Origin: a virus
Virus record (IMG/VR): IMGVR_UViG_3300023208_000004
Span: 100,098-164,097 of that record
Reading direction: 5' to 3' (one strand)
DNA: 64,000 bases
Part shown: in pieces, positions 1 through 64,000 of the stretch
Layout of the letters: each line of letters begins with the position of its first letter
Position numbering within the stretch: position 1 is the first letter of the stretch
Program-made: the position numbers and the translations under genes
Notes under the pieces: generated by a model
The model's database searches: none
What the model was told of the DNA's origin: nothing
What the model saw: only the letters and a program-made list of their open reading frames with translations

Positions 1-1454
1 ACGCTTTTATTAGTTGGGCGGTTAATAATTTTTATTTCATTAAAAATATCGGCCGGTTTTGTCTCTGATATTTTTGCGTCAATAATTCTAAACCCATCTA
101 CACCATCAAGAGAAACTTGATAAATTGGATTCGTAGTGTATTTAAATGTCGCAGAAAAAGCCTTTCCTCTAGTTGGGAATTCGTAATCGGAAGATAAGCA
201 TACAATGTTGGTCTTAAAAGATGGATTATAATATCCATAATTCGCATACAAATTCTGGCAACGGGTTCTTGAATCTGAACGCTCTCCAGCAACTATTTGT
301 GGCATTGTTTGGCCGTTTTCAATTATTAAATTCAGATAATCAGCCTGCTTTGGTTGTAGCGCGGCATATCTAATTGAGTCTGTAATGTCCACGTAGCTTG
401 CCTCATTTCTATCCAGAGTCGTATTGATTTCTTTACGAAATTTCGTTGACCAACTTTTATCATTTGAAAATTTAATTGTAGAATTTATTGTAAGAGCTGG
501 CTTGTTTAGTGTTTTTGATACATCTACTGGCTGATTCATTAGGGCGTCTATTGACGTATAACCGAATTGATTTACCCAAGACTGTAGAGCGTCATTGCAT
601 CTATTAAAACTTTGTCCATAGAGTGTCGAGAATCCGGCTTCTGCCTGTGCAAAAGAAAACCTACCAACCACAGTAATGTTTTCAGTAACATTGACTATAC
701 CATCTTCGCCCATGTCCAAAGAGCGGGCGACATTATGAGTAGATGTGCCGAGATTGCTCGGAGCCAACTCTTTCTTTTTCTCAAAACTGAAAGTGTTTTT
801 GAACAGGTCGTAATTTTCGGTGAAATAATTTTTGCTTGTGGAATAATCGGCATAATCGAGGAGCGCTCCAGTAAATCCGTAAAAACTAAATCCACTGATT
901 AAATTATCTGTTGTGAAAAGTCCAGACGCGACCTCTTGGGCTAAAGTTTTTGTAGATTTCTGCGAGTCTCCAGAGCGTAAGGTAAGGTTGAGAACGTGGG
1001 AATAACTTTTGCCGCCGTCTTCTTTCGTTTCAAAATTAAATGATTCCGAAAATTCATCTAGGTATTTATAATAACCAGTTATTGTGCTCTTTATTCCGGC
1101 GTAATATTTGTTTTCGCTGAATTCGCCCGTGTGAGAACCTAAAAAATCGCCGGTTTTCCTCACTTCTACAGTGGTTATGTATTTGCAGAATCTTATATTG
1201 TCTTCTTTGGTTTCTTGGGAGATAGGCGCAGAAAGGGAGACGATATTAATATCTCCTGAAAAAGCTCCGATTGCTTGGGAAATTGTTGATTTTAAATATG
1301 AGCTTAAATTCGCAGTATTAAATAGGTCTGTTCCATAAATTTCAAGGGTGAGGGTTTCTATTTCTCGATGTTGTAATGCGTTTCCAAGATATTCTTTTTT
1401 TGAAGAGTATCCTAATAATCCAGTATAGATTCCTTGATTTAGATTAAGTGGCAT
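1..1454 (-). CDS. Distal tail-region protein, N-terminal 484 codons (runs off window)
   Basis: The minus-strand frame is open from an ATG at 1454 to the left edge, so the C-terminus lies outside the window. It begins MPLNLNQGIYTGLLGYSSKK and has no long low-complexity stretches. It starts 8 bases after the tape measure stop, so it belongs to the same late transcript. In siphophages the genes after the tape measure encode distal tail, hub or baseplate components, which is the inferred role; I do not recognise the family. Short plus-strand frames inside it are shadows. Confidence 0.75.
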   Translation of the reverse strand, partial: MPLNLNQGIYTGLLGYSSKKEYLGNALQHREIETLTLEIYGTDLFNTANLSSYLKSTISQAIGAFSGDINIVSLSAPISQETKEDNIRFCKYITTVEVRKTGDFLGSHTGEFSENKYYAGIKSTITGYYKYLDEFSESFNFETKEDGGKSYSHVLNLTLRSGDSQKSTKTLAQEVASGLFTTDNLISGFSFYGFTGALLDYADYSTSKNYFTENYDLFKNTFSFEKKKELAPSNLGTSTHNVARSLDMGEDGIVNVTENITVVGRFSFAQAEAGFSTLYGQSFNRCNDALQSWVNQFGYTSIDALMNQPVDVSKTLNKPALTINSTIKFSNDKSWSTKFRKEINTTLDRNEASYVDITDSIRYAALQPKQADYLNLIIENGQTMPQIVAGERSDSRTRCQNLYANYGYYNPSFKTNIVCLSSDYEFPTRGKAFSATFKYTTNPIYQVSLDGVDGFRIIDAKISETKPADIFNEIKIINRPTNKS

Positions 1455-1462
1455 TTTTTATT

Positions 1463-4400
1463 TTATGCTGTAACTGTTGCTGGAGTTGGTTCTCCGAACT
1501 TAGAAGAAAACTTACTATAAAGCTGATTATAAATCATTTCTCCAAATTCTTCTTTATTATCTTCAAATTTTTCTGACAATAAAGAAACCAAAGCTTCATC
1601 TCCAGTTAGATTAAATCCAATATCTAAAAATAACTTTGTGTCTGGTTGAACAGCGCTCAAGTTAGGATTACCACTGTCATTGGTGCTCGGAGTAGGATTA
1701 CCACTGTCATTGGTGCTCGGAGATTTTCTATTTTTATTAAGGATTTCCTTAATGTAGCCGTTTATTTCTTTTAGTTGCGTATTTAGAGAATCTCGTTCTG
1801 TGGAATTAGAAGATACGTTTACCTTTCTGTAAAGTATGTCTCTACGTTTTTCTAACCTTTGTAAAGCGATATTGTCTTCTTCAGTAAGTCCGGCCCGACC
1901 TAGGGCTACGCCTCTAAGCGCATTAATGCTTTTTATTTCTTTTTCAGTTCCTGTCATTTTTTGATATGCAACATCAGCCGGTGTAGGGACTCCTTCTGGT
2001 AAAAACGAAGGAAAAAGTGAAGAAATTATCATGCCCCCCAGCGAGGAATGAGCAGCAGCAATACGCGCGTAGTCCATCTTTGAAAATTCCCTTTTTCCAT
2101 CATCTTCTGGAAGACTGTTTGCAAAATTTTCTGCTTCTTTAAGTTTTGGATTTGGTTTATTTTCACCACCCCTTAACGCGGCCGATTTTATTTCATTTAT
2201 CAACTTAATTTGATTTTCTAAAGATTTATTATGAGCATTCCAAAGCGCAACTGTTTGTGCGGCAGCCGTTCTTAAATCTGTGAAATTAGTTTTCAATCCT
2301 TGCGATTCATTCGCTATTTCCCTAAAACGCGCAAGTGCATCGGCTATATTTGTGTCTAATTGTTGTTTTGCAAATTTTGGAGAAAGGACTTTTTCAAGCT
2401 CGTTTGCAATAGCAGAAGGCAAAACCTGTATTCCCTTTGCTATTGAAGATATATCATCCGGCATTTTATCTGATTTTAGTTCTTTGTTAATTTGCTCTTT
2501 CGCAATAAGCCCAGTCTTTGATTTTGCAGACATAAGTTCTTCTATGGCTCCGAGAATAGCCCCCCTCTTTTGCGGGTCTTTCGTGCGAGATAAAGCTCTT
2601 TCTAATGAAAGGACTTGAGTCCTAATATCTTTATTTAGCGATTTTTCAAGGCCAACAGCCGCGATTTGCCTCAAACCTGCGCCTGACTTTCCTCCCAAAT
2701 AATCGGTGCCAAGCATTTTTTGTAAATTTTGTCCAAGCTTTAAGGCTCCACGTCCACTACGAATGTCATTATTTCCTAAAATGAAAGAGCTTGCTCCACG
2801 GGCTATATTTGTATTTAATTCTCTTGCCTCGTCAGGGTTTGAGAAAGAAGAAGCTCCACCTCTAAAAGCGAGTCTTTGATTTTTGTCATATGAAAAATTT
2901 GAAATTTTAATTGCGTCAGCAGCCTTTCTGAATTCGTCTCTCATTTCGTCATTGTTTATTTTTTCTAAGATTTTATTTGCATAAATTCTTTCTTCTTTAG
3001 ATATTTGATTCCCCCTCATCAAGTCATCTAAACTTCGTTTCATAATGTTTGTTGAATTCATTATTTCTGTTGTGTTGCCTCTTTTCATTATCCCTTGAAA
3101 CATATTTGACACTATATCAGTTATATGGGTTTTATCTGTATTTATGGATACCTCTTCTTCTTTTCCGGTTTTTGGATTTTTTCTTTTGGTTTTTGTTTCT
3201 GATTCAATATCTAAACTAGAAACAGCCTCGCTCAATGTTTTTTTAAACATTTGTCCAATATTGTTGATTGCCGTTTCTTTAGTTTCAAATTCTCTTACGA
3301 ACCTTTCTCCAGTAAATGATGAAGCATAATCTATCCCAATACGTCTGTCAGTGAGAGAGGAGTCTATCTTTCGTAAAAATCCAGCTTTTATAGAAGAACG
3401 ATAGTCTTTAATTGCTTTAGTAAGCAGTTCTTGTTCTGCGTTTACTAGAGATTTTTTTATTCTATTCTTTTTTATTTCTTCTGTTTCATTAGCTAATGAT
3501 TCATTAACATTTCTTGCTGTGATTGCTAGAGCTTTTATCGCTGAAGTAAGAATAGAAAATTGTAGTGGGTCATTCCCCCCCAATTGAGAAAGAAATATGG
3601 CATGAGCTTTTCCAAAAATAGATTCTAATTTTTTTAAACTTTCTGTTCGTTGTCCTTCTGTTTCGAAATTTAAAGAATCAGAAGTAAAACTATCAAGCTT
3701 TCCTTTTTGCTCTTCATCCATAGACAGCAAAACTCCTTTTGCGTATGAATTAACATTTAATTCTGCCGCACTCCTACCACGACCAGAGTCAAAAAATATA
3801 TTTTTATTATTTTTATAAATCTCCGCATATTTCGAAGCCGTCTCAAATTGCGAACGTTCTTTGTCAGACTTTTCTCGAAATTCTTCTATAACTTTTACTT
3901 TTTCTTTTTCTGATGTTGTATCTTGTAATTTTTTAGCTAAGCCTGCCCCACCAAGAGTAATCATATCCCTGAGCGTCGCTGAAAGTTTGCGTTTCACATT
4001 GTTTAAACTCTCCGCATCTGCATTATCTGAAGATAGAATTTCATTTTGTTTAGAAAGCAACTGAAGATATTTATCACCTTCTTGTGAAATTTTCTTATCG
4101 GTTTCGATTTTTGATTCAAGAGTTTTTATTTTGTAAGTTGCATCTCTTAGGCTTTTTTGATAAATTTCATAAACATTTATTATACCTATTGTTAAACCAG
4201 CTAATATCCCAATTGGCCCCGGCAAAGCCATCATAACTTGCGCCGAAGTCATCATTGCATTTCCAAGTTCTTGTGTCCTTTCTTTAAGAGGATTTGTATT
4301 ATCCATTAAAGAAGAAGCCATTGAGACAGCGCTTGATGCGGCAAACCCGCCTCCAGTTGCATAACTTTTCCATTTTTCTACCGCCCCCTTTCTTGAAAGA

Positions 4401-7400
4401 CTTTTTTCAACATCTCTAACTTGAGTTCTAGTTTCTACTATCTCTTTTCTTTTTGCTACCATTTTCGCTTCTGCTAATTGTCTTTGACTTTCTGCATTGT
4501 TAAAATCTGCGCGAGTAACTGATGCTGCTCTGGCTTGTAAAGCTGCATGGCGCTCATCTTTAGCTTTATGAAAGGCTCCCCTACTTTCTATAACTTTTTT
4601 ATTTAACATTTCTAAACTGTCTTTTAATTTTTGAGTGCCATCAAGTAGCCCTTTTACGTTCCCTAAAGAATTGACAAACATAGTCAAACCAAACAAACCA
4701 GACGCTCCAACGCCCCCAATTAACCCATCATCTGCGAAATTCGGAATAAAACCTTTTGCCCTTCCAGCATTTCTTGGGTCAAGACCCTTGCTTAAATAAC
4801 GATTTATTCCTTGATATCCACCAATGGGTTCGTCCCTTTTATTGGCGACTCCAATTCCGAGTGGATTACCAGTTGAAATTAATTTCTTATTAGAGAATGC
4901 ATAAATTTGAGAATATGGGAGTCCAGATTGTTTTTTCTCTCTGTTTATCGCTTCAGAAACTCCGAAGCTTGGGATATAACCAAAACTTAAAGATGGAACA
5001 TTTTTTATTCCAGCAATTTGAGCAAGAGTAAACCTATGATTTCCGTCGGAAATTTCTCTATGATTTTCTGGAAAATCTCGCACGGAAATAGGATTCTTTT
5101 TTAAAAATTGATAAAGCTTTTTTTTGTTTGTTTTAGAAGAAAATAATTCTCCAATGCCAGATTTTGTAATCTCACCATCATAATCAAAGCCTATATAAGA
5201 TAACAAGTTTTTCAAACCTTCAGTATGTGGACGATTAGCTTGAGATAGTGTTCCTCCAGACTCAAGGAGCTTTTTTATATTAAAAACTTTTGAAAAACTA
5301 GGAATAAATCCACGAGAAAAAGGAATAAACAAAGAGCCAGATAATCCCCTCGTCTTAAATAAATTACCGTCTCCTTCAGCAAATGGAGCCTTGATTCCAG
5401 TAAATTTTTGGGCTCTTAAAATATTAGTTAATTCGCGGCCCGCCAGTTGGATAAGTTGTAATTGTTCCTCGCCAGAAGCATTTTTAATTTTTGCTGCCAG
5501 ACCTTTTGGTAACATATGTTCGTATTTTTTATATAAACGAACAATATCAGAGTATTTCCCTAGTTCAAGAATTTTATCTGTCTCAGACAGTTTTTGAGAA
5601 ATGACATTTTTGTTATAAAGTTTGGCGATTTTTTCATTATCAGTAAAATTACCTTGTCCTATGACGGCGACCAATTTATTAGCGACTCCAATAGAATTTC
5701 TTCCCAGATTTTCAGGAAGAGTTGGGCGACCAGAGCGAGTTCCTCTAAAAACTGTTGGGCCGCTTGTATCAGGGGTAAAACCACCCGCCAAACTTAATAA
5801 CCCTTGATTATGGCCGTATTTTTTCGCAAACTTTTTGGCGGACTTAACGAATTGTTCCATATACTGTGGGTCCGATTCTTTAACGCCTTTCTTCGCTAAA
5901 ACCTCTTTCAGCCAACGGCTTTGAAAGACGTTTCTTCCCTTGAAGATTAAATCTTGAGCAAAATTTGGAATATAGCCCAAAGATTTCATTATTCCTCCAC
6001 GATGGGAGTCGGCGTGGATTAGCGTAGCAGTAATTTCAGATTTACCTAACCTAGCAATTGCTTGGATATTTGCAATGGCGTCGTCATTTAAGTGATATTC
6101 GCCGCCCTGCTTTTCTTGTAGTCTTTTTAATAATAGGGCTTTTTTTTGTGCTGAATTTAATTTTGTATAACCGGGAGAATTTTTCCCTCCAGTATTTTTA
6201 ATACGACCAATAGAGTTTATTCTAAGGTCATTAAACATATCTCCAACGCCGATTACCTTCTTAGGGAATAGACCAAGTTTAGTAAGACGATTAACAATTG
6301 CGGCCCTGTTTTCTTTTGAGCTTCTTGCTGTTAGGACTTCTACTTGTTTTCCAATCAAGCCCTCTCCATGAGGTGTTAGTTTAGAGCTAGGATGAAATAT
6401 AGATTTTTCAGGAGTAAATGTGTCCGCATAGCCGACTTCTGGCCCATAGGTTAAAAGAGTTTCGTCCAAGTCCTGAAATACTCTTTGAGCAAAATTCGGG
6501 ATATGACCCAAAGAAGCTAACCCAATTCTAAAATTTGTATAGTTTCCATAGGCTCCTGCATTTTCTGAACTTTTCTCGAAAGATTTTGTATTGAAGCCAT
6601 GTTTATCAAGAAAGCTCCTTACGAATTTTATACTGCCAAATTGCGCCCTGCTATTTAATTCTTCGTCGGCGTTGAAACTCGGCATATCAATACGGATTTG
6701 CTTGTAGCCCATTTTCTTGAGCATACCCATATTCACTTTGAAAGCTTGATAAGCGTCTTTTGCGTTTCTAATGGTTCTTAGGTCTATATAAGCTGGCCTG
6801 TTAGCGGCACTTGTCTCTCTTGAACCGAACTTTGTTTGTCCGTAAACGGCTTTGAGCCCAGAGACTAACTTGGAGTTTATTTTTGTTCCAAAGTCTGCGG
6901 TTAGCTTTGTAGAATAAGAGTATGCGCTAACTCCTCTGTTTGCTATGCCTCCACCAGCTTGAAAAAACATACTACCTAAGCTTTGGTCAATTCCAGATTC
7001 TACATTTGACAAATTAGGATTTGTATATGAACGAACTATATTTGGGCGGCGCTGCGCTTGTCTGATAAAATTAGATAGCTCATCTGCACCTAAAGTTCCC
7101 CTGCGGCCTATTGTTGGAACTCTCACTCCTAATTTAGATGCTGCGTATAAGAACAACTCGTCCGATAAGCCAATTCCTTCTTTTAATTTTTCGAGAATAC
7201 TTTGTCCATTTGGCAAATTAGCACAGGCTTGTGTTACTTTTTCTATAGTTTTTTGAGAAGCGAAATTAGGGATATAACCGCTTGCTGCGAGCATTGGCGC
7301 TCTTGAAGATTTATTTAACAAACTAAGACTCGATACTCCCAGTCTGTCTTTTAGAATTTTAGCCGCCATGCTTTTTCTTGCGTCGTCAGAGTCGGAAGAT

Positions 7401-9898
7401 TTGAACTCGGCTTTTCTTCCAATAGGCAAAGGAAGACCTAATGGACTTTTAAAAATCTTTGATAGTTGAGCGGGGATAGCCGCTATATCAAAATCCCCCC
7501 CGCTTGTAGTTCCGGCCACTTTTTCTCCAAATGCCAATCTCATCCCTGACTCGAAAACACCACCAACAACTGACTGGACCGCACCGAGAAGTCCCTTAGA
7601 CTCGTTCATAGCTCTATGCATGGCTTTTGAAGCCGTAGCTTGGGATATGGCGGGACCAAAAGTGCCAGCAAATCCAGCAACTTGATTTATTAAAAATTCA
7701 TTAATATTTTTATTTAAATCAATAGGAGGATATACCGAATCTGGACTAAATCCAAATACCCCGAATGGTAATAAATGGCCACCAAGCCTTTTGATTCTCC
7801 TTCCTTGAATTGGGATTCGAGGTTTTGAATAAGAAAGCAAAGAATAATCGGAAACACTTAATGTCCTTATCGCCTCTGGAATATTTACTGATGATTTAGA
7901 TAAATCTTTCTCTGTTTGTTTTTCTTTCGTGCTTACGTATCCAGCTTGCGCTGCCTGTTCTGGTGTTATTTTTCCAATTCTTATTTGATGAGGAATTTGA
8001 AATTGATTAAATGTTTGTCCATTAATAGTATAAACATCTTTCGCAAAATTAGGAACCCACCCCCTCATGTATTTAGGAATAACCATCGAATCCCCACTAC
8101 GAGTAGGCATACCCATCGCTCTAAATTGAGCGCCGGTGATTTCCTTTTCGTGATTATTCATTATGAATGGGCGACCACCAATTGTTCCTTTACCCCATTG
8201 TGCCCTGACAGAAGAAGGAGCGCCCAATCTTCTAGCCGAAGCTTCTTCTATTGCAAAAGCTGGAACGTGACCAGCGGCAGAAGTTTTAGGAGCGCCAAAT
8301 AAATTTGTTACCGAAGTTCTAACTCCAGACTTAACCATTTGTAGAGCTATATCCTGCGCGACTTTTGCCTGAAAAGCTAAAAGAGAATTTTCATCTCTTA
8401 TACTCTGTAGAATTCTTTGATGCGCCTGTTCTACTGTCACAGTTCCTCGATTTATTTCTTTGAGAATTTCTGGATTCTTCTGAAGATAAAGAAGGACTTG
8501 TTGTTGTATTAATTGATAATCTTTTGCGGATTGATTGATTCCCATGAATTCTCTAAAAGAATCGCCAGCAAATCTTGTCAATTTTTCAAAAAGCTTCAAC
8601 ACTGTAAAAGTCAACAATTGGACGCCGGGACCGCTCAATAATTGCCCAAAAGATTTTAGAAATCCTTGAAAGATTTTGTCTCCAATTCCTTCTCCAATGG
8701 CAGAGTCTCCTATATTTTTCGCTAAATCTCCAAATGTATCCAAACCCCCTTTAAGGGTCGGAGAAAGGGTAATATTTCCCACGTTTGCCGCTGCTCTTGT
8801 AAAGTTATTTAATGTTTGAGTGAGTTTGGCGGAAATTGTTTGATTTAACTTATTATTTCTGTCTATCGCGTCATCAACTGTATTATTGGCGGTTTTAAGA
8901 GCTGAATCGTAAACGCTTACTCCATTGCCTAAGTCTTGCAGAACAGCTTTCAAAATGTTAATTTGATAAACCCCACCAACAGTTTCAGCAATTGAAGACC
9001 TTTGAGAACCGCTTAGATTGTCATATTGTCTAGCTAGACTTTTTAGAACATCAATTAACGGCAGCGCATTTCCAGAAGCGTCTTTAGTAGCTATTCCAAC
9101 TTCTTGTAATTGAGAAATCACCTCTGGACGTTGCAAACGAGTAAAAATAGTCTTAAAAGAGTTACCAATAACAGCACCACCGCGAGCCGTAGTCTGTTGC
9201 GCTGTAGTAATTAAGGCAATAGTTTCATTTAGCGAAATGTTCGCTTCACTGGCCGAACTACCCACGCGTTTTATACCTTCCGCTAAATCTCCAGCGCTTA
9301 CAGAAAATCTAGCGTCAACAGTTGCCAATCTATTAACAAGTTCGATAGCTGTTAAGGACTCTGTATTAAAAGAGTTAAGTGCGGCAGTAATAGAAGCAAC
9401 GGCATCTGCATAATCAACGCCAGATAATCTACTTAAAATCAAAGAAGCCCTAGTCCTTTCCAATGTTTCAGCAGCAGACAAGCCCTGTCTCGAAAATTCT
9501 TGAGCAGCTTTCGCCGCGTTCCCAAATGATGTAGCGGTATTGTTAGCTACTTCAAAAAGCCCAGTAGAGAATCTACTTAGTTCTTTCTGTGACAAATTAA
9601 GAATGGCATTGATGTCTGAAAGACTTTTTTCTACTTCAATTGTAGAACCAAGCAACTTATCAAATGCAATTTTTACAGCGGCAATTGCTCCAGCAGAAGC
9701 TCCGAACGCGATAACACGAGCGTTAGACGCTTCAAGAGATTTTGAGAACTCAGAGGCTTTTCCAGTGATTTTTCCTAGAGGCTGGTCAATTCCAGCGACA
9801 TTCAATGAGCCAAGTCTCCTTGGCCTATTTAAAGCCCTATCTATGACCTGTTCCAGCGGCCTTGGGTCACCACCCACTGTAAGAATAATATCTGGCAT
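1463..9898 (-). CDS. Tail tape measure protein, multi-domain, 2811 aa
   Basis: This is the longest gene in the window, at the tape-measure position: after the tail tube and two or three small chaperone-position genes, before the distal tail gene. Residues 50-400 resemble the TP901-type tape measure core (alternating Ala/Ser-rich helices, TTARGGAVIGNSFKTIFTR near 240). Unusually, residues 540-1720 are not coiled coil. Globular segments are separated by eight copies of a G(F/Y/H/W)(I/V)PNFA-like motif near residues 542, 612, 873, 1131, 1307, 1530, 1639 and 1715. One segment (1137-1220) has HAD-phosphatase motifs, DLDET, LTAR and GVGDMFND. Another (about 1610-1635) carries a ParB-like DGNHR...VPSL motif. 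A hydrophobic stretch lies near 1885-1910, then long helical coiled coil. The C-terminus contains an exactly duplicated PSTNDSGNP. The tape measure role is confident; the embedded enzymes are inference. Confidence 0.93.
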   Translation of the reverse strand: MPDIILTVGGDPRPLEQVIDRALNRPRRLGSLNVAGIDQPLGKITGKASEFSKSLEASNARVIAFGASAGAIAAVKIAFDKLLGSTIEVEKSLSDINAILNLSQKELSRFSTGLFEVANNTATSFGNAAKAAQEFSRQGLSAAETLERTRASLILSRLSGVDYADAVASITAALNSFNTESLTAIELVNRLATVDARFSVSAGDLAEGIKRVGSSASEANISLNETIALITTAQQTTARGGAVIGNSFKTIFTRLQRPEVISQLQEVGIATKDASGNALPLIDVLKSLARQYDNLSGSQRSSIAETVGGVYQINILKAVLQDLGNGVSVYDSALKTANNTVDDAIDRNNKLNQTISAKLTQTLNNFTRAAANVGNITLSPTLKGGLDTFGDLAKNIGDSAIGEGIGDKIFQGFLKSFGQLLSGPGVQLLTFTVLKLFEKLTRFAGDSFREFMGINQSAKDYQLIQQQVLLYLQKNPEILKEINRGTVTVEQAHQRILQSIRDENSLLAFQAKVAQDIALQMVKSGVRTSVTNLFGAPKTSAAGHVPAFAIEEASARRLGAPSSVRAQWGKGTIGGRPFIMNNHEKEITGAQFRAMGMPTRSGDSMVIPKYMRGWVPNFAKDVYTINGQTFNQFQIPHQIRIGKITPEQAAQAGYVSTKEKQTEKDLSKSSVNIPEAIRTLSVSDYSLLSYSKPRIPIQGRRIKRLGGHLLPFGVFGFSPDSVYPPIDLNKNINEFLINQVAGFAGTFGPAISQATASKAMHRAMNESKGLLGAVQSVVGGVFESGMRLAFGEKVAGTTSGGDFDIAAIPAQLSKIFKSPLGLPLPIGRKAEFKSSDSDDARKSMAAKILKDRLGVSSLSLLNKSSRAPMLAASGYIPNFASQKTIEKVTQACANLPNGQSILEKLKEGIGLSDELFLYAASKLGVRVPTIGRRGTLGADELSNFIRQAQRRPNIVRSYTNPNLSNVESGIDQSLGSMFFQAGGGIANRGVSAYSYSTKLTADFGTKINSKLVSGLKAVYGQTKFGSRETSAANRPAYIDLRTIRNAKDAYQAFKVNMGMLKKMGYKQIRIDMPSFNADEELNSRAQFGSIKFVRSFLDKHGFNTKSFEKSSENAGAYGNYTNFRIGLASLGHIPNFAQRVFQDLDETLLTYGPEVGYADTFTPEKSIFHPSSKLTPHGEGLIGKQVEVLTARSSKENRAAIVNRLTKLGLFPKKVIGVGDMFNDLRINSIGRIKNTGGKNSPGYTKLNSAQKKALLLKRLQEKQGGEYHLNDDAIANIQAIARLGKSEITATLIHADSHRGGIMKSLGYIPNFAQDLIFKGRNVFQSRWLKEVLAKKGVKESDPQYMEQFVKSAKKFAKKYGHNQGLLSLAGGFTPDTSGPTVFRGTRSGRPTLPENLGRNSIGVANKLVAVIGQGNFTDNEKIAKLYNKNVISQKLSETDKILELGKYSDIVRLYKKYEHMLPKGLAAKIKNASGEEQLQLIQLAGRELTNILRAQKFTGIKAPFAEGDGNLFKTRGLSGSLFIPFSRGFIPSFSKVFNIKKLLESGGTLSQANRPHTEGLKNLLSYIGFDYDGEITKSGIGELFSSKTNKKKLYQFLKKNPISVRDFPENHREISDGNHRFTLAQIAGIKNVPSLSFGYIPSFGVSEAINREKKQSGLPYSQIYAFSNKKLISTGNPLGIGVANKRDEPIGGYQGINRYLSKGLDPRNAGRAKGFIPNFADDGLIGGVGASGLFGLTMFVNSLGNVKGLLDGTQKLKDSLEMLNKKVIESRGAFHKAKDERHAALQARAASVTRADFNNAESQRQLAEAKMVAKRKEIVETRTQVRDVEKSLSRKGAVEKWKSYATGGGFAASSAVSMASSLMDNTNPLKERTQELGNAMMTSAQVMMALPGPIGILAGLTIGIINVYEIYQKSLRDATYKIKTLESKIETDKKISQEGDKYLQLLSKQNEILSSDNADAESLNNVKRKLSATLRDMITLGGAGLAKKLQDTTSEKEKVKVIEEFREKSDKERSQFETASKYAEIYKNNKNIFFDSGRGRSAAELNVNSYAKGVLLSMDEEQKGKLDSFTSDSLNFETEGQRTESLKKLESIFGKAHAIFLSQLGGNDPLQFSILTSAIKALAITARNVNESLANETEEIKKNRIKKSLVNAEQELLTKAIKDYRSSIKAGFLRKIDSSLTDRRIGIDYASSFTGERFVREFETKETAINNIGQMFKKTLSEAVSSLDIESETKTKRKNPKTGKEEEVSINTDKTHITDIVSNMFQGIMKRGNTTEIMNSTNIMKRSLDDLMRGNQISKEERIYANKILEKINNDEMRDEFRKAADAIKISNFSYDKNQRLAFRGGASSFSNPDEARELNTNIARGASSFILGNNDIRSGRGALKLGQNLQKMLGTDYLGGKSGAGLRQIAAVGLEKSLNKDIRTQVLSLERALSRTKDPQKRGAILGAIEELMSAKSKTGLIAKEQINKELKSDKMPDDISSIAKGIQVLPSAIANELEKVLSPKFAKQQLDTNIADALARFREIANESQGLKTNFTDLRTAAAQTVALWNAHNKSLENQIKLINEIKSAALRGGENKPNPKLKEAENFANSLPEDDGKREFSKMDYARIAAAHSSLGGMIISSLFPSFLPEGVPTPADVAYQKMTGTEKEIKSINALRGVALGRAGLTEEDNIALQRLEKRRDILYRKVNVSSNSTERDSLNTQLKEINGYIKEILNKNRKSPSTNDSGNPTPSTNDSGNPNLSAVQPDTKLFLDIGFNLTGDEALVSLLSEKFEDNKEEFGEMIYNQLYSKFSSKFGEPTPATVTA
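1663..1722. repeat. Perfect 30-bp tandem duplication
   Basis: Units 1663-1692 and 1693-1722 are identical and in frame within the tape measure gene. They encode a doubled Pro-Ser-Thr-Asn-Asp-Ser-Gly-Asn-Pro linker near its C-terminus. This looks like a recent slippage or duplication. Confidence 0.9.
4735..8275 (-). repeat. Dispersed GxIPNFA peptide-motif repeats inside the tape measure gene
   Basis: Eight degenerate copies encode G(F/Y/H/W)(I/V)P(N/S/A)F(A/S/G), at about 8255-8275, 8041-8063, 7261-7282, 6488-6508, 5957-5978, 5291-5313, 4963-4983 and 4735-4755. Spacing is irregular (about 70-260 residues). They punctuate otherwise unrelated globular segments, like linkers or processing sites. 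Confidence 0.85.
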
Positions 9899-9935
9899 AA
9901 ACCTATCCTAGTTCCTATTAAAATATTACACTTAA

Positions 9936-10820
9936 TTAGCGAGTAACGTAATTCGTTTTTTTATAAATGCCGTCAGGTTGATTATTTTTATTCTTATTTT
10001 GGTAAATGGAGTGTTCAGTGTCATACCAGTCCACCAACTCTTTTACAGTAGTATCTTCGTGAATATCTGGCGGATTATTTTCTGAATTTTCTATTATTCT
10101 GATATTTCTTACTGTCTTGGAAAAAAGATTCAACTGATAATCAGAAAAAGCTATAATTGGTTTCCCAAAAAACTCATATGGCCTATCTTTACAAAAGCTA
10201 ATTTGGTTTATGACAAATGGAAGCGCCGCTAAAGACCCGAGACTTGTTTCTGAAAATTTAGAAAATGCCCTATTTTGTTCTTCTATTAAATTGTCTAGCT
10301 CAGACTCCTCTACGGCATCAAATTCATCACTAGAAAAAGCCTTTATTTTTAATTGTTCATCTTTATAGAACCCATGAAATACAAATAAAGAAAGCAAATA
10401 TTTTTGAGCCAAAATATCAGCGGTAGGATTTAGTGCGGAATACCTTTCCATTAACAAGCTGTTGAGTTCTTGTTTTTTTTCGGTAATTACTTTTTCTATA
10501 ACTTTTCTTTGCTCTAGGAGTGGCATATTGGCCACGACTTTTGAGTTGTCAGAAATTAAGTATTTTAATTCTAGGATTTTTTCTTCTTTTTCGGGAAGCC
10601 AAACTCCTTGTTCGGCTAGGATTTTAAGTTTTTCCGATTCAGTTGGAACACCCTCTGAGTTTTTTAACTTTATATAGGCTGATTTTTTTTCAGCAAAGAA
10701 TGAGTTATCTAATTCTGAAAAATGCTTTATATACCAACTCGTTTTTTCGCTAAAAGAATAGCCATTTACTATTTCCTTAAATAAGGAGCGAAAATTTTCA
10801 TATTCATCATAGACTAACAC
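9936..10820 (-). CDS. Tail-region protein, tape-measure-adjacent (unknown)
   Basis: 294-residue charged, mostly helical protein with no recognised domain. It lies directly upstream of the tape measure gene, 37 bases away, and 12 bases downstream of the 259-residue gene. Many tailed phages have tail assembly chaperones here, which is a positional inference only. Glu/Lys-rich helices around residues 60-130 look like coiled coil. I saw no programmed frameshift joining it to its neighbour. Confidence 0.75.
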   Translation of the reverse strand: MLVYDEYENFRSLFKEIVNGYSFSEKTSWYIKHFSELDNSFFAEKKSAYIKLKNSEGVPTESEKLKILAEQGVWLPEKEEKILELKYLISDNSKVVANMPLLEQRKVIEKVITEKKQELNSLLMERYSALNPTADILAQKYLLSLFVFHGFYKDEQLKIKAFSSDEFDAVEESELDNLIEEQNRAFSKFSETSLGSLAALPFVINQISFCKDRPYEFFGKPIIAFSDYQLNLFSKTVRNIRIIENSENNPPDIHEDTTVKELVDWYDTEHSIYQNKNKNNQPDGIYKKTNYVTR

Positions 10821-10832
10821 ATGATGATAAAA

Positions 10833-11612
10833 TTATACCGGCTCTTCCACTACGACATAATCATCAAATTCATTACTATATAAGTCTTCCAAATTCTTAA
10901 CGTCGTTTTGTGACAAAGACCCAGTTGTTGACCAATAGCTGACAAAATATGCAAGTTTCCTCATTACTTCATTAAGAAAAGCGTCGCCATTTTCTTCTGC
11001 TTTGTCGTATGAATCTAATTTCTGTTCATAAGAATCGCCCGTAAAGATAGGGACAAATTCTCCTTTTTCATTTTCAATTACGCCTAAGTGTAGCGTCCAC
11101 CAAAAGACCGCTTTGTTTCTTGCTTTGACTTCCGCCGTTTGATTAAAGATAGAGTAATACGGACTCTGGATAGAATCAATCTGTTGTTGAGTTTCTTGCA
11201 GTTGTAATAGAGTATCGTTTTGTTTTTTTTCTTGTTCTGGAGTTTTAGGAGTAATAGCTGCCGACTCTAATAGCTGCCTGTTGAGGTCTTTTCTTTTTAC
11301 GTCCAGAAGTTCTATGGTCTTTTTTTCGTCATCATTTAATGCGCCGCCATCGTTGTCATATCTTTTCGCAATCATATGAAGACTTAACAACCCTTCTTTC
11401 ATAAGTTGCGAAAGGGTTTTAGCATAGAAAGTTTCTGCGCCTTCTCTAAGTTTGCGCGTTGGTTTGATAAGTTTGACCTTGACAGGCTTGGCTTTTTTGA
11501 TAGACTTTGTTACTTCGACTTCTTTCCCTTCGTCTATCTTTTTTTCTGTAACTTTGTCTTCAATTTGTTTTTTGACAACGAATTCGCAAAGATATTTGTT
11601 GACTACTTCCAT
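10833..11612 (-). CDS. Tail-region protein, chaperone position (unknown)
   Basis: 259 residues. The N-terminal 50 are very Lys/Glu-rich, followed by a predicted coiled coil with QQQIDS around 140 and a more globular, aromatic C-terminal half ending in acidic VVVEEPV. It sits between the tail tube and tape measure genes, where assembly chaperones or tail completion factors are usually found. Function not recognised. Confidence 0.75.
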   Translation of the reverse strand: MEVVNKYLCEFVVKKQIEDKVTEKKIDEGKEVEVTKSIKKAKPVKVKLIKPTRKLREGAETFYAKTLSQLMKEGLLSLHMIAKRYDNDGGALNDDEKKTIELLDVKRKDLNRQLLESAAITPKTPEQEKKQNDTLLQLQETQQQIDSIQSPYYSIFNQTAEVKARNKAVFWWTLHLGVIENEKGEFVPIFTGDSYEQKLDSYDKAEENGDAFLNEVMRKLAYFVSYWSTTGSLSQNDVKNLEDLYSNEFDDYVVVEEPV

Positions 11613-11631
11613 AGATTTCCCCTTTACCTGA

Positions 11632-11952
11632 TTATTCTATTGTTAGGACGGCGTTTGATACAGTTTTTTTAATAATCTTACGTTGTTCTTGCGCGGTTTT
11701 TAATCTTTCTGGATTGATATAAAAATCAAACACATCCAATAAATTTGTAATTTCCCTAGAACACTCATTTCCAGAATCAAGTATTTTTTTTCTTAGTTGT
11801 TCTGATTTTTCTGCGGAAATTTTATTTTCTTTTTTTAAATCGTCAAGAACATTTAAATAATACTTAAACAGTCTTGTGATTGATTGGTGGACTTGAAGAT
11901 TAACAAAGTCCTTGTTATGAACGCCCTGTTCCTCAGTTGTGTAGTTTTGCAT
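11632..11952 (-). CDS. Small tail-region protein, chaperone position
   Basis: 106-residue helical protein, first gene after the tail tube gene and its terminator, 19 bases before the next gene. Position and size fit the first of a pair of tail assembly chaperones. There is no sequence signature to prove it. A GTGTAAATA motif lies upstream at 11968-11976. Confidence 0.7.
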   Translation of the reverse strand: MQNYTTEEQGVHNKDFVNLQVHQSITRLFKYYLNVLDDLKKENKISAEKSEQLRKKILDSGNECSREITNLLDVFDFYINPERLKTAQEQRKIIKKTVSNAVLTIE

Positions 11953-11976
11953 ACCTTATACCAAAGGTATTTACAC

Positions 11977-12010
11977 AAAAAATCCCGCACTGGACTTCTC
12001 CAACACGGGA
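11977..12010 (-). terminator. Rho-independent terminator after the tail tube gene
   Basis: Read on the minus strand, a TCCCG...CGGGA stem with inner TTGGA/TCCAG pairing is followed by six T. It lies 22 bases after the tail tube stop. It probably lowers expression of downstream tail genes relative to the abundant tube protein. Confidence 0.85.
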
Positions 12011-12031
12011 AATTTGGACTCTTATAACTGA

Positions 12032-12859
12032 TTACAGGCTTGTTTGGTCAGAGAAGGTTACGTCAACGCCTTCTGAATTAAAGTTATACGTTGCGCCGAC
12101 TTCTCCAGCGCCTTGATTGAAATTACGACTTACAAGTTTAGCATCATTAATTTGACATTTCAAGTGACCAAATTGAACAGCATTTGCTTGTTCGGCGGAA
12201 GTTCCTTCAATTGCGATTGTCCCCTTAAACGGAGGCTTTGCGACTTGAACGTTTGTTCCAGTTACTAAACTTTGCGCTCCGCTAATAACAGAATTGATGC
12301 ATGAAATAACTTCATTTGGCATATCAAAAGAAAACTTCGCAGAACGAGGGCAAGTGTCAAACGAACCATCTGGTGTAGTCAAACTGATTTGATTAATAAT
12401 AGGGGTCACAGCGGCCAAAGCGCTCGCGTGTTGTCCTCCGCCGATTGTAGTAGGAACTGCATCATAAGCAGGTTCTCCAACGCCAACGAATGACATATCA
12501 ACCATTACGAAGTTACCTTTGGAAGCGTCAATACTTAGACTTGACAAAATGCCCGACATTCCAAATCCATTTGGAACTACGCGAATATCAGAAACAGTCC
12601 CGGCCATAGAGTTGCCAGTCAATGTATTAATTATAGAAGCGGTAAGCGTGTGAGCATTGCCAGTGCCGCTGGCCAAGAAAATTTTAATATCAGATTTACA
12701 AGTTGCAACTTCCTTCTGGAAGCGTCCTGCTGACCCTAATTTTCCTAAAATAACAATGTCTTCCACTGGAATAGTCGTTTCGCATGATGCGGATTGCACT
12801 GGAAATTGTTTTCCATCTATCGTTGCAATTTGGCTTGAGTAAAGAGTTCTTGCTGGCAT
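12032..12859 (-). CDS. Major tail tube protein (putative)
   Basis: 275 residues, Gly/Ser/Thr/Val-rich with alternating beta-type segments, as expected for a tail tube fold. Three things support an abundant structural role: it lies before the chaperone-position genes and tape measure, it is followed by a strong terminator, and it shares an almost identical 5' leader with the major capsid and decoration genes. No tail sheath gene was found beside it, which argues for a non-contractile tail. Assigned by context and composition, not by similarity search. Confidence 0.75.
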   Translation of the reverse strand: MPARTLYSSQIATIDGKQFPVQSASCETTIPVEDIVILGKLGSAGRFQKEVATCKSDIKIFLASGTGNAHTLTASIINTLTGNSMAGTVSDIRVVPNGFGMSGILSSLSIDASKGNFVMVDMSFVGVGEPAYDAVPTTIGGGQHASALAAVTPIINQISLTTPDGSFDTCPRSAKFSFDMPNEVISCINSVISGAQSLVTGTNVQVAKPPFKGTIAIEGTSAEQANAVQFGHLKCQINDAKLVSRNFNQGAGEVGATYNFNSEGVDVTFSDQTSL

Positions 12860-12882
12860 AGTTTTTTCCTATTTTGTTAAAA
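12860..12882 (-). promoter_or_regulatory. Shared leader with ribosome binding site (tail tube)
   Basis: On the minus strand it reads TTTTAACAAAATAGGAAAAA, then CT and the ATG. The same block precedes the capsid and decoration genes. AGGA is the ribosome binding core. Confidence 0.8.
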
Positions 12883-12941
12883 GTGTCCAATATGTTTTAC
12901 AGATAAAAGCCTCTTCTGTGAAATTAAAAGTCCTATTTTTT

Positions 12942-13766
12942 TTACCCATGTGACCTTAATGTAGAGACTTCGAAATCAATAAAAGAGACATACAAATTAT
13001 CTCCGATATTTTTAATCTGAGAATTTGGCAAAACTTTTGATTCAGAGACTTTCCAAATGGTAGATTTTTGCCCAGTTGCATAAGTTTCATAATTATATTG
13101 AGTCCCCGTGTATGCTCCGCGAGCGTCAAAAGGCGGAGCGTCAACGAAATTCATTGTTTTTAAATTTGTATCTTTTAAAATGCCAGCGACAGCATCCAAA
13201 ACGTAGGTATTGTCACTAACAATTATAGCCCGAATGTCGGTAGATGTATTGTCCACGCCGCCCAAGGCGAAGGGCTTATTTTCACCACCCCTTTTTTTAA
13301 TAAAAACTGCTGGAATGATATACGTATCTGGAGCCAATCCGCTTAAAGTTTGAGGATATTTAGAATTTGTAAAGAATTTTTTTTCAAATACAATCGTTTC
13401 ATCTGGGTCTGTCGTCATGTAAACATTTACGTCTTTAATAGCGTAATTACCGCTTATTGTTGCTGAAACATTTGAAGAAAAATCGCAAGTCCCATTATAG
13501 TGATTTATAGCCAATAAATTGTTTTGGCCCACTGGCGAAAACGTATTATTTAAATATACACCAGTCATTAAATTAGCGCCCACGACTGAAGAATCATTCA
13601 CAAGTTGCTTAAAAGGTGCGGCATATGTAAACCTAGATTGATATTTATTGATTGATGGATAAAACACGCTCCCATAATTAGCAAAAGCATTTCCTTTTGT
13701 TAAAATTTCATGGTCAACGAACAACAAAAAACTAGATAAAAGTGAATGCTCAAATTGTTTTTTCAT
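12942..13766 (-). CDS. Virion protein between neck and tail tube genes (unknown)
   Basis: 274 residues, rich in Asn/Ser/Thr/Tyr and beta-prone, typical of a virion protein. It starts exactly where the upstream gene stops (13766). The position suggests a tail terminator or tail-completion component, or a second tail protein. No family recognised. Confidence 0.65.
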   Translation of the reverse strand: MKKQFEHSLLSSFLLFVDHEILTKGNAFANYGSVFYPSINKYQSRFTYAAPFKQLVNDSSVVGANLMTGVYLNNTFSPVGQNNLLAINHYNGTCDFSSNVSATISGNYAIKDVNVYMTTDPDETIVFEKKFFTNSKYPQTLSGLAPDTYIIPAVFIKKRGGENKPFALGGVDNTSTDIRAIIVSDNTYVLDAVAGILKDTNLKTMNFVDAPPFDARGAYTGTQYNYETYATGQKSTIWKVSESKVLPNSQIKNIGDNLYVSFIDFEVSTLRSHG

Positions 13767-14359
13767 TATTGTTTAAAAGAGTTTTTGAACTTCTCTATTA
13801 TATTAGAGATATACGGAACCTTACCAAAGGCTCCAGAACGTATAATGCTTGAAGACTGTAATCCACCCCCAGAACGAGAGCGAATGGAATTTCTTTTCAT
13901 GTATTGACCAAATCCAGATATTCCCTTTTCAATACCATATGCCCAACTATTCCCAGATTCCCAAGGGAGGGGTGTATTTTTCTCAATTTTTTCTTGACTA
14001 GGATAAGTGATTTTAAACTGCCAAGCTAATTTTAAAGCTCGTCCACGAGACATTTGGGTGTCTTCTAATAAAATTTGATTTAATTCTTTTGTTGGTCTGG
14101 TCCCATCCTGAAACCCAATAAAAGTAAAAAGATTTCCATATCCCCCAAGAGTATTGCTTATATTGGAAGCTCCAGTTCCACCCTCTATTTCTTGAGTAAC
14201 TGGATGAGCGGCAAAGGCTTGAAGCATTGCGTTTTTTCTTGATTTGAACAAGATGGAAGCCCTTCTCTCGGCAAGCTGCCAACCCTTAAAGCGCAAAGAC
14301 GTGGAGTTTGCTATTTTTTTAGCAATAGAATCTTTATCAATTTTAACATTTATAGTCAT
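13766..14359 (-). CDS. Neck/tail-completion protein (putative)
   Basis: 197 residues from ATG 14359 (MTINVKIDKDSIAKKIANST). The frame is open further upstream, but the previous gene's TAA overlaps this ATG as TAATG, the same arrangement as at 14805, so this start is preferred. Basic protein with ARAS-type helices and a Gly/Ser-rich C-terminal third. The position after two connector-like genes suits an HK97 gp10-like or tail-completion protein. Inference from context. Confidence 0.65.
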   Translation of the reverse strand: MTINVKIDKDSIAKKIANSTSLRFKGWQLAERRASILFKSRKNAMLQAFAAHPVTQEIEGGTGASNISNTLGGYGNLFTFIGFQDGTRPTKELNQILLEDTQMSRGRALKLAWQFKITYPSQEKIEKNTPLPWESGNSWAYGIEKGISGFGQYMKRNSIRSRSGGGLQSSSIIRSGAFGKVPYISNIIEKFKNSFKQ

Positions 14360-14805
14360 TATGTTATTTCGTCTAATGCGTAAATAAAAAGGCTCGCATT
14401 TAAAAATGTTTGTTTTTTTGGTCCGCCCACTATCTTCCAAAATTTGTTATCAAATCCAATTTTTTCAGTTTGACCACTTTGAATAAAAAACAAGCAATCC
14501 TGCCTTACTTTTACAGAGCAGTCCCCCTGTGTATATTTAGTTTCTATTGCGGATATAACATCGTTTTGCTTTTTGACTCGATTGTAGATAACTCTTGCGT
14601 CAAATATTCCAGACACGGGGACGTATGTATAATTTTCTGTATTTTGATTGTCTTCGTATCCGAATACCGTATTAACAGATGGAGTTGAAACAATGACTTT
14701 AATTGGCTCCTTAAATACTGTAATTGACCTAGAGAAAGTATCAAAATTCTCACCAAAACTTTCAGTGAGAGACGCTTTTTCTTCCAATGTTAGTAGGCTA
14801 GACAT
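14359..14805 (-). CDS. Head closure/neck protein (putative)
   Basis: 148 residues. It is coupled by TAATG overlaps to both upstream and downstream genes. Strand-rich C-terminal half (KFWKIVGGPKK). Size and position after the connector gene fit a head-closure (stopper) protein. No direct family match was made. Confidence 0.6.
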   Translation of the reverse strand: MSSLLTLEEKASLTESFGENFDTFSRSITVFKEPIKVIVSTPSVNTVFGYEDNQNTENYTYVPVSGIFDARVIYNRVKKQNDVISAIETKYTQGDCSVKVRQDCLFFIQSGQTEKIGFDNKFWKIVGGPKKQTFLNASLFIYALDEIT

Positions 14806-15290
14806 TATCTTCTATAAAATTTAGGAAAATTATTATGACTTTCTGTATCGTCTCCAGCGACTTGCAATGGCGTTGCATCTCCAAGAATAAAACCATTCAC
14901 CAATTTATAAAGTTCGTCAGATTCTTGTTTTTTGAGAGATGTCAAGGATTTGATAACTTCATTCTTGTTGACCATTCTTACTGTAGCTCCATCGTCTGAA
15001 ACTTCTATAACCGAGTTAGATTCAAGCGCCAATATTCTCGCTCTAATTTTTGAGTTGAGACGATGAATTGAATACATTTTTTTCAAAATAGCGGCGGCTT
15101 TTTCTGAAATTTCAACCCCATTTTCATCAAGAACCTCCAAAGTAACTTCATTAATTTGAAAGTTAGTAAAAATCAAATCATTCAATTCTCCTATTTTGTT
15201 TCTGACCCAGTATGCAATAGCTGGGACGCTCAAATCGGATGGTTCATCAAGCTCTTTAAAAATTTGGTCGGCAATTGTTACAACTTTCAT
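14805..15290 (-). CDS. Head-tail connector/adaptor protein (putative)
   Basis: 161 residues. The N-terminus MKVVTIADQIFKELDEPSD, followed by helices and an internal beta region, resembles the helical adaptor proteins (gp6/gp15-like) that bind the portal ring. First of the neck cluster reading toward the tail; five-base gap from the upstream gene. Moderate confidence from layout and pattern. Confidence 0.6.
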   Translation of the reverse strand: MKVVTIADQIFKELDEPSDLSVPAIAYWVRNKIGELNDLIFTNFQINEVTLEVLDENGVEISEKAAAILKKMYSIHRLNSKIRARILALESNSVIEVSDDGATVRMVNKNEVIKSLTSLKKQESDELYKLVNGFILGDATPLQVAGDDTESHNNFPKFYRR

Positions 15291-15295
15291 AATTT

Positions 15296-15634
15296 TTAAT
15301 ATGTGACCTCTGGATTTACTGATACGACCCCTTTGAAAACTTTAAATGCGCCAGTGACATTGCCACTAAATACTTCTATATCATAGACAAATTTACCTAC
15401 TGGCAATCCCGCCGTCCCAGTAGCATTTAAATTCAGGTCAATTAAACCACTGACATAAGAACTATGGATGGATGGATTTAAATTAAACAATACTCCGCTA
15501 GAACCGTATTGGTGGCGGATAAAACCACTTGCGCTGTGATTAGTTAAATTCAAAGCGTTTCCAGCAGAATCTACGCCAGTAAGTCTATTGGTGTAAAATT
15601 CTCCTTGATTAATTGTTAAGTTTAATAGTGTCAT
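15296..15634 (-). CDS. Small Ig-like virion protein
   Basis: 112 residues starting MTLLNLTINQGEFYTNRLTG. It has an NLT...GxFxxxLTGVDSAGNALNLT pattern and ends VFKGVVSVNPEVTY. This matches a small beta-sandwich family common in large marine phages, where it lies near neck or fibre genes. It probably decorates the virion or links fibres. The exact role is unknown. Confidence 0.65.
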   Translation of the reverse strand: MTLLNLTINQGEFYTNRLTGVDSAGNALNLTNHSASGFIRHQYGSSGVLFNLNPSIHSSYVSGLIDLNLNATGTAGLPVGKFVYDIEVFSGNVTGAFKVFKGVVSVNPEVTY

Positions 15635-15660
15635 GTTACACTAGTAATTACACCCCAAAG

Positions 15661-16335
15661 CTAAAACATACCCGTATTAAGTGCTATCCTTTTCCAGAAA
15701 TTGCCGCTCGTGCAAAGATATAAATAGTTCGAATCAAACGCCGCGTCTCCTTTTATTCCAGAGCTATATGACCCAGTAATTGTAGATTCTCTAATCTTTG
15801 TGCCGGTTATAAATCCTGATGGGTTCGATTTTTCATACAAAATTCCCGTTAAGTCACTTGTAACATACCCGTTTGGATTTTGTTCACGAGGATAAAATAG
15901 ACCAGTAGTTGTTCCTGTCCAAGATTTGATGGAATTGATTCCAGAGTCAAGATTAGAGCCAGTTAATATTAAACTACCAGAGAGCGCAACACCAGACATT
16001 GACAATTCATAAAATCCTATAACCCGCTCAGACCCTACAAATGCTTGAGAAAAATAACCAGTTCCAGCGTCTATCTTAAAATTTTTGCCAGATAAATGAA
16101 AATCAAATATAGGTGCTGAAGTTCCAAATCCCACTCTTCCATTAACGAAATCATAATAAAGTTCGGACCCCGCCAAATATCCGCTTTTATTAAATTGAAT
16201 TTGTTGATTTGTTCCGCTGGCAGGAGTTTGTCTAAATCCTGTGTATGGATTTATAACGTCAAGAATAAAACCAGAGATTTCTGGTTTGTAAATTTGTTCG
16301 ATTTGAATTAAATTTGCTCTACTCATGCTCCGCAT
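15661..16335 (-). CDS. Fibre-type virion protein
   Basis: 224 residues, rich in Gly/Ser/Thr/Asn. It contains a segment of the type GRVGFGTSAPIFDFHLSG that recurs in phage fibres and tailspikes, and ends in short YLCTSGNFWKRI strands. The N-terminal 35 residues may anchor it to the virion. ATG at 16335 is used; a second in-frame ATG follows three codons later. Confidence 0.65.
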   Translation of the reverse strand: MRSMSRANLIQIEQIYKPEISGFILDVINPYTGFRQTPASGTNQQIQFNKSGYLAGSELYYDFVNGRVGFGTSAPIFDFHLSGKNFKIDAGTGYFSQAFVGSERVIGFYELSMSGVALSGSLILTGSNLDSGINSIKSWTGTTTGLFYPREQNPNGYVTSDLTGILYEKSNPSGFITGTKIRESTITGSYSSGIKGDAAFDSNYLYLCTSGNFWKRIALNTGMF

Positions 16336-16364
16336 TTTATTACACAGGAGCCGGTATTGTTAGA

Positions 16365-16721
16365 TTATTTACCTTCGTCAAGGATTGCTTGGACTTCTTT
16401 TGATATTTTTTTAGGCTTCTTTGGTTGTTGAGGAGGGGCTCTAAATGAAGCTACGTGTTTTTTGAATTCCTTCATTAGTCTATCCCTCATAAGAGAGAGA
16501 TTATCTATTGCCACAATACCTACTTTAATAGCGTGCCTATGAAGGTCTGACCTGCTTGCCTCCATTAAGAATTGGTCATATTCTTCTTCGTTCATCGTCC
16601 CGTATTTTGATGTCCCATCATCGCCCCAAACTTGCTCTAATGTTTGTGGGACAAATTTTACAGCCTCTTCATCCTTCCCGTGAGTTTGGCGAATTGATTC
16701 TAGGCTTTTCTTTTTTGGCAT
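16365..16721 (-). CDS. Small capsid-adjacent protein
   Basis: 118 residues, highly charged, with a Pro/Lys-rich tail (PPQQPKKPKK). The DLHRHAIKVGIVAIDN...LMKEFKKH segment is a pattern I associate with conserved small proteins next to capsid genes in large phages; function unknown. GGGAAAGGAAAG upstream of the ATG provides a ribosome binding site. Confidence 0.7.
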   Translation of the reverse strand: MPKKKSLESIRQTHGKDEEAVKFVPQTLEQVWGDDGTSKYGTMNEEEYDQFLMEASRSDLHRHAIKVGIVAIDNLSLMRDRLMKEFKKHVASFRAPPQQPKKPKKISKEVQAILDEGK

Positions 16722-16773
16722 AAACTTTCCTTTCCCTTATTAGACTATGATAATAATATCGCCACGTTCTGTC

Positions 16774-16810
16774 TAAAAAAACAGAAAGGGAGAGAATTTC
16801 TTCTCTCCCT
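16774..16810 (-). terminator. Rho-independent terminator after the major capsid gene
   Basis: On the minus strand AGGGAGAG and CTCTCCCT form an 8-bp stem followed by TTCTGTTTTTTT, 30 bases past the capsid stop. Confidence 0.88.
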
Positions 16811-16840
16811 ATCTTTTGATTTTAAAAGTTGGTAGCGTAA

Positions 16841-17959
16841 TTAGACTACGATACCTGCAACTGCGCGAGCGTCCAAGCAAACACGACCTTCTTCAAGGAA
16901 TCCCCAGAAGCCAGCCTTGTCAACCCTCGAAAGATTGAACTGGTCATCTGGCATAACTCTGAATGTCCCACCGCTATCCGCTTGACGAGCCACTGGGCGC
17001 ACAAACGCTCCACGAGAGTTGTCAATACCGACAAGAATTTCGTCCGTGCCTGCTCCAGCCCATGAACCGCCACTTGAACCGGGAACGCTATTTCCAGCCG
17101 TAAATGAATGGAAAAGAACGTTGTATTTCTTACCAATACCAAGTTCAACGAGTTGATTGATATTCACACCGAAGATACCTTGCATACCAGCATTCTTCCA
17201 TACTTCCATCTTGAGTCCTTCTGGAAGGTTTTGGGCCGTATTAGCCGCGCTTGTATCAACCGGATTGAATGCAAAGGCGCGAATCTGAGCCTTAATTTCT
17301 GGACTTACATACAAGTCTGTTGGGCCATTGCTATAAACCCCATCTGGAGTATTACCAGAATAAGATTCATTAAGACGCACTTCACGAACCATCAAATTGT
17401 TCAAATCGGCAAGATTAAAACTATTTGCTGTGCCAGCGGCAATTACGTGCTTGAGAGCCGCGCCGCCCTTTGGAGTTGTTGAAGCTTCTGCGAGAGCCTT
17501 TAGAATAACCGCCCAACCGTTCTTTTCTTGTTTGATAAGAACTTCGTTAAGCAAACGTTCTACAGCTTTGCTGACAACATCAAGACGATGTTTGCGAGCA
17601 TAACGCTTATTGAAGGAAACCGCGCTATCGAGACGATAGGTTGCGATTTTCATTTCCTTAACGCCTTCGATTTGGTTGGTTGGTAAACCACCAGCCATGT
17701 TTTGACTCCAAACGGTTACATAACCATCTTGTTCGCCATAATACAAATCAAGAGGATAACTTGGGGAGTCATCTTCGTCAAATTCAACATTTGAGAAGAT
17801 GGAACTTACAGTTCCCTTGGTCATAAGAACCTTTTGAATCACCGGGCCAAGCCACGCGGCGAGCGCTTCTTGAGCTTCCATTGATGCTTGAAGATTTCTT
17901 GAACCGATTGCTTCGACTAGAGCGATTTGCTCTGGTGTTTCTTTTAGCTTGAAATTCAT
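16841..17959 (-). CDS. Major capsid protein (HK97-fold, putative)
   Basis: 372 residues. It lies after the prohead protease/scaffold and decoration genes and before the neck genes. The size, the N-terminal helical arm (EQIALVEAIGSRNLQASMEA) and the later segments RLNESYSG, TDLYVSPEIKAQIRAF and EILVGIDNSRGAFVRPVARQ match HK97-fold major capsid proteins of environmental phages. It has its own optimised leader and terminator, as expected for the most abundant virion protein. Confidence 0.93.
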   Translation of the reverse strand: MNFKLKETPEQIALVEAIGSRNLQASMEAQEALAAWLGPVIQKVLMTKGTVSSIFSNVEFDEDDSPSYPLDLYYGEQDGYVTVWSQNMAGGLPTNQIEGVKEMKIATYRLDSAVSFNKRYARKHRLDVVSKAVERLLNEVLIKQEKNGWAVILKALAEASTTPKGGAALKHVIAAGTANSFNLADLNNLMVREVRLNESYSGNTPDGVYSNGPTDLYVSPEIKAQIRAFAFNPVDTSAANTAQNLPEGLKMEVWKNAGMQGIFGVNINQLVELGIGKKYNVLFHSFTAGNSVPGSSGGSWAGAGTDEILVGIDNSRGAFVRPVARQADSGGTFRVMPDDQFNLSRVDKAGFWGFLEEGRVCLDARAVAGIVV

Positions 17960-17982
17960 AATTTTTTCCTATTTTGTTAAAT
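17960..17982 (-). promoter_or_regulatory. Shared leader with ribosome binding site (capsid)
   Basis: TTTAACAAAATAGGAAAAA then ATT and the ATG on the minus strand. Near-identical to the blocks before the decoration and tail tube genes. Confidence 0.8.
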
Positions 17983-17998
17983 GTTTTTTTATCCGAGA

Positions 17999-18538
17999 TT
18001 AGATGTCAAGTTTTACAGTGACGTAGCCGAGACTGTCTTTCGCGCTTAGGGCTTGTCCGACCTTTACCGCGCCATTACGCTGCGTAGAATCAATTAGTCC
18101 GTTGTCGCCCACATATAAAGAAGCTCCTGCGGTCACTGACCCAGTAAATCCGCTATACATGAATGTTCCGCGAGTTACGAGAGGCACAACTTGACCGCTT
18201 AATACCGCCTCCATTTCGGCTGCTTTGCGTGGATTAAACTTCAAAAGTTCTCCGTTTTCGTCAGTTTCCTTAACGTCGAAGAGCATCATTCCCACTACAG
18301 CGTCGCCCGTGCCAGCTACCGCAACTTTATAAGGCGTGCCGTATCTTTGTGAAACTGTATTGTTATATCCTGCTCCAACGTTTCCTAGCATTTCAAGTGA
18401 ATCTTGGTCAGTTGGCAAAAAGCCAGAGCCGACAATCTTTACTAGAGTGCCTTTGTTGGTTGGGATGCTGCCTGAAAAAGAAAATAAATTGATTACATCT
18501 CTTTCGTCATAGTCTCTGAATGGTCTTAGTGTTGGCAT
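17999..18538 (-). CDS. Head decoration/stabilisation protein (putative)
   Basis: 179 residues of beta-rich, Gly/Val-rich sequence (GVGDAVVGMMLFDV, VPLVTRGTFMYSG, ASLYVGDNGLI). This resembles capsid decoration proteins with a DUF2190-like pattern. It is immediately upstream of the capsid gene and uses the same high-expression leader. Confidence 0.75.
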   Translation of the reverse strand: MPTLRPFRDYDERDVINLFSFSGSIPTNKGTLVKIVGSGFLPTDQDSLEMLGNVGAGYNNTVSQRYGTPYKVAVAGTGDAVVGMMLFDVKETDENGELLKFNPRKAAEMEAVLSGQVVPLVTRGTFMYSGFTGSVTAGASLYVGDNGLIDSTQRNGAVKVGQALSAKDSLGYVTVKLDI

Positions 18539-18562
18539 AATTTTTCCTGTTTTTGTTAAATT
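18539..18562 (-). promoter_or_regulatory. Shared leader with ribosome binding site (decoration protein)
   Basis: TTTAACAAAAACAGGAAAAA then TT and the ATG on the minus strand, the third copy of the late high-expression leader. Confidence 0.8.
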
Positions 18563-18572
18563 GTTTTATTGA

Positions 18573-20009
18573 TTACTTAATTTCAAATCCGTCATCTTTT
18601 AGGGCGTCTTTCCATTTTTCTGCTTTGTTTTTGTCTGCTACTGAAGAGTTGGCAAGGGCGGCTTTCTTTTTCTCTGCATTGTCCATTGCGTTATCTAATG
18701 CATCAGACGCTTTTGAGTCTTTTTTAGCGTTTTTCTTGGCCTCCTCATCATCCGCTGCTTTCTTAGCGTCTTCATCAGTCTTTTTCTTTGCTGCCTTTGA
18801 TAGAGGCTTTAGGAAAACTTCCATATTCTTTTTCCATGAAGCAAAGTCTTCATCTTTGTCTAAGACTTTGATTTGAGAAGCCAAAACTTGACGAATTTCA
18901 TCTGAAAGTTCATATTCTGCTTCAACCGACTCCATACGAGAATTAAATTGGACCACTTTTGCGCGTTCAGCTTCTTGTTTTTCAAAGGCTTCGACCTTTT
19001 GTTTAAGAGTATTCAATTCGCCTTCGACTTTAGTTACGTTTTCTTTTGCTTTTTGGGCCGCTTCTAAAGATAGCTTATGAGCTTCTTTTTCAGATTCATA
19101 TTGCTTGGAAGCTTCCTTAATTTGTTCGGCAAGGAATTCTGTTATAGCGGACGCGTTGATTTGTTTTAAAGTCTCGTCGGTAATATCTTGAACTTTAGTG
19201 ATTTTCATATCTCGTCTGTTTTGATTTACATTAAAATCTTGGGATTGTGAAATATTTTTTTGAGGTAATTGTGTATTTTGAGAAGAAATTCCCTTCACCT
19301 CTGCGGCGGGAGATTCTGTTAGACCTATACCCAAAGGCAGCACTTCTCCGACTGGTTGACGATAAACTTTTTGACCATTTATCTCTCCAGAGCCTCCAAA
19401 TGATTTTAAATGTTTAGATATTTCGTCACAATCTCCAAGTAGGGGAACGCAATCCTCCAAGTTCTTAGAGGAAGAGCCTGCGCTTGTGCTTACAATTTTA
19501 AAATCATCAAAACCAAGCTCCCAACTCGCGGAAATTGACTGAAAACTCTCATTAGCTGGGTCTGTAGAATCTTCTATTTTCGTCACCACGTCAGGATTTA
19601 CAATTCTCCATAAAACACCGCCCAAAGTGATATTAAAGGGCTTCTTTGAATCTTTAATATCTTCAGCTTTAAGAGGTAAATCGGAACCAAATTCACTAAA
19701 ACCGACATTCAAGATAACACCAATAACATTTTTTCTATTATGTTCTATGTTAATTGGTTTATTCACAAAATAGTTTGCTATTGAAAGGGCTGTCTCAGTG
19801 TCAATTACGTCTCCATTTTTATTTATACGATTGACTACAAAGGCGTTAAATGCAATTGGCAATAAATCATAATTTTTTGACACATCAACGTCTGGAATAA
19901 AATTAGCAACATCAAGGAATGATGCCATAGCTAAGTATTTATCTTTTTCTTCTGAAACCAATGGTCTAAGTAAAGAGCTGAACGAAATTTTAAATCTAAA
20001 ATCTTTCAT
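18573..20009 (-). CDS. Prohead protease fused to scaffold domain
   Basis: 478 residues. Residues 1-200 look like a phage prohead serine protease, with a candidate catalytic His at NIEHN (H90) and a candidate Ser in SFQSISASWELG (158-162). After a Gln/Asn/Ser-rich linker (225-265) comes a Lys/Glu/Ala-rich coiled coil (268-478) typical of a scaffold. An in-frame ATG at 19208 (residue 268, MKITKVQDITDE) lies exactly at the start of the scaffold part, so a separate scaffold could be made from an internal start, as lambda does for C and Nu3; its ribosome binding site is weak. The protein lies directly upstream of decoration and capsid genes. Confidence 0.85.
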   Translation of the reverse strand: MKDFRFKISFSSLLRPLVSEEKDKYLAMASFLDVANFIPDVDVSKNYDLLPIAFNAFVVNRINKNGDVIDTETALSIANYFVNKPINIEHNRKNVIGVILNVGFSEFGSDLPLKAEDIKDSKKPFNITLGGVLWRIVNPDVVTKIEDSTDPANESFQSISASWELGFDDFKIVSTSAGSSSKNLEDCVPLLGDCDEISKHLKSFGGSGEINGQKVYRQPVGEVLPLGIGLTESPAAEVKGISSQNTQLPQKNISQSQDFNVNQNRRDMKITKVQDITDETLKQINASAITEFLAEQIKEASKQYESEKEAHKLSLEAAQKAKENVTKVEGELNTLKQKVEAFEKQEAERAKVVQFNSRMESVEAEYELSDEIRQVLASQIKVLDKDEDFASWKKNMEVFLKPLSKAAKKKTDEDAKKAADDEEAKKNAKKDSKASDALDNAMDNAEKKKAALANSSVADKNKAEKWKDALKDDGFEIK

Positions 20010-20017
20010 ATATTATA

Positions 20018-20533
20018 TTATATTAACGAATCAAGCCTTGCTAAAATTTGCTTTTTTAATTCTTGTTCGTCATCAAGATAAAGGTTTAGAAAAGTTTTAC
20101 AACTATTATCTAATTTAAAAGCAACAATATCTCTTTTAGCAGAAGCAAAGTCTTCGTCTAAGATTTGGAGCCTCATTTCTGAGAGGGGTAATGAAGTTTT
20201 GTTCAGTCTTTTGGCAATACCAGTTAGATTATTTTCTATAGCTTTTAGATAAGAGTTTAGGTATGCCAATGAATACTCTAACAATGGAATAGTAGAATTT
20301 ACTTCATTTTTCCAAAGCTCTTCCGCACGAATTAAAAGAGATTTTAATTGAGCAAGACTGACCCTTTTATTGTTTTCAGAATTATGGGATTTAACCTTTG
20401 CGTCCAAGCAAGCGACAATTTTAGAAGATAATGATATTGCCGAACATTGACATTTATCTTTTAAAGTAGAACAATTCACACACAGGTCAATCTGTGACGC
20501 CTTTGTATATTCAAATTCAAAAAGATTGTTCAT
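20018..20533 (-). CDS. Unknown helical protein with N-terminal Cys cluster
   Basis: 171 residues. The start carries CVNCSTLKDKCQC, a possible zinc site, followed by long amphipathic helices. It is 8 bases upstream of the prohead protease gene and 41 bases after the PSD1 gene. Function unrecognised; probably a head-assembly or phage-specific factor. Confidence 0.7.
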   Translation of the reverse strand: MNNLFEFEYTKASQIDLCVNCSTLKDKCQCSAISLSSKIVACLDAKVKSHNSENNKRVSLAQLKSLLIRAEELWKNEVNSTIPLLEYSLAYLNSYLKAIENNLTGIAKRLNKTSLPLSEMRLQILDEDFASAKRDIVAFKLDNSCKTFLNLYLDDEQELKKQILARLDSLI

Positions 20534-20574
20534 GGCTCATTAAATATTACACGCAAATAATATAAAAAATACGA

Positions 20575-23298
20575 CTAATTAATGAAAACGAACTCATTCC
20601 CCAACAACAGGGTTTGCGAGTATTTTGTCCAAGCATTTAGTTTATTTTTAAAATCTTTTAAAGGCTCATTTACGAATGCTGTTCCTAACTTAATTTCTAA
20701 TTCTGCTGGTAAGCGTTGATAGACGATTTTATATAGATAAATTATTTTTTCCTTATCTGTCTTGAGAGCTTCAAAATCTTTTGAGCTTGTGATTGCTACG
20801 GAACTTTGGATAACCAAATCTCCGTTCATTAAAAACAGCGCTTGTTTAGGAACTATCGTGCTAAAACGTTTTCCAGTTGGCATTTCTGGGGTTGCCATAT
20901 CAAAAGTTGTAAAAAGGTCAGGTAAACGGCCCCTATCTATCAAACCATAAACGCTTCTTTTATACACGTCTGGACGCATCAAATCTACTGATTGTCCGCC
21001 GCCAACGAAGTCTAGCCTTCTACTAACCATCAATAAAGAGTCCCTCATTGATTCAAAATCCAATCTAATCATATTCATTTTCCAATACAGGGAATTTTCT
21101 TGGTCTTGAATTGCGTATTTTGTATTGTTTTTTGATGATTGTTGATAAGTGCTAGACATTACTATAAGTTTGTGAACATATTTCGTTGACCAGCCGTGCT
21201 TGATAAAGTCATTAGCTAACCAATTTAATAGATTCAAATGTTTAGGCTTTTCAGATTGAGTTCCAAAATCGTCAGGAGAATTGACAAGTCCCACCCCGAA
21301 ATGATGTTGCCATAATCTGTTTACATAGACCCTCGAAGTTAATGGATTTTTTGGGTCTGCTATTGATTTTGCCAACTCTAATCTACCGCTGCCATTTGTA
21401 TAAATATTATTTGTCGGAGAAAGGACTTCGAGAAAACGTCTTGGAACAATAGACCCACGAGAATTAGGGTCGCCCTTTATAAAAACTGGCGAATTTTGCG
21501 CCGTCGGCTTATCATAAATGGCCATTGCTCTAGGGGTAGCTGCTGGATGTGATAATTCGAGGGTGACTAATTTACCTTTTTCTCTTCTTAAATCATTGTC
21601 ATATCTCATTGTCTGATTATTGTCAGACAGAAAACGAGCAAAATTTTCTCTTGTAAATTCAAGGGGTCCACTATTCTCAAAAATTATTTCATAAAATTTC
21701 TTTTCTTCGGAGTCGGAACTTTTTTGATAGCGTTTTTGAGAATCTAAAACCGCAGCTTGATACCCATTGCATACTTCTAAAAGAGTATTGGCATTTTTTG
21801 TATATCTAAAAATATATGAATGAATTGTTTTTTCATTTTCTTCTATGTATTTTTTGAATTCAACTCTAAAGTCATTCGTTATTTTAATAGCTTTAAGATA
21901 TGGAGAATAAATTGACGCCTCAATTTCTTGTTTTTTCGTTGTCCTCATGGCGTCAGTCCATTTTTTAATCATTCGAGGATTTAGGGAATTAGTTCTTATA
22001 AAATCTTGCTTTCCGTCTTGCTTTACTAAATCTAGCAAATAGTTGCCGTATAACCATTTTGAGGTATTGGTTATGAAACTTAAAAATGCCTCATTATATC
22101 TTTTGGTGATAAAATCTTCAACTTCTTTTTCTATTTTTGATTTTTGGGCTACATAGTCTGGAAATAGATTTGGGAATCTGCTTTCTGAAATTATTGGTTT
22201 TTCTTCAGGAATTGTGCAACTGTTTAATATGCCATGCAGCGCATAGTAATCTTTAATAGTGATAGCGTCAAATTTATGGTCGTGGCATCTGGCGCAAACA
22301 ACAGTTGAGCCAAGAAAACCCTTTGTGATTACATCAATTCTATCATCTATAACATCATTATTGTTGTTGGAATTTTTTCCCAGAGTCAAGAATCCAAGCG
22401 CCGCCAAAGATTTTTTGTCATTTGGTTTATATAAATCGGCAGCAAGTTGTTCTATAACAAATTCATTAAATGGTTTATCCTCATTAAAAGAAGAAATTAC
22501 ATAATCTCTATAAGTATAAGAATAAGTATATCTTCCTTCGGTGTTTGCTCTAATTGAACCAGAGGTGTCTGCATACCTAGCGACATCTAACCAATGTCTC
22601 GCCCATCTTTCTCCATAAAGAGGAGATTTTAGTAGTTCATCAACAAGATTTTCGTAAGCCTTTGGAGATTTGTTTTTAACAAAAGATTCCACTTCTTCAT
22701 AAGTCGGAGGAATGCCTAACAAATCAAAATATAATCTTCTAATCAAAACTTCTTTGGGGGCCGATAAAGAGGGTCGCAGATTCTTCTCTTCTAGTTCTTT
22801 TAGTATAAAATTATCAATAGGGTTACTAATCCATCTGGATGACTTTACTTTTGGAATTTGCGCGTCTGGAACCGGTTGATATGCCCAGTGATTTTTCCTG
22901 TCTTCAACGACTGAAAAGATTAAATTCGTGCCGCTTCTTGGGTCTGGAGCGCCATTCTTAATCCATTTCTCAAAATCAGCTAAAACATAATCTGGAAGCT
23001 TTTCATTTGGAGGCATCTGCAAAGAATTATCCTTATAAGATAAAGCTTTTAAAATTAAAGATTTACTCAAATCATTCGGGACTATGGCTGGGCCAGTATC
23101 GCCGCCCTTAATCAAACCATCCTTTGTATCTAATAAAAGCCCACCTTTTATTTTTTCAGCAGTTTTGCTGTGGCAGCGATAGCAATTAGAAGATAAAATT
23201 GGTCTAATTTTTTGCTCGAAAAAAGAATAATCTTCTTTCTGAGCGCCGAACAAATTAATACTTAAAAAGATTAAAAATGTAAATATCCATCTTGCCAT
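20575..23298 (-). CDS. PSCyt1-DUF1549-DUF1553 (PSD1) cytochrome-like exported protein
   Basis: 907 residues from ATG 23298, giving a clean signal peptide (MARWIFTFLIFLSINLFGAQ); an in-frame ATG at 23325 would spoil it and overlap the previous gene. A planctomycete cytochrome C domain has a CYRCH haem site (C39/C42/H43) and candidate Met ligand M95 in LQMPPNE. DUF1549 (about 155-350) has FDLLGIPPT, GERWARHWLDVARYADT and a second CxxCH (C335/C338/H339). DUF1553 (from about 620) has SRVYVNRLWQHHFG, DFGTQSEKPKH and STYQQSS. The family is abundant in Planctomycetes and Verrucomicrobia, of unsettled function. It follows the DUF1501 gene by one base. Its composition matches the surrounding phage genes. 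Confidence 0.95.
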   Translation of the reverse strand: MARWIFTFLIFLSINLFGAQKEDYSFFEQKIRPILSSNCYRCHSKTAEKIKGGLLLDTKDGLIKGGDTGPAIVPNDLSKSLILKALSYKDNSLQMPPNEKLPDYVLADFEKWIKNGAPDPRSGTNLIFSVVEDRKNHWAYQPVPDAQIPKVKSSRWISNPIDNFILKELEEKNLRPSLSAPKEVLIRRLYFDLLGIPPTYEEVESFVKNKSPKAYENLVDELLKSPLYGERWARHWLDVARYADTSGSIRANTEGRYTYSYTYRDYVISSFNEDKPFNEFVIEQLAADLYKPNDKKSLAALGFLTLGKNSNNNNDVIDDRIDVITKGFLGSTVVCARCHDHKFDAITIKDYYALHGILNSCTIPEEKPIISESRFPNLFPDYVAQKSKIEKEVEDFITKRYNEAFLSFITNTSKWLYGNYLLDLVKQDGKQDFIRTNSLNPRMIKKWTDAMRTTKKQEIEASIYSPYLKAIKITNDFRVEFKKYIEENEKTIHSYIFRYTKNANTLLEVCNGYQAAVLDSQKRYQKSSDSEEKKFYEIIFENSGPLEFTRENFARFLSDNNQTMRYDNDLRREKGKLVTLELSHPAATPRAMAIYDKPTAQNSPVFIKGDPNSRGSIVPRRFLEVLSPTNNIYTNGSGRLELAKSIADPKNPLTSRVYVNRLWQHHFGVGLVNSPDDFGTQSEKPKHLNLLNWLANDFIKHGWSTKYVHKLIVMSSTYQQSSKNNTKYAIQDQENSLYWKMNMIRLDFESMRDSLLMVSRRLDFVGGGQSVDLMRPDVYKRSVYGLIDRGRLPDLFTTFDMATPEMPTGKRFSTIVPKQALFLMNGDLVIQSSVAITSSKDFEALKTDKEKIIYLYKIVYQRLPAELEIKLGTAFVNEPLKDFKNKLNAWTKYSQTLLLGNEFVFIN

Positions 23299-23299
23299 A

Positions 23300-24691
23300 T
23301 TATGCGATGATGTCTTTGACAACATTGCCGTGAACGTCTGTTAGACGGAATTCGCGGCCATTGTAATTATATACAAGTTGAGTATGGTCAAATCCAAGTA
23401 GCGCTAATATTGTAGCGTGCAAGTCGTGAACGTGGACTTTATTTTTTACAATTTTAGCTCCAAAATCGTCAGTTTGTCCATAGACAGTTCCCCCCTTTAT
23501 TCCTCCACCAATTAAAACAGAGCTAAAAGCCTGACTCCAGTGGCCTCTTCCAAATCCATCTTTCCCACCCTGACCATCTCTTTGAGGAGTTCTTCCAAAT
23601 TCGCCACTCATAACAATAAGAGTGCTATCAAGTAGTCCTTTTTCTTTTAAGTCTGCAAGAAGAGCGGCAATTGGCTTATCAACCTGATTCGCCGCGCTTC
23701 TTAAAGAGCGAGAAAGTCCATCGTGCGTGTCCCATCCACCCGTGAACACTTGAACAAATCTTACGCCTCTTTCTACAAGCCTTCTTGCTAGCAGCATTTG
23801 CTTGCCTTGAGCCGTGTCTCCAAATTTTTCTCTTGTTTCTTTTGACTCTTTTGAAATATCAAAGGCGTCGGTCGCTTCAGACTGCATCCTAAATGCGACT
23901 TCAAAAGATTCTAGTCTTGCTTCCAAATCGGCCTCTTTTTGTAGGTTTTGGCCATGAATAGTATTTAGTTTTTGCAGCAAATCTAATTGCTTTCTTTGTT
24001 CTTCGATGGAAACATATTGAGATTTAATATTTTCAATCATTTTATCTACAGAATTCAAAGTCGTATTTACCGAAGTTCCTTGATAAACGCCCGGTAAGAA
24101 AGCTGAACCAAAATTTTGCGTGCCTCCAAGCGGAATCCCCCCCGGCCTTAAAGAAACAAAGGCTGGCATATTTTGATTAATTCCGCCTAATCCATAACAA
24201 ACCCATGCGCCCAAACTTGGTCTTACGAATCTGGCTGACCCAGTATTCATAATCAATGTTGCTAATTCATGGGCTGGAATATCGGTGTTCATTGACCTAA
24301 TAACAACAGCATCATCAATAAATTTACCAATATTTTCAAAAACTTCACTAACTTCAATGCCACTTTTACCCATCTTATTAAACTTGAATGGAGAACCACA
24401 AGCCAAGCCATTCATTCCAGAACCAAGTTGTGAACCGTCAAGTTTTATGAGTTCTGGTTTATTATCCCAAGTATCAATATGAGATTGTCCGCCTCCGAAA
24501 AAGATATGAATAACCCTCTTGGCTTTGGCAGGAAAATGTGAAGATTTTGGTGAAAGTCCGTCGGCCTGAGCAAGAAGCGGTGCAAGACCCAACATTCCCA
24601 TTCCCATACCCATTGTTTGCAAAAATTCCCGGCGAGTTTTTAGAAAGTCTTTTGCAGATAATTCGTTTTGGTTGCAAAATAATTGTTTCAT
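23300..24691 (-). CDS. DUF1501 Tat-exported protein
   Basis: 463 residues from ATG 24691; an upstream in-frame ATG at 24715 would overlap the previous gene. The N-terminus has a twin-arginine signal (TRREFLQTMGMGMGML, RR at 20-21, then ALA-type cleavage). DUF1501 hallmarks follow in order: FFGGGQSHIDTWDNKP, IPAHELATLIMNTG, GGWDTHDGLSRS, MSGEFGRTPQRDG, GRGHW and HDLHATILALLG. The family is distantly related to alkaline phosphatase/sulfatase folds and is usually encoded beside a PSD1 gene in PVC bacteria, as here. Both products would be exported by the host, so they are unlikely to be virion parts; role unknown. Confidence 0.95.
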   Translation of the reverse strand: MKQLFCNQNELSAKDFLKTRREFLQTMGMGMGMLGLAPLLAQADGLSPKSSHFPAKAKRVIHIFFGGGQSHIDTWDNKPELIKLDGSQLGSGMNGLACGSPFKFNKMGKSGIEVSEVFENIGKFIDDAVVIRSMNTDIPAHELATLIMNTGSARFVRPSLGAWVCYGLGGINQNMPAFVSLRPGGIPLGGTQNFGSAFLPGVYQGTSVNTTLNSVDKMIENIKSQYVSIEEQRKQLDLLQKLNTIHGQNLQKEADLEARLESFEVAFRMQSEATDAFDISKESKETREKFGDTAQGKQMLLARRLVERGVRFVQVFTGGWDTHDGLSRSLRSAANQVDKPIAALLADLKEKGLLDSTLIVMSGEFGRTPQRDGQGGKDGFGRGHWSQAFSSVLIGGGIKGGTVYGQTDDFGAKIVKNKVHVHDLHATILALLGFDHTQLVYNYNGREFRLTDVHGNVVKDIIA

Positions 24692-24704
24692 ATCTTTAAA
24701 GATG

Positions 24705-25166
24705 TTACACTCCATTCAAGAAGACAAGTTCTGTGTCTTCGACGATTGGTTGAGAAATCTCAAATAAGTTATTTACTGCATCCACATCTCCAACCGGAGT
24801 TTCTCTCATCACAAAATCTGCCCCAATACCTGATGAACCAGACGAACCGCTGGTTCCAGACGTTCCATCTACTCCACTGGTTCCCGAACTGCCACTTGAA
24901 CCAGACGAACCGCTAGAACCTGATGAGCCACTTGAACCAGACGAACCGCTGGTTCCGTTTATGCCACTTGTCCCATTTACTCCAGATGAACCACTAGACC
25001 CAGAGGTTGAATCTGACCCATTAATTTTATTTGCAAGCTCAAAAATAGTTACTTTTTTATTTTTTTGGCCAGAATTGGCAGAAACATCAACAATTGGTAT
25101 CAAATCTGTATCCGCCATCTCAGACGCAGAGATACTTAGAGATTTGCTTATCTTTAGACCTTGCAT
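24705..25166 (-). CDS. Short collagen-like fibre, C-terminus apparently truncated
   Basis: 153 residues. An N-terminal domain (IPIVDVSANSGQKNKKVT) is of the kind that starts many phage fibres. A Gly-Ser-Ser/Gly-Thr-Ser collagen-like stretch (about 50-115) follows, then RETPVGDVDAVNNLFEISQP...ELVFLNGV and a stop. In related fibres this last part is the first half of a beta-sandwich that continues for about 40 residues after LNG. Here the stop is followed at once by the DUF1501 gene, as if the cargo pair had replaced the fibre tip. Confidence 0.8.
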   Translation of the reverse strand: MQGLKISKSLSISASEMADTDLIPIVDVSANSGQKNKKVTIFELANKINGSDSTSGSSGSSGVNGTSGINGTSGSSGSSGSSGSSGSSGSSGSSGTSGVDGTSGTSGSSGSSGIGADFVMRETPVGDVDAVNNLFEISQPIVEDTELVFLNGV

Positions 25167-25185
25167 AATATGTAAATTCTAATAA

Positions 25186-26532
25186 TTAGTTACACCCAGA
25201 AACATCAGAAGGACAATCCGAAGACCAAATCATTTTGAATGTCATTGTCAAGTTGTCAAATAGGTCAACATAAGGATATTGCCCAGTAATCGAGCCAGTA
25301 TTATATGTATATGCTCCCGTATTAATAGAAGGCAAAAGCTCCCTTGCTTGTGTGGCAAACAGCATATCAACCAAAGGATAATAGCTGTTAAGTCCTTGGT
25401 TGTAAGCCAAAACTAAAGATTTGAGTCTCTGAGGAAGCCCTTCTGCATCTACAAAGTTATTTTGAACACTGTTCCAACTAACTTCTCTTACCAGAGAGCG
25501 AGTTCTTCCAGTAACAACAAAACTTAAAGGGGTTATTGTAATATTTTCAGCTTCATGTTCAAAAACTTCTGTATTCGTTTCTTGCCGAAAATCGTCCTGA
25601 TTTGGAATTGGAACAAAATCTTTGCGAATATTAAGAATGGACTGTTCTACAGCAGAATTATCCTGAGAAAATAAATCGTAATGATAAGTGCAGATACCAC
25701 TTCCAAATGGCTTGGCTCCAACCCCGTTATAGTATGGCTTAAATTGGGATGTAAGAATTTTCCCGCCCGAAAAGCTATTCACTAAAAATTGATAGCCGTC
25801 GGTTGATAAATAACAAACAAGCTTATCCTTTGTTGTAGATGGTTCCATCGGAGCCCCATATGGTTCTGGAATAAAACTTTCTCCATCCTCTTCTTCAGCG
25901 CCACCAACGAACATATCTTCTCCAACAATTAATTTAAGACCATGATGGACTTGAGAATATCTTCCAGACAACTTTCCCCATAAACGACAGGTAGAAGGGT
26001 CTTGATTTACTTGACTTGCATCTATAACGTTTGCGAAGTGTCTTATTCCAGTTGGAACAGTAATACCCAAACGATAAGATATAACAGAATAGTCTCCAGA
26101 TGGGATTATAAAAGATTTCAATATCCTAGAAAAAGCATATTTACTATTCGTTCCAGAAGTATCTGGGGAAACCATAAGCTCTTCAATATCTAAAGGCTCA
26201 GTTAAATAGCTTACATCTGGAACTCTCCAACCTCTGAAAAGCCTTAACCCGCTTGTTAACTCATTGTATCCACAAGCGCCTCCAACATAATTATTTAAAT
26301 AAGAATATTCTGGATATGGATATTCAAGTCCAGTTGTGTATAAAGTATTTTGTCCAGTTCCACTTCCAATGGACAAAAACTTAAAAGTATCAGCAAATCC
26401 AGTGCTATAAATGTAACTAAGTCCGGTTGAAGTTATGAAATTATCAAAAAAATCCGTAGTTGAGACTAATTCATCTTTAGAATTAAATACATCAATTTTA
26501 AATTGCCCGCGAAGTTTTATGTCTAGTGCCAT
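25186..26532 (-). CDS. Fibre/virion protein, paralog of the next gene upstream
   Basis: 448 residues. N-terminus QFKIDVFNSKDELVSTTDFF...NFITSTGL...GFADTFKFLSIGSG aligns by eye with the gene at 26544-29204, as does the C-terminus (TMTFKMIWSSDC). Tyr/Gly/Ser-rich and beta-type. Located between portal-side fibres and the cargo genes, it is a probable structural fibre or appendage protein. No catalytic motif seen. Confidence 0.75.
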   Translation of the reverse strand: MALDIKLRGQFKIDVFNSKDELVSTTDFFDNFITSTGLSYIYSTGFADTFKFLSIGSGTGQNTLYTTGLEYPYPEYSYLNNYVGGACGYNELTSGLRLFRGWRVPDVSYLTEPLDIEELMVSPDTSGTNSKYAFSRILKSFIIPSGDYSVISYRLGITVPTGIRHFANVIDASQVNQDPSTCRLWGKLSGRYSQVHHGLKLIVGEDMFVGGAEEEDGESFIPEPYGAPMEPSTTKDKLVCYLSTDGYQFLVNSFSGGKILTSQFKPYYNGVGAKPFGSGICTYHYDLFSQDNSAVEQSILNIRKDFVPIPNQDDFRQETNTEVFEHEAENITITPLSFVVTGRTRSLVREVSWNSVQNNFVDAEGLPQRLKSLVLAYNQGLNSYYPLVDMLFATQARELLPSINTGAYTYNTGSITGQYPYVDLFDNLTMTFKMIWSSDCPSDVSGCN

Positions 26533-26543
26533 AGCTCATTTTA

Positions 26544-29204
26544 TTAAGGGTCTATACAACCCGCTACTCCTCCACAATTTGCGGACCAAATTAAATCCAT
26601 ATACATTTCCAATGTGTTATCAAAACTTAAAGCTGGATACGTTCCTCCGAAATTGACCGGATAATTTTCTCCAATTTGAGGATAACCATGATTAGGTAAC
26701 AAACGAAATGCCTCTGTATGTAGTAATACTCCAGTAGGAGCAAGGAAGTCGGTCATTTCAACAACGCCCGTCAAATAAGAATGTGCGTGCCAATTATATC
26801 CACCGGCTTGTGCTCCAGACATATATGTTAAATATAGAGGTAATCCAGTTCCATAAGAACCAGAAAAGAAAACTCCAAATTTTTCTCCAGAAGAAGTATT
26901 AAATCCAAGACCAGATAATCTTTCCGTTACATTAGCGAACAAACTATTTGCTCTAACGACATTGCAAGAGGTTTCGTTTAAACCACTAATATATGTAACA
27001 TTTAATAATCCAGTGTTTACTGTAAATGGATAATATGTAGTTGGAAATCCACTCGTAATAGTAACTCCTTCTATAAGGCCATTAAATCCAGTTAAAGGAT
27101 AAATATATCCAGAAATTTTTCCGCTAACAAAAATGTCAGCAGAGATTTCGTTAATAAAATTATCTTCATTTAAGTTTTCTGAAGCGTCTTTTGTTCCTGT
27201 ATATTTTTTATTTGTTAGAAAATACCCATCATAAATTATTGGAGAACTATTTCCAGTAAAAGCAAGCGGAGAATCTACAGTATTTAAAAACCAATCAAGA
27301 CCAGTTGGTAACAAAGTTCCAGACGCTATTGGAGAAAATATAATGTTATTGACCATCTGCCTGCTTGTTGTAAAATACAAAGCCGGGTCCGAAATAACTC
27401 CAATACCAGTTTTTAAATACTTTAGACCGCTTACACAAAATCCTAATTGTATTTTATCCCTAGTTGTTGGCCAATATAAAGCTCCAGACGGAGATGGAGG
27501 AGTATTGGCTGTCAAAGAATGGTCAACTATACCATATTCTATTCCGCTAAATTGTTTGTGTCCATAAACTGCGCCCCAACCATTTGAATATCCAGTAAAA
27601 GCCGTTCCAGTAGAACCATATACACCGCTATTTAGATTAACGCCACTACTAAAAGCCCCATAAGCAGGATTTCCAGAAAAGAGAATATGGTCAAACGCGC
27701 CAGAATAAGGCCCATTTACAAATCTGGCCGCAAACTCTCCAGAACCAACGGGAGAAGACGTAAAATATCCATCTATGATTCCTGTTCCACGCTCAGTTAA
27801 ATAAACGGCATTTACATTTCTATAATGCTGCATCAAAGCCCGACCAGAATTGTCATAAAGAAGACAATCTATCATTGGCCAATAAGAGTTTCCGTTTTTA
27901 AAAGCAAAAACGAAAGAGCCAAATCGAGAATTTTTGCCTAAATTATTTACTGGAGGGAAAAATAATTTTCTCGTTAAGGTTTTCTTTCTTCCCGTAGTAA
28001 GAGAACCATAATTAAAAGGTAAATTAATTGTTAGAGACGACATGACTCTTCTATTGCCCAAATCTATAACTGAATCATCTATACCTGTTGCTCCCGGCGT
28101 AGCGATAGAAATTGGCGTTGCCCTAGTTAGGTAATCATAAACGGTATTGTTATAATTAATTCCAGCGACAGACTGGGCATAATTAGACGTTTTAGGAACT
28201 GCAACGCCATTTAGTCTTATATCAACTTTTAATGCATTTGGGTCTGCATCATCAGGAATATCAGATGGTGTTAAATTAAAGTTATTATAAAATTCAGCTT
28301 CAGAGAGTCCGGCGCTTTGTCTTAGATTATGTCCAACGGACAGTTGATAAAGTCCATCAGCCGCGTATGCTTTAGTAATATTATTTTGAAGTCCCCCAGT
28401 TTTAGAAACATCAAATTGACTGTTATCTGGAGAAAAATACATCTTAATCAACGACAAATCTCTTTTACCGGGCTCCATTCCGTCTCCGTATTTAGGAACA
28501 AACGTGGCCCCATCAATATCTACGCATCTTAATCCGTGATAAACTTGTCTATAATATCCAGATAAATTTTCCCATTCTTTAACAATCGAAAGGTCATTTT
28601 CAACATTTGCGTTTCCAGTAATAAACGTTCCAGAAGTAAAATGAGTTATGCCAGTGTTTAGAAGTTTAATTTGTAGCTGATAAGAAATAATCGAACGAGT
28701 GTTAGCAGGAATAGTCACCGATTTAACGACTCTGCTAAAAGCGTATTTCCCACTTGGGTCTGTGCCAGAGCTAGGAGATACCATAAATTCATTGATATTT
28801 ACTGCCGCTGTTGTTAACGCCCCACCACTAGGGATATTCCATCCTCTATACATGATTGGGCCGCTACGAGAAACAATCGTTCCACAAGCCCCATCTACGC
28901 TGCCATGATATGAATTTTTATTTAAATAGCGTCCATCTTGGACAGATGGAGAGCCGTTTGTTTGAATTGTTGTAATTGGAGAAACTAACCCAGTTGTATT
29001 TAATGTATTAGCTGAAGAGGAACTCCCAACCGAAAGAAAGCGAAAACAATCAGCAAATCCATAAGTTAATGGATACAAAAGTCCCGTTTGCGTGATAAAA
29101 TTGGAAAAATAATCAGTTGTTTCCAACAACTTCCCATCCTTGTCGAAAATATCTACCTTAAAAGCTCCTTCGAGCCCATATTCCAATTGCGTTCGCATAT
29201 CCAT
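26544..29204 (-). CDS. Large fibre/virion protein, paralog of 25186-26532
   Basis: 886 residues. It shares the same N-terminal domain (AFKVDIFDKDGKLLETTDYF, NFITQTGL, GFADCFRFLSVGS) and C-terminal DLIWSANC end as its neighbour, but has about 400 extra residues (about 480-850) of Gly/Tyr/Ser-rich beta sequence in the middle. Tandem duplication with differing central domains is common for host-range appendages. Confidence 0.78.
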   Translation of the reverse strand: MDMRTQLEYGLEGAFKVDIFDKDGKLLETTDYFSNFITQTGLLYPLTYGFADCFRFLSVGSSSSANTLNTTGLVSPITTIQTNGSPSVQDGRYLNKNSYHGSVDGACGTIVSRSGPIMYRGWNIPSGGALTTAAVNINEFMVSPSSGTDPSGKYAFSRVVKSVTIPANTRSIISYQLQIKLLNTGITHFTSGTFITGNANVENDLSIVKEWENLSGYYRQVYHGLRCVDIDGATFVPKYGDGMEPGKRDLSLIKMYFSPDNSQFDVSKTGGLQNNITKAYAADGLYQLSVGHNLRQSAGLSEAEFYNNFNLTPSDIPDDADPNALKVDIRLNGVAVPKTSNYAQSVAGINYNNTVYDYLTRATPISIATPGATGIDDSVIDLGNRRVMSSLTINLPFNYGSLTTGRKKTLTRKLFFPPVNNLGKNSRFGSFVFAFKNGNSYWPMIDCLLYDNSGRALMQHYRNVNAVYLTERGTGIIDGYFTSSPVGSGEFAARFVNGPYSGAFDHILFSGNPAYGAFSSGVNLNSGVYGSTGTAFTGYSNGWGAVYGHKQFSGIEYGIVDHSLTANTPPSPSGALYWPTTRDKIQLGFCVSGLKYLKTGIGVISDPALYFTTSRQMVNNIIFSPIASGTLLPTGLDWFLNTVDSPLAFTGNSSPIIYDGYFLTNKKYTGTKDASENLNEDNFINEISADIFVSGKISGYIYPLTGFNGLIEGVTITSGFPTTYYPFTVNTGLLNVTYISGLNETSCNVVRANSLFANVTERLSGLGFNTSSGEKFGVFFSGSYGTGLPLYLTYMSGAQAGGYNWHAHSYLTGVVEMTDFLAPTGVLLHTEAFRLLPNHGYPQIGENYPVNFGGTYPALSFDNTLEMYMDLIWSANCGGVAGCIDP

Positions 29205-29259
29205 ATATTTTATTTACACCTAATTTTATTACAGTTTCTTTTGGGTTTTTAAGAGATAA

Positions 29260-29877
29260 TTAACCCTGATAAGAGCCAGTAAATAAAAATAAATTTAAGT
29301 CCACTAAATCTTCTCCAGTAATCGGCCTATTAAATGACATAAATCCAGATACATACGTTCCCGTAAATAAAAATAAATCAACATCACAATTATCTCCCAA
29401 GACTCCTAATATATTGCCAGATGGAAACGTAACTGAAAAATTTCCAGTCTCCCTTAGCTCTTCTAACCAATTACCACTAAAAGCAAAATTGACCTCATTT
29501 ATGTCAGAGATAACCCCCGACCATTCTCCACTTATAATAACACTTAATCCAGATACAACATCATAAGGGGGCTCAACAATATCGCCACTTAGAATAAAAT
29601 TATATATATTCGCATCTCCATCAGAAGGGAAAAAATCTCCAGTCAAATTAAAAGAAAAAATTCCACTATCTTTGGGGTTCCCAAAAAAAGAGCCGCTTTT
29701 AAAGACCAAATCTAATTTTCCAGAATCCCTTGGTCCGCCATATAAAATACCACTAAGAGAAAAATTTGAAGAAGTTACTTCACTTCCAAACGTATATGGA
29801 TGGAATTTATCTACGCCAATTTCTCTTGAAGAAATATCAACAGATATTTGTTGGAGCTGGTTAAAGGGAGCGCCCAT
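29260..29877 (-). CDS. Short-repeat beta protein
   Basis: 205 residues built from about eight degenerate repeats of 20-25 residues. Each has a hydrophobic strand ending in SG or TG plus an aromatic (FSLSGILYGG, FSFNLTGDFFP, NFILSGDIVEP, NLFLFTGSYQG). Probably a beta-solenoid or rod-like virion component. Nine bases upstream of it the portal gene ends. No family recognised. Confidence 0.7.
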   Translation of the reverse strand: MGAPFNQLQQISVDISSREIGVDKFHPYTFGSEVTSSNFSLSGILYGGPRDSGKLDLVFKSGSFFGNPKDSGIFSFNLTGDFFPSDGDANIYNFILSGDIVEPPYDVVSGLSVIISGEWSGVISDINEVNFAFSGNWLEELRETGNFSVTFPSGNILGVLGDNCDVDLFLFTGTYVSGFMSFNRPITGEDLVDLNLFLFTGSYQG

Positions 29878-29886
29878 ACCTTCATT

Positions 29887-31743
29887 TTAAATTTTACTGT
29901 TGAACAAAATCGTCGCCAAGTAAAAATCTAAATTATGAGTCGCAGCAATTTCGTTTATCTCCGATAAGCGAGCTTTGTTGTTGTCGGTCGGACTTTCGCA
30001 ATATTTTTCAACATTATCGGCCCACTTTTCCGGAGACTCATTTGCCATGATTGTATGCGTAACCATTTCAATAATTTTGGCTTCTGCTTCGCCTATCTTT
30101 TTTAGTTTTGATTTTTTCTTAAAAGTTTTTGTTACCTCGTCTTCTAATCGTTGTCCTAAAATAAGATTTTCTCTAATTTTTTTGACGCTAAAATTTACTT
30201 CAGAAGCTCCGATTGGAGAGACTTTATTGGTTGACTTTGGAATACCCTTTGAGCCGGATGGACGACCAGAACTATCACCGGGCTTTTTTTCTTCTTTTTG
30301 GGAGCCGCCAATTAAAGGAGTATATAATCCTTCGTTTTTTAGTTTTTTAAACTTGTCTTGAGACTCTAACGACTCTTCATGGTCTGGAAGTCTATTTGTT
30401 TCAATAGCTTTAATCGTTTCTTCGGAAGTTAGAATTCCTAATTCAGCTAGACGTGTATAAATTTTAGCATAAATTCCGTCATCTTTTAAATCTATTTCTT
30501 CAAGATATGGAACTGGATAATTTTTGAATCCCATAGTTTTAGAAATCTTTTTAATTTCGGGAGCGAGAAAATTATTTACAAAAGCTGACCTTGCTTGACG
30601 TAATCGAGATACGAATATTTCAACTTTTGCCGTTTGATTTGCAAATTTTTCGCCACCAGCGAAAACGTTATTTAACCCAACATTTATATCGTTGTTAATT
30701 ACTTCGTATTTTTTGGCGTCAAGCAGCTCTCCTATCTTTGGGATAATAAACTCAGCCTTTGTTGTATAATCTGCAATTAATACCCTTCCAACTGATTGAT
30801 TTTCAAATAATTTTTGTAAAGCGGCAACGTTTTTAGGATTTACTCCTCCTTTTTCTGGCTCAGTCCCGCAAGTTACTAATAATATGACTTGTTGCATTGT
30901 CCTCGCAAGAGCCATATCTATTTTTTTCATTTCATATTTTGCATTTAAGTCCTCAAGAACTGGAAAACCCATTGGCACTGCGAAAGGCTCATAATCCTGT
31001 TTTTTGTAAAATACAGAAACGACATTGTCAGCGGTCAAAGGAATCAATACTGTCAAATTTATATTTTTTTGTATTGCTTGCTTGACATCTTTAGGAAGAG
31101 AAGATAAAAACTCTTCGTCTTCTTCTGTTTGCGGTTTTCTTAATCTTGCTAATTCATAATCAGACAAAATCTTAGAATAAATTCCAGAACTAAAATTAAT
31201 AGTGCCAGTTAGAGCTATATCTGCTGGGTTTAAGATGACGTATTTTATCGGCAAAACTTTTTGCGATTCTTCAGCGCCGTAAACTTGAGTAATTCTGTTT
31301 ACGTCTTCTGTTTTTAGAGTAGCTTCAAATCTATAAACAAAAACATTACCAGAACGATAATATTCTCTGTAAAACCTATCTTGCAAGTCCCAACTGTTAA
31401 TTTTTTTAAAAAAAGCATGGAAAAAACTACGAGATTTTTCATTTCCACCTTTAAAAAATATATCCGTAGTAGATAATTCGGTCATCAAATCAATCACATT
31501 TCTGAAAACTGAAAAATTATAATAGGCTTTTTGACACAATACAACCGCATCTCTGACTGTTATTGTTGACGAGCCCTGTTTGGAGCTTTCTTTAAAAGGA
31601 ACAAGACCATCCTGAATATTGCTAAATCTATCGGTTCTTTCTATGACACCGGCGACATTTCTCCTTGTCTTGTCAGATGCCTCAGTCATCAAGACTAAAG
31701 ATTCAATATTTTTTTCTTTTTTGGCTGCTTTGTTTTTTTTCAT
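29887..31743 (-). CDS. Portal protein
   Basis: 618 residues. It lies downstream of the large terminase and one fibre gene, and upstream of the protease and capsid genes. Portal-like features are the segment RDAVVLCQKAYYNFSVFRNVID, the wing and stem region with NSWDLQDRFYREYYRSGNVFVYR, and helical QVILLVTCGTEPEKGGVNP. It ends in a Lys-rich C-terminal extension of about 130 residues. It forms the head vertex ring through which DNA is packaged. Confidence 0.88.
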   Translation of the reverse strand: MKKNKAAKKEKNIESLVLMTEASDKTRRNVAGVIERTDRFSNIQDGLVPFKESSKQGSSTITVRDAVVLCQKAYYNFSVFRNVIDLMTELSTTDIFFKGGNEKSRSFFHAFFKKINSWDLQDRFYREYYRSGNVFVYRFEATLKTEDVNRITQVYGAEESQKVLPIKYVILNPADIALTGTINFSSGIYSKILSDYELARLRKPQTEEDEEFLSSLPKDVKQAIQKNINLTVLIPLTADNVVSVFYKKQDYEPFAVPMGFPVLEDLNAKYEMKKIDMALARTMQQVILLVTCGTEPEKGGVNPKNVAALQKLFENQSVGRVLIADYTTKAEFIIPKIGELLDAKKYEVINNDINVGLNNVFAGGEKFANQTAKVEIFVSRLRQARSAFVNNFLAPEIKKISKTMGFKNYPVPYLEEIDLKDDGIYAKIYTRLAELGILTSEETIKAIETNRLPDHEESLESQDKFKKLKNEGLYTPLIGGSQKEEKKPGDSSGRPSGSKGIPKSTNKVSPIGASEVNFSVKKIRENLILGQRLEDEVTKTFKKKSKLKKIGEAEAKIIEMVTHTIMANESPEKWADNVEKYCESPTDNNKARLSEINEIAATHNLDFYLATILFNSKI

Positions 31744-31753
31744 ACGACTACCA

Positions 31754-33592
<1,839 letters not shown>

Positions 33593-33626
33593 TTCCCTTT
33601 TTCCAATATATAGGTATTACACATTT

Positions 33627-35477
33627 TTAAATCATCGTGGGAACAAAGGTTTCCTGTTCTTCAACTTGCGCGTTTTGCATATCAAAATAAATTTTGGTGG
33701 CCCAGTTTCCTAGTAAAAGCGCCGTATAATTGTCTTTTCTTGCCCTGTTTTCAGTAGTTTCTCTATTTAAATGAGCTGGTAAATCAAAAGTCTGCATACC
33801 TCTAGCATTAGTTCCGACTTCAATTAAAGCGCACTCTGATTTAGTTAAATCTATCATAGAATCCAAATGCTCAATAAAATCCCCAACTGTATTTACATCA
33901 TCAATAACGCCTTTAATCAAATCGAAATTAATTCCAGAAGTGATAGCTTTATCGAAGGCCATCGCGCTGCCAGCGCTTTTCGATGCAAACCAAATTCTCT
34001 TAAAGTCAATATTTCCCTGTAAATGTTCGTTAGACTTTCTTATAAATTCATTACTACCAAATACTTGCTTAAATACAATCCTTTTGTGTTCCAGATTGTG
34101 CTGGCGTTTGGCTGTTTTTAATTCTTTGGAATAATCTGGTTCGTCTAGGCTACTCTCAAATGTCATCCATTTTAAATTTAATTTATTTTTAACAAATAAT
34201 TCATGCTCATTTGCTGCGTCAATAAAGTTATAACCAGCGTTATCAATGACAATAAAAACAATATTAAAATGTGTCAACAAATAATAAAAATATCTGATAT
34301 GTTCTTTTAAATCTTTACCATGTTCTCCGTAAGCGTGGACTAGAGTTGATTGTTTATTTTCTTCGTCAAGTTCTAAGAGGGCCATACCAAAGTCGTCAGA
34401 AGTTGGGCTGTTGGAGAAGCTTGGGTCTATCGCCAAAACATATTTTTTGTCAGGAGTTCCCCTTACTAAAGTATGTGGGCTTTGAGAATGTGGGACAGTG
34501 CAATTAAACATTTTTTTCGCAGCAAAATATCCTTCACTTCCGTCTGTAAATCTAGCACAATATTCTCTAAGGAAAACCGCATTAGAAGTGCCTCCAGTTT
34601 CAGCTTCTTTAATAATACTTTGATTTATCATGTGGGCGGGTAGCGCCTCCCAAGATAATTGGGAAATAAAATATTTTGCATTATCTTCTTTTTCTTTTGG
34701 TTTATTTATTTTGCTTATCCATTCACAATAGGTTTCGTAAAGATTTTCAAAAGTGTATGACGCAGAAGAGAGGGCAACAAATCTTGTCGTATTTTCAAAA
34801 ATGATTCTGTCTTTTTCATTTAACAATCTTTCTTTTATTAAAGAGTCTTCTATATTTCTAATTCTAATTCTTTCGTCCATATCTTGTGGAGCAGTTAAGA
34901 ATGGAATAAGAACCGTATCTACAATTTCTTTACTCATTAATAAATATTCGTCAATTAACAAAACATTCGCTCGAAATCCACGAATTTTCTCTCCGTTCAA
35001 TGGAATGGCAACAATAGACCCTTCGTTGATTTTTAATTCATGCAAATCATTTCGTTTAATTTTCGCTCCTAAGACTTGAAAAAATAAAGCCGCGTCCCTT
35101 CTTTCAGATATTTCTTCAATTTTGTTAAAAATAAAACGCGAAGTTCTAAATGTTGGCCCAGCTATAAGAATTTTTGAACCGGGATAGAATATACATTGCA
35201 AAATACAAAAAACAGCAGCTATAAACGTTTTTCCACAGCCACGACCCCAAATACACATACTATAGTTTCTATTTAACATCCCACGTAAAGTAACCTCTTG
35301 GAAAGGGGCGATTTTAATACCAGTTAATAGCTCTACAGTAAAAGTTAAATTATGACGTAAAAATTTAATCAAAGTTAGCCTAGCTTCGTTATCGCTAAGT
35401 TCTCCAACTAAAGTATTTAAATAGACTTCATTTAAATCTTCTAATTCTGTTTCGTATTTTTGAGGACACGTCCACAT
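33627..35477 (-). CDS. terL: Terminase large subunit
   Basis: 616 residues from ATG 35477, two bases after the previous stop; an upstream ATG at 35528 overlaps that gene and is less likely. Walker A GRGCGKT (78-84), Walker B VLLIDE (172-177), motif III-like ALSSASYTFENLY (235-247). The RNase H-like nuclease domain begins KKYVLAIDPSFSN, with D351 the first acidic residue. This ATP-driven motor cuts and packages phage DNA through the portal. Confidence 0.96.
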   Translation of the reverse strand: MWTCPQKYETELEDLNEVYLNTLVGELSDNEARLTLIKFLRHNLTFTVELLTGIKIAPFQEVTLRGMLNRNYSMCIWGRGCGKTFIAAVFCILQCIFYPGSKILIAGPTFRTSRFIFNKIEEISERRDAALFFQVLGAKIKRNDLHELKINEGSIVAIPLNGEKIRGFRANVLLIDEYLLMSKEIVDTVLIPFLTAPQDMDERIRIRNIEDSLIKERLLNEKDRIIFENTTRFVALSSASYTFENLYETYCEWISKINKPKEKEDNAKYFISQLSWEALPAHMINQSIIKEAETGGTSNAVFLREYCARFTDGSEGYFAAKKMFNCTVPHSQSPHTLVRGTPDKKYVLAIDPSFSNSPTSDDFGMALLELDEENKQSTLVHAYGEHGKDLKEHIRYFYYLLTHFNIVFIVIDNAGYNFIDAANEHELFVKNKLNLKWMTFESSLDEPDYSKELKTAKRQHNLEHKRIVFKQVFGSNEFIRKSNEHLQGNIDFKRIWFASKSAGSAMAFDKAITSGINFDLIKGVIDDVNTVGDFIEHLDSMIDLTKSECALIEVGTNARGMQTFDLPAHLNRETTENRARKDNYTALLLGNWATKIYFDMQNAQVEEQETFVPTMI

Positions 35478-35479
35478 AC

Positions 35480-36424
35480 TTATAATAAATTTGTATCGTA
35501 TAATAGCTGTAAATCGGCTTTTTTCCATAAGCCCTTGCTTGTTAATACAATTTCAGCTATTCTTGCGGCCTCGGTTCTACCATCAACGAATAAAAATTGT
35601 ATATCTTTAAATTGATAAATTAATTCTCTCATATTTCGTAGGACAAATTCGGGAGAGGCTTTTACATTAGAATATGCTGGTCTTAGGTATTTGAACCTTG
35701 CTACATTATTAAAGTCACTTTCTACGAGAATAAGCATTCCCGCGCCAACTTCTTCTGCTTTTTTTAATTCTTTTTTAAATCTTTCGAGCCCGCCGCTCAT
35801 TGTCCCATAAAAATCTGCTAATGATTTTCTTTCTATAAAACTATTTTCACAAAGCTCTTTATTATCCAAAGTATAATCTCCAAATTTAAGCGCGGCTTTA
35901 ATGATTGGTAAATTATTGAAGCAGAGTGGGGCTTGTTCTCTTGTGTCTATATAAATAGAAGAATTATTTATTGCTGGACTTTTAGGTAATTCTATTTTTT
36001 TATATTTTGCGGGAACACCAATCTGTTCGCATAAATCATAATAGCTCCCAAATAGTTCGTCGAAATAATTAATAGATGGAATAAGTAATGACCGTAATTC
36101 TACTTGACAAGGGGCGAACTTTAATTGTTTTTTTTGTATTCTTCTTTCCAGTAAATTTTTACAATATGTTTTTGCAATTTCTTTATCTTGCTTTCTAAGC
36201 CAGTAGCGCAAGTTATTTTTATTGTTAAAATCATCGTTAAAATATTGGTCTTTAGTTTTGAAAGCGATAATTTTTTTATCATGTAAATCATATCTCGGAA
36301 AGTAAGTTTGATAGTAAGAAACAATCCTATGTTTGTGGACTCTTATATGTTTGTGTAAAGATTCTTCATTTGTAAATACCTCTTTACAAATTTGACAAAC
36401 TAGAGTTGTGCATACATTATCCAT
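35480..36424 (-). CDS. C2H2 zinc finger-ERCC4-type nuclease
   Basis: 314 residues. An N-terminal C2H2 finger (C10, C13, H26, H30) is followed by a basic helical region and a C-terminal ERCC4/XPF-type nuclease domain: IYIDTREQ (157-163), FGDYTL (181-186), IERKSLADF (197-205). Its start overlaps the preceding gene by 8 bases and it abuts terL. Possible roles are concatemer resolution or cleavage at structured DNA before packaging; inferred. Confidence 0.88.
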   Translation of the reverse strand: MDNVCTTLVCQICKEVFTNEESLHKHIRVHKHRIVSYYQTYFPRYDLHDKKIIAFKTKDQYFNDDFNNKNNLRYWLRKQDKEIAKTYCKNLLERRIQKKQLKFAPCQVELRSLLIPSINYFDELFGSYYDLCEQIGVPAKYKKIELPKSPAINNSSIYIDTREQAPLCFNNLPIIKAALKFGDYTLDNKELCENSFIERKSLADFYGTMSGGLERFKKELKKAEEVGAGMLILVESDFNNVARFKYLRPAYSNVKASPEFVLRNMRELIYQFKDIQFLFVDGRTEAARIAEIVLTSKGLWKKADLQLLYDTNLL

Positions 36425-37505
36425 TTAGAGCTTCATTTCTTGAAAGACCCATAATTTTTCCTTTAAGCTCGTCCATAGTCATTAGTCTTTCCACTTCTTC
36501 TTTAATTGATACTTTTTGTAATTGGGCAAGTTTTATCATTTTGTTTCTTGTTTCTTCTAATTTCCAAAGCTGCACAAGATTTAAAATACTTGCGTTATCT
36601 TTGAGCTGTTTACTTAGTCTATCACTTCTTTTTTCTTTTAGGCTGTTTGTTAAGTCTTGCTGTCTTTTAACGCACGCATTATATTCTACTTGAGCTTTTC
36701 CGATTGCTTCCACAAGAGACATCGCAATTCTTACATTATCTTCTCCAGACTGTGAGGATTCGTCCAATAATACTTGCAATCGCTCTGACCTTCTTTGAAT
36801 TGTCGAGGCCATAACAATTTCATTAGCTAAAAGAATATATTGGTCAACCTCTTCTTGAGTTAAATCAGATTTATCATAAGTATAACGAATAAAAGTAGAT
36901 TCAAATAATTTTCTATCAGTTTCGGTTTCAAAACTATTAATCTGATGATTAAATCTAAATGTGTGTAAATATCCAATCAATGATTCTAAATCTTTTTTTT
37001 GTTTTGCGGTAATTTTATCTTTGTCAATACCCTCGTGGATGTATCTATTGACCCTAGCTAATGCGGTGACAATTGTTTTTGGAGGATTCCAATTTTCTTC
37101 CGGAACTTCATTGGTGTCTCCATAAACTATTTTTTTATCTAATGTTTTTACATATTCATTAACCGTTCTTGTCTCTTGGTTTAGATTTGTTAGAGATGGA
37201 TTATTAAATAATACCTTTGCCATATCTAAAGAAGTCATAGATGACGCATTCTTTGAGACGTATTCCATTTGCTCTAAAGTTAAGGTAATTTTATCTTTCG
37301 TTAATCGTTCTTGAGAAGGTCTTGGCTTCAAGCTGTGTGTGGCTAAAAAAGCTTTGACAGCCCTGCCCTCGACTGAACGACCGTCTATTTCTTTCCCAAA
37401 AACCGCCACCGTTAAATCTTTTAGCGCTGGAGGAATTTCAGACGAATTCCATAAATTAAGTAATTTAAGTTTTTGTTCGTCAGTTAATTGTATGTCGCTT
37501 TCCAT
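36417..37505 (-). CDS. Putative terminase small subunit/DNA-recognition protein
   Basis: 362 residues from ATG 37505, one base after the previous stop; the in-frame ATG at 37520 overlaps that gene. Entirely helical; residues 1-60 look like a DNA-binding winged or homeodomain-like segment (ALKDLTVAVFGKEIDGRSVEGRAVKAFL). It lies two genes upstream of terL. Small terminases vary widely, so this rests on position and fold-type impression. Confidence 0.55.
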   Translation of the reverse strand: MESDIQLTDEQKLKLLNLWNSSEIPPALKDLTVAVFGKEIDGRSVEGRAVKAFLATHSLKPRPSQERLTKDKITLTLEQMEYVSKNASSMTSLDMAKVLFNNPSLTNLNQETRTVNEYVKTLDKKIVYGDTNEVPEENWNPPKTIVTALARVNRYIHEGIDKDKITAKQKKDLESLIGYLHTFRFNHQINSFETETDRKLFESTFIRYTYDKSDLTQEEVDQYILLANEIVMASTIQRRSERLQVLLDESSQSGEDNVRIAMSLVEAIGKAQVEYNACVKRQQDLTNSLKEKRSDRLSKQLKDNASILNLVQLWKLEETRNKMIKLAQLQKVSIKEEVERLMTMDELKGKIMGLSRNEALNG

Positions 37506-37506
37506 A

Positions 37507-38187
37507 TTAAATGATGTCAATTTGTCCTTCTGATATGATTTTTTTGGCTTTTTCTATAATATTTTTTCTAATATTTTTTATTTGTTTGTAGCCGGGATGT
37601 CTATTCTTTTCGTTTGTTGTATAGCCTAATTTTTCTGCGACTTTCTTTTCGTCTTCATTATTTATGAACAGCGCTTCATACACTTTCCATTCTAACGGTT
37701 TGAGCGCGGCTTTCATTTTCTGATGCAAGCGTTCGGCACAATGTTCTATATTTATATTATCATCCCAAGCCTCTTTGACTTCATGCTCGTGCGTTGCCAT
37801 TGGAACTGTAATTTTGATATTGTAGGCATTTTTCTTTTTTTTCTCCCAGTCTTTGTAAAGCGGACATTTTTCACATTGTTCTCCATAAATAGAACAACCA
37901 TTGTCAGGTTGAGAGGCGGCACATTTTAGACAGGGGCGAACAAAATTGCTATAAGAATTTCGAATTATATTTCTAGTTTGATTTGTGATAATTCTATTTA
38001 GCCAAGGCTGTATTGGTTTAGAAGAGTCATACTGATTCCATTTTTTAAATATATGAATTCTAATAATTTGAGCTACGTCTTGGAAATCCAACCATTGTAA
38101 AGAAGTTAATGTCCACTTATTTTTTCTTTTGTTTATTTCTTGGTCAATGACTGCGATATAATCATCAAACTTAGGTTTAGTCTCCAT
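37507..38187 (-). CDS. Sigma-70-family RNA polymerase sigma factor with zinc insert
   Basis: 226 residues. A region-2-like segment (about 25-80: LDFQDVAQIIRIHIFKKWNQ, PIQPWLNRIITNQTRNIIRN) is followed by a Cys cluster (CLKC...CSIYGEQCEKC, about 88-112) and a region-4-like helix-turn-helix near the C-terminus (LEWKVYEALF...KKVAEKLGYT...IKNIRKNI). It lies at the head of the late operon, so it may direct host RNA polymerase to late promoters. The zinc-type insert between regions 2 and 4 is unusual. Confidence 0.82.
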   Translation of the reverse strand: METKPKFDDYIAVIDQEINKRKNKWTLTSLQWLDFQDVAQIIRIHIFKKWNQYDSSKPIQPWLNRIITNQTRNIIRNSYSNFVRPCLKCAASQPDNGCSIYGEQCEKCPLYKDWEKKKKNAYNIKITVPMATHEHEVKEAWDDNINIEHCAERLHQKMKAALKPLEWKVYEALFINNEDEKKVAEKLGYTTNEKNRHPGYKQIKNIRKNIIEKAKKIISEGQIDII

Positions 38188-38620
38188 TTATATCCTTTGA
38201 ATCTCTTGTTGTCCCGGCTTCTTTTAGAAATTCAGCCCTGAAAGTTTTTTCATCATATTCAAATTTTTGCGGTTCTGTTGGATAAGCTTGAGACGTAGGG
38301 CAAGGAGATGCCATAATTTGTTTTAGAGTCTCTTTTATCGGTGGCGAAGAATTTATATCTGTTTCAAATTCTAGGCCGGTGAGTTCTGTTGTGAATTGCT
38401 CCACGCTTTCTCCATCGTCTGCATCAATTTCTTCGTATTGTTTTCCCTTATTATTAAAGGCTAAAATTTTTGGCGCGAATGTTTTTAATTTTTTTAGCTT
38501 TTCTTCTGGTTTGGGAGGCGAAGAGGACAATGAAGCTAAATTTGTGCCGCACTCTGGACAAAATTTACAGGATACACTTGGAGCTTTTTTACCGCAATTG
38601 TGACAATAATTAACTGGCAT
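38177..38620 (-). CDS. Zinc-ribbon protein, first gene of the late unit
   Basis: 147 residues. An N-terminal zinc ribbon (YCHNCGKK...CKFCPECGTN) is followed by a Pro/Lys linker and an acidic, disordered region. Its end overlaps the sigma gene by 11 bases, so the two are probably translationally linked. A regulatory or RNA-polymerase-contact role is plausible but unproven. Confidence 0.8.
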   Translation of the reverse strand: MPVNYCHNCGKKAPSVSCKFCPECGTNLASLSSSPPKPEEKLKKLKTFAPKILAFNNKGKQYEEIDADDGESVEQFTTELTGLEFETDINSSPPIKETLKQIMASPCPTSQAYPTEPQKFEYDEKTFRAEFLKEAGTTRDSKDINGD

Positions 38621-38686
38621 ATATCCATAATAATAAAAAACTCATCATTTTTATAAACAAAACAAAAAAAACAAACTACAATATAC
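38621..38686. promoter_or_regulatory. Divergent regulatory region
   Basis: A 66-base, extremely AT-rich gap separates the leftward late operon from the rightward glycosyltransferase unit. A TACAAT -10-like hexamer at 38677-38682 lies 5 bases before the rightward ATG without a convincing -35. On the minus strand TTTATAAAAATGAG is a possible start signal for the late unit. Confidence 0.5.
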
Positions 38687-38851
38687 ATGGAAGAAGATAA
38701 TAAAATTCAAACCTTAAAAGAAATCTTACGTCTTTCATTTGAATACTGTGAAGACGATAATCCAAAAATTGCCGAAGAATTTTCAAAAATTAACTTGGCA
38801 GCTTATCAACTACTTAAAAATATAGAACACAAAAAATTTAAAATTGAATAA
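38687..38851 (+). CDS. Small acidic helical protein, 54 aa
   Basis: Reads MEEDNKIQTLKEILRLSFEY and ends HKKFKIE. First gene of the rightward unit; its last 8 bases overlap the TTG start of the GT9-like gene, which supports both calls. Amphipathic; function unknown. Confidence 0.65.
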   Translation: MEEDNKIQTLKEILRLSFEYCEDDNPKIAEEFSKINLAAYQLLKNIEHKKFKIE

Positions 38852-39749
38852 CGAAAATACAATTGCATTATACCGACCGGGGGCGTTAGGTGATATAATG
38901 ATGACTTTAAACTGCTGTAAAAAATTAAAAAAACAATACCCAGAAATTCATTACTTTTGTCACACTTCATACAAAAATATAATTGAAAATTTTGTTAAAA
39001 ACAATGATATTGTCACAGAAATATACGATTTAGCACAATTCAATCATTTAAATTATAAAAATTGGGTAAGATTGGTCGGCTACCCAATCAAAGAGGGTTA
39101 TCCAATGACTCCAATGAAAAAACATCTTGTGGAGTATTTTTTTGATGAATTAAAATTAAAATGTTCTTTTGATGATTTTGAATTAACGACCGGCGAAATT
39201 CCGGAAAAAATTGGAAGAAAAAACTATCCTTATTTTATTACTGTTCAAACAAACGCCGGATGGTCAATCTATAAAGAATGGTCTGGATGGCAAGAACTAA
39301 TTAATAAAATAAAAAAAGAAAGACCCGATATTTCTATATATCAAATCGGAGGTGCGAAAGATAAAAAACTTGATGACATTGACGGCGATTTTTTGGGAGA
39401 TTCATTTGAAACAAATTTAGCCGCACAAGCTTGGTCTTTGTGTCATTTAGGTATTGATTCTGTTTTTAATCACACTTCCAATATCTTTTGGCGGAACATA
39501 AACAAAAAAACAAAATCAATCATATTGTTTGGTTCGACACAAGCTTCCGCTTCTGGATATAAACATAACATAAATATAACAAAAAACATCCATTGCCAGC
39601 CGTGTTTCAAAGAAAATCCGTGGATTTCCCAAAATACAAAAGGAATATGCGAAAACCCCCCAAACCAAACATACCAAAATCCAAAACATGAATGCATGGC
39701 AAAAATTCAGGTTGAAGATGTATATAGCTTATTACTAGAAATTATATAA
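38844..39749 (+). CDS. GT9-like (heptosyltransferase-type) glycosyltransferase
   Basis: 301 residues from a TTG start overlapping the previous gene. YRPGALGDIMMT near the N-terminus is the GxLGD loop of family 9 transferases. The C-terminal half has YQIGGAKDKKLD, HLGIDSVFNHTSN and ILFGST...CQPCF, where nucleotide-sugar binding residues normally lie. It is adjacent to a GT2 gene with no gap. Likely modifies the host surface or virion, or phage DNA; substrate unknown. Confidence 0.85.
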   Translation: MNNENTIALYRPGALGDIMMTLNCCKKLKKQYPEIHYFCHTSYKNIIENFVKNNDIVTEIYDLAQFNHLNYKNWVRLVGYPIKEGYPMTPMKKHLVEYFFDELKLKCSFDDFELTTGEIPEKIGRKNYPYFITVQTNAGWSIYKEWSGWQELINKIKKERPDISIYQIGGAKDKKLDDIDGDFLGDSFETNLAAQAWSLCHLGIDSVFNHTSNIFWRNINKKTKSIILFGSTQASASGYKHNINITKNIHCQPCFKENPWISQNTKGICENPPNQTYQNPKHECMAKIQVEDVYSLLLEII

Positions 39750-40865
39750 ATGAAAAAAATAGCTTTAGGAATGATAGTTAAAAATGAGGCCCACGTTATC
39801 GAGAGATGCTTGGATAGTGTTAAAAACCTTATTGACATGGTTGTTATAGCCGATACTGGCTCATCAGATAATACAATTGAAACAACAAAAAAATGGCTTA
39901 TTAAAAATAATATCCCCGGCGAAATATTTCTCGAAGAATGGAAAGATTTTGCCCACAATAGAAGCTCCGTTCTTGCAAAAATAAGAAACATAAAAGAAAT
40001 AGATTATGTATTAATGATAGACGCTGATGAAGTTTTGGTTTTTGAAGAAAATTTTGATTTCAAAAAATTTAAAAATGAACTTACGGACGAAGTTTATCAT
40101 ATAACAACAGATTTTGGAGCTACCCAATATTCTCGACCACAAATATCCAGCAACAAAAAACCATTCATATATCGTGGTGTTGTGCATGAATTTTTAGATT
40201 GTTTAGAGTCTATTAATTCTCATGGAAAAGCTATAGGATTTGTGAATCGCCCCTTTCAAGATAGCAATAGAAATAAAATAGGTCAAAAATTTGAGAAAGA
40301 CGCAGAAATTCTAAAATGCGCGCTTGAAGTTGAGAAAGATGAATTTTTAATTTCTAGGTATTCTTTTTATCTTGCCCAATCTTTAAAGGACTGTGGAAAG
40401 CGTGGAGAAGCAATAAAGTATTATACAAAAAGAATCTCCTTGGGATTTTGGGAAGAGGAAAGGTTCTGGGCCGCATATCAAATCGCTCAACTCAAAGAAA
40501 GTTTAAAACACCCAATAGACGACATAATCCAGTCATTCCTTTATGCACACGAAATATGCCCAAAAAGGATAGAGGCTTTACATGGTGCCATGCGAATTTG
40601 TAGATTAAATAGTAAAAATAATCAAGCATATATGCTTGGTAAATATGCCATTTCATTACCCAAAATAAATGACGGACTTTTTGTAGAAAAATGGATATAT
40701 GATTATGGTCTATTAGACGAATTTTCAATAGCCGCTTATTGGGCGGGTTACTATGAAGAATCTCGTAACGCTTGTTTAAATCTATTATCAACGAATACTT
40801 TGCCAGAATCATACAGGAAAAGAGTAAAACAAAATCTGCAATTCTCTCTTAATAAATTAAAATAA
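39750..40865 (+). CDS. GT2-family glycosyltransferase with helical repeat C-terminus
   Basis: 371 residues. GT-A start MKKIALGMIVKNEAHVIERC, ADTGSSDNT, and the metal-binding DADEV motif (YVLMIDADEVLVFEE) near residue 90. The C-terminal half (about 190-371) is helical and TPR-like (EKDEFLISRYSFYLAQSLKD). It starts directly after the GT9-like stop. Resembles SunS-type and other GT2 enzymes; acceptor unknown. Confidence 0.88.
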   Translation: MKKIALGMIVKNEAHVIERCLDSVKNLIDMVVIADTGSSDNTIETTKKWLIKNNIPGEIFLEEWKDFAHNRSSVLAKIRNIKEIDYVLMIDADEVLVFEENFDFKKFKNELTDEVYHITTDFGATQYSRPQISSNKKPFIYRGVVHEFLDCLESINSHGKAIGFVNRPFQDSNRNKIGQKFEKDAEILKCALEVEKDEFLISRYSFYLAQSLKDCGKRGEAIKYYTKRISLGFWEEERFWAAYQIAQLKESLKHPIDDIIQSFLYAHEICPKRIEALHGAMRICRLNSKNNQAYMLGKYAISLPKINDGLFVEKWIYDYGLLDEFSIAAYWAGYYEESRNACLNLLSTNTLPESYRKRVKQNLQFSLNKLK

Positions 40866-40867
40866 TT

Positions 40868-41335
40868 ATGCTATTCGGACCATTAATGACCAAACAAAAA
40901 ATTGATTTTTTTGCAAAATGTCAATATCTGCTTTTAAAATACCATCCCAAAAGCCGTTTTATAGTCACTTATGAAAAAATAGAAGAAAAATTATCTTTTT
41001 TTAAGTCTTTGATAGAAACATATAGTGGAGCTTTTCTCGAAACGGATTCAATGTGCCTGCTTTATAATAGAGTAAGCATCCAAAATCCAAACGATGTAAT
41101 AGAAGAATACAAAAATGCAAAAAATTCTTGCTATATACAAGAAGGCAATTGTATCTCAATAAGCTTTTTAGTCGCTGACTCAACTCCAGAAAATTTTAAA
41201 GAATTTATAAAAATCTTTGAAAACATAGAATATGTAATGTTTTTACGAGGAGAAAAAGTCGCAATTCTTCCGCGCGATTTATTTCTATCTAAAGCTAATG
41301 AAGTTGTTTCAAAGCGGGATTATTTACTTTCTTAA
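40868..41335 (+). CDS. Unknown protein in glycosyltransferase unit
   Basis: 155 residues, two bases after the GT2 stop, same strand and AT-rich composition. No motif recognised. Its last 41 bases overlap the 3' end of the convergent phoH gene, so the exact end matters for both. Confidence 0.65.
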   Translation: MLFGPLMTKQKIDFFAKCQYLLLKYHPKSRFIVTYEKIEEKLSFFKSLIETYSGAFLETDSMCLLYNRVSIQNPNDVIEEYKNAKNSCYIQEGNCISISFLVADSTPENFKEFIKIFENIEYVMFLRGEKVAILPRDLFLSKANEVVSKRDYLLS

Positions 41336-42026
41336 CTATAAATTTAACCAATTCAGAACGCTTAATGTCCTCTTCTCCAAAATTGAAAGAATATATTCCC
41401 ATTTTAGCACTGAGTTCATCATTAAATAATCCTTGTAATCTCTCAAATCCGCCAACCTTTCCATTTGTTAAGTCTGTTTGCATTGGGTCAGCTAAAATAA
41501 AACATTTGGAAAAATGTCCCAATCTTGTTAATATTGTTATGATTTCCTTATAAGTGGAATTTTGGGCCTCGTCAAGAATAATTGTTTTTGCGTTCCAATT
41601 AAGTCCTCTTGCATAATTAATCGGAAATGCAGAAATTCTTTTTTCTTTTTCTAGTATTTGGAGTTGAGATTGTGGTAGTAATTCTTCTAGTTTTTCATAA
41701 AATGGCAGATTATAAAAATGCAATTTCTCTTCTGCTGTGCCGGGTAAAAATCCCAATTTCGTGTCCGCGCTTTCCACGGCAGACCTAAGATATACAATAT
41801 CTGAAACTTTTTTATCTGATAAGAGCTTCAAACTTGCATATACCGCCATCAAGGTTTTGCTTGTTCCCGCTGGACCACCTAAGAAAATTAGTTTGGCTTC
41901 TTTGTTTAGGGCAATTCTTAGAAATTCTTTTTGTTTATCTGACCAATTGAGTTCTTTTATCAGAAGTTGGTTTTTAAGCTTATCTCTTTGATGCACATGG
42001 AGAGAAACATCTTTGTGAATTTTCAT
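41295..42026 (-). CDS. phoH: PhoH-like P-loop ATPase
   Basis: 243 residues. Walker A GGPAGTSKT (50-58), Walker B TIILDEAQN (148-156), and the PhoH segments VYLRSAVES, LGFLPG and ILADPMQTDLTNG. PhoH-like proteins are frequent in large phages, particularly aquatic ones; role unsettled, probably nucleic-acid related. Isolated from the upstream membrane genes by a terminator. Confidence 0.93.
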   Translation of the reverse strand: MKIHKDVSLHVHQRDKLKNQLLIKELNWSDKQKEFLRIALNKEAKLIFLGGPAGTSKTLMAVYASLKLLSDKKVSDIVYLRSAVESADTKLGFLPGTAEEKLHFYNLPFYEKLEELLPQSQLQILEKEKRISAFPINYARGLNWNAKTIILDEAQNSTYKEIITILTRLGHFSKCFILADPMQTDLTNGKVGGFERLQGLFNDELSAKMGIYSFNFGEEDIKRSELVKFIVKKVNNPALKQLH

Positions 42027-42034
42027 ATCTTAAT

Positions 42035-42067
42035 TATAAAAAACAAAAGAGCCTATTAATAGGCTCT
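42035..42067 (-). terminator. Rho-independent terminator
   Basis: On the minus strand an AGAGCCTA/TAGGCTCT 8-bp stem with a TTAA loop is followed by TTTTGTTTTTT. It ends the membrane-protein transcript upstream of phoH. Confidence 0.9.
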
Positions 42068-42114
42068 CAGCATTTATTATTTTTTCCCACAATAATATTT
42101 ACACTAGAAAAGAT

Positions 42115-42762
42115 TTAGAATCCGAAGATTTTTGTGTTAAATTTATGCTTCTCTTCTCCCATAGCTTGATGACAATTTAATTTTAATCCAGCAGCATAGA
42201 GAATAAATAATAAACAAGTATGAAAAGCCATGCCATTAGAAATTTTCTCAAAATGTCCATAAAAGTAAGGAGAACTAAATACATATCCAAATAATCCAGA
42301 TAATCCAACAAAATAAATTAAAGAACCTATTAACTCAAGCCTTTTATATTTTTTTTCTGTATTAAAACACACTACTAATCCACTCAAACCTATCAAGAGA
42401 AATCCAATAAGGGTAAACAAAGACGGGAACCCGGCCCTTATTGTCTTTTCTAAATTTTCACCAAAATTAAAAATAGAAAGTGACGCCAATCCTCCAACCA
42501 TCAATAAAATCCAATTTGAGCAAATTGAAACAACAATATCACAAAACTTATTTTTAGACTGAGCAATTCCACTAGAAGCTATAAGCATTATAGCGCTTAA
42601 AACAAAAGACACGGCTGTAAATATTTTCATGCTTTCGCCCCACTCTATCCATTTTGTATAAATGTCCTGATTGGTTTCCCAGCCATATAGCGTCACTAAT
42701 GCGGTAATAAGAATAGCAAAAGGGATACTTTGGGCGCAAAATTTGATTAACTTTTCTTTCAT
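42115..42762 (-). CDS. Six-helix membrane protein
   Basis: 215 residues with about six hydrophobic segments (roughly 14-28, 45-65, 80-98, 112-130, 143-160 and 178-195). No family recognised. It starts one base before the neighbouring single-TM gene's stop region, so they are one transcript. Could be a holin-like or superinfection/membrane factor. Confidence 0.7.
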   Translation of the reverse strand: MKEKLIKFCAQSIPFAILITALVTLYGWETNQDIYTKWIEWGESMKIFTAVSFVLSAIMLIASSGIAQSKNKFCDIVVSICSNWILLMVGGLASLSIFNFGENLEKTIRAGFPSLFTLIGFLLIGLSGLVVCFNTEKKYKRLELIGSLIYFVGLSGLFGYVFSSPYFYGHFEKISNGMAFHTCLLFILYAAGLKLNCHQAMGEEKHKFNTKIFGF

Positions 42763-42763
42763 A

Positions 42764-43018
42764 TTAAGGAGTCGGAAGTTGAGGAGTTTTCATAATCAAT
42801 AAAATTAAAGAACTCATCACCGCAAGAAGAATTGTCCCAACCATGCCGTAAACAATTGTTTTTACGGGTTTGAATTCGTCTTGTTTGACGTAATGAAGTT
42901 CGAGCATTTCTTTAATCTGTTTGACATCATTCAAAACGGTATCGAGTTTCGCAGTGTTAATGGCTTGAGATTTGGCTTCTTCTAGTTCTTCTTTTGTATA
43001 TTTTTTTGTTTCGTCCAT
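42764..43018 (-). CDS. Coiled-coil + single C-terminal TM protein (XhlA-like)
   Basis: 84 residues. The N-terminal 50 form a charged coiled coil (AINTAKLDTVLNDVKQIKEML), followed by one membrane segment (VYGMVGTILLAVMSSLILLIM). This layout is that of XhlA-type holin-associated proteins. A lysis role is inferred from layout and neighbours. Confidence 0.7.
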   Translation of the reverse strand: MDETKKYTKEELEEAKSQAINTAKLDTVLNDVKQIKEMLELHYVKQDEFKPVKTIVYGMVGTILLAVMSSLILLIMKTPQLPTP

Positions 43019-43049
43019 AAGTCATTAGTTATATATTATATACTTAGAA

Positions 43050-43565
43050 TTATTTTTTAGAAAATTCAAGAAGATTTTTAAGAAGTTCTGGGCTTCCTTT
43101 GATTCTTTTATATATTTCGGCGTCGGTTTTTAGTTGAGTTTCTAGGTCAATAGAATTATGAAAGTAATGGTGAAGTTCATGCGAAAGAACCGCTCCAAAA
43201 AATAACATTTGATTAACGTCATTCGTTTCTTTTGGGCGAGAATGGCCAATATCTAAAAGAATAATTTTGTTTGTATAAAAAGGCGTGACATCTTTTGTAA
43301 CTGTTAGTCCATAAAACGCTGGCATATCTGACCAATAAATTTGTTGGGGAAGATACGGATACACCTGAGAATGGTCAACAATTGCGACCATTTTTAGGGC
43401 TTGTTCGGCTAACTTACGTTCGGATTCATTAAATTCGCGCCCTATTTTAATTTCAATTGCTTTTTCTTTAGGTAAAAATGGAGCCAAATTTTTTGGATTT
43501 AATAGGCATCCAGACCCACACGCTCCAACGAGCGACATCATTAAGGCCAGAATCAAAGCTTTCAT
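43050..43565 (-). CDS. Lipoprotein zinc metallopeptidase (putative)
   Basis: 171 residues. The N-terminal signal has a likely lipobox (SLVGAC, C16). An HExxH zinc motif is in VLSHELHHYFH (H129/E130/H133), with acidic residues downstream that might supply the third ligand. It lies next to the two membrane proteins, so it may act on envelope protein or peptide crosslinks during lysis. Confidence 0.75.
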   Translation of the reverse strand: MKALILALMMSLVGACGSGCLLNPKNLAPFLPKEKAIEIKIGREFNESERKLAEQALKMVAIVDHSQVYPYLPQQIYWSDMPAFYGLTVTKDVTPFYTNKIILLDIGHSRPKETNDVNQMLFFGAVLSHELHHYFHNSIDLETQLKTDAEIYKRIKGSPELLKNLLEFSKK

Positions 43566-43878
43566 CTAAAGGAATTACACTTCTTTTTAAATAAAATTTT
43601 TTATATTTTTTGATGAGATTCTTTTATTTATCTAAACAGGACTAATTTTCGGTGGGGGGGAGACAGTATAAGGGATAATGTTTTTAGTTTTGGATTTTTT
43701 TATTTTTGTTTGTTTGGGTTTTGGAGGTTTGGGGAGACTGAACACAACCACCCTACTCGGTTTTTTGAACTGGATTTTCGTAATTTTTTCAAAAATAGGC
43801 ATACCCCCCCCCCGATGTAGTGGTTTGAATTTTAGACTGCTACAATAGGTTGTGTTATCTTTTTTTAATAAAAATCTG
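43566..43878. other. Boundary region with homopolymer tracts
   Basis: Gene-poor stretch between the AT-rich late/lysis half and the small-gene half. It contains G7 at 43654-43660 and C10 at 43804-43813, which could pair as a long-range stem (TCGGTGGGGGGG with the C-tract and following GATG). A minus-strand 56-codon Pro/Lys-rich frame (43632-43802, MPIFEKITKIQFKK...) starts right after the poly-G and is only a weak gene candidate. Confidence 0.5.
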
Positions 43879-43907
43879 TTGACTTTTCTGCCGTCATAGG
43901 CTAATCT
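43879..43907 (+). promoter_or_regulatory. Promoter for 43914 gene
   Basis: TTGACT, 17 bases, TAATCT; ATG 7 bases after the -10. First promoter of the right-module set. Confidence 0.8.
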
Positions 43908-43913
43908 TCTCAC

Positions 43914-44117
43914 ATGGAAAAGAAAGTCATTCAATACATCGTCAGAGAGTCCTACGGAAACTCCCTCGAATACATCGCCAATCCTGCTGACGCTCGCCTT
44001 GTCGAGCTGCTTACGGGCAGGAAAACCATCAACTCTGTCATCCGCGAGCTGATTCGTGACCTGAGTGGCGGACGTATCCAGTTTGAGGAAGTCTGGTATC
44101 GGCACGCGAACAACTAA
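43914..44117 (+). CDS. Small conserved-type phage protein, 67 aa
   Basis: Reads MEKKVIQYIVRESYGNSLEY and includes LLTGRKTINSVIRELIRDLSGG. It has the look of a widespread short phage protein; function unknown. A plausible promoter precedes it directly and a GACCT/AGGTC hairpin (44128-44153) follows. Confidence 0.8.
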   Translation: MEKKVIQYIVRESYGNSLEYIANPADARLVELLTGRKTINSVIRELIRDLSGGRIQFEEVWYRHANN

Positions 44118-44232
44118 GCGCGTCTAAGACCTTCTCTGGCAAGGAGATAGGTCGTCAAGGGGCGGACGCTCTAAGGCTTTAGCTTTCAAGGGTTTGGGAC
44201 TTAATAAATCTCATGTTTTTTTGAAAATTGTT

Positions 44233-44261
44233 CTTGCATTTAGCGGAAAACCTACTACAAT
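44233..44261 (+). promoter_or_regulatory. Promoter for 44274 gene
   Basis: CTTGCA, 17 bases, TACAAT; ATG 12 bases downstream. Confidence 0.8.
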
Positions 44262-44273
44262 TTCCCCTAGAAA

Positions 44274-44471
44274 ATGAAAAACGAAATGAATCCAAATTCC
44301 AATCCTCAGTCTCCCTCAAATCCAGTCCCGGTTGTCAAGACCGATGCTAACCAGTTTTCCAGCCTGTTCGACGACCCGAAGTTCAGGGCGTCGTATATCG
44401 TGATGGAAAAGCGTCGCGGAAGATTGCGTGTCAGGGCTTGGCAACGTCGCAATGGACACGACTGGCCGTAA
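44274..44471 (+). CDS. Small basic protein, 65 aa
   Basis: Asn/Pro/Ser-rich N-terminal 25 residues, then FDDPKFRASYIVMEKRRGRL and a basic, Trp-containing end. Unknown function. A second in-frame ATG lies three codons in. Followed at once by a dispersed-repeat copy. Confidence 0.75.
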   Translation: MKNEMNPNSNPQSPSNPVPVVKTDANQFSSLFDDPKFRASYIVMEKRRGRLRVRAWQRRNGHDWP

Positions 44472-44479
44472 TCGCTTGA

Positions 44480-44531
44480 GTATCAAAGACTTGCGTTTGC
44501 GCCCGTCGCTTTTGTAAGTGTTTGCATATCA
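44480..44531. repeat. Dispersed inverted repeat (DIR) copy 1
   Basis: TATCAAAGACTTGCG, GC-rich core TTTGCGCCCGTCGC, then TTGTAAGTGTTTGCATATC. Confidence 0.75.
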
Positions 44532-44566
44532 GGGTTTTGTAGCTTCACAAAAAATGTAAAATTTTT

Positions 44567-44595
44567 CTTGCTTTTTTGGGTAAATTACACAATAA
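44567..44595 (+). promoter_or_regulatory. Promoter for 44603 gene (degenerate -10)
   Basis: CTTGCT followed by a spacing-shifted CACAATAA. It aligns with the stronger promoter at 46511. Confidence 0.55.
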
Positions 44596-44602
44596 TTTAG
44601 CC

Positions 44603-44908
44603 ATGAAAACAAACACGACATTCAAAGAGATGAACACAAACCACTATGCCGTCGCTGACCCTGCTATGGTGGGCGCACTTGGAGCGTTGGTTGACGCTTA
44701 CAATGATGAACTCAAAGCGTTGGAAGGCAGGTTTAATGCTCGCGCCAACGATATTCTTGTCAACGCCATTGTTCCGCGCAGGGAAGGAACTTGCAAGAAA
44801 GCAACCATTTTGAACGTAGCAGCAATCCACGGCGACACCGTTTTCGTGACAACCGCTGATGCCCGTGGAGTTCTTACAGAAGCCTATATCCATGCTGGCA
44901 TAGAGTAG
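44603..44908 (+). CDS. Unknown protein, 101 aa
   Basis: Start MKTNTTFKEMN chosen because it follows the promoter; an upstream ATG at 44576 lies inside the -10 region. The C-terminal half is beta-rich (CKKATILNVAAIHGDTVFVT). Function unknown. Confidence 0.7.
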   Translation: MKTNTTFKEMNTNHYAVADPAMVGALGALVDAYNDELKALEGRFNARANDILVNAIVPRREGTCKKATILNVAAIHGDTVFVTTADARGVLTEAYIHAGIE

Positions 44909-44937
44909 AGGGAAACATCAGTCTTTTACGTAACCCC

Positions 44938-44990
44938 CTTAATCCCGAATGGGTTACGTGGCGGCTGGGCGCTTTTATAAACGCTTCTGC
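44938..44990. repeat. DIR copy 2 (divergent)
   Basis: GGGTTACGTGGCGGCTGGGCGCTTTTATAAACGCTTC-type arrangement, preceded by an ACGTAACCC/GGGTTACGT hairpin. Confidence 0.5.
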
Positions 44991-45033
44991 ATTAGGGTGT
45001 TACATATATGAAGACTTTACTTTAGAAAAAGAT

Positions 45034-45062
45034 TTGACAATTCGCGCTTCTAGTGATAGACT
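45034..45062 (+). promoter_or_regulatory. Promoter for 45072 gene
   Basis: TTGACA, 17 bases, extended TGATAGACT; ATG 9 bases after. Confidence 0.85.
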
Positions 45063-45071
45063 TCTCCAATC

Positions 45072-45275
45072 ATGCGTTGCGAAGATTATCCTTGCTGTGG
45101 TCACGAGGACGGCGGTTGCCCGAACTCTGACGGAACCTTTAACTGCTGCACTTGCGGAGCCAAGCTCCCAATTGATAGCACTAGCGCGATGTGCCGTCGT
45201 TGCCATCGTGAGATGGACAGGCGAGAGGACGGTTATGAGATGGGCGGCGATTATGATTACTCGATGAACTACTAA
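45072..45275 (+). CDS. Zinc-ribbon protein, 67 aa
   Basis: MRCEDYPCCGHEDGGCPNSD then CCTCGAKLP and MCRRCHREMD: three Cys/His clusters and an acidic tail. A pattern common in small phage proteins. DNA- or RNA-binding is likely but unproven. Confidence 0.85.
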   Translation: MRCEDYPCCGHEDGGCPNSDGTFNCCTCGAKLPIDSTSAMCRRCHREMDRREDGYEMGGDYDYSMNY

Positions 45276-45285
45276 ACCCTTCGGG

Positions 45286-45337
45286 AATAAGTAGTTACAG
45301 GCCCGCCCGCCGCCCTTGTAAGTCCTTGATATTCAAC
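45286..45337. repeat. DIR copy 3
   Basis: AATAAGTAGTTACAGG, core CCCGCCCGCCGCCC, then TTGTAAGTCCTTGATATTCAA. A good match to the consensus. Confidence 0.85.
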
Positions 45338-45358
45338 GTAATGTAATTGAAGATTTTT

Positions 45359-45387
45359 CTTGCAATCCCTGATAAATGTGGTAAAGT
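45359..45387 (+). promoter_or_regulatory. Promoter for 45396 gene
   Basis: CTTGCA, 17 bases, TGTGGTAAAGT. Confidence 0.8.
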
Positions 45388-45395
45388 CTTAACTA

Positions 45396-45551
45396 ATGAA
45401 ACTCTACACGCTCACTTTCGAGAACAATGGTCAAACCCGCAAAGAGCAAGCTGCGGCAACTTCGCTTCTTCACGCTCTTGACAGGCTTTACACTTTCAAC
45501 AGAATCACTGCAACGGACAAACTTCTCGATTTTTCGATGGAAACGCTTTGA
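45396..45551 (+). CDS. Small protein, 51 aa
   Basis: MKLYTLTFENNGQTRKEQAA to FSMETL. Beta-alpha start, then a helix; no family recognised. Real by promoter, start position and codon regularity. Its stop is 7 bases before a tRNA gene. Confidence 0.7.
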   Translation: MKLYTLTFENNGQTRKEQAAATSLLHALDRLYTFNRITATDKLLDFSMETL

Positions 45552-45558
45552 CTGGTTT

Positions 45559-45632
45559 TGGCCCTTAGCTTAATTGGTTAAAGCAGCGAACTCATAATTC
45601 GCCGAGTGTCGGTTCAAATCCGACAGGGCCAA
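45559..45632 (+). tRNA. tRNA-Ile(CAT), probably decoding AUA
   Basis: Full cloverleaf: acceptor TGGCCCT/AGGGCCA, anticodon stem GCGAA/TTCGC with loop CTCATAA, T arm GTCGG TTCAAAT CCGAC. The body resembles bacterial tRNA-Ile2, whose CAU is modified to lysidine, more than tRNA-Met. AUA decoding would suit the AT-rich late genes. No CCA encoded. Confidence 0.88.
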
Positions 45633-45640
45633 CCCTCTCA

Positions 45641-45693
45641 TATTCAACAACTTACAAACGTCGCGGCCCGCACCTAAGTCTTTGATAATCAAC
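45641..45693. repeat. DIR copy 4
   Basis: TATTCAACAACTTACAAACG, core TCGCGGCCCGCA, then CCTAAGTCTTTGATAATCAA. Confidence 0.85.
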
Positions 45694-45715
45694 TAAATAA
45701 ACTTTAGTTTTTTTT

Positions 45716-45744
45716 CTTGAAATTTTGGACGTTTGTGGTATCTT
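45716..45744 (+). promoter_or_regulatory. Promoter for 45751 gene
   Basis: CTTGAA, 17 bases, TGTGGTATCTT. Confidence 0.8.
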
Positions 45745-45750
45745 CTATTC

Positions 45751-45888
45751 ATGGACGACAGATTCGAGCAACAGGACAACGAGCAACCTTACGACGGCGC
45801 GGGCTTTCCCGGCTGTGGCGATGGTTCCGATGACTTCGCAGACTGCAACGCGAATGAGGCGGACGACTATCGCAACGAAGGCGAGTAG
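45751..45888 (+). CDS. Very acidic small protein, 45 aa
   Basis: MDDRFEQQDNEQPYDG...DDYRNEGE, almost entirely Asp/Glu/Gly/Asn. Could be a DNA-mimic type protein, but this is only a compositional impression. Promoter 6 bases upstream of the ATG. Confidence 0.6.
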   Translation: MDDRFEQQDNEQPYDGAGFPGCGDGSDDFADCNANEADDYRNEGE

Positions 45889-45911
45889 TAGCCTCGGTTG
45901 AGGCGCATACT

Positions 45912-45959
45912 ACCTGTAGTAGTCGGCGGGGCGGCGCTGTAAGTCTTTGATTATCAAGT
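45912..45959. repeat. DIR copy 5
   Basis: GTAGTAGTCGGCGGGGCGGCG then CTGTAAGTCTTTGATTATCAA; the left arm is degenerate. Confidence 0.75.
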
Positions 45960-45979
45960 AAATTGAAATGAAGATTTTT

Positions 45980-46008
45980 CTTGTAAATTCCTGAAAATAT
46001 GATACTCT
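45980..46008 (+). promoter_or_regulatory. Promoter for 46016 gene
   Basis: CTTGTA, 17 bases, TATGATACTCT. Confidence 0.8.
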
Positions 46009-46015
46009 TTTGAGT

Positions 46016-46261
46016 ATGGAAAAGACAATGACTCACGTTGAAGCCAATCAACTCGCAGAACGCGGCTTGACGGTTTCTGACAATCTTCTTTACGCAACGG
46101 CTCGCAAAGGCCCATTTACCTATGGCGTGAGCTACATCGAAGGGGCAAACCTTCCGTGGCGTTTCACAATGAAGGGGCCAAAAATTCACAACGTCAAGAC
46201 TTGGGATTTTTCCCATTTCTGGAAGATTCTAAACCACATGGAAAAGTTTTACATTCTGTGA
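46016..46261 (+). CDS. Unknown protein, 81 aa
   Basis: Start at ATG 46016 (MEKTMTHVEANQ), 7 bases after the -10; an upstream TTG at 46010 is less likely. Aromatic-rich C-terminal half (FTYGVSYIEGANLPWRFTM). Overlaps the next gene's GTG. Function unknown. Confidence 0.75.
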   Translation: MEKTMTHVEANQLAERGLTVSDNLLYATARKGPFTYGVSYIEGANLPWRFTMKGPKIHNVKTWDFSHFWKILNHMEKFYIL

Positions 46262-46416
46262 GCGCAAAAGTTATCAAAATCACCATCCTTTATGTCGTCA
46301 CGTTGACGGACGGGCGCGTTATCCAATTCCAAAGCAAGGACGACGCCGAGCGATTCATCAACACTATGAAAAACAACGTGGAAAGTTTTCATTTTAGGGC
46401 TTTCGAGTCCGTGTAA
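46258..46416 (+). CDS. Unknown protein, 52 aa
   Basis: GTG start overlapping the previous stop as GTGA, so translationally coupled. Strand-rich first half (KVIKITILYVVTLTDGRVI), then SKDDAERFINTMKNN. No family recognised. Confidence 0.65.
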   Translation: MSAKVIKITILYVVTLTDGRVIQFQSKDDAERFINTMKNNVESFHFRAFESV

Positions 46417-46424
46417 GCCTTTAC

Positions 46425-46478
46425 CGCTTAGGGACTTATAAATGCGCCCGCCGTCTCTGTAAGTGCTTGATAATCAAA
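46425..46478. repeat. DIR copy 6
   Basis: CTTAGGGACTTATAAATG, core CGCCCGCCGTCTC, then TGTAAGTGCTTGATAATCAA. Confidence 0.85.
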
Positions 46479-46510
46479 CAAATTCAATTAAAGATTTCCC
46501 AAAAATACTT

Positions 46511-46539
46511 CTTGCTTTTTTAGGAAAATGTGATACACT
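46511..46539 (+). promoter_or_regulatory. Promoter for 46552 gene
   Basis: CTTGCT, 17 bases, TGTGATACACT. Confidence 0.85.
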
Positions 46540-46551
46540 TCTTTTAAGAAA

Positions 46552-46776
46552 ATGAAGATGAAAAACACAATCTCCGAAGTGATGAACGAAATCGAAACCT
46601 CAATCGGCATAAAGCTGGATTGGGCGCGGGTGACAAACCCGAAGTGCGACAACCGCACTTTCGAGGAATGGGTCGCCAAGTGCGAACTCGAAAAGAAGTT
46701 CCCGCGAACACCGCGAATCTGCGCGGTGACGGGTTACGTTGAGCCTCGCTTCCGTTGTCCTTCCGTTCTCGCATAG
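46552..46776 (+). CDS. Unknown protein, 74 aa
   Basis: MKMKNTISEVMNEIETSIGI then KCDNRTFEEWVAKCELE. Pro/Arg-rich tail with two more Cys. Probably followed in the same transcript by the 46808 gene. Function unknown. Confidence 0.75.
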   Translation: MKMKNTISEVMNEIETSIGIKLDWARVTNPKCDNRTFEEWVAKCELEKKFPRTPRICAVTGYVEPRFRCPSVLA

Positions 46777-46807
46777 TTCCCAAAAACCAACAAACCCAAA
46801 AATCAAA

Positions 46808-47002
46808 ATGACGAAAAAACACTTCATCGCCATCGCCGCCATCATCAGTCAGACTCCAATGCCGCCGCAAACTCGCAATGAGTTGGTGGCGAAAATTTCC
46901 AAAGTCTGCAAAACCGAGAATCCGCGCTTCGACGTTGCGCGATTTACGGTCGCCTGCCTACCTACGGGGAAAAGTTTGACTTTGAGCCATAAGTGGCTCT
47001 AG
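46808..47002 (+). CDS. Small conserved-type phage protein, 64 aa
   Basis: MTKKHFIAIAAIISQTPMPP then NELVAKISKVCK and NPRFDVARFTVACL. I recognise the TKKxFxxIAxxI...NPRFDxxRFxxAC pattern from many phage genomes, where its function is unknown. ATG 46808 is chosen over the longer frame from 46739, which lies in the previous gene. Confidence 0.85.
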   Translation: MTKKHFIAIAAIISQTPMPPQTRNELVAKISKVCKTENPRFDVARFTVACLPTGKSLTLSHKWL

Positions 47003-47008
47003 TCTAAC

Positions 47009-47054
47009 GGGTTGGAAAGGGCGGGCCGCGCTCTGTATGTCCTTGATGCTGAGA
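47009..47054. repeat. DIR copy 7
   Basis: GGTTGGAAAGGGCGGGCCGCG then CTCTGTATGTCCTTGATGCTG. Confidence 0.65.
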
Positions 47055-47066
47055 GTCTTAGACAAC

Positions 47067-47342
47067 TCAGCAATACAAACTCAACGAATTCAGTCTCCCC
47101 ATGTGGTTGTCAATGGTGCAATGCAGTTTTCCACCGTTGCGCGACAACCGAAGGAAAGAGTAGCTCCCGCAATATTCGCAGGAATCGTATCCATAGGATT
47201 CGACGCGAAAAGCGCGGAGCTTCCATCGCTTTCCCTTTTTGAAAGAGAAAGAAACCTTGTCACCGGGATTAACGCCCTTTTGCTCAAGGATGCGGCAAAT
47301 GGCGGAAGTGTAGTTGTTTGATTCGGTAATTTTGATGACCAT
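47067..47342 (-). CDS. Small Cys-containing protein, 91 aa
   Basis: MVIKITESNNYTSAICRILE, a basic central part and CEYCGSYSFLRLSRNGGKLHC, a possible zinc site. Minus strand with a well-placed promoter, so preferred over overlapping plus-strand frames. Function unknown. Confidence 0.72.
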   Translation of the reverse strand: MVIKITESNNYTSAICRILEQKGVNPGDKVSFSFKKGKRWKLRAFRVESYGYDSCEYCGSYSFLRLSRNGGKLHCTIDNHMGRLNSLSLYC

Positions 47343-47348
47343 AGAGAA

Positions 47349-47377
47349 ACACTATCACGACTACTGAAAAATGTCAA
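47349..47377 (-). promoter_or_regulatory. Promoter for 47342 gene
   Basis: TTGACA, 17 bases, CGTGATAGTGT on the minus strand. Confidence 0.85.
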
Positions 47378-47399
47378 ACTTTTTTTACAAATAAATCTC

Positions 47400-47452
47400 A
47401 TTGATATACAAAGCTTTACAAAACCCCCCACCCGCAAGTCTTTGAAAGCGAG
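47400..47452. repeat. DIR copy 8
   Basis: ATTGATATACAAAGCTTTAC, C-rich core, then CCGCAAGTCTTTGAAAGCG. Confidence 0.6.
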
Positions 47453-47456
47453 CGAC

Positions 47457-47651
47457 TTAACGCCACGCCAATTCGGGCATTGACTCTACGCGCACGATTG
47501 CCGAGCGTCCAACCTGCCGCTTCAGCATCTCAATCTGCACGGTGGCGAGAGATTCCGCCCGAATGACGGCGGCGTAATTCACGCCGTCTTTGGCGTAAAT
47601 GACACGGCGAAGGGTAGAGTTGCGGTGACGTGGGTTGATGTGGACTTGCAT
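47457..47651 (-). CDS. Small basic protein, 64 aa
   Basis: MQVHINPRHRNSTLRRVIYA then KDGVNYAAVIRAESLATVQI. Beta-rich, no family recognised. Supported by a promoter on the same strand. Confidence 0.7.
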   Translation of the reverse strand: MQVHINPRHRNSTLRRVIYAKDGVNYAAVIRAESLATVQIEMLKRQVGRSAIVRVESMPELAWR

Positions 47652-47657
47652 GGTGTA

Positions 47658-47686
47658 AAAGTATCACAAGAATTCCCCAAAGGCAA
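47658..47686 (-). promoter_or_regulatory. Promoter for 47651 gene
   Basis: TTGCCT, 17 bases, TGTGATACTTT. Confidence 0.8.
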
Positions 47687-47718
47687 GAACTTTTTGAAGT
47701 TTTTTTACAAATAAATCT

Positions 47719-47747
47719 TTGACTTTTCAGGACAATTGTGATAGGAT
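47719..47747 (+). promoter_or_regulatory. Promoter for 47755 gene
   Basis: TTGACT, 17 bases, TGTGATAGGAT. Confidence 0.88.
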
Positions 47748-47754
47748 TTCTCCT

Positions 47755-47925
47755 ATGCGAATCAAAATCACATACTTAAAAACCGGCAACGAATATATTC
47801 AACAGGCCGAGGAGGTTCATTTCAACAAGGGTAGTATCGCTCTTTTTGGGGAAAAGTATGCCACTTTTTTCCGTCCGCAAGACGAAGTGAAAGTCGAAAT
47901 TCTGGACGATACACGGCAGTCGTAA
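47755..47925 (+). CDS. Small beta protein, 56 aa
   Basis: MRIKITYLKTGNEYIQQAEE ... FFRPQDEVKVEILDD. Start chosen after the promoter; the frame is open earlier, through the -35 and -10. Resembles a short single-domain beta-sheet protein; function unknown. Confidence 0.72.
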   Translation: MRIKITYLKTGNEYIQQAEEVHFNKGSIALFGEKYATFFRPQDEVKVEILDDTRQS

Positions 47926-47940
47926 AGCTTTCTTTCTGAA

Positions 47941-47990
47941 GGACTTGAGGAGTCCGCAGAGCCAGTTTGTAAATCTTTGATATTCAGGTT
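47941..47990. repeat. DIR copy 9
   Basis: GGACTTGAGGAGTCCGCAG ... GTTTGTAAATCTTTGATATTC. Confidence 0.65.
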
Positions 47991-48056
47991 TTAGCCTAAT
48001 CCCATGTCACGCCCCAAAGAAGTCCCCTGAGTGGAACGAAAAGTGACTGAAATTGT

Positions 48057-48085
48057 TTGACTTTTATTGAGTTTTCGGCTATCAT
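48057..48085 (+). promoter_or_regulatory. Promoter for 48093 gene
   Basis: TTGACT, 17 bases, CGGCTATCAT. Confidence 0.8.
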
Positions 48086-48092
48086 CATTTTA

Positions 48093-48299
48093 ATGAATAC
48101 CTCCCTCAAATCCGCGCAATATAGACTCCGTTCGACTCTCGAAGCTAACGGAATCAAAGTCGGCACGAAGAAAGCTCAAATGGCCGAATTCTTTTTCCTT
48201 CAGGGAGCATTGGCTGCCGCTGATAAGGAGTTTCCGTCCACTTCCGCAGCAATTTGTATGCTCTCTGGTCGTTCGATTCTGACTCTCAAAAATGAGTAA
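48093..48299 (+). CDS. Unknown protein, 68 aa
   Basis: MNTSLKSAQYRLRSTLEANG ... FFLQGALAAADKEFP ... SGRSILTLKNE. A helical pattern seen in many small phage genes; function unknown. Confidence 0.75.
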   Translation: MNTSLKSAQYRLRSTLEANGIKVGTKKAQMAEFFFLQGALAAADKEFPSTSAAICMLSGRSILTLKNE

Positions 48300-48303
48300 G
48301 AGG

Positions 48304-48356
48304 CTGTAAATCAGATACTTACAAAGCCCGCCCCGCCGCCCCCGTAAATCCTTCTC
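48304..48356. repeat. DIR copy 10
   Basis: TGTAAATCAGATACTTACAA, core AGCCCGCCCCGCCGCCCC, then CGTAAATCCTTCTCC. Confidence 0.7.
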
Positions 48357-48384
48357 CACCAACGAAATAAAAATAAGGAAAATC

Positions 48385-48413
48385 CTTGCCATTCCTGCAA
48401 AGTCTGGTAATAT
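48385..48413 (+). promoter_or_regulatory. Promoter for the GP88-family gene
   Basis: CTTGCC, 17 bases, TCTGGTAATAT. Confidence 0.8.
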
Positions 48414-48419
48414 CTTTGC

Positions 48420-49052
48420 ATGATGAATCGTGCAACCGCCCTTGAAATTGTTGGCGGACTTTCCACTCCCTCAAAAATGCCGTGTCACTCTTTTTCCATT
48501 CCGGCGCGACATTGCCTTGTCGGGCAAAAGTTGCGTGATGTCGAGGGGTCAATTTGTTCCAAGTGTTACGCTTTGAAGGGGCGTTATGGATTCAAAAATG
48601 TTCAAACCGCGCTAGACCGTAGGTTTGAAAATTTGAATCACCCACTTTGGGTTACGGCAATGGCTTGGCTTTTGAATAACGTCGAGAAAAGCGGCTTTTT
48701 CCGTTGGCACGATTCCGGCGACTTGCAAAGCGTTGAACACTTGGGGCGAATCGTTGAAGTGTGCAAACTGACTCCCGGCGTGAAGCATTGGCTTCCCACC
48801 CGTGAGTTTGGGATTGTTGGGGACTTCATCCGTGGCGGTGGTATCATTCCTGATAATCTCACAGTCCGTTTTTCCGCTTTGATGTTTGACGGTCAACCGC
48901 CCGTGACTGCGGCTCGCAATCTTGGCGTGCAAGTGTCGAGCGCAAGCAAAGAAAACTTTACTTGCCCCGCCTCAAAACAGCAAAACCAGTGCGGCGACTG
49001 TCGCGCTTGTTGGGATAAGTCGCGGTTTGACATTTCCTATAAGAAACACTAA
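48420..49052 (+). CDS. GP88-family protein (copy A)
   Basis: 210 residues. CSKCYALKGRYGF, FFRWHDSGDLQ and a C-terminal Cys cluster (FTCPASKQQNQCGDCRACW) match the phage GP88 domain, found from mycobacteriophages to marine phages; function unknown. The Cys set suggests metal or iron-sulfur binding. A close paralog is at 60414-61043. Confidence 0.88.
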   Translation: MMNRATALEIVGGLSTPSKMPCHSFSIPARHCLVGQKLRDVEGSICSKCYALKGRYGFKNVQTALDRRFENLNHPLWVTAMAWLLNNVEKSGFFRWHDSGDLQSVEHLGRIVEVCKLTPGVKHWLPTREFGIVGDFIRGGGIIPDNLTVRFSALMFDGQPPVTAARNLGVQVSSASKENFTCPASKQQNQCGDCRACWDKSRFDISYKKH

Positions 49053-49057
49053 AAAAT

Positions 49058-49135
49058 ATGGCCATTCTAATCACGGCATTAGTTTTCGGCGTGTTTGTTT
49101 CTTTGTTTGTTGGAGCAATAGTCAATCCGCCATAA
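49058..49135 (+). CDS. Single-TM micropeptide, 25 aa
   Basis: MAILITALVFGVFVSLFVGA plus five residues: one membrane helix. It starts 5 bases after the GP88 stop, so likely co-transcribed. Similar micropeptides are at 60011 and 62083. Confidence 0.5.
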   Translation: MAILITALVFGVFVSLFVGAIVNPP

Positions 49136-49180
49136 GTCATTGGCTGCTAAGGACTTAGAAGGGCGGGCGGCGAAATCCGT
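49133..49180. repeat. DIR copy 11
   Basis: TAAGGACTTAGAAGGGCGGG then GGCGAAATCCGTAACC. Confidence 0.7.
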
Positions 49181-49506
49181 AACCAATTGAAATTCAATTG
49201 ATTACAAATTATCAGCAAGCATGGTCAACCACTCGCATCCCACCATCGTATCGCTCAGTCCGTTTGCGCGGAAGGTTCGCCCGACGCCTTAGCCTTGTCC
49301 GTTGTTGCTTGCTAAAAATGTGACGGCAGGCGGACATCGCACCCGCTTGGAGACTCGCCAACAGCTACCCTTGCTGCCGTCAGAAATTTAATGGGGCGCG
49401 TATCGCTCTCCCCCTCGCGCTAACCTTATATTGTTTGAGCGGTGGTTACAGCACCCGCTTTTGCCTCACTTTACTTGGCTCTCGGCTTCAGCTACTCGAT
49501 ACGAGG
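49181..49506. other. Gene-free, structured stretch
   Basis: No credible ORF. It has several inverted repeats: AGCAAGC (49213) with GCTTGCT (49309-49315); a 9-bp TGACGGCAG (49321-49329) with CTGCCGTCA (49374-49382); and GCGGTGG...CACCCGC near 49439-49457. GC-rich compared with flanks. Could be a non-coding RNA or a site-rich element. No known RNA family recognised. Confidence 0.45.
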
Positions 49507-49653
49507 TCAGCTTTCGCTGGTGGTGTCGCACTTTGGGTTCTGCCACTGGCCGTTTAGTAAAGGCTCTTTGATATGTTCCGTGACTTTTGAGAGTTTAGCG
49601 TCAAACATTTTGCGAATGACGCCGCGAAGTAAGTCTCGCTCTACGTAACACAC
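49507..49653 (-). CDS. Small protein, 48 aa
   Basis: GTG start at 49653 preceded by GAAGG, 23 bases after the -10; reads (M)CYVERDLLRGVIRKMFDAK and ends QNPKCDTTSES. The frame is open upstream, but that part holds the promoter. Function unknown. Confidence 0.55.
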   Translation of the reverse strand: MCYVERDLLRGVIRKMFDAKLSKVTEHIKEPLLNGQWQNPKCDTTSES

Positions 49654-49675
49654 CAAAGAACCTTCAACTGTTAAT

Positions 49676-49705
49676 AGAATACCATAAAACGAAAAAAAAT
49701 GCAAG
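49676..49705 (-). promoter_or_regulatory. Promoter for 49653 gene
   Basis: CTTGCA, 18 bases, TATGGTATTCT. Confidence 0.7.
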
Positions 49706-49741
49706 CACTTTTTTGAACTTTTTTCCATTTTAAGCCATTGA

Positions 49742-49797
49742 AACTCAAGAACTTACGAGGCGAACGGGCGGCGGCGTAAATCCTTGATAGATAACAG
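49742..49797. repeat. DIR copy 12 (most symmetric)
   Basis: ACTCAAGAACTTACGAGG, core CGAACGGGCGGCGG, then CGTAAATCCTTGATAGAT; the two arms pair over about 12 bases. Confidence 0.88.
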
Positions 49798-49832
49798 TTT
49801 GTAAAATCTCACTTTTTTCAGAAAGAAAGTTG

Positions 49833-49860
49833 TTGACCTTTTGCGGCTTTGTGATACTCT
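49833..49860 (+). promoter_or_regulatory. Promoter for 49867 gene
   Basis: TTGACC, 16 bases, TGTGATACTCT. Confidence 0.88.
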
Positions 49861-49866
49861 TTTTAC

Positions 49867-50109
49867 ATGATGAACGACTTCACCGCCCTAAACGCAGAAA
49901 CCGAAACGTCCGCCTTCGCCAAGTTCACTACCGAGGAACACGCCGAATATCAGGCGTGGCTCGACGAGCGTGAGCAGGAAACACTTGAAGAAAAGCAGCA
50001 GCGTAAGCTCGACGCATGGCGCAAGTGGGGCGAAAAAATGGCATTTCTCCGTCAAATTCACGAGGAAATTGCGCCCCTCATCGCAGCGCGCAAGGCCGCA
50101 CTCGAATAA
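49867..50109 (+). CDS. Small charged helical protein, 80 aa
   Basis: MMNDFTALNAETETSAFAKF, then a strongly charged coiled-coil-like half (DEREQETLEEKQQRKLDAWR). No family recognised; clear promoter. Confidence 0.75.
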   Translation: MMNDFTALNAETETSAFAKFTTEEHAEYQAWLDEREQETLEEKQQRKLDAWRKWGEKMAFLRQIHEEIAPLIAARKAALE

Positions 50110-50125
50110 TAGTTCAGTTCTCGCG

Positions 50126-50190
50126 CAAGTCTTTGGGCAATAGGGGCTTACGCTGGGCGGGGGCGTTTTTGCAAGTCCTTGTTAGTGAAT
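50126..50190. repeat. DIR copy 13
   Basis: GGCAATAGGGGCTTACGC, core TGGGCGGGGGCG, then TTTTTGCAAGTCCTTGTTAG. Confidence 0.75.
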
Positions 50191-50203
50191 AACTTAAAAA
50201 TTC

Positions 50204-50231
50204 TTGACTTTTGAAATTTTTATGCTACAAT
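50204..50231 (+). promoter_or_regulatory. Promoter for 50241 gene
   Basis: TTGACT, 16 bases, TATGCTACAAT. Confidence 0.85.
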
Positions 50232-50240
50232 AAGAAACAA

Positions 50241-50399
50241 GTGGATAAATCATTTTCAAACCTATCTCTTGACTCTGCCGCCGATGCTGTTGACATTCTC
50301 AGGGCAATGCAATCTCTTGATAATCAAGAACTTACGCAGTTTGAAACTTGGCTTGAGGCAATAATGGTTCCAACTGAGCGACCTATTTGCCACGAATAG
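50241..50399 (+). CDS. Small acidic protein, 52 aa
   Basis: GTG start; reads DKSFSNLSLDSAADAVDILR and ends VPTERPICHE. The frame is open from 50211, but that ATG lies upstream of the transcription start, so the GTG 9 bases after the -10 is chosen. Confidence 0.65.
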   Translation: MDKSFSNLSLDSAADAVDILRAMQSLDNQELTQFETWLEAIMVPTERPICHE

Positions 50400-50469
50400 G
50401 AGGGCTATTTAGCGAAGTGGGTGTTCGTTTTTGGAATGCTATTTCGAGTGCCAGATGTTCATTTTTAAG

Positions 50470-50497
50470 TTGACTTTTTAGAGTTTTCTGATAATAT
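50470..50497 (+). promoter_or_regulatory. Promoter for 50504 gene
   Basis: TTGACT, 16 bases, TCTGATAATAT. Confidence 0.88.
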
Positions 50498-50503
50498 CTT
50501 TTC

Positions 50504-50758
50504 ATGCTTAGTGAATACGATAAGACTCACCTCGACGAAATCCTCTGTGGTCATGGAGATTGGTTCACAGCGCAGCTTTTGCGTTTGATTGCGAAGTCTG
50601 ACTTGAGCAATCGAGCGCGGCTGACGAAGGGTTTTCCTGAAGAAGTCGCCCTTGTCAACAAATATCAGTTTGGCGAGCCAGAAGATTCAACAGTCATGTG
50701 CGAAAATTGCCATTCTGCCGTGCATCACACGAACGAGTGCATTTATTCCCGACGCTAA
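50504..50758 (+). CDS. Conserved-type phage protein, 84 aa
   Basis: MLSEYDKTHLDEILCGHGDW, FTAQLLRLIAKSD and GFPEEVALVNKYQ form a pattern I recognise from many phage genomes (function unknown). A CENC...HH C-terminal extension may bind zinc. Confidence 0.82.
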   Translation: MLSEYDKTHLDEILCGHGDWFTAQLLRLIAKSDLSNRARLTKGFPEEVALVNKYQFGEPEDSTVMCENCHSAVHHTNECIYSRR

Positions 50759-50765
50759 CAACATT

Positions 50766-50972
50766 ATGAATGACGAAACAAAGTATTTTCAGTGTCCAGC
50801 TTGCGAACAAGAAAGTGGTATGCCACTGCGTCAACTTCATCAATACATTCTTTGCCGTTGCACTTCTTGTAATTGGGAATGGGTATTGAGTGAAATTGAA
50901 GATTTACGCACTCCTCGTTTGGGAGTCGGTGATTTCGTTGAGTCTCGGGGCTATCGGAAGGGCTTTCGATAG
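50766..50972 (+). CDS. Zinc-ribbon protein, 68 aa
   Basis: MNDETKYFQCPACEQESGMP and CRCTSCNWEWVLSE: two CxxC pairs spaced as in zinc ribbons. Seven bases after the previous stop, so same transcript. Confidence 0.75.
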   Translation: MNDETKYFQCPACEQESGMPLRQLHQYILCRCTSCNWEWVLSEIEDLRTPRLGVGDFVESRGYRKGFR

Positions 50973-51053
50973 CGTTCTCTATTTTGAATAGAGCTTTCGG
51001 CCTAAAACCTTTCTAACTAGGGAGTTATGCAAATCGGGGACCGAAATTAAAAA

Positions 51054-51374
51054 TCACCCGCGAAGATAAATAACATGGCCGCTCTTGCCAATACCTTCCA
51101 TCCCGAATAAAGGAGATTTCACGTTTCCCCTTGCGTGTTTCGCTGGCGCATTAAAACTTGCGGGCTTGAAAATGTCTCCAGTTAAAATCTCGACAAAAGC
51201 CACAAGTCGGCGGTTGTTTTCAGAGCCATCGTGATTGATTTCAATACTAAAAACTTTCACGAACCTACGTCCAACGGTCATTTTAACTATTGACTCTTTG
51301 AAGTAAGTGTAGCCCATTTCATTCTTATATTCATTCAAGCGTTTAGTAAGGGCAGTTGCAAAGTCGCAAATCAT
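51054..51374 (-). CDS. Conserved-type phage protein, 106 aa
   Basis: Start ATG 51374 (MICDFATALTKRLNEYKNEM); the longer frame upstream overlaps the DUF3846 gene in another frame. The end FNAPAKHARGNVKSPLFGME...GHVIYLRG matches a phage family with an AxxHARGN motif; function unknown. Confidence 0.72.
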   Translation of the reverse strand: MICDFATALTKRLNEYKNEMGYTYFKESIVKMTVGRRFVKVFSIEINHDGSENNRRLVAFVEILTGDIFKPASFNAPAKHARGNVKSPLFGMEGIGKSGHVIYLRG

Positions 51375-51405
51375 AAGGCGTTGATTATTAAGGCTTACCA
51401 AGATG

Positions 51406-51771
51406 TCACACGGTAAATTTGCACATTTCGTCTCGCACAACAGGGTCAAGACGAAAACACGGCGGCGGAAATTTGACTCGTGCCGCCAAATTTTCAGGAG
51501 AAATGACTGCGCTGCGAGATTCACCCGTATCCTCATCGCAGCCAAGCACAAGACCATTGCCCATCAGCAAACGCCCATCGAAAAAAAACGCCTTCTCCGT
51601 GCCGTTAATCAAACCCTCATCGTCAACATAAAGGGTGTCGCCGTCCTCAAGATACCCACCCACGCAGAACAAATCGCAGCCAATCAACTTCCTAATTTCT
51701 CCGTCCGAAACGGAGACTTTGGAAATGGTTCGGTCAGTTGCGTTGATGAGAAAACCAGCGTTCGATTTCAT
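51406..51771 (-). CDS. DUF3846-like protein
   Basis: 121 residues. YLEDGDTLYVDDEGLING, FFFDGRLLMGNGLVLG and DEDTGESRS match the DUF3846 signature of small phage and plasmid proteins; function unknown. Followed by the 106-residue gene in one transcript. Confidence 0.85.
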   Translation of the reverse strand: MKSNAGFLINATDRTISKVSVSDGEIRKLIGCDLFCVGGYLEDGDTLYVDDEGLINGTEKAFFFDGRLLMGNGLVLGCDEDTGESRSAVISPENLAARVKFPPPCFRLDPVVRDEMCKFTV

Positions 51772-51777
51772 AAAAGA

Positions 51778-51806
51778 ATCTTATCAGAAGTTTGTGCAGG
51801 CGTCAA
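51778..51806 (-). promoter_or_regulatory. Promoter for the DUF3846 gene
   Basis: TTGACG, 17 bases, TCTGATAAGAT. Confidence 0.85.
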
Positions 51807-51812
51807 GATTTT

Positions 51813-52085
51813 TTAATCACTCGAATCGGTTTCCGTGTCCACGTTATACACGAAAAACTTATTGTGAGAGTCCACGCTCTCGACCGTGCTGGACACAATC
51901 CTCATTGACTGCCCAAAGAACCCAGCCATTTTGACCAAAGTGAGAATTTCCTCCAAGGCTAGAGGAGCGTTGAAACGCTTCACTGTCCAACCATGAGAAG
52001 TTACACACCCAAACGGAGAGTGGCCGGAATTCAGGGTCACAGAAATTCGAGGATTCGTTGGGCCATTAGAAAGTTGATTTGCCAT
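51813..52085 (-). CDS. Unknown protein, 90 aa
   Basis: ATG 52085 (MANQLSNGPTNPRISVTLNS), 6 bases after the -10; a TTG two codons upstream is rejected. Strand-rich. No family recognised. Confidence 0.72.
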   Translation of the reverse strand: MANQLSNGPTNPRISVTLNSGHSPFGCVTSHGWTVKRFNAPLALEEILTLVKMAGFFGQSMRIVSSTVESVDSHNKFFVYNVDTETDSSD

Positions 52086-52091
52086 GTCCAA

Positions 52092-52120
52092 ATACTATCA
52101 CAACAAACAAAAAACGCAAG
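52092..52120 (-). promoter_or_regulatory. Promoter for 52085 gene
   Basis: CTTGCG, 17 bases, TGTGATAGTAT. Confidence 0.85.
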
Positions 52121-52146
52121 AAATTTCTACATCTTTATGTTCTTTA

Positions 52147-52182
52147 GGCTCAAGGATTTATAAATCCGGCCCCCCCCGATTT
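52147..52182. repeat. DIR copy 14 (left arm and core only)
   Basis: GCTCAAGGATTTATAAATCC followed by GGCCCCCCCC. Confidence 0.6.
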
Positions 52183-52183
52183 T

Positions 52184-52381
52184 TTAATCGGACTCTTGCT
52201 CTGGATGAGGAACTGGCTTACCAGAGTAATGAGGATTTCTTTCCCACGTATCGTAATCAGTTAAAATCCAAGCTCGGTTGGGTCGTGTGGAACCATAATT
52301 GCGGGTGAACTCTCGACAGGCTTCTTGTTTGGTCGCAATTTGGTCTTCTCGTTCGTAGAAATGATTAGCAAGAGCATCCAT
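52184..52381 (-). CDS. Unknown protein, 65 aa
   Basis: ATG 52381 (MDALANHFYEREDQIATKQE) overlaps the last 17 bases of the upstream gene. WILTDYDTWERNPHY segment. No family recognised. Confidence 0.65.
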   Translation of the reverse strand: MDALANHFYEREDQIATKQEACREFTRNYGSTRPNRAWILTDYDTWERNPHYSGKPVPHPEQESD

Positions 52382-52931
52382 AATTAAAATCGTCCAAAGT
52401 AACCTTTTTGCCAAGCACGACCGATAAGTGGAACATCAGTTCTTCCGCGCTATCCAGTTCGTCAATGGAGTGTAAATCGTGACCCTGATAAACAATATCG
52501 CCATTATAGGCATTGTCAATCAGAGTTTCGTATGCGACTCGCGGACTATTGTAATTGTCATGGCGTCTTGCATAATCCCATAGCCAGTTTTGAGAGATTT
52601 CTTTTTGCGTAGATTTATTAACAAAATTTTCTTTGTCAAGGTCTGGATGACTCCAATCATGGCGTAAATTTGTGACTGTCTTTGGATACAGAAATAACCA
52701 ACACGCTGAATTTTTGGAAGTGTATAGCTCCTTCAAAAACGGGTCAATGATACCGATTTTTGTTTTGGCGTTTCTACTGACTTTGACCCCCATGCTCGAC
52801 ATTGACACAACTCCAACGTGCGCTCCTGCGCTCAAAACTTCATCAGAAATAACCGGAATTATAGCAACGTGAATTGCGTCACGGTTGGCGTTTGGAGTGG
52901 TGAGTTGTCCGATGTTTGGTTCATTTTTCAT
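52365..52931 (-). CDS. Unknown phage protein, 188 aa
   Basis: MKNEPNIGQLTTPNANRDAI, HVAIIPVISDEVLSAGAHVG, IGIIDPFLKELYTSKN; ends FNYGCSC. I have seen NRDAIHVAIxP...LxxGxHVG in other phage proteins of unknown function. Follows a broken kinase-like gene by 3 bases. Confidence 0.78.
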   Translation of the reverse strand: MKNEPNIGQLTTPNANRDAIHVAIIPVISDEVLSAGAHVGVVSMSSMGVKVSRNAKTKIGIIDPFLKELYTSKNSACWLFLYPKTVTNLRHDWSHPDLDKENFVNKSTQKEISQNWLWDYARRHDNYNSPRVAYETLIDNAYNGDIVYQGHDLHSIDELDSAEELMFHLSVVLGKKVTLDDFNYGCSC

Positions 52932-52934
52932 GTT

Positions 52935-53166
52935 TTAGATTTCAAAGTTTTTGAGCATACGGTCAACAGTTTCCTTTGGGACATTATGGACGCTACCAAA
53001 GTTTCCTTTGACGATGATTTCCTGAATTTGATAACCGTGATGTTCGGCAAATTCAACGTATGGCTCCATTTTCCCACTTTTTGACGCTTGTGTTAGAAAC
53101 AATTACCTGTTCGACTCCCTTAGCCATCGCTTCTTTGGCGTCCTGAATACAGCGGATGTGGCTCAT
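52935..53166 (-). pseudogene. Broken polynucleotide-kinase-like gene (C-terminal remnant, frameshifted)
   Basis: The minus strand encodes MSHIRCIQDAKEAMAKGVEQ, then VIVSNTSVKKWE, in one frame. After one extra A in the run near 53068-53071 it continues in another frame as MEPYVEFAEHHGYQIQ...GNFGSVHNVPKETVDRM, ending at 52935. Joined, this is the C-terminal part of a phage kinase family with VVVxNT and HGVP-type motifs. The P-loop end is missing where the homing endonuclease begins. The 44-residue downstream ORF (52935-53069) could still be translated. Confidence 0.72.
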
Positions 53167-53198
53167 CGGGATATGGGAAAATCATTGCTGATGAAAAA

Positions 53199-53693
53199 AT
53201 GTGCGCCTACAAGAAAAAACAATCAATCAATAATTCTGGACAAAAAAATAAAATGTTCGGTAAACCGTCTCCCAATGGCTCTGGGAATGGGTGGAAAGGA
53301 TGGATTGACGGAAAACATTTCAGAAGTTTAAGAGAGTTAGTGATTCTTATAGAACTAATAGATACGAAGTCTATTTTTGAATCTGGAGAACAGGCAAAAT
53401 ATGCTATAAACTATATTGATTGTCTTGGGGTAAAAAGGACATATTTTCCAGATTATATTGTTTTTTCATCAAAACAAATCATAGAAATCAAACCTAAAAG
53501 ACTCTGGGGAACTCCGAGTGTAAAAAGAAAAAGCTCGGTTGGAAAAATTTTTGCTGAATCTATGGGATTTAATTACGTCTTAAAAGACCCAATTATAGAG
53601 TCCAATAAAATTAAAGCCATAATACACAGAATAAAATTTTATCCAAAATATGAAAAAAAGTTTTGGGAATGGCAAACTATGCCCGTTCGCTAG
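53199..53693 (+). CDS. PD-(D/E)XK homing endonuclease (putative)
   Basis: 164 residues. GKPSPNGSGNGWKGW and HFRSLRELVIL precede YFPDYIVF...IIEIKPK with candidate catalytic D85, E96 and K98. This pattern matches free-standing phage homing endonucleases of the EDxHD/VSR-like type. AT-rich, unlike its neighbours, and opposite in strand, flanked by two truncated genes: signs of insertion. Confidence 0.8.
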   Translation: MCAYKKKQSINNSGQKNKMFGKPSPNGSGNGWKGWIDGKHFRSLRELVILIELIDTKSIFESGEQAKYAINYIDCLGVKRTYFPDYIVFSSKQIIEIKPKRLWGTPSVKRKSSVGKIFAESMGFNYVLKDPIIESNKIKAIIHRIKFYPKYEKKFWEWQTMPVR

Positions 53694-54096
53694 TTGTCGG
53701 CCTAAACCAAATGCCGCGCTCCAAAGTCAAGTTTCCCAAAACAGGAAAACGCACAAATAGCTGCTTGAAAGCCCATCCAGAATTAGCCGCGAACATTTTC
53801 AGAAGTTCTTCTCGAATCCGTTCCGTTGACACTCCAGAAAAAGAATTCAAAGAAAACTTATGAATTGCATTACTGGTTTCCCAAAGTAAGTGCATCTTCT
53901 TGGTGGCGGCAAAACGCAAAGCACGTAAAATTCTCAGCTTATCTTCGTTGAAGCGGTGAACCGGATTGCCAACGCAACGAACAACTCTCGCACAAATATC
54001 TCCCCTGCCATTATGCGGGTCAATTAGCTCATTGGTTGAGATATTCCTTGCGATGGCGTTCATGGTGAAGCGCGAGCATAAACCCTTCATAATCAT
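53677..54096 (-). pseudogene. CCA-adding enzyme/poly(A) polymerase fragment
   Basis: The 139-residue frame contains RFTMNAIARN, LIDPHNGRGDICARVVRCVG, RFNEDKLRILRALRFA and VSTERIREELLKM, the core after the catalytic head of tRNA nucleotidyltransferases. The N-terminal GGxxRD and DxD head is absent; the frame instead begins at a DIR half-copy. The C-terminus ends over the homing endonuclease's 3' end. Probably nonfunctional. Confidence 0.82.
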
Positions 54097-54110
54097 AGAC
54101 TTACAAGGTA
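54091..54110. repeat. DIR copy 15 (half site at a gene break)
   Basis: AATCATAGACTTACAAGG sits precisely at the truncated 5' end of the CCA-adding fragment. Confidence 0.6.
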
Positions 54111-54122
54111 ATAAAAAATGTA

Positions 54123-54151
54123 TTGACTTTTTAATAGCCGTCTGATAATAT
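54123..54151 (+). promoter_or_regulatory. Promoter for RNA ligase 1
   Basis: TTGACT, 17 bases, TCTGATAATAT. Confidence 0.88.
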
Positions 54152-54158
54152 ATCCAAA

Positions 54159-55244
54159 ATGAAAATCAACCTCCAATCTATTGACCGCTCTCAATTCCTA
54201 GTCCAAGAGCGTCTAGTGAATGGTGAGACAATGGTATTGGTTAATCCTCAACACGTTGGAGTAAAGTGGACGCCTGAAAACCTTCATTATCGTTCTTCTC
54301 TGTGGACTCTCGAAGGAGAGTTGGTTTCTGCGTCTTTCAAAAAGTTTTTTAATTGGGGAGAGCAACCAAATCTTGCACCGATTCCAAATTCTCTTGCCGG
54401 ACATTCTTTGATTGAAAAGTTGGACGGTTCAACGCTAATCGTTTCCCGTTACAAGGGTAATCTCATTATACGCACGCGAGGCACGGCAGACGCAACTGGA
54501 CTTGAAAATGGCCACGAAATTGCTCTCTTGCGAAAATGCTATCCATACGCATTTAATCACGTTGACGTGAATTGTGAAAATTATTCAGTAATTTTTGAGT
54601 GGCTTTCTCCGACGAACAAAATCGTCATTGATTATGGCGCGGAGCCAGAGATTCGACTTATCGGCCAAATCAGTCATCGGAACTATGCGCTGACTTCTCA
54701 AAAGGAGCTTGACGTGATTGCGGAAGAAATGGGAGTCAAGCGTCCAAAGCGTTTCTCGTTTGATACCGTTGAAGAAATGATTGGTTCTGTCGAAAAGCTA
54801 CAAGGACAAGAGGGGCTTTGCTGCTATTCACCAGATGGACAAAACATCCGTAAGGTTAAGTCTGCTTGGTATCTTGCGCTCCACCGTTTCAAGGAAAACG
54901 CTACCCTAGACAATACCGTGGATTTGTTTTTTGAGTATGGTTGTCCGAATTTTCTGGGCTTTCAAGGTAAGTTGGTGCAAACTTTTGATTATGAATGTTG
55001 GAACATGGTTCAGGGCTTTGCGTCTTGTGTGGTTGACGCTTACGAGCAAGCAACCCGAATCGCGTCGGGTATGGTTCGATTTGTAGAACCTCTGAAGTCT
55101 GTCTCGCGTAAGGAAGCGGCGCAAAAGATTCTCGCCTCTTATGGACAAACGAATCGGGCGTCGTTTTGTTTTCAAATCTTGGACGGTAAGACTTTGGACA
55201 TTGACGCACAAAAGAAGCTCCTTTGGCAATGCCTGAAAAAGTGA
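54159..55244 (+). CDS. T4 Rnl1-like RNA ligase
   Basis: 361 residues. The adenylation motif EKLDGST (K87, D89, G90) follows SLWTLEGELVSASFKKFFNW, typical of the T4 RnlA family. Further nucleotidyltransferase motifs are VIFEWLSPTNKIV, EGLCCY and RKVKSAW. It seals RNA ends, classically repairing tRNA cut by host anticodon nucleases. Own promoter. Confidence 0.93.
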   Translation: MKINLQSIDRSQFLVQERLVNGETMVLVNPQHVGVKWTPENLHYRSSLWTLEGELVSASFKKFFNWGEQPNLAPIPNSLAGHSLIEKLDGSTLIVSRYKGNLIIRTRGTADATGLENGHEIALLRKCYPYAFNHVDVNCENYSVIFEWLSPTNKIVIDYGAEPEIRLIGQISHRNYALTSQKELDVIAEEMGVKRPKRFSFDTVEEMIGSVEKLQGQEGLCCYSPDGQNIRKVKSAWYLALHRFKENATLDNTVDLFFEYGCPNFLGFQGKLVQTFDYECWNMVQGFASCVVDAYEQATRIASGMVRFVEPLKSVSRKEAAQKILASYGQTNRASFCFQILDGKTLDIDAQKKLLWQCLKK

Positions 55245-55257
55245 ACTCCTATAAGTA

Positions 55258-55300
55258 TTACAACAACAAAGCGGGTCGCGCGCTTCATAAGTGGTTGATT
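55258..55300. repeat. DIR copy 16
   Basis: Core AAAGCGGGTCGCGCGCTT followed by CATAAGTGGTTGATTAAT. Confidence 0.6.
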
Positions 55301-55332
55301 AATAAAGGGTTATGTTTTTTTAATTTTTGGGA

Positions 55333-55361
55333 TTGACATTACAATAAAGTAATGGTAATCT
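55333..55361 (+). promoter_or_regulatory. Orphan promoter, possible small RNA
   Basis: TTGACA, 17 bases, ATGGTAATCT; no start codon with a long frame follows. Confidence 0.7.
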
Positions 55362-55490
55362 ATTCTTACCTGAAATCCTCAAGGGGTTGGAAAGAGTTGA
55401 ATAAAGCATTGCCCCTAAGAAGCCTGACGGTAAATCTTTAGAGAACGTAAAACTGGGCTGAAAAACTTAATGCAAGTCAAGGGGCGAGGA
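55362..55490 (+). ncRNA. Candidate small RNA
   Basis: Transcribed region inferred only from the orphan promoter. It includes AGGGGTTGG...TTGCCCCT, which can pair. No known riboswitch or RNA family recognised. Confidence 0.3.
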
Positions 55491-55494
55491 CGAC

Positions 55495-55523
55495 TTGACA
55501 TTCTTTTGAATGTGCGATAGTAT
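55495..55523 (+). promoter_or_regulatory. Second orphan promoter
   Basis: TTGACA, 17 bases, TGCGATAGTAT; leads into a GCGTAA/TTACGC hairpin. Confidence 0.7.
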
Positions 55524-55592
55524 AGTTTCAGCGTAAGGTTCGGGGTCGTCGGCGGTTTTACGCGACGTTAATAACCTGTTCCCAAAACCCCA

Positions 55593-55620
55593 TTGACAGG
55601 CAGAAAATTTACTGTAAAAT
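55593..55620 (+). promoter_or_regulatory. Promoter for 55627 gene
   Basis: TTGACA, 16 bases, ACTGTAAAAT. Confidence 0.85.
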
Positions 55621-55626
55621 CTAATC

Positions 55627-55782
55627 ATGGCTAATGAACAAAAAACTGGGAATTGTCCAAAGTGCGGACGCCGTTATCCTTTGAACGAAAACGGCCTTTT
55701 GCCCCTTCACAAAGTTCTAAAAGGAAACGGAAGTCGAAGTATCCTTTCCTGTAAGGGCAAGGGAGCAAAACCAGTTTCTTAA
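55627..55782 (+). CDS. Zinc-binding small protein, 51 aa
   Basis: MANEQKTGNCPKCGRRYPLN, LPLHK and SCKGKGAKP: CPKC...H...C could bind zinc. Four bases before the next ATG. Confidence 0.75.
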   Translation: MANEQKTGNCPKCGRRYPLNENGLLPLHKVLKGNGSRSILSCKGKGAKPVS

Positions 55783-55785
55783 AGT

Positions 55786-56007
55786 ATGGTCGTCAGACAA
55801 TGTTACTACTGCGAAAAGGAATTTGATATTCCAAACTCTCAAGGAGTATCTCATGGAGTTTGTAAAAGACATTCGATAATGTTGTTTGATGACCCTTCCA
55901 CAATTGCAATTGTAGGGAAAGTGGTTGCGGAGGAAACAAAGGGCTTACTTTTATCTCACCCAGATAGATACTTTTGCCCAGATATGTCTCAAATCTTTGA
56001 TGGCTGA
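55786..56007 (+). CDS. Zinc-binding small protein, 73 aa
   Basis: CYYCEKEFDIPNSQGVSHGV then CKRH: a Cys2-Cys/His site. Helical acidic C-terminus. Same transcript as the 51-residue gene. Confidence 0.75.
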   Translation: MVVRQCYYCEKEFDIPNSQGVSHGVCKRHSIMLFDDPSTIAIVGKVVAEETKGLLLSHPDRYFCPDMSQIFDG

Positions 56008-56009
56008 TT

Positions 56010-56189
56010 ATGCCAATGCTTCTTAAAACTTTTAAGTCCATTAAAGCATACGCCAATTTTAATGGCGTCAACGTAGAAAAAGTTGGTCGTAAGTATCATT
56101 CTTGGCGTAAAGATGACCACTCAGTTATAGCAGAGTCAAAGACTTTGATGGAACTTTTGTGCGATATTGACGATTTAATTGCGGGCTGA
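56010..56189 (+). CDS. Unknown protein, 59 aa
   Basis: MPMLLKTFKSIKAYANFNGV ... RKYHSWRKDDHSVIAESKTL; ends LCDIDDLIAG. Two bases after the previous stop; last gene of this transcript. Confidence 0.7.
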   Translation: MPMLLKTFKSIKAYANFNGVNVEKVGRKYHSWRKDDHSVIAESKTLMELLCDIDDLIAG

Positions 56190-56209
56190 AATTTTCGGCC
56201 CACCGGAAC

Positions 56210-56238
56210 CGCAAGCCCCTAAACCGCAGGAGCTTGCG
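56210..56238. terminator. Convergent hairpin
   Basis: CGCAAGC/GCTTGCG 7-bp stem between converging genes, without a long T-run. Possible bidirectional terminator. Confidence 0.5.
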
Positions 56239-56243
56239 AAGTT

Positions 56244-56543
56244 TTAGCTGTTCGGATAAACCCAGCCCTTTTCGGGAGTGTAGTAAGGCCGACCCTTATA
56301 AATCGGCTCATGGACAGTGCGAGAATCGCCGGGATTGCGAAGAACGCGCATCTGCATATTCTTCTTCTCGTTGCACGACACAACTCCGTCCTTGTTCATC
56401 TGAGAAACGGGAACGGAAATAGCCTGACTCTTTGCGTCGGAATAGTAGTTGGGAGAGTTGACAACACGAACAACGAAGCTGTCGCCATTCTTAATTGCAC
56501 GCGCAACCGCAATCCGAAACCGCTTGGTGTTTTTGTTTGCCAT
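56244..56543 (-). CDS. Unknown protein, 99 aa
   Basis: MANKNTKRFRIAVARAIKNG then DSFVVRVVNSPNYYSDAKSQ; ends RPYYTPEKGWVYPNS. Basic N-terminus. No family recognised; promoter present. Confidence 0.75.
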   Translation of the reverse strand: MANKNTKRFRIAVARAIKNGDSFVVRVVNSPNYYSDAKSQAISVPVSQMNKDGVVSCNEKKNMQMRVLRNPGDSRTVHEPIYKGRPYYTPEKGWVYPNS

Positions 56544-56573
56544 AGTTTTGAGTTGTTTGATTGTTACGAGACT

Positions 56574-56602
56574 ACTTTAGCACGGAAAACTGCATTTGTC
56601 AA
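56574..56602 (-). promoter_or_regulatory. Promoter for 56543 gene
   Basis: TTGACA, 17 bases, CGTGCTAAAGT; unusually long 30-base leader. Confidence 0.78.
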
Positions 56603-57619
56603 TCACTTTTTGACGCCGAAATTCGGATTGATTACCTTGACCGATTGACGCTTGCCGAGTTCGGATGAATAAGCCCCGTCCAGAGAACGGATAACGATTC
56701 CCTCTGCGGGAGAACCATTCGCATACTTTTGCTGACTGGCAAAGTCAATGAGTTGTTCAATAGACTGCTCGCATTTGCCAGAATACAAAATCGGCACAGA
56801 CTTCAATCCCGTCGCGTCACAGAACATCTTGACCCGAATCGGCGAAAAATACACTCCAAGTTTCGAGTCATAGACATCAAACACAAACAAATCTTCTTCC
56901 GTGAGTCCGAGTTTGTTGCCATTGAATTTTGGCCCGACAATCTCTCCCTGAACAATGAGTCCAGAGTTTGCAATCGTAGTTGCGAGTTTATACTTCGCGG
57001 CCATTCGATTCCAGCCGTTATCTGCATCTGACTTCAAGCATTGTCCGCGAGAACAAGCGCGAAAGCCTACGTTTTCCTTTTCAAAGAACGTGCCGCTAGA
57101 GCCGTCCATTTTCAAGGTAATAACAATATCCTTGCCACGCAATTCCTCCAAAACTTTCGGATAGCTCAAAAGATTCAATTCATCTGTGCGAGAAATCAAA
57201 TGAGCCGGGAAACCGCTTTCAGCTTGCGGATTATTCGTAAGTTCTTCGGGCCGGACATACTTTTGCGTCTTAGTGAATACGGAAACGTCCATTCCCTGAA
57301 AGATGGGAGGCACTTCACCCCAATAGGCGAGACTTTGCACTGGCATTAAAAGACCCTGAGAAAGCTGCTTCTTAAATCGGCAAGGCCAAACGTAACTTTT
57401 TCGCTCTGCCATAAATGCCAAAGCGGGATTGCTTGAATCAACAATGGTGTCTGGACAGATATAGACGGCAAGGCTACCAACCTGAAATTCGTCCTTTTTG
57501 ACAACGACTTGCCAAGCGTTATCTTCCATTTTAGCAACAACAATCCTGTCCGCGCCTTCAATTGGAAGGATTTCCTTAATGCGGACAATCGTTGCAAGCC
57601 TATCGCTTTGAGTCGTCAT
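56603..57619 (-). CDS. DRB0094/Rnl5-type RNA ligase
   Basis: 338 residues from ATG 57619 (MTTQSDRLATIVRIKEILPI); the frame is open upstream but passes through the promoter. The N-terminal OB-like domain (about 8-60, VYICPDTIV) is followed by the ligase motif LKMDGSS (K170). Also IVQGEIVGP, DLFVFDVYD, EGIVIRSLDG and SVKVINP. Second RNA ligase of the window, of a different family from the Rnl1-like one. Confidence 0.9.
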   Translation of the reverse strand: MTTQSDRLATIVRIKEILPIEGADRIVVAKMEDNAWQVVVKKDEFQVGSLAVYICPDTIVDSSNPALAFMAERKSYVWPCRFKKQLSQGLLMPVQSLAYWGEVPPIFQGMDVSVFTKTQKYVRPEELTNNPQAESGFPAHLISRTDELNLLSYPKVLEELRGKDIVITLKMDGSSGTFFEKENVGFRACSRGQCLKSDADNGWNRMAAKYKLATTIANSGLIVQGEIVGPKFNGNKLGLTEEDLFVFDVYDSKLGVYFSPIRVKMFCDATGLKSVPILYSGKCEQSIEQLIDFASQQKYANGSPAEGIVIRSLDGAYSSELGKRQSVKVINPNFGVKK

Positions 57620-57624
57620 ACTTT

Positions 57625-58041
57625 TTAAATAGTAGCAGATTTTTGAGGTTTCGTCAAGCAAAGACTTGAAAGTTTTCGCACTTCCTTGCGGTTTTGCAGG
57701 ACGTGTTCTTCGTCGAGAATGACGGCTTGCGAACTACCAACCAAAACGTCGGCGTCGTAAATTGCAAGCTTAAATCCTAACGCCTCAAGAGCCAAAAGGA
57801 TTTTATCATCATAAAACCACGCCCTAAGCTGTTCAATGCTCTTGAACCCAAATCGAAAGCGAGGAAAATAAGGCTCCGAAAATCCATCCTTCCTCAATGA
57901 CTCCATCAAAAGAGAATCGTCTTGCGGGACAGGATGGCGGGGGCTAGACGAACTCTTACCTTTCAACCACTGACGGATTGCATCATACCCATTTTTATAT
58001 GGGCCGTATCGCTTTTTATCTTCAATCCTGTAAAACAGCAC
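57625..58041 (-). CDS. Phage protein, 138 aa
   Basis: GTG start; reads LFYRIEDKKRYGPYKNGYDA, FRFGFKSIEQLRAWFYDD, ADVLVGSSQAVI. The FYRxED..GPY ... FGFxSxxQLRAWF pattern recurs in phage genomes; function unknown. Confidence 0.78.
   Translation of the reverse strand: MLFYRIEDKKRYGPYKNGYDAIRQWLKGKSSSSPRHPVPQDDSLLMESLRKDGFSEPYFPRFRFGFKSIEQLRAWFYDDKILLALEALGFKLAIYDADVLVGSSQAVILDEEHVLQNRKEVRKLSSLCLTKPQKSATI
57629..57657 (-). promoter_or_regulatory. Promoter for second RNA ligase
   Basis: TTGACG, 17 bases, TCTGCTACTAT; overlaps the end of the 138-residue gene. Confidence 0.85.
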
Positions 58042-58047
58042 GCGACA

Positions 58048-58075
58048 AATATACCAGAAAACCCTTCAAAGTCAA
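58048..58075 (-). promoter_or_regulatory. Promoter for 58041 gene
   Basis: TTGACT, 16 bases, TCTGGTATATT. Confidence 0.85.
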
Positions 58076-58103
58076 CAAAAAAAATAAATTTATAATTCCT
58101 TTA

Positions 58104-58142
58104 TAGGCAAAGACTTACGTAGCCCGGGCCGCGCTCGACGTG
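58104..58142. repeat. DIR copy 17 (left arm and core)
   Basis: TAGGCAAAGACTTACGTAG then CCCGGGCCGCGCTCG. Confidence 0.65.
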
Positions 58143-58153
58143 CTCGACGACCC

Positions 58154-58455
58154 TTAATCGTCATACGCTCGAACAACTTTTATGCGCCACTTACCTTCGC
58201 CGATTTTTTGAATAGACTCAAGATAAGGTTCGTGCCAAGCTGGATTTTCATTTTTTTCTTTGAATGGACAAAGACCTTTGGCGTGGTTCAAAATTACAGA
58301 CTCAATCCATTTTACAGGTCGGAAATCGTTTCCCTCAAGGCTACTATACGGAATTTCCTCGGCGGTTAAAATAAACTGATAAACCGTATCAGAGTAAGGG
58401 CGAATTTGCCCCCAAATTTCTCGTTCGACAGTTAATCGGAAATCTCCTTTTTCAT
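58154..58455 (-). pseudogene. Frameshifted gene, about 99 aa when joined
   Basis: ATG 58455 begins MKK, but the A5 run shifts the frame to a stop eight codons in. With one more A it would read MKKGDFRLTVEREIWGQIRP ... EGKWRIKVVRAYDD to the TAA at 58154. The downstream frame is clearly coding-like (TVYQFILTAEEIPY). Either a sequencing indel or a real mutation. Follows the lysozyme gene with the stop/start overlapping. Confidence 0.65.
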
Positions 58456-58456
58456 T

Positions 58457-58864
58457 TTAGGGTTTGATATTTTTCTGGACTTTCATCCAATAGGATTGAG
58501 TTGACGATTTGGACGCGCCTTTTGGCCCGCCATTCCAAATTTTAGCGAGCGTTTCGTAATCCTTTGAGACGATTGCAGGCTTGCCATAGCGATTCAAATA
58601 AGCAGACATGATTTTCTTTGAGTAGTCAAGTTTGGAACAATCCGAATAGCTACCGCCAATTGACTTGTCAAACTCTACTGCATCGCGCCAACAACCATGA
58701 TGAATTTGGAAAGGCCCAAGAGCCTTACCGCCATCTCCATAAATTGTTCCTGTTTTGCCGCCGGTTTCTACTTGATGAATCGCCGTGACAAATTTAGAGT
58801 CAAGCTCTGCCGCATAAAAAGAAAACGGCAACATCACCAAAAGGATGATTAGTTTTTTCATCAT
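58457..58864 (-). CDS. Exported i-type (destabilase-like) lysozyme
   Basis: 135 residues. Signal peptide MMKKLIILLVMLPFSFYAAE, candidate catalytic Glu in HQVETGG, then GDGGKALGPFQIHHGCWRDA, a Cys in YSDCSKLD, and IWNGGPKGASKSSTQSYWMK. The GPFQI...WxDA...NGGPxG...YWxKV pattern is that of i-type lysozymes. Likely degrades peptidoglycan at lysis. Signal-sequence export would need less help from a holin. Start overlaps the preceding stop. Confidence 0.82.
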   Translation of the reverse strand: MMKKLIILLVMLPFSFYAAELDSKFVTAIHQVETGGKTGTIYGDGGKALGPFQIHHGCWRDAVEFDKSIGGSYSDCSKLDYSKKIMSAYLNRYGKPAIVSKDYETLAKIWNGGPKGASKSSTQSYWMKVQKNIKP

Positions 58865-59010
58865 CGAACGCCAGAAACATCTACATTGTCGAGGAAAGCC
58901 TCGAATTCATTTTTAGGAACTCCAAGAGCTTCGGCGAATTGCTCGACCATTTCTTCGTCTGCCGCAATAGTTTGGAGTAAATCCTCAAGAATTGTTGCGT
59001 TGTCGTTCAT
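58861..59010 (-). CDS. Small acidic helical protein, 49 aa
   Basis: MNDNATILEDLLQTIAADEE ... GVPKNEFEAFLDNVDV. Start overlaps the phosphatase stop (ATGA), end overlaps the lysozyme ATG: a tight operon. Confidence 0.75.
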   Translation of the reverse strand: MNDNATILEDLLQTIAADEEMVEQFAEALGVPKNEFEAFLDNVDVSGVR

Positions 59011-59747
59011 TGTTTGTTTTCGTTTGTGTTACGTTCGATAGTTAAGACTTTACCAAACTCTTTGGAAGGAGTCAACTCCAAAACGTCGAGTTTGCCATTT
59101 TCAATGATTCCGCAAAGTCTTTGATTTGCGTCAAGACAGACGCCAGAGCCGTTAATTCGCAACTTGTTTCCCTGAGTGTGACCACAAATTTGTGGAAAGC
59201 TAGGCGGACTCACAAACTCAGACTCAAAATCGCACCATGTCAAACCACCGATTCCTTTTCCGCCTCGCGCCGTTCCGATGTTGAACATCCAATGATGCTT
59301 TTGTGCTAAAATTGCAGAGTAAGCCTTGTCTGCTTCATCCTTTAAGCGATGGACGTTACCGCCAATCTGCAAAAAATAAGACAAGTCAAGCCCCGCATGG
59401 CTCAAAAACCAGCCGTCAACCTCAGTATAGAACTGAAACTTTTCCCAATGACGTAGCGTAATGAACTCGCTGATTTGCTCATTGTTCCAAGCAGAATAAC
59501 CAGATGCCCTCAAATACTTGAATCCAAAGGCATAATGAATATCATGGTTTCCCCACAAAAACGTGAAACGATTGTCATTTATCTTTGAACGCAGCCACAT
59601 TGCGGTTTCCCTTGCACCGCAAAGCCGTCCCGAAAAAGAGTCAAAAAAATCGCCCAAAAAGACAACCCTATCAAACGTCACAGACTTCAAAAGGAAGTCA
59701 ACCCTTTGAATCTTATCGTGAACGTCTGCGATAACCAATGTTCTCAT
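59007..59747 (-). CDS. Calcineurin-like metallophosphoesterase
   Basis: 246 residues from ATG 59747. Metal motifs are IADVHDK (DxH), FLGDFFDS (GD), LWGNHDIHY (GNHD) and ICGHTQG (GH), with an HAGLD motif in between. Phage members act on nucleotides, RNA 2',3'-phosphates or phosphoproteins; substrate unknown. The longer upstream frame lies over the promoter and DIR and is rejected. Confidence 0.92.
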   Translation of the reverse strand: MRTLVIADVHDKIQRVDFLLKSVTFDRVVFLGDFFDSFSGRLCGARETAMWLRSKINDNRFTFLWGNHDIHYAFGFKYLRASGYSAWNNEQISEFITLRHWEKFQFYTEVDGWFLSHAGLDLSYFLQIGGNVHRLKDEADKAYSAILAQKHHWMFNIGTARGGKGIGGLTWCDFESEFVSPPSFPQICGHTQGNKLRINGSGVCLDANQRLCGIIENGKLDVLELTPSKEFGKVLTIERNTNENKQ

Positions 59748-59754
59748 GGCTTTA

Positions 59755-59782
59755 ATACTACCATAAAAACTTAAAAAGTCAA
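59755..59782 (-). promoter_or_regulatory. Promoter for phosphatase-lysozyme operon
   Basis: TTGACT, 16 bases, TATGGTAGTAT. Confidence 0.85.
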
Positions 59783-59796
59783 CAACTTTATCTTGT

Positions 59797-59830
59797 TGAT
59801 AGTTAAGGACTTGAAGAGGCGGGGGCCCAT
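59797..59830. repeat. DIR copy 18 (left arm and core)
   Basis: TGATAGTTAAGGACTTGAAG then AGGCGGGGGCCC. Confidence 0.65.
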
Positions 59831-59833
59831 TTT

Positions 59834-60007
59834 TTATTTGCCGAGAAGTTTGGTCAGACAATTCTTGTGAAAAACAGCCCAATTTCCACCGGGGATATTT
59901 TCTTGAACTAAAACTGAATCTTCAACTAAATTTATTAGTTCGTTACATCGCAAGCATTTACATGGAAGCATACTAGCTAATGGAACAAAATATTTAAGTT
60001 CTCTCAT
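59834..60007 (-). CDS. Small Cys-rich protein, 57 aa
   Basis: MRELKYFVPLASMLPCKCLR, then CNELINL and HKNCLTKLLGK: possible zinc site (CxCxxC...HxxC). Starts just after a 25-residue membrane micropeptide. Confidence 0.62.
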   Translation of the reverse strand: MRELKYFVPLASMLPCKCLRCNELINLVEDSVLVQENIPGGNWAVFHKNCLTKLLGK

Positions 60008-60010
60008 TTT

Positions 60011-60088
60011 TTACTTATGATTTTTGCCAATGAAATGCGTCGTAAAAACCGCAATGAACAATCCCGCTGTGATAATTAAAATCCACAT
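60011..60088 (-). CDS. Single-TM micropeptide, 25 aa
   Basis: MWILIITAGLFIAVFTTHFI then GKNHK: one membrane helix with a basic tail. Three bases before the Cys-rich gene. Confidence 0.5.
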   Translation of the reverse strand: MWILIITAGLFIAVFTTHFIGKNHK

Positions 60089-60109
60089 TAGTTTTCACAA
60101 GTAAGGAAG

Positions 60110-60376
60110 TTAAATCTTTACGCCAAGCTCTGATGCCAAGACAGCGGCCCTAGCCTGCATTTGTTTCTGACGGTCAACTGGCGGAGAGTCGGCCAACTTC
60201 TTAACAAGACGCTTCAAACGATTGCGTTTCGCGTGCAGTTCTCGCCACTTTCCGCGATTTGGATTTTTTAACGCAGCATTACGCTTTGCAAGTCTGCGAG
60301 CCTTGTTCGCGGCTGTGTGGGCTTTACGGATTACTTTTTCTGCCGGTTTGCGGAGGTTTTTGGTTTTGTTAGGCAT
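60110..60376 (-). CDS. Small highly basic protein, 88 aa
   Basis: MPNKTKNLRKPAEKVIRKAH..., rich in Lys/Arg/Ala, helical (ANKARRLAKRNAALKNPNRG). Probably nucleic-acid binding. ATG 60376 lies after the promoter; the longer upstream frame overlaps the GP88 gene and is rejected. Confidence 0.75.
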   Translation of the reverse strand: MPNKTKNLRKPAEKVIRKAHTAANKARRLAKRNAALKNPNRGKWRELHAKRNRLKRLVKKLADSPPVDRQKQMQARAAVLASELGVKI

Positions 60377-60388
60377 AGTATCACCACT

Positions 60389-60417
60389 AATATACCAAGT
60401 TTTTAGAAAAAGTTCAA
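60389..60417 (-). promoter_or_regulatory. Promoter for basic protein
   Basis: TTGAAC, 17 bases, CTTGGTATATT; overlaps the end of GP88 copy B. Confidence 0.72.
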
Positions 60418-61043
60418 TGCTTTTTGTAGGAAATGGAAAAAACTTCTTTAGACCAACAGGAGCGACAAGTTCCGCACTTGTTTCCCTGATTTGAAGCCGG
60501 ACAAGTGAACGAGTCTTTTGACGCTCCTGAAACTTGCAAACCAAAACGATTCGCAATTGTAACCGGCGCAGGGCCATCAAACATCAGAGCCGACAAGCGA
60601 ACGCAAAGGTTTTCGGGAATTGAATTTCCGGCATTGACATATTCTGCTACAATGGAAAATTCACGAGTCGGCAACCAATGTTTGACTTGCGGAGTATGTT
60701 CCGCAATGGCGCAAATTCTCGAAAGATGCTCAACGCTTTGAATGTCGCCGCTGTCGTGCCAGCGAAAAAAGCCACTTTTCTCCATTGTGTTCAAAAGGAA
60801 AATCATAGCCTCTACCCATTTAGGATGATTCAACGCGACGAATCGCTTCTCTAGTGCGGTTTGAACATTCTTAAAAACATAACGCCCCTTTAGAGCGTAG
60901 CACTTTGAGCAAATAGAATTTTCCACAGCACGAAGTTTTTGCCCCGTGATACAATACCGCGCAGGGATTGAATACCCATAACACGGCATCTTAGATGGGG
61001 AAGAAAGTCCGCCGACAATTTCCCATGCGAGGTTTTTATTCAT
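60414..61043 (-). CDS. GP88-family protein (copy B)
   Basis: 209 residues, collinear with copy A throughout: LEIVGGLS/WEIVGGLS, CSKCYALKGRY, GFFRWHDSGDIQSVEHL, HWLPTREFSIV, RLSALMFDG, CGTCRSCW and an identical ISYKKH end. Starts directly after the upstream stop (TAAATG), so co-expressed with the 161-residue gene. Confidence 0.88.
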   Translation of the reverse strand: MNKNLAWEIVGGLSSPSKMPCYGYSIPARYCITGQKLRAVENSICSKCYALKGRYVFKNVQTALEKRFVALNHPKWVEAMIFLLNTMEKSGFFRWHDSGDIQSVEHLSRICAIAEHTPQVKHWLPTREFSIVAEYVNAGNSIPENLCVRLSALMFDGPAPVTIANRFGLQVSGASKDSFTCPASNQGNKCGTCRSCWSKEVFSISYKKH

Positions 61044-61529
61044 TTACGCCTCTCGCGCTTTCAGTCCATTAGAAATGAACATATCTTTCAGACTTTCATC
61101 AGGCTTCTCTGCCTTGTCGGACGCAAGAGAAAACGTCTCAGCAAAGCCGCCAAACTTGACTTTGTTGACTTTGAAATCAGTCTTGAAATTCGCCTTGAAA
61201 TTGTCGAATTGCTCAGAACCAACCTTGTCTGCAATCTCAAAAATGCGATTAACCTTTTGAGCGCGAGTCATTCGGGCCTTGTTTTTGATTGCCTGCCAGA
61301 TTCGAGAATCTTCTGCGGTGAGGATGAACTTGGCACGATTCACGAAATACTTTTTGAGCTTGTAAGCGGAAGTCCAAAATTGTGCCGTTGTATCAGAAAT
61401 CCAGTCAAGCTCGCCATTCGTCGCGCCGTGATTCCAAAAAGAATTGAACGCAAGATTGATTTCCTCTGCCTTGCCAGTGAGAATCACGAGCCAACCAGAG
61501 CCAGCATTTTGATAGGAGACTTTAAGCAT
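61044..61529 (-). CDS. Unknown protein, 161 aa
   Basis: ATG 61529 (MLKVSYQNAGSGWLVILTGK); earlier in-frame starts lie in the promoter or the upstream gene. A helical middle (TTAQFWTSAYKLKKYFVNRA) and a basic Lys/Phe-rich end. Forms a two-gene unit with GP88 copy B. Function unknown. Confidence 0.75.
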   Translation of the reverse strand: MLKVSYQNAGSGWLVILTGKAEEINLAFNSFWNHGATNGELDWISDTTAQFWTSAYKLKKYFVNRAKFILTAEDSRIWQAIKNKARMTRAQKVNRIFEIADKVGSEQFDNFKANFKTDFKVNKVKFGGFAETFSLASDKAEKPDESLKDMFISNGLKAREA

Positions 61530-61536
61530 GAGAAGA

Positions 61537-61565
61537 AGTGTATCAGTTCGCGCCCGATTCGTCAA
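61537..61565 (-). promoter_or_regulatory. Promoter for 61529-60414 unit
   Basis: TTGACG, 17 bases, ACTGATACACT; lies inside the end of the 50-residue gene. Confidence 0.85.
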
Positions 61566-61695
61566 GAAAATTCTTACGGAACTTGTCGCGGCGACGATAA
61601 CCGTTTCGAGGCGATTCAATGCGTCCGCAAGTGAGGTTTGAAGGCAACATCTTGCGAACTTTGACCTTGCGAGGAGGTTTCACAGAAAATTTCAT
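61543..61695 (-). CDS. Small basic protein, 50 aa
   Basis: MKFSVKPPRKVKVRKMLPSN ... NGYRRRDKFRKNFLDE. Lys/Arg-rich, probably nucleic-acid binding. Supported by its own promoter. Confidence 0.65.
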   Translation of the reverse strand: MKFSVKPPRKVKVRKMLPSNLTCGRIESPRNGYRRRDKFRKNFLDESGAN

Positions 61696-61703
61696 GTTGG
61701 TAA

Positions 61704-61732
61704 ATCTTACTCCTTTTACCTTACAAAGTCAA
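61704..61732 (-). promoter_or_regulatory. Promoter for 61695 gene
   Basis: TTGACT, 17 bases, GGAGTAAGAT. Confidence 0.8.
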
Positions 61733-61758
61733 ATAAAAAATCAAAAAATATCTCCTTC

Positions 61759-61805
61759 ACTATCAAGGACTTACGAGACGGACGGGCGCTTTTATAAATC
61801 CCTCT
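61759..61805. repeat. DIR copy 19
   Basis: ACTATCAAGGACTTACGAG, core ACGGACGGGCGC, then TTTTATAAATCCCTC. Confidence 0.82.
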
Positions 61806-61887
61806 GGCAAAACCTATTGGAACTTATTTAACTTTAAAGATTATTTGCGGGTATTTGATGTATTTTATACTTATTTTGGGAAAGGTG

Positions 61888-61963
61888 GGGTGCTAGACGG
61901 GACTTGAACCCGTATAAACCAGACTCACAATCTGGAGCATTCGCCAATTATGCTACTAACACC
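61888..61963 (-). tRNA. tRNA-His(GTG)
   Basis: Acceptor GGTGTTA/TAGCACC, anticodon stem CCAGA/TCTGG with GTG, T arm ACGGG TTCAAGT CCCGT, discriminator C as expected for His. Confidence 0.88.
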
Positions 61964-61975
61964 ATTAAAAAATGG

Positions 61976-62048
61976 CGAGCCATGCCGGAATCGAACCGAG
62001 CCTTTCTCGATAGACAGTCGAGACGATACGCCTGCTTTTCTATGGCCC
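61976..62048 (-). tRNA. tRNA-Asp(GTC)
   Basis: Acceptor GGGCCAT/ATGGCTC, anticodon stem CTCGA/TCGAG with loop CTGTCTA, discriminator G, followed by encoded CCA. Confidence 0.85.
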
Positions 62049-62082
62049 AAGCGTCTTATATTACACTAGCCTTGTAAAAATG

Positions 62083-62157
62083 TCAATCAGATTCTCCGAA
62101 GATTGCGATTCCAAAAATGACACCAAAGAGGGCAACTACAATTAGTGCAATCATCAT
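62083..62157 (-). CDS. Single-TM micropeptide, 24 aa
   Basis: MMIALIVVALFGVIFGIAIF then GESD: one membrane helix, encoded between tRNA genes. Unconfirmed. Confidence 0.4.
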   Translation of the reverse strand: MMIALIVVALFGVIFGIAIFGESD

Positions 62158-62165
62158 AAAAATGG

Positions 62166-62240
62166 CACGAGGAGTCAGAATCGAACCGACCACACAGAGA
62201 TTTGGAGTTTCCGTCGCCTATCCTTGGAACATTCCCCCGT
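62166..62240 (-). tRNA. tRNA-Trp(CCA)
   Basis: Acceptor ACGGGGG/TCCTCGT with G-U pairs, anticodon loop CTCCAAA, T arm GTCGG TTCGATT CTGAC, discriminator G, encoded CCA. The anticodon stem is weak. Confidence 0.72.
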
Positions 62241-62247
62241 ATTTTGG

Positions 62248-62319
62248 TGCGCTCGGCAGGACTTGAACCTGCAACTAACTGGTTAAAAGCCAGCTACTCT
62301 GCCATTGAGTTACGAACGC
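62248..62319 (-). tRNA. tRNA-Lys(TTT)
   Basis: Acceptor GCGTTCG/CGAGCGC, anticodon stem GCTGG/CCAGT with loop CTTTTAA, T arm GCAGG TTCAAGT CCTGC, encoded CCA. Confidence 0.9.
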
Positions 62320-62365
62320 AACTACCCTTATCTTACACAAAAACCCTACGTCCGTCAAGCAGAAG

Positions 62366-62689
62366 TTAGAAAGGAACAGATTTGTGGTAAAGCTCGTAAG
62401 CCCTCATCAAATCTTCGACAAGATACTTCGCTTCTATCAAACCAAGACCGGGGCAAATTTCCCGCGCCCGCTTGATATAAAGAATCTTTTGAGAAGAATT
62501 GCAGCGTCCATTACGAATGTCTTTGGCGAATTGAGCAAAATGCGACGCATTGAAAGTTCCCGGCACAGGAACTTGAGACTCGGCCTTATCCAGCAGTTCC
62601 GTCAAAATAACCATTCCAAGCCCCGTCTTAGGATTTGAAAGGATTGTCGTGATAATTTGCTGGCGGCTCATGTCGAGAGTGATTTTCAT
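62366..62689 (-). CDS. Ribosomal bL12 C-terminal-domain-like protein
   Basis: 107 residues. Residues 68-93 read KILYIKRAREICPGLGLIEA then KYLVEDL, close to the L7/L12 signature KIxxIKxxRExxGLGLxEAKxLVE. The N-terminal 60 residues are unlike bL12. In bacteria this domain recruits translation factors to the ribosome stalk. Virus-encoded bL12 homologs have been reported; the rest of the protein suggests a phage-specific variant. Confidence 0.75.
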   Translation of the reverse strand: MKITLDMSRQQIITTILSNPKTGLGMVILTELLDKAESQVPVPGTFNASHFAQFAKDIRNGRCNSSQKILYIKRAREICPGLGLIEAKYLVEDLMRAYELYHKSVPF

Positions 62690-62695
62690 TTTTTA

Positions 62696-62724
62696 ATTAT
62701 AGGACAGGTTTGACCGCAAAGCAA
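62696..62724 (-). promoter_or_regulatory. Promoter for bL12-like gene
   Basis: TTGCTT, 17 bases, TATAAT: the only perfect -10 consensus in the set. Confidence 0.88.
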
Positions 62725-62730
62725 GTTCGA

Positions 62731-63237
62731 TTACTTGCAAACTTCAAAAACTTTACCACTTTGAATCTTATCCTTCAGGAAACACCGATAGGCGTTGCGG
62801 TCTAGGTCAATTCCAGAAATGTAATTTTCGTCTTCTTCTTTAACAGAAAGTCGTCGTAGTTTCGGAGATTCGCGCCTCGACGATAGATAAAAAAATTCAA
62901 CAATACGCTCGCCCGAATCTAGGCTAGTTTGCTCGACCAAAGAAATAACGTGATTCCCGTTGTCACTGTTATCGCCGTCATTTTCGTCTGCGCCAAGATA
63001 GAGGTTAGAAAAAACCCTGTCCATTCCACTTGTCAAGTGACGAATGAAATCAACCATCACGGTTTCCGGCTCCATCCTGTCAAGAGGATAAAAAGAATTG
63101 TTAAGCCTAGAGCTTTCTCGCAAAGCGCGAACATAATCCTTCGCTTCTGTGACTAGCCCCATTCCGCTCGAATGGGCAAAAAGAGCAACACTTTTACGTT
63201 CGCCGTTTGAGAATTGAATTGAGATTCTATCGCCCAT
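62731..63237 (-). CDS. Conserved-type phage protein, 168 aa
   Basis: MGDRISIQFSNGERKSVALF, MEPETVMVDFIRHL, LYLGADENDGDNSDNG: a pattern recurrent in phage genomes, function unknown. Lacks membrane or catalytic motifs. Confidence 0.8.
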   Translation of the reverse strand: MGDRISIQFSNGERKSVALFAHSSGMGLVTEAKDYVRALRESSRLNNSFYPLDRMEPETVMVDFIRHLTSGMDRVFSNLYLGADENDGDNSDNGNHVISLVEQTSLDSGERIVEFFYLSSRRESPKLRRLSVKEEDENYISGIDLDRNAYRCFLKDKIQSGKVFEVCK

Positions 63238-63256
63238 AGTTTGTTTTGTTGTGATG

Positions 63257-63285
63257 ATACTAACAGGAAATTAGTCGTTTGTCAA
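63257..63285 (-). promoter_or_regulatory. Promoter for 63237 gene
   Basis: TTGACA, 17 bases, CTGTTAGTAT; overlaps the end of the 66-residue gene. Confidence 0.85.
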
Positions 63286-63471
63286 TTTCAAAATCGCCGC
63301 AATGTCTTTTTTGTTAATGAAAGCCGGATACACAAAGCCCCTTTCCAAATTAACATAAACATCTTCAAATTTATAAGAAGATATTTCTCCAGAAGAAAGA
63401 GTATCGCCTTTGAAGTTTTTGCAGGAAACCTTAAATTCTACACCGCTTTTGAGGATAACTTTAAGAACCAT
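63271..63471 (-). CDS. Small protein, 66 aa
   Basis: MVLKVILKSGVEFKVSCKNF ... GFVYPAFINKKDIAAILK. Beta-rich, resembling short Sm- or SH3-like domains, but no family assigned. Confidence 0.75.
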   Translation of the reverse strand: MVLKVILKSGVEFKVSCKNFKGDTLSSGEISSYKFEDVYVNLERGFVYPAFINKKDIAAILKLTND

Positions 63472-63477
63472 AGAATT

Positions 63478-63506
63478 AGTCTATCACGCCTCTGTTAGAA
63501 AGTAAA
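63478..63506 (-). promoter_or_regulatory. Promoter for 63471 gene
   Basis: TTTACT, 17 bases, CGTGATAGACT. Confidence 0.75.
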
Positions 63507-63517
63507 GAAAATTTTGG

Positions 63518-63589
63518 CTGGCCTCAAAGGATTTGAACCTCTAATCTTGACGTTCAGAGCGTCTTATGTTGCCGTTACACCAGAGGCCA
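63518..63589 (-). tRNA. tRNA-Gln(CTG)
   Basis: Acceptor TGGCCTC/GAGGCCA, anticodon loop CTCTGAA, T arm AGAGG TTCAAAT CCTTT, discriminator G, encoded CCA. Confidence 0.82.
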
Positions 63590-63596
63590 AAATTGG

Positions 63597-63671
63597 TGCA
63601 AGCGGTGGGAGTCGAACCCACTTTCTCTCGATTATCAGTCGAGTGCTTGACCGTTAAGCTTCTCCACTGAC
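63597..63671 (-). tRNA. tRNA-Ile(GAT)
   Basis: Anticodon stem CTCGA/TCGAG with loop CTGATAA, T arm GTGGG TTCGACT CCCAC, encoded CCA. One acceptor mismatch (C3-T70). Confidence 0.78.
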
Positions 63672-63682
63672 TTAAAAAGTGG

Positions 63683-63755
63683 TAGAGCTAGGGGGAATTG
63701 AACCCGCCATCCCTGAGTTGAAAGCCCAGAGTATTAGCCATTATACGATAGCTCC
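63683..63755 (-). tRNA. tRNA-Glu(TTC)
   Basis: Acceptor GGAGCTA/TAGCTCT, anticodon stem CTGGG/CTCAG with loop CTTTCAA, T arm GCGGG TTCAATT CCCCC, encoded CCA. Confidence 0.88.
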
Positions 63756-63763
63756 ATTCTTGG

Positions 63764-63845
63764 TGGTAGCGGCAGGAATCGAACCTACTACCTATGCGGG
63801 TTAGTTGGGTTACGGCCAACCGAGCACCATTGCACGTCAAACTTT
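63764..63845 (-). tRNA. tRNA-Tyr(GTA)-like, 5' acceptor strand not paired
   Basis: Anticodon stem GTTGG/CCAAC with GTA, a long class II variable arm, T arm GTAGG TTCGATT CCTGC, acceptor 3' strand CGCTACC, A, CCA. No upstream 5' strand complementary to CGCTACC was found, so the gene may be broken. Confidence 0.5.
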
Positions 63846-63892
63846 GTAGCTTTTATAGTTAATTATATTTATTTGAATATATTACACCAAAA

Positions 63893-63930
63893 CCGAACCT
63901 ATATGTATTTTGTTTTACATTTAGGTTCGG
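63893..63930 (-). terminator. Strong hairpin before the tRNA cluster
   Basis: CCGAACCTA/TAGGTTCGG plus inner ATGTA/TACAT pairing, followed on the minus strand by TTTT. Could end a transcript from the right. Confidence 0.55.
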
Positions 63931-63956
63931 AAAGCCAACTGTATGTTATGTGTTTG

Positions 63957-63994
<38 letters not shown>

Positions 63995-64000
63995 AAAGAT

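Follow-up and report, generated by a model that had tools for sequence, protein, structure and literature searches.

The window analysed here is a 64,000-nucleotide stretch of a virus record from IMG/VR, in which the ORF at 9898..1463 (-) encodes a protein of 2811 aa. This protein is a tape measure protein (TMP), since residues 117-309 match PhageMin_Tail (Pfam, 5.2e-31) and the first ~435 residues are matched by a dozen PHROG tape-measure families, the best at 4e-49. Terminase and tail-fibre genes are present in the same window. A collagen-like tail fibre protein is encoded at 31754-33592 (-), and 39750-40865 (+) is a moron-class gene resembling those for beta-1,4-glycosyltransferases. The gene directly upstream of the TMP (9936..10820, -) is, judged from its position, probably a tail assembly chaperone; a gene family at the -1 place, on the same strand as the TMP, is kept in 146 related loci. 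The two genes preceding the TMP (9936-11612, -) have no match in PHROG, and as positional counterparts of the conserved same-strand -1 and -2 families they probably represent a new family of tail assembly chaperones.

Between residues 543 and 1722 of the TMP (window 4733-8272) lie eight heptads of the form G[FYHW][IV]P[NAS]F[ASG]. A preliminary description of the sequence had reported this number and span, with coordinates that proved correct within 3 bases. Chance origin is ruled out by shuffling, as the mean number of heptads expected from 5000 shuffles of the TMP sequence is 0.0006 and the maximum 1. Outside the TMP, the string PNFA is absent from all six reading frames of the window. The same description held that the heptads bound unrelated segments, which applies to the five variable cargo segments (S1 to S5) of the seven that the motifs enclose, whereas the first and last (aa 550-612 and 1647-1715) are conserved anchors. 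The parts of the gene are as follows.

1463..9898, minus strand: TMP ORF, 2811 aa (Pfam and PHROG matches)
8273..9898, minus strand: N-terminal core, aa 1-542, with PhageMin_Tail at 117-309 and a TM-like stretch at 62-80
8252..8272, minus strand: motif 1, GHVPAFA, aa 543-549
8063..8251, minus strand: anchor A, aa 550-612, conserved first segment common to relatives (10 members)
8042..8062, minus strand: motif 2, GWVPNFA, aa 613-619
7280..8041, minus strand: cargo S1, aa 620-873, putatively PD-(D/E)XK-like by its residues E783, D804, E831-x-K833 and K847; no Foldseek fold match
7259..7279, minus strand: motif 3, GYIPNFA, aa 874-880
6509..7258, minus strand: cargo S2, aa 881-1130
6488..6508, minus strand: motif 4, GHIPNFA, aa 1131-1137
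5978..6487, minus strand: cargo S3, aa 1138-1307, predicted HAD phosphatase with D1143, D1145, T1147, T1190, R1192, K1253 and D1272
5957..5977, minus strand: motif 5, GYIPNFA, aa 1308-1314
5312..5956, minus strand: cargo S4, aa 1315-1529
5291..5311, minus strand: motif 6, GFIPSFS, aa 1530-1536
4982..5290, minus strand: cargo S5, aa 1537-1639, C-terminal half possibly ParB/sulfiredoxin-like (weak)
4961..4981, minus strand: motif 7, GYIPSFG, aa 1640-1646
4754..4960, minus strand: anchor B, aa 1647-1715, the last segment, conserved in a cluster of 159 members
4733..4753, minus strand: motif 8, GFIPNFA, aa 1716-1722
1463..4732, minus strand: C-terminal region, aa 1723-2811, rod-like composition, one TM-like stretch at 1886-1904
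9936..10820, minus strand: gene next to the TMP on its upstream side; by position a probable tail assembly chaperone

Folds and conserved residues of the window cargo

The cargo is predicted to be soluble. It is richer in proline plus glycine (14.4%) and in aromatic residues (9.9%) than the flanking rods (9-10% and about 6%, respectively), and TM-like stretches occur at 0.06 per 1000 aa in the cargo compared with 2.2 in the N part and 1.0 in the C part. AlphaFold2 models, which cover segments S1 and S3, are compact and alpha/beta. Composition and models thus both argue against one continuous helical rod, and the view that the TMP holds several globular, partly enzymatic segments bounded by motifs is borne out, not only in the window but across the family described below.

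S1 belongs to the commonest cassette cluster, with 189 members, and in the 142 that are non-redundant at 70% the positions E783, D804, [DE]831-x-K833 and [KQ]847 are 99-100% conserved. These residues suggest a PD-(D/E)XK-like nuclease. The S1 model (mean pLDDT 76) has no match in PDB or BFVD by Foldseek, and a profile search of PDB also gave none. S3 is predicted to be a HAD phosphatase: HAD motifs I-IV (DxDx(T), T, K and D) are present, and seven catalytic or near-catalytic residues are invariant in the 12 members. The top Foldseek matches of its model (mean pLDDT 86) are mostly HAD proteins, including the Lem4 HAD domain, bacterial Pnkp1 and other HAD phosphatases, at probability 0.85-1.00 with moderate E-values of 4e-3 to 3e-2 and low TM-scores.

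These two families bear on the proposal that the segments have a structural task, as spacers or decoys by which tail length is tuned or the DNA channel shielded, their enzyme folds being relict. The segments do lie within a ruler protein, and the summed cargo length differs between TMPs. However, catalytic residues of the PD-(D/E)XK-like and HAD families remain 99-100% conserved while the remainder diverges to about 20% identity, and close relatives with near-identical N-terminal cores differ by entire cassettes, making a purely structural role highly improbable.

Assignments for the other segments are weaker. The C-terminal half of S5 is possibly ParB/sulfiredoxin-like, with a Pfam match to ParB_N at 0.0075, under the curated cutoff, and a PDB match to ParB at 0.33. 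The likeness of S2 to another cassette is confined to its first ~48 aa, and this segment contains C892, the sole cysteine of the whole window TMP. S4 opens with a module of ~55 aa that elsewhere forms a separate motif-bounded segment, and a second domain without an assignment follows it. Neither S2 nor S4 has relatives in viral contigs by pattern search or a usable match in PDB. Assignment of S4 as an ADP-ribosyltransferase was rejected after profile comparison with six ART-like cassettes proved negative.

A metagenomic family with exchangeable cassettes

A search for related loci with the whole TMP gave no match, and the DNA pattern of the motif recovered the family instead. IMG/VR was scanned with four DNA codings of the heptad, with an in-frame motif required for ORFs, yielding at least 376 loci and at least 354 ORFs with an in-frame motif. 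The TMP N-terminal profile is found in 237 of the 354 motif ORFs listed; those without it are mostly truncated where the available sequence stops, and a small number of short ORFs resemble chance matches. Members of the family share a layout of N-terminal core, anchor A (~60-80 aa), cargo, anchor B (~50-70 aa) and rod-like C-terminal region. Among the matches listed, nearly all of 180 complete N-termini have the first motif at one of two fixed offsets, ~505 or ~590 aa counted from where the conserved core begins, a complete TMP carries 1-6 variable cargo segments (125 complete cargo regions), and a total of 832 segments (656 at 95% identity) fall into 167 sequence clusters.

The motif thus marks a large family of TMPs that is apparently undescribed, and searches of open-access papers on PNFA or on TMPs with effector, nuclease, toxin or polyvalent domains gave no description of the architecture. 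Isolate phages in INPHARED yielded relatives for the TMP core only (tblastn, about aa 80-450), and two cassettes searched alone in this collection had no match. A scan of GTDB with a stricter motif pattern gave 20 matches. Five of them, each from a MAG (Proteobacteria, Verrucomicrobiales, Flavobacteriales, Flavobacteriaceae and Woesebacteria), resemble the TMP-cargo architecture; only two of these five (L388 and L389) have the TMP N-terminal profile, and the scan points to no firm host. Sparse matches confined to MAGs would be the pattern expected of mostly non-integrated phages of uncultured hosts.

Related TMPs exchange their cassettes at the motif. In 169 related TMP pairs, 72% of breakpoints fall within 5 aa of a motif compared with 5.9% at random, and in 40 independent pairs, where each ORF was entered once (57 breakpoints), the values are 77% and 6.5% expected. 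For example, L037 and L282 share 96% identity from aa 1 to 1412, a stretch that ends with a motif (1406-1412); the cassette after it is unrelated, and homology returns at the following motif. L221 and L189, with N-termini 88% identical, differ by a P-loop cassette gained at a motif. Cassette sets also differ among L107, L010, L348 and L275 despite 88-95% identical N-termini, and six cassette pairs are found in both orders. In the model proposed below, the motif would be a standard joint at which cassettes can enter, leave or replace one another while the rod stays intact.

Derived from 333 copies, the motif reads [AS]-x-G-[FY]-[IV]-P-N-F-A, and its flanks are not conserved. A role of the motif as a DNA-level recombination site was rejected, given that third codon positions match the background; what is conserved is therefore the peptide and not the DNA. 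This bears on the possibility that selfish elements, similar to homing nucleases or inteins, use the motif to invade TMP genes in frame, and that the cassettes are such passengers. The movement of cassettes at the motif between related TMPs would agree with such passengers, as would the predominance of nuclease-like cassettes, which are the commonest type (in 100 of the 125 complete cargo regions among the matches listed). However, the ordinary codon usage of the motif reveals no conserved DNA target, many cassettes are not nucleases, and the cargo is cysteine-free and keeps the conserved catalytic sites of unrelated enzymes. Inteins, moreover, depend on catalytic Cys, Ser or Thr and splice out. 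We accord selfish spread very little probability.

Enzymes recognised in the cargo of related TMPs are of several kinds, and their assignment is better supported than that of the window segments. A full-length CCA tRNA nucleotidyltransferase lies between two motifs at L307:7575-8981 (+), with an HD-like C-terminal part and 0 Cys in 469 aa; it matches a CCA repair enzyme at 1.2e-41 and Pfam PolyA_pol above cutoff, and the ORF that contains it (3548 aa) has the TMP core and nine motifs. An SNase cassette matches thermonuclease at 1.2e-9 with its catalytic residues kept, a HIGH-type nucleotidyltransferase-associated domain and GNATs exceed Pfam cutoffs, and a GHKL ATPase cassette falls just under its cutoff. 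A GHKL ATPase-like domain lies inside the TMP at aa 960-1529 in L049 and L028, two contigs of identical architecture. P-loop, kinase-like, ART-like and HExxH cassettes are assigned by sequence pattern alone; comparison of the ART-like and protein-kinase-like cassettes with PDB profiles returned nothing. HExxH occurs in 4 of the 167 cassette clusters, and those of the window segments are not among the four. Metallopeptidase-like cassettes (HExxH-type or similar) are present in L213, L163, L005 and L079, and by analogy with what has been proposed for polyvalent proteins they could process the TMP. Matches of the cargo to PADLOC are weak.

This repertoire is relevant to whether the cassettes reach only the periplasm or membrane and act there on the envelope or on entry factors, as lytic TMP domains do. 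Known enzymatic TMP domains are directed at the cell wall, for example in the transglycosylase-annotated SPbeta YomI, and TMPs become inserted in the inner membrane or close to it (PMC13190303). Yet SNase, the CCA-adding enzyme, GHKL and GNAT need cytoplasmic nucleic acid, ATP, tRNA or acetyl-CoA, and the cargo census contains no cell-wall hydrolase family. An exclusively periplasmic site of action is accordingly quite unlikely. The cargo exposes about 150 cluster families, most without a family match, which probably act on host defence or physiology.

Cysteine depletion and a model of delivery

Cysteine is almost excluded from the cargo. With one representative taken per cluster (151 cargo clusters), 4 Cys occur in 43,704 aa, where 321 would be expected from the rate of 0.734% in other ORFs of the same loci. 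The TMP N-terminal core has 0 Cys in 86,400 residues, and nine isolate-phage TMPs used as controls (L400-L408, 1379-3326 aa) lack both Cys (0 in 22,484 residues) and the GxIPNF motif. An injected virion RNA polymerase of N4-like type, of 3428 aa, is likewise without Cys (PMC4837373). Depletion of the cargo as well as of the TMP places both under one constraint, which argues that the cargo stays in the TMP in the virion. Since the depletion is common to TMPs generally, it speaks for this shared constraint and is no proof that the cassettes reach the cytoplasm. Proteins that pass through the tail may generally lack Cys, and we suggest this absence as a simple fingerprint of such proteins. One neighbouring family of the related loci (75 loci, median 196 aa), whose gene precedes the TMP by about four genes, is also nearly Cys-free at 0.014%, compared with 0.2-0.8% in other tail-region families.

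The depletion also bears on the alternative that the cassettes serve the producing cell, with the TMP being cut at the motifs before or during assembly, the enzymes acting late and the anchors and rods alone entering the virion. For such processing the motif would offer an exposed and highly conserved linker preceding each domain, and cleavage before packaging is known for the multi-domain phage proteins DarA and DdrB of P1 (PMC5512222). However, late action in the producing cell gives no reason for fusion to the TMP or for the Cys-free state (4 against 321 Cys), and no protease gene was consistently seen beside the TMP, nor an immunity gene in this position, among conserved neighbour families that were clustered and only partly annotated. 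We consider this use of the cassettes unlikely. The low confidence of the residues just before the motif in both the S1 and the S3 model suggests that the motif sits in an exposed linker. It quite probably serves as a docking site or passive linker, and a function as a cleavage site is doubtful.

The preliminary description proposed that the segments are delivered effectors, akin in idea to polyvalent proteins and released at the motifs. Conserved catalytic residues, enzymes of cytoplasmic type, cassette exchange and Cys-free cargo lend the idea of delivered effectors good indirect support, while the delivery step itself and release at the motifs we infer. We think it fairly likely that the TMP carries the enzymes inside the tail lumen and delivers them on infection. 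The TMP would then have a dual use, as a ruler and membrane-penetration rod whose middle is a magazine of independently folding enzyme cassettes, each parted from the next by a flexible [AS]xG[FY][IV]PNFA linker. In the virion the cassettes would lie inside the tail lumen, probably unfolded or squeezed, within a few TMP copies. Ejected with the TMP before the DNA, they would fold inside the host cell and be active during the earliest minutes of infection. In addition, a tail protein or chaperone may dock at the motif, or a protease may cut there and free the cassettes. During injection of the lambda genome the TMP associates with inner-membrane entry proteins (PMC13190303). Because few TMP copies enter, catalytic domains are what would be expected as cargo. 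A point against delivery is that passage of globular domains of 100-570 aa through a narrow tube would require reversible unfolding.

The cassettes would likely harm the DNA of the host or of rivals, alter host factors, or mend RNA attacked by host defence. Nuclease-like cassettes would suit attack on host or rival DNA, and the CCA-adding enzyme together with HAD and P-loop cassettes would suit repair of RNA cut by host nucleases. In its broadest form, the model is of a general platform in tailed phages of uncultured bacteria, in which a universal GxIPNFA joint allows almost any Cys-free soluble enzyme to be delivered to the cytoplasm, perhaps cut at the joint, as an early anti-defence or takeover effector; on this wider claim our judgement is evenly divided. 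If true, the TMP, usually seen as a passive ruler or pore former, becomes a modular vehicle for effector delivery, and engineered protein delivery by ordinary laboratory phages could draw on TMP cassettes.

Relation to known systems

Enzymatic domains within TMPs have precedents. The TMP of mycobacteriophage TM4 carries a peptidoglycan-hydrolase motif. SPbeta YomI has the same N-terminal TMP core (29% identity by tblastn), extra domains inside the TMP and no Cys. These enzymatic TMPs differ from the window TMP in being typically directed at the cell wall, and nine reference TMPs have no GxIPNFA motifs. The N4-like virion RNA polymerase is also very large and Cys-free and is injected with the DNA (PMC4837373), a route that we infer for the window TMP; it differs in being no TMP and in having no motif-bounded array of multiple cassettes.

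Polyvalent proteins, like the window TMP, join disparate enzymatic domains in one large phage polypeptide (PMC5512222). Their domains include nuclease, ParB-like, ART-like, GNAT and metallopeptidase types, and they are thought to enter the host with the DNA (Iyer et al. 2017, PMC5512222). Several disparate activities are similarly found here, with putative HAD, PD-(D/E)XK-like and weak ParB-like segments in the window and CCA enzyme, SNase, GNAT and GHKL cassettes in relatives. In contrast to polyvalent proteins, the carrier here is a TMP, and the domains are fenced by a single heptad and swapped at it; the main text of the polyvalent-protein paper does not mention the term 'tape measure' (PMC5512222). 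The window cargo is also not accompanied by a zincin-like metallopeptidase (HExxH), the predicted processor in polyvalent proteins.

Contractile injection systems load and eject TMP-like effectors, among them Sle1 of Streptomyces lividans and Tme of S. davawensis (PMC13277306). As in the window TMP, a TMP-like rod is combined with a variable, exchangeable effector part in a tube derived from a phage tail (PMC13277306). They differ in belonging to contractile injection systems of bacterial genomes, in placing the variable domain at the C-terminus and in having DUF4157 partners or domains; DUF4157 was not seen in Pfam scans of the window TMP. Here the carrier is a true phage TMP, found in a virus record with terminase and tail fibres, and its several cassettes are internal and bounded by motifs. 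By analogy, the window TMP would work like both a polyvalent protein and the TMP-related effectors of contractile injection systems, yet it is not simply one or the other.

Follow-up and report, generated by a model that had tools for sequence, protein, structure and literature searches.

The window analysed here is a 64,000-nucleotide stretch (positions 100,098–164,097) of the 164-kb IMG/VR phage record IMGVR_UViG_3300023208_000004, and it contains, within a morphogenesis operon on the minus strand, a DUF1501 gene followed by a PSCyt-PSD1 gene. The DUF1501 gene (window positions 23300–24691, minus strand) encodes 463 residues including a twin-arginine motif; its open reading frame reaches 24715 through an upstream ATG, and the start at the second methionine (end 24691) was preferred because the copy in the related contig G001 starts there. 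The Pfam match of the frame 23300–24715 to DUF1501 (PF07394) spans model positions 1–390 of 390 with 448.3 bits against a cut-off of 27 (E = 3.5e-134). The second gene (20575–23325, minus strand) encodes 916 residues, or 907 if the ATG at 23298 is used, and its product contains PSCyt1 (PF07635, 54.9 bits, 1.3e-14), PSCyt2/DUF1549 (PF07583, 250.3 bits, 2.3e-74) and PSD1/DUF1553 (PF07587, 252.9 bits, 3.7e-75), in that order and each above the curated Pfam cut-off. These matches bear out the family assignments of the initial annotation. The one-base gap that it had reported between the genes holds if PSCyt-PSD1 starts at its tenth codon (23298), and the pair in contig L142 is spaced equally (8017/8019).

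The neighbouring genes are all on the minus strand. Upstream lie a fibre-like gene (25186–26532), recognised by a weak PHROG tail-fibre match (4.2e-5) and by synteny and found in relatives both with and without the pair, and, between it and the pair, a collagen-like frame of 153 residues (24705–25166; Pfam Collagen, 7.4e-9) that is missing in G001 (no counterpart among the L003 frames). Downstream lie a 171-residue frame (20018–20533), with tblastn matches in L003, L141, L052 and L054, which corresponds to part of longer frames at the same position in pair-less relatives, then a 478-residue head-region gene (18573–20009) and further head-region genes. Homologues of the 478-residue gene were found in 7 of 16 compared loci (L003, L142, L141, L052, L053, L054 and L048); its product has no match in Pfam or PHROG, and its protease/scaffold label is given by position only. 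The large terminase gene (33627–35528; PHROG terminase, 7.6e-22; Pfam Terminase_6N, 3.2e-6) served as bait for related phages. The earlier placement of the pair as cargo inside a phage morphogenesis operon is upheld. Of the flanks named at the time, the fibre gene stands, weakly, whereas "prohead protease", like the portal and capsid labels in the window, is positional, the proteins so labelled having no Pfam or PHROG match. A scan for promoters and terminators found 46 and 7 sites, respectively, where shuffled sequences gave 38.6 and 8.4 on average, and yielded nothing of use. If TAG or TGA is read through in the window's right part, coverage by open reading frames rises from 49% to 56% or 68%, respectively; no suppressor tRNA to go with either was found.

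The same flanking genes surround the pair in G001, where the two proteins have 92 and 78% amino-acid identity to those of the window at dS > 1, and in L142, where identities fall to 56 and 38%. Two more distant contigs, L142 and L141, also have the pair within this operon, and in three relatives the operon lacks it. An assembly chimera or misbinned bacterial DNA is very unlikely, because the G001 flanks match at dS > 1 and two distant contigs have the pair in the operon, and was rejected on this synteny, even though one of the 39 further contigs described below (G019/L031, GC 0.58) is probably bacterial. The GC content of the two genes (0.41 and 0.35) is phage-like and agrees with the AT-rich composition noted earlier. 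Their codon usage (RSCU) correlates with that of the other phage genes at 0.87 and 0.85, whereas a bacterial homologue pair taken for comparison gave -0.46 and -0.57. Both features count against a chimera, though codon use is a soft criterion: the gene in the capsid position scores no more than 0.28. Between the window and G001, dN/dS is 0.024 for DUF1501 and 0.098 and 0.131 for the two parts of PSCyt-PSD1, all at dS > 1, and judged from these sequence comparisons the pair is under strong purifying selection.

In IMG/VR, 39 contigs besides the record of the window have at least one of the two genes; some are near-duplicates. At 29 of 31 PSD1 loci a same-strand DUF1501 gene is no more than 1.2 kb away, the remaining two being cut by contig ends, and there is usually one pair per phage contig, with extra DUF1501 copies in some. 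None of 50,697 INPHARED phage records matched, and BFVD contains one UniProt entry, A0A6J5M742, named as a DUF1501 protein of an uncultured Caudovirales phage; it is the best BFVD match (E = 4.4e-8, TM 0.41) and is likewise annotated as DUF1501 in a phage, but is only 14% identical to the window protein. The statement that no phage-encoded example is known was thus too strong, although no discussion of a phage-borne pair was found in the open-licence literature. A CDD hit to DUF1501 beside phage genes in PMC5418858, a 61-unit entry and apparently a 61-residue hypothetical protein, was not counted; INPHARED tblastn gave no match. A scan of IMG/VR with the capsid-position protein returned G001 only. 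Among 27 records, Terminase_6N (PF03237) matched 10, five of them above cut-off, and was less sensitive than phrog_2. The Gp23-type capsid profile (PF07068) matched nowhere, controls included, and is uninformative. No integrase (PF00589) match was found in 12 large records.

In bacteria, the two genes are adjacent on one strand in 63 of the 80 best loci fetched, some of the others being cut by contig ends, in agreement with the pairing described for Planctomycetes/Verrucomicrobia (PVC) chromosomes. Identity to the window DUF1501 does not exceed 55% in any of these 80 best loci, which therefore include no near-identical chromosomal copy. Pairs from Planctomycetota, Verrucomicrobiota and Acidobacteriota have the Pfam domains, pairing and conserved residues of the phage pairs; the latter differ in being phage-carried, AT-rich and usually single per contig, whereas two Chthoniobacteraceae MAGs among the nearest bacterial genomes have 67 and 66 PSCyt2 matches, each count including a single match below cut-off. 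Of 67 adjacent bacterial pairs, 9 have the DUF1501-first order of the window, as do all seven Chthoniobacteraceae paralogues in the wider clade of the window in the DUF1501 tree. Genes beside the bacterial relatives encode M29 and S9 peptidases, DUF7133/GDSL proteins and several products with no match, and indicate no single substrate. PSCyt-PSD1 and DUF1501 proteins are described as numerous and unexplained in freshwater Verrucomicrobia, where PSCyt genes often adjoin sulfatase genes and some contain carbohydrate-binding modules (PMC5615132).

The DUF1501 and PSD1 trees agree in placing four phage clades, named after the trees were seen, among the bacterial rows. The clade of the window comprises seven phage rows and groups with Verrucomicrobiota in both trees, with SH-aLRT support of 86 (DUF1501) and 98 (PSD1) in the separate trees and of 96 and 97 in trees with added Chthoniobacteraceae paralogues, which were picked by similarity. 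All trees were built without L013 and L029 (duplicates of G001 and G002), L036 (a fragment) and the near-duplicates L147 and L164, and the paralogue tree also without L149 and L160; nine near-duplicate contigs and eight further rows, long-branched or near-duplicate, were left out of the DUF1501 tree, as were four near-duplicate contigs and two rows on long branches from the PSD1 tree. A single common phage clade was rejected by an AU test covering DUF1501 only (p-AU 1.57e-107), on a selection of 12 rows from phages and 35 from bacteria, with at least four label changes on starred branches. The trees suggest that phages acquired the pair more than once, probably in the direction from bacterium to phage; the clade count lumps gains by phages with possible transfers from phages to bacteria. 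They also agree with the earlier pointer to the host group, and the host itself is presumably a member of it. The idea that phages drew on one particular host paralogue is weakened, several Chthoniobacteraceae paralogues matching about equally (44–51% over the N-terminal part for the best ten). The spread over several phage clades with the pairing kept, the purifying selection over dS > 1 and the conserved residues make it improbable that the pair is host DNA in transit that brings the phage no advantage, a reading to which the split frames of G001 (PSCyt-PSD1), G025 (DUF1501) and G026 (both genes) might otherwise point.

Near the N-terminus of the window DUF1501 a twin-arginine motif, TRREFLQ, was recognised by eye; in the phage rows of the main clade the second arginine is present in 24 of 24 and the first in 21 of 24, with lysine in the other three. 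Residues S/T78, D81, H149, D329, H331, E372, H392, D431 and H433, candidates for the two-metal ligand set and nucleophile of the alkaline phosphatase superfamily, are conserved with single exceptions, counted without six divergent paralogues and L031, and the phage rows keep nearly all of the conserved His and Asp. The AlphaFold2 model (pLDDT 84.5) superposes on the alkaline phosphatase PafA with Z = 20.4 (280 residues, 3.8 Å), on NPPs with Z of about 20 and on sulfatases with Z of about 19, although the Foldseek TM-score to the alkaline phosphatase superfamily is only about 0.36. The predicted fold is that of the alkaline-phosphatase/NPP/sulfatase superfamily. Sulfatases have a formylglycine signature, C/S-x-P-x-R, which the window protein lacks; CxPxR occurs anywhere in 0 of 112 DUF1501 rows and [CS]xPxR within the first 160 domain residues in one (L123, bacterial), and membership of sulfatase family S1 was ruled out by this absence.

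The PSCyt-PSD1 protein has a hydrophobic N-terminus, as judged by eye, and the two CxxCH motifs reported earlier, at C48–H52 and C344–H348; both are present in all 25 phage-collection rows (including L031, probably bacterial). In a profile comparison, the PSCyt1 part of the PSD1 family matched chains of the cytochrome FoxE (E = 3.5e-7). The fold search with the PSD1 model gave no PDB match at E <= 0.001 and no usable result. At the level of motifs, export-type N-termini are thus predicted for both products, as had been proposed. They speak against the pair being virion components, for instance fibre- or head-associated enzymes active at entry, since export would be needless for proteins assembled into virions in the cytoplasm. 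A virion role would fit the four records (the window, G001, L142 and L141) in which the pair has fibre- or portal-position genes on one side and head genes on the other. However, the operon also exists in relatives that lack the pair, and the recognised neighbours in other contigs are non-structural (L145 does have a collagen-like fibre gene 4 kb from the pair); we consider this role unlikely.

On balance we favour, with some reserve, the reading that the pair came from a host and benefits the phage as an auxiliary metabolic module, which after export would act in the envelope as it does in the host. Host-type genes are found in a genuine phage genome, they place among bacteria in the trees, and relatives lack them. 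For the direction of transfer, export, heme loading, class of substrate, electron flow, benefit to the phage and host, we infer the following. Large, probably lytic phages would have taken the pair more than once from Verrucomicrobiota-like (PVC) bacteria. The infected cell would make the phage DUF1501 protein and export it through Tat, and PSCyt-PSD1 would be exported through Sec and loaded with two c-type hemes by the host; none of 14 records, some of them partial, matched 5-aminolevulinate synthase (TIGR01821), so the host may need to provide the heme. Like the host pairs, the two proteins would act as a unit in the periplasm or at the cell surface, combining a hydrolase-type step on a substrate, probably a glycan, with a cytochrome-type oxidation whose electrons would pass into host respiration, and the supply of energy and carbon would be kept up during phage replication. 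No reaction for either family was found in the literature surveyed, and the metabolic reading therefore rests on context. The initial proposal of cargo acting on the host envelope or on substrate use is supported in respect of the cargo and the export motifs.

The main rival, possible but clearly the less probable, is remodelling of the cell surface, in which the exported pair would alter a surface glycan late in infection, like a receptor-destroying enzyme, so that progeny escape or adsorption of other phages is blocked. Five records (the window, G001, L142, L141 and, with DUF1501 alone, G024) have the genes within the morphogenesis operon, where late expression is likely; the predicted fold is common to glycan sulfatases and phosphodiesterases, and both products have export-type N-termini. 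Elsewhere, however, the pair is outside any recognised late operon, near rIIB and clamp-loader (L027), rIIA (L019), UvdE (L015) or DNA-ligase genes (L014 and L163), removal of a receptor has no obvious need for a cytochrome, and DUF1501 is without the sulfatase signature.

Cyanophage psbA and freshwater-phage pmoC are phage auxiliary metabolic genes. The present pair resembles them as host-derived metabolic genes under purifying selection in phages without integrase, and differs in comprising an exported cytochrome-type and an exported hydrolase-fold protein retained together. That several distantly related large phages share the pair suggests that phages gain from this host envelope chemistry in infection. 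It seems somewhat more probable than its opposite that PVC phages repeatedly capture, keep and exchange this exported hydrolase-cytochrome pair as an envelope redox module, a new class of auxiliary metabolic gene aimed at a strongly amplified family of their likely hosts. Such phages may alter glycan turnover by these hosts, and the pair could serve to mark phages whose hosts have yielded few phage isolates. Its presence in several phage clades also suggests that it may give a rapid, self-contained benefit, in which case a short version from a phage may be the easiest to express and assay.

The source record, a linear IMG/VR virus sequence of 164,097 bp of which the window covers bases 100098–164097, is by its predicted gene content a phage, since DnaB helicase, DNA polymerase III alpha, class II ribonucleotide reductase, rIIA and large terminase match phage families. 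No integrase match was detected in this record or in 11 other large ones. Pfam searches placed both genes of the pair on the minus strand, with a PSCyt1-PSCyt2-PSD1 protein of 916 aa at 20575–23325 and the DUF1501 gene at 23300–24715, the start of which was moved to 24691 by comparison with a second contig. The PSCyt protein contains two CxxCH motifs and the DUF1501 protein an N-terminal twin-arginine segment, which bears out the gene families named in the initial annotation; neither protein had a PHROG hit at E 0.001. Window genes are called portal, protease or capsid by their position only. Codon usage in the gene at the capsid position (16841–17959) departs from that of the remaining phage genes (RSCU correlation 0.28), and its GC is higher (0.46), both perhaps resulting from high expression.

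The initial annotation had suggested looking for the same insertion in related phage contigs, and it was found in three of them. In IMGVR_UViG_3300020193_000059 (G001) both flanks carry the same genes as the window, except the small collagen-like ORF, with identities of 92% for DUF1501 and 78% for PSCyt-PSD1. Locus L142 keeps the window's order of fibre-like gene, DUF1501, PSD1, one ORF, a homologue of the 478-aa gene and the capsid-position gene, its pair being 56% and 38% identical to the window's (DUF1501 and PSD1, respectively), and in L141 the pair is reversed, with four further operon genes of the window around it. Because flanking genes are shared in these contigs, an assembly chimera in the window's pair region is very unlikely. 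In L036 (contig G024) the DUF1501 gene follows the terminase, the portal-position gene and one further gene, and any partner is not visible because the contig end cuts the gene. Loci L052, L053 and L054 lack the pair between the fibre-like gene and the 478-aa homologue, these two genes adjoining in L053 and being separated by other ORFs in L052 and L054; in the more distant L048 the portal-position gene is followed by the 478-aa homologue. Contigs L040, L041, L042 and L051 stop too soon to show whether the pair is present.

That no phage-encoded example was known holds for INPHARED (50,697 records), where tblastn with each protein gave no match at E 0.01, and fails for IMG/VR. There, profile-guided scans returned 26 contigs for DUF1501 and 31 for PSD1, or 39 distinct contigs besides the window's record (18 found by both), counts that are lower bounds because candidates had to match short peptide patterns and that correspond to fewer viruses because several contigs are near-duplicates (e.g., L024/L032 and L144/L147). 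One contig, G019 (L031), is probably bacterial because of its GC of 0.58 and its branching with a Gemmataceae MAG; its terminase-like match was below cut-off. Among the first 39 records searched, 19 have PSCyt2 and 27 have DUF1501; in the eight with DUF1501 alone, the gene is cut by a contig end or lies at most about 1.3 kb from one. A same-strand DUF1501 gene is present within 1.2 kb in 29 of the 31 PSD1 loci, and in the remaining two (L149 and L160) a contig end truncates the locus. Of 32 records, 16 had a match to the terminase profile phrog_2 (E below 1e-20 in 12), and rIIA was matched in 6 of 14. Neighbors of the pair include rIIB and a clamp loader (L027), rIIA (L019), UvdE (L004, L015), ATP-dependent DNA ligase (L014, L163) and thymidylate synthase (L139). 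In L005 the rIIA gene (15010–17208) is accompanied by a short second rIIA-like piece (5123–5413) with two stops in frame. BFVD holds one phage protein under the name DUF1501.

Trees of both proteins, also proposed initially, were built with 112 rows for DUF1501 and 82 for PSD1, and concur on four phage clades among the bacterial rows. Clade A comprises the window, L003 (the G001 locus), L139, L140, L141, L142 and L156; clade B (L144–L146) adjoins two Chthoniobacteraceae MAGs; clade C (L014, L015, L035) lies near Opitutae MAGs; and clade D contains L004, L017, L019, L021, L025, L027 and others. Evidence that the contig comes from a phage is weakest for L144–L147, whose neighbors gave few PHROG hits, and for the short clade C contigs. 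A papain-family cysteine protease gene lies directly upstream of the pair in the 190-kb record of L145 (5530–6582). With Chthoniobacteraceae paralogues added, clade A remained intact (SH-aLRT 96 and 97 in the two protein trees) and clade B joined Chthoniobacteraceae rows only (99 and 100). A careful DUF1501 tree built from 12 phage and 35 bacterial rows requires at least 4 label changes on its starred branches, the branch joining clade A having a support of 94/92. A single phage clade for DUF1501 was rejected with these rows (log-likelihood 284.5 lower, p-AU 1.57e-107). All of these trees are unrooted, and clade names were assigned once the trees had been inspected; transfer of the pair back from phages to bacteria could have taken place. 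Contigs L014, L015, L018, L019, L156 and L161 contain additional, divergent DUF1501 paralogues, giving as many as three DUF1501 genes in one contig; in the DUF1501 tree most of these paralogues branch together as a separate deep group. A MAG titled Akkermansia muciniphila (L091) contains the pair, whereas PMC4960237 describes A. muciniphila as being without the DUF1501 module; the name of this MAG may be wrong.

Among 67 bacterial pairs with adjacent genes, DUF1501 leads in 9. This order is found in the window, L003, L139, L140, L142, L144–L147 and the clade C contigs, and is reversed in clade A members L141 and L156. It is also found in all seven Chthoniobacteraceae paralogues that belong to the wider clade around the window, and in 9 of the 15 same-strand pairs fetched in all (taxon names as given in the MAG records). 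Because gene order agrees with the trees, DUF1501 and PSD1 seem to have moved as a unit. The initial annotation had taken the pair as a pointer to the host group, and from trees and gene order we infer that a verrucomicrobial host is favored for clade A.

Compared between the window and G001, DUF1501 has a dN/dS of 0.024 and two parts of PSD1 have 0.098 and 0.131; the capsid-position gene has 0.059 and the 171-aa ORF 0.335. These ratios are rough because dS is near saturation. Nearly all of the conserved residues checked are retained in the phage rows, apart from isolated exceptions and from gaps where rows are incomplete. On the other side, the G001 PSCyt-PSD1 frame consists of two abutting frames, split at L003:11600–11770, and the DUF1501 gene of contig G025 and both genes of contig G026 are in pieces; either sequencing error or decay may be the cause.

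The predicted DUF1501 model (pLDDT 84.5) matches alkaline-phosphatase-superfamily enzymes in Foldseek (E 5e-8, TM only about 0.36), and VIA-align superimposes it on PafA over 280 residues at 3.8 Å (Z 20.4), with NPPs at Z about 20 and sulfatases at Z about 19. DUF1501 lacks the formylglycine signature. The PSD1 model (pLDDT 86.7) gave no PDB match at E 0.001, the family profile matched FoxE by sequence within the PSCyt1 part (3.5e-7), and residues 33–129 weakly resemble hydrazine synthase in structure (Z 5.6).

According to PMC5615132, freshwater Verrucomicrobia have many PSCyt genes of unknown function, frequently close to sulfatase genes and some with carbohydrate-binding modules, whose products are predicted to be periplasmic or cytoplasmic. 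For a DUF1501 module in PVC bacteria, PMC4452313 and PMC4960237 refer to Kamneva et al. 2012. Passages of PMC11495043 and PMC4982196 contain nothing on the function of these families, and no discussion of the pair in phages was found in excerpts of the open-licence literature on DUF1501, DUF1549/DUF1553, PSCyt1/PSCyt2 and planctomycete cytochromes. PSCyt2 gave 67 and 66 matches in two of the nearest MAGs (one in each below cut-off), so such hosts devote much to this chemistry. The phage copy of the pair would be exported and matured by host machinery, and could sustain one such host reaction once host expression stops. We put first, as slightly more probable than not, the reading that the pair keeps a host reaction going in infection; surface remodelling by the pair, its main rival, seems rather improbable.

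Elsewhere in the window, an ORF of 2811 aa spans 1463–9898. From 43500 to 64000 GC climbs from about 0.33 to 0.40–0.48, ORFs of at least 100 aa (ATG starts) cover 49% of the sequence versus 93% to the left of 43500, and all six of the window's tRNA genes are found there. The first 10 kb of the record have a GC of 0.43, and 43500–64000 is perhaps a small-gene early region continuing at the start of the record.
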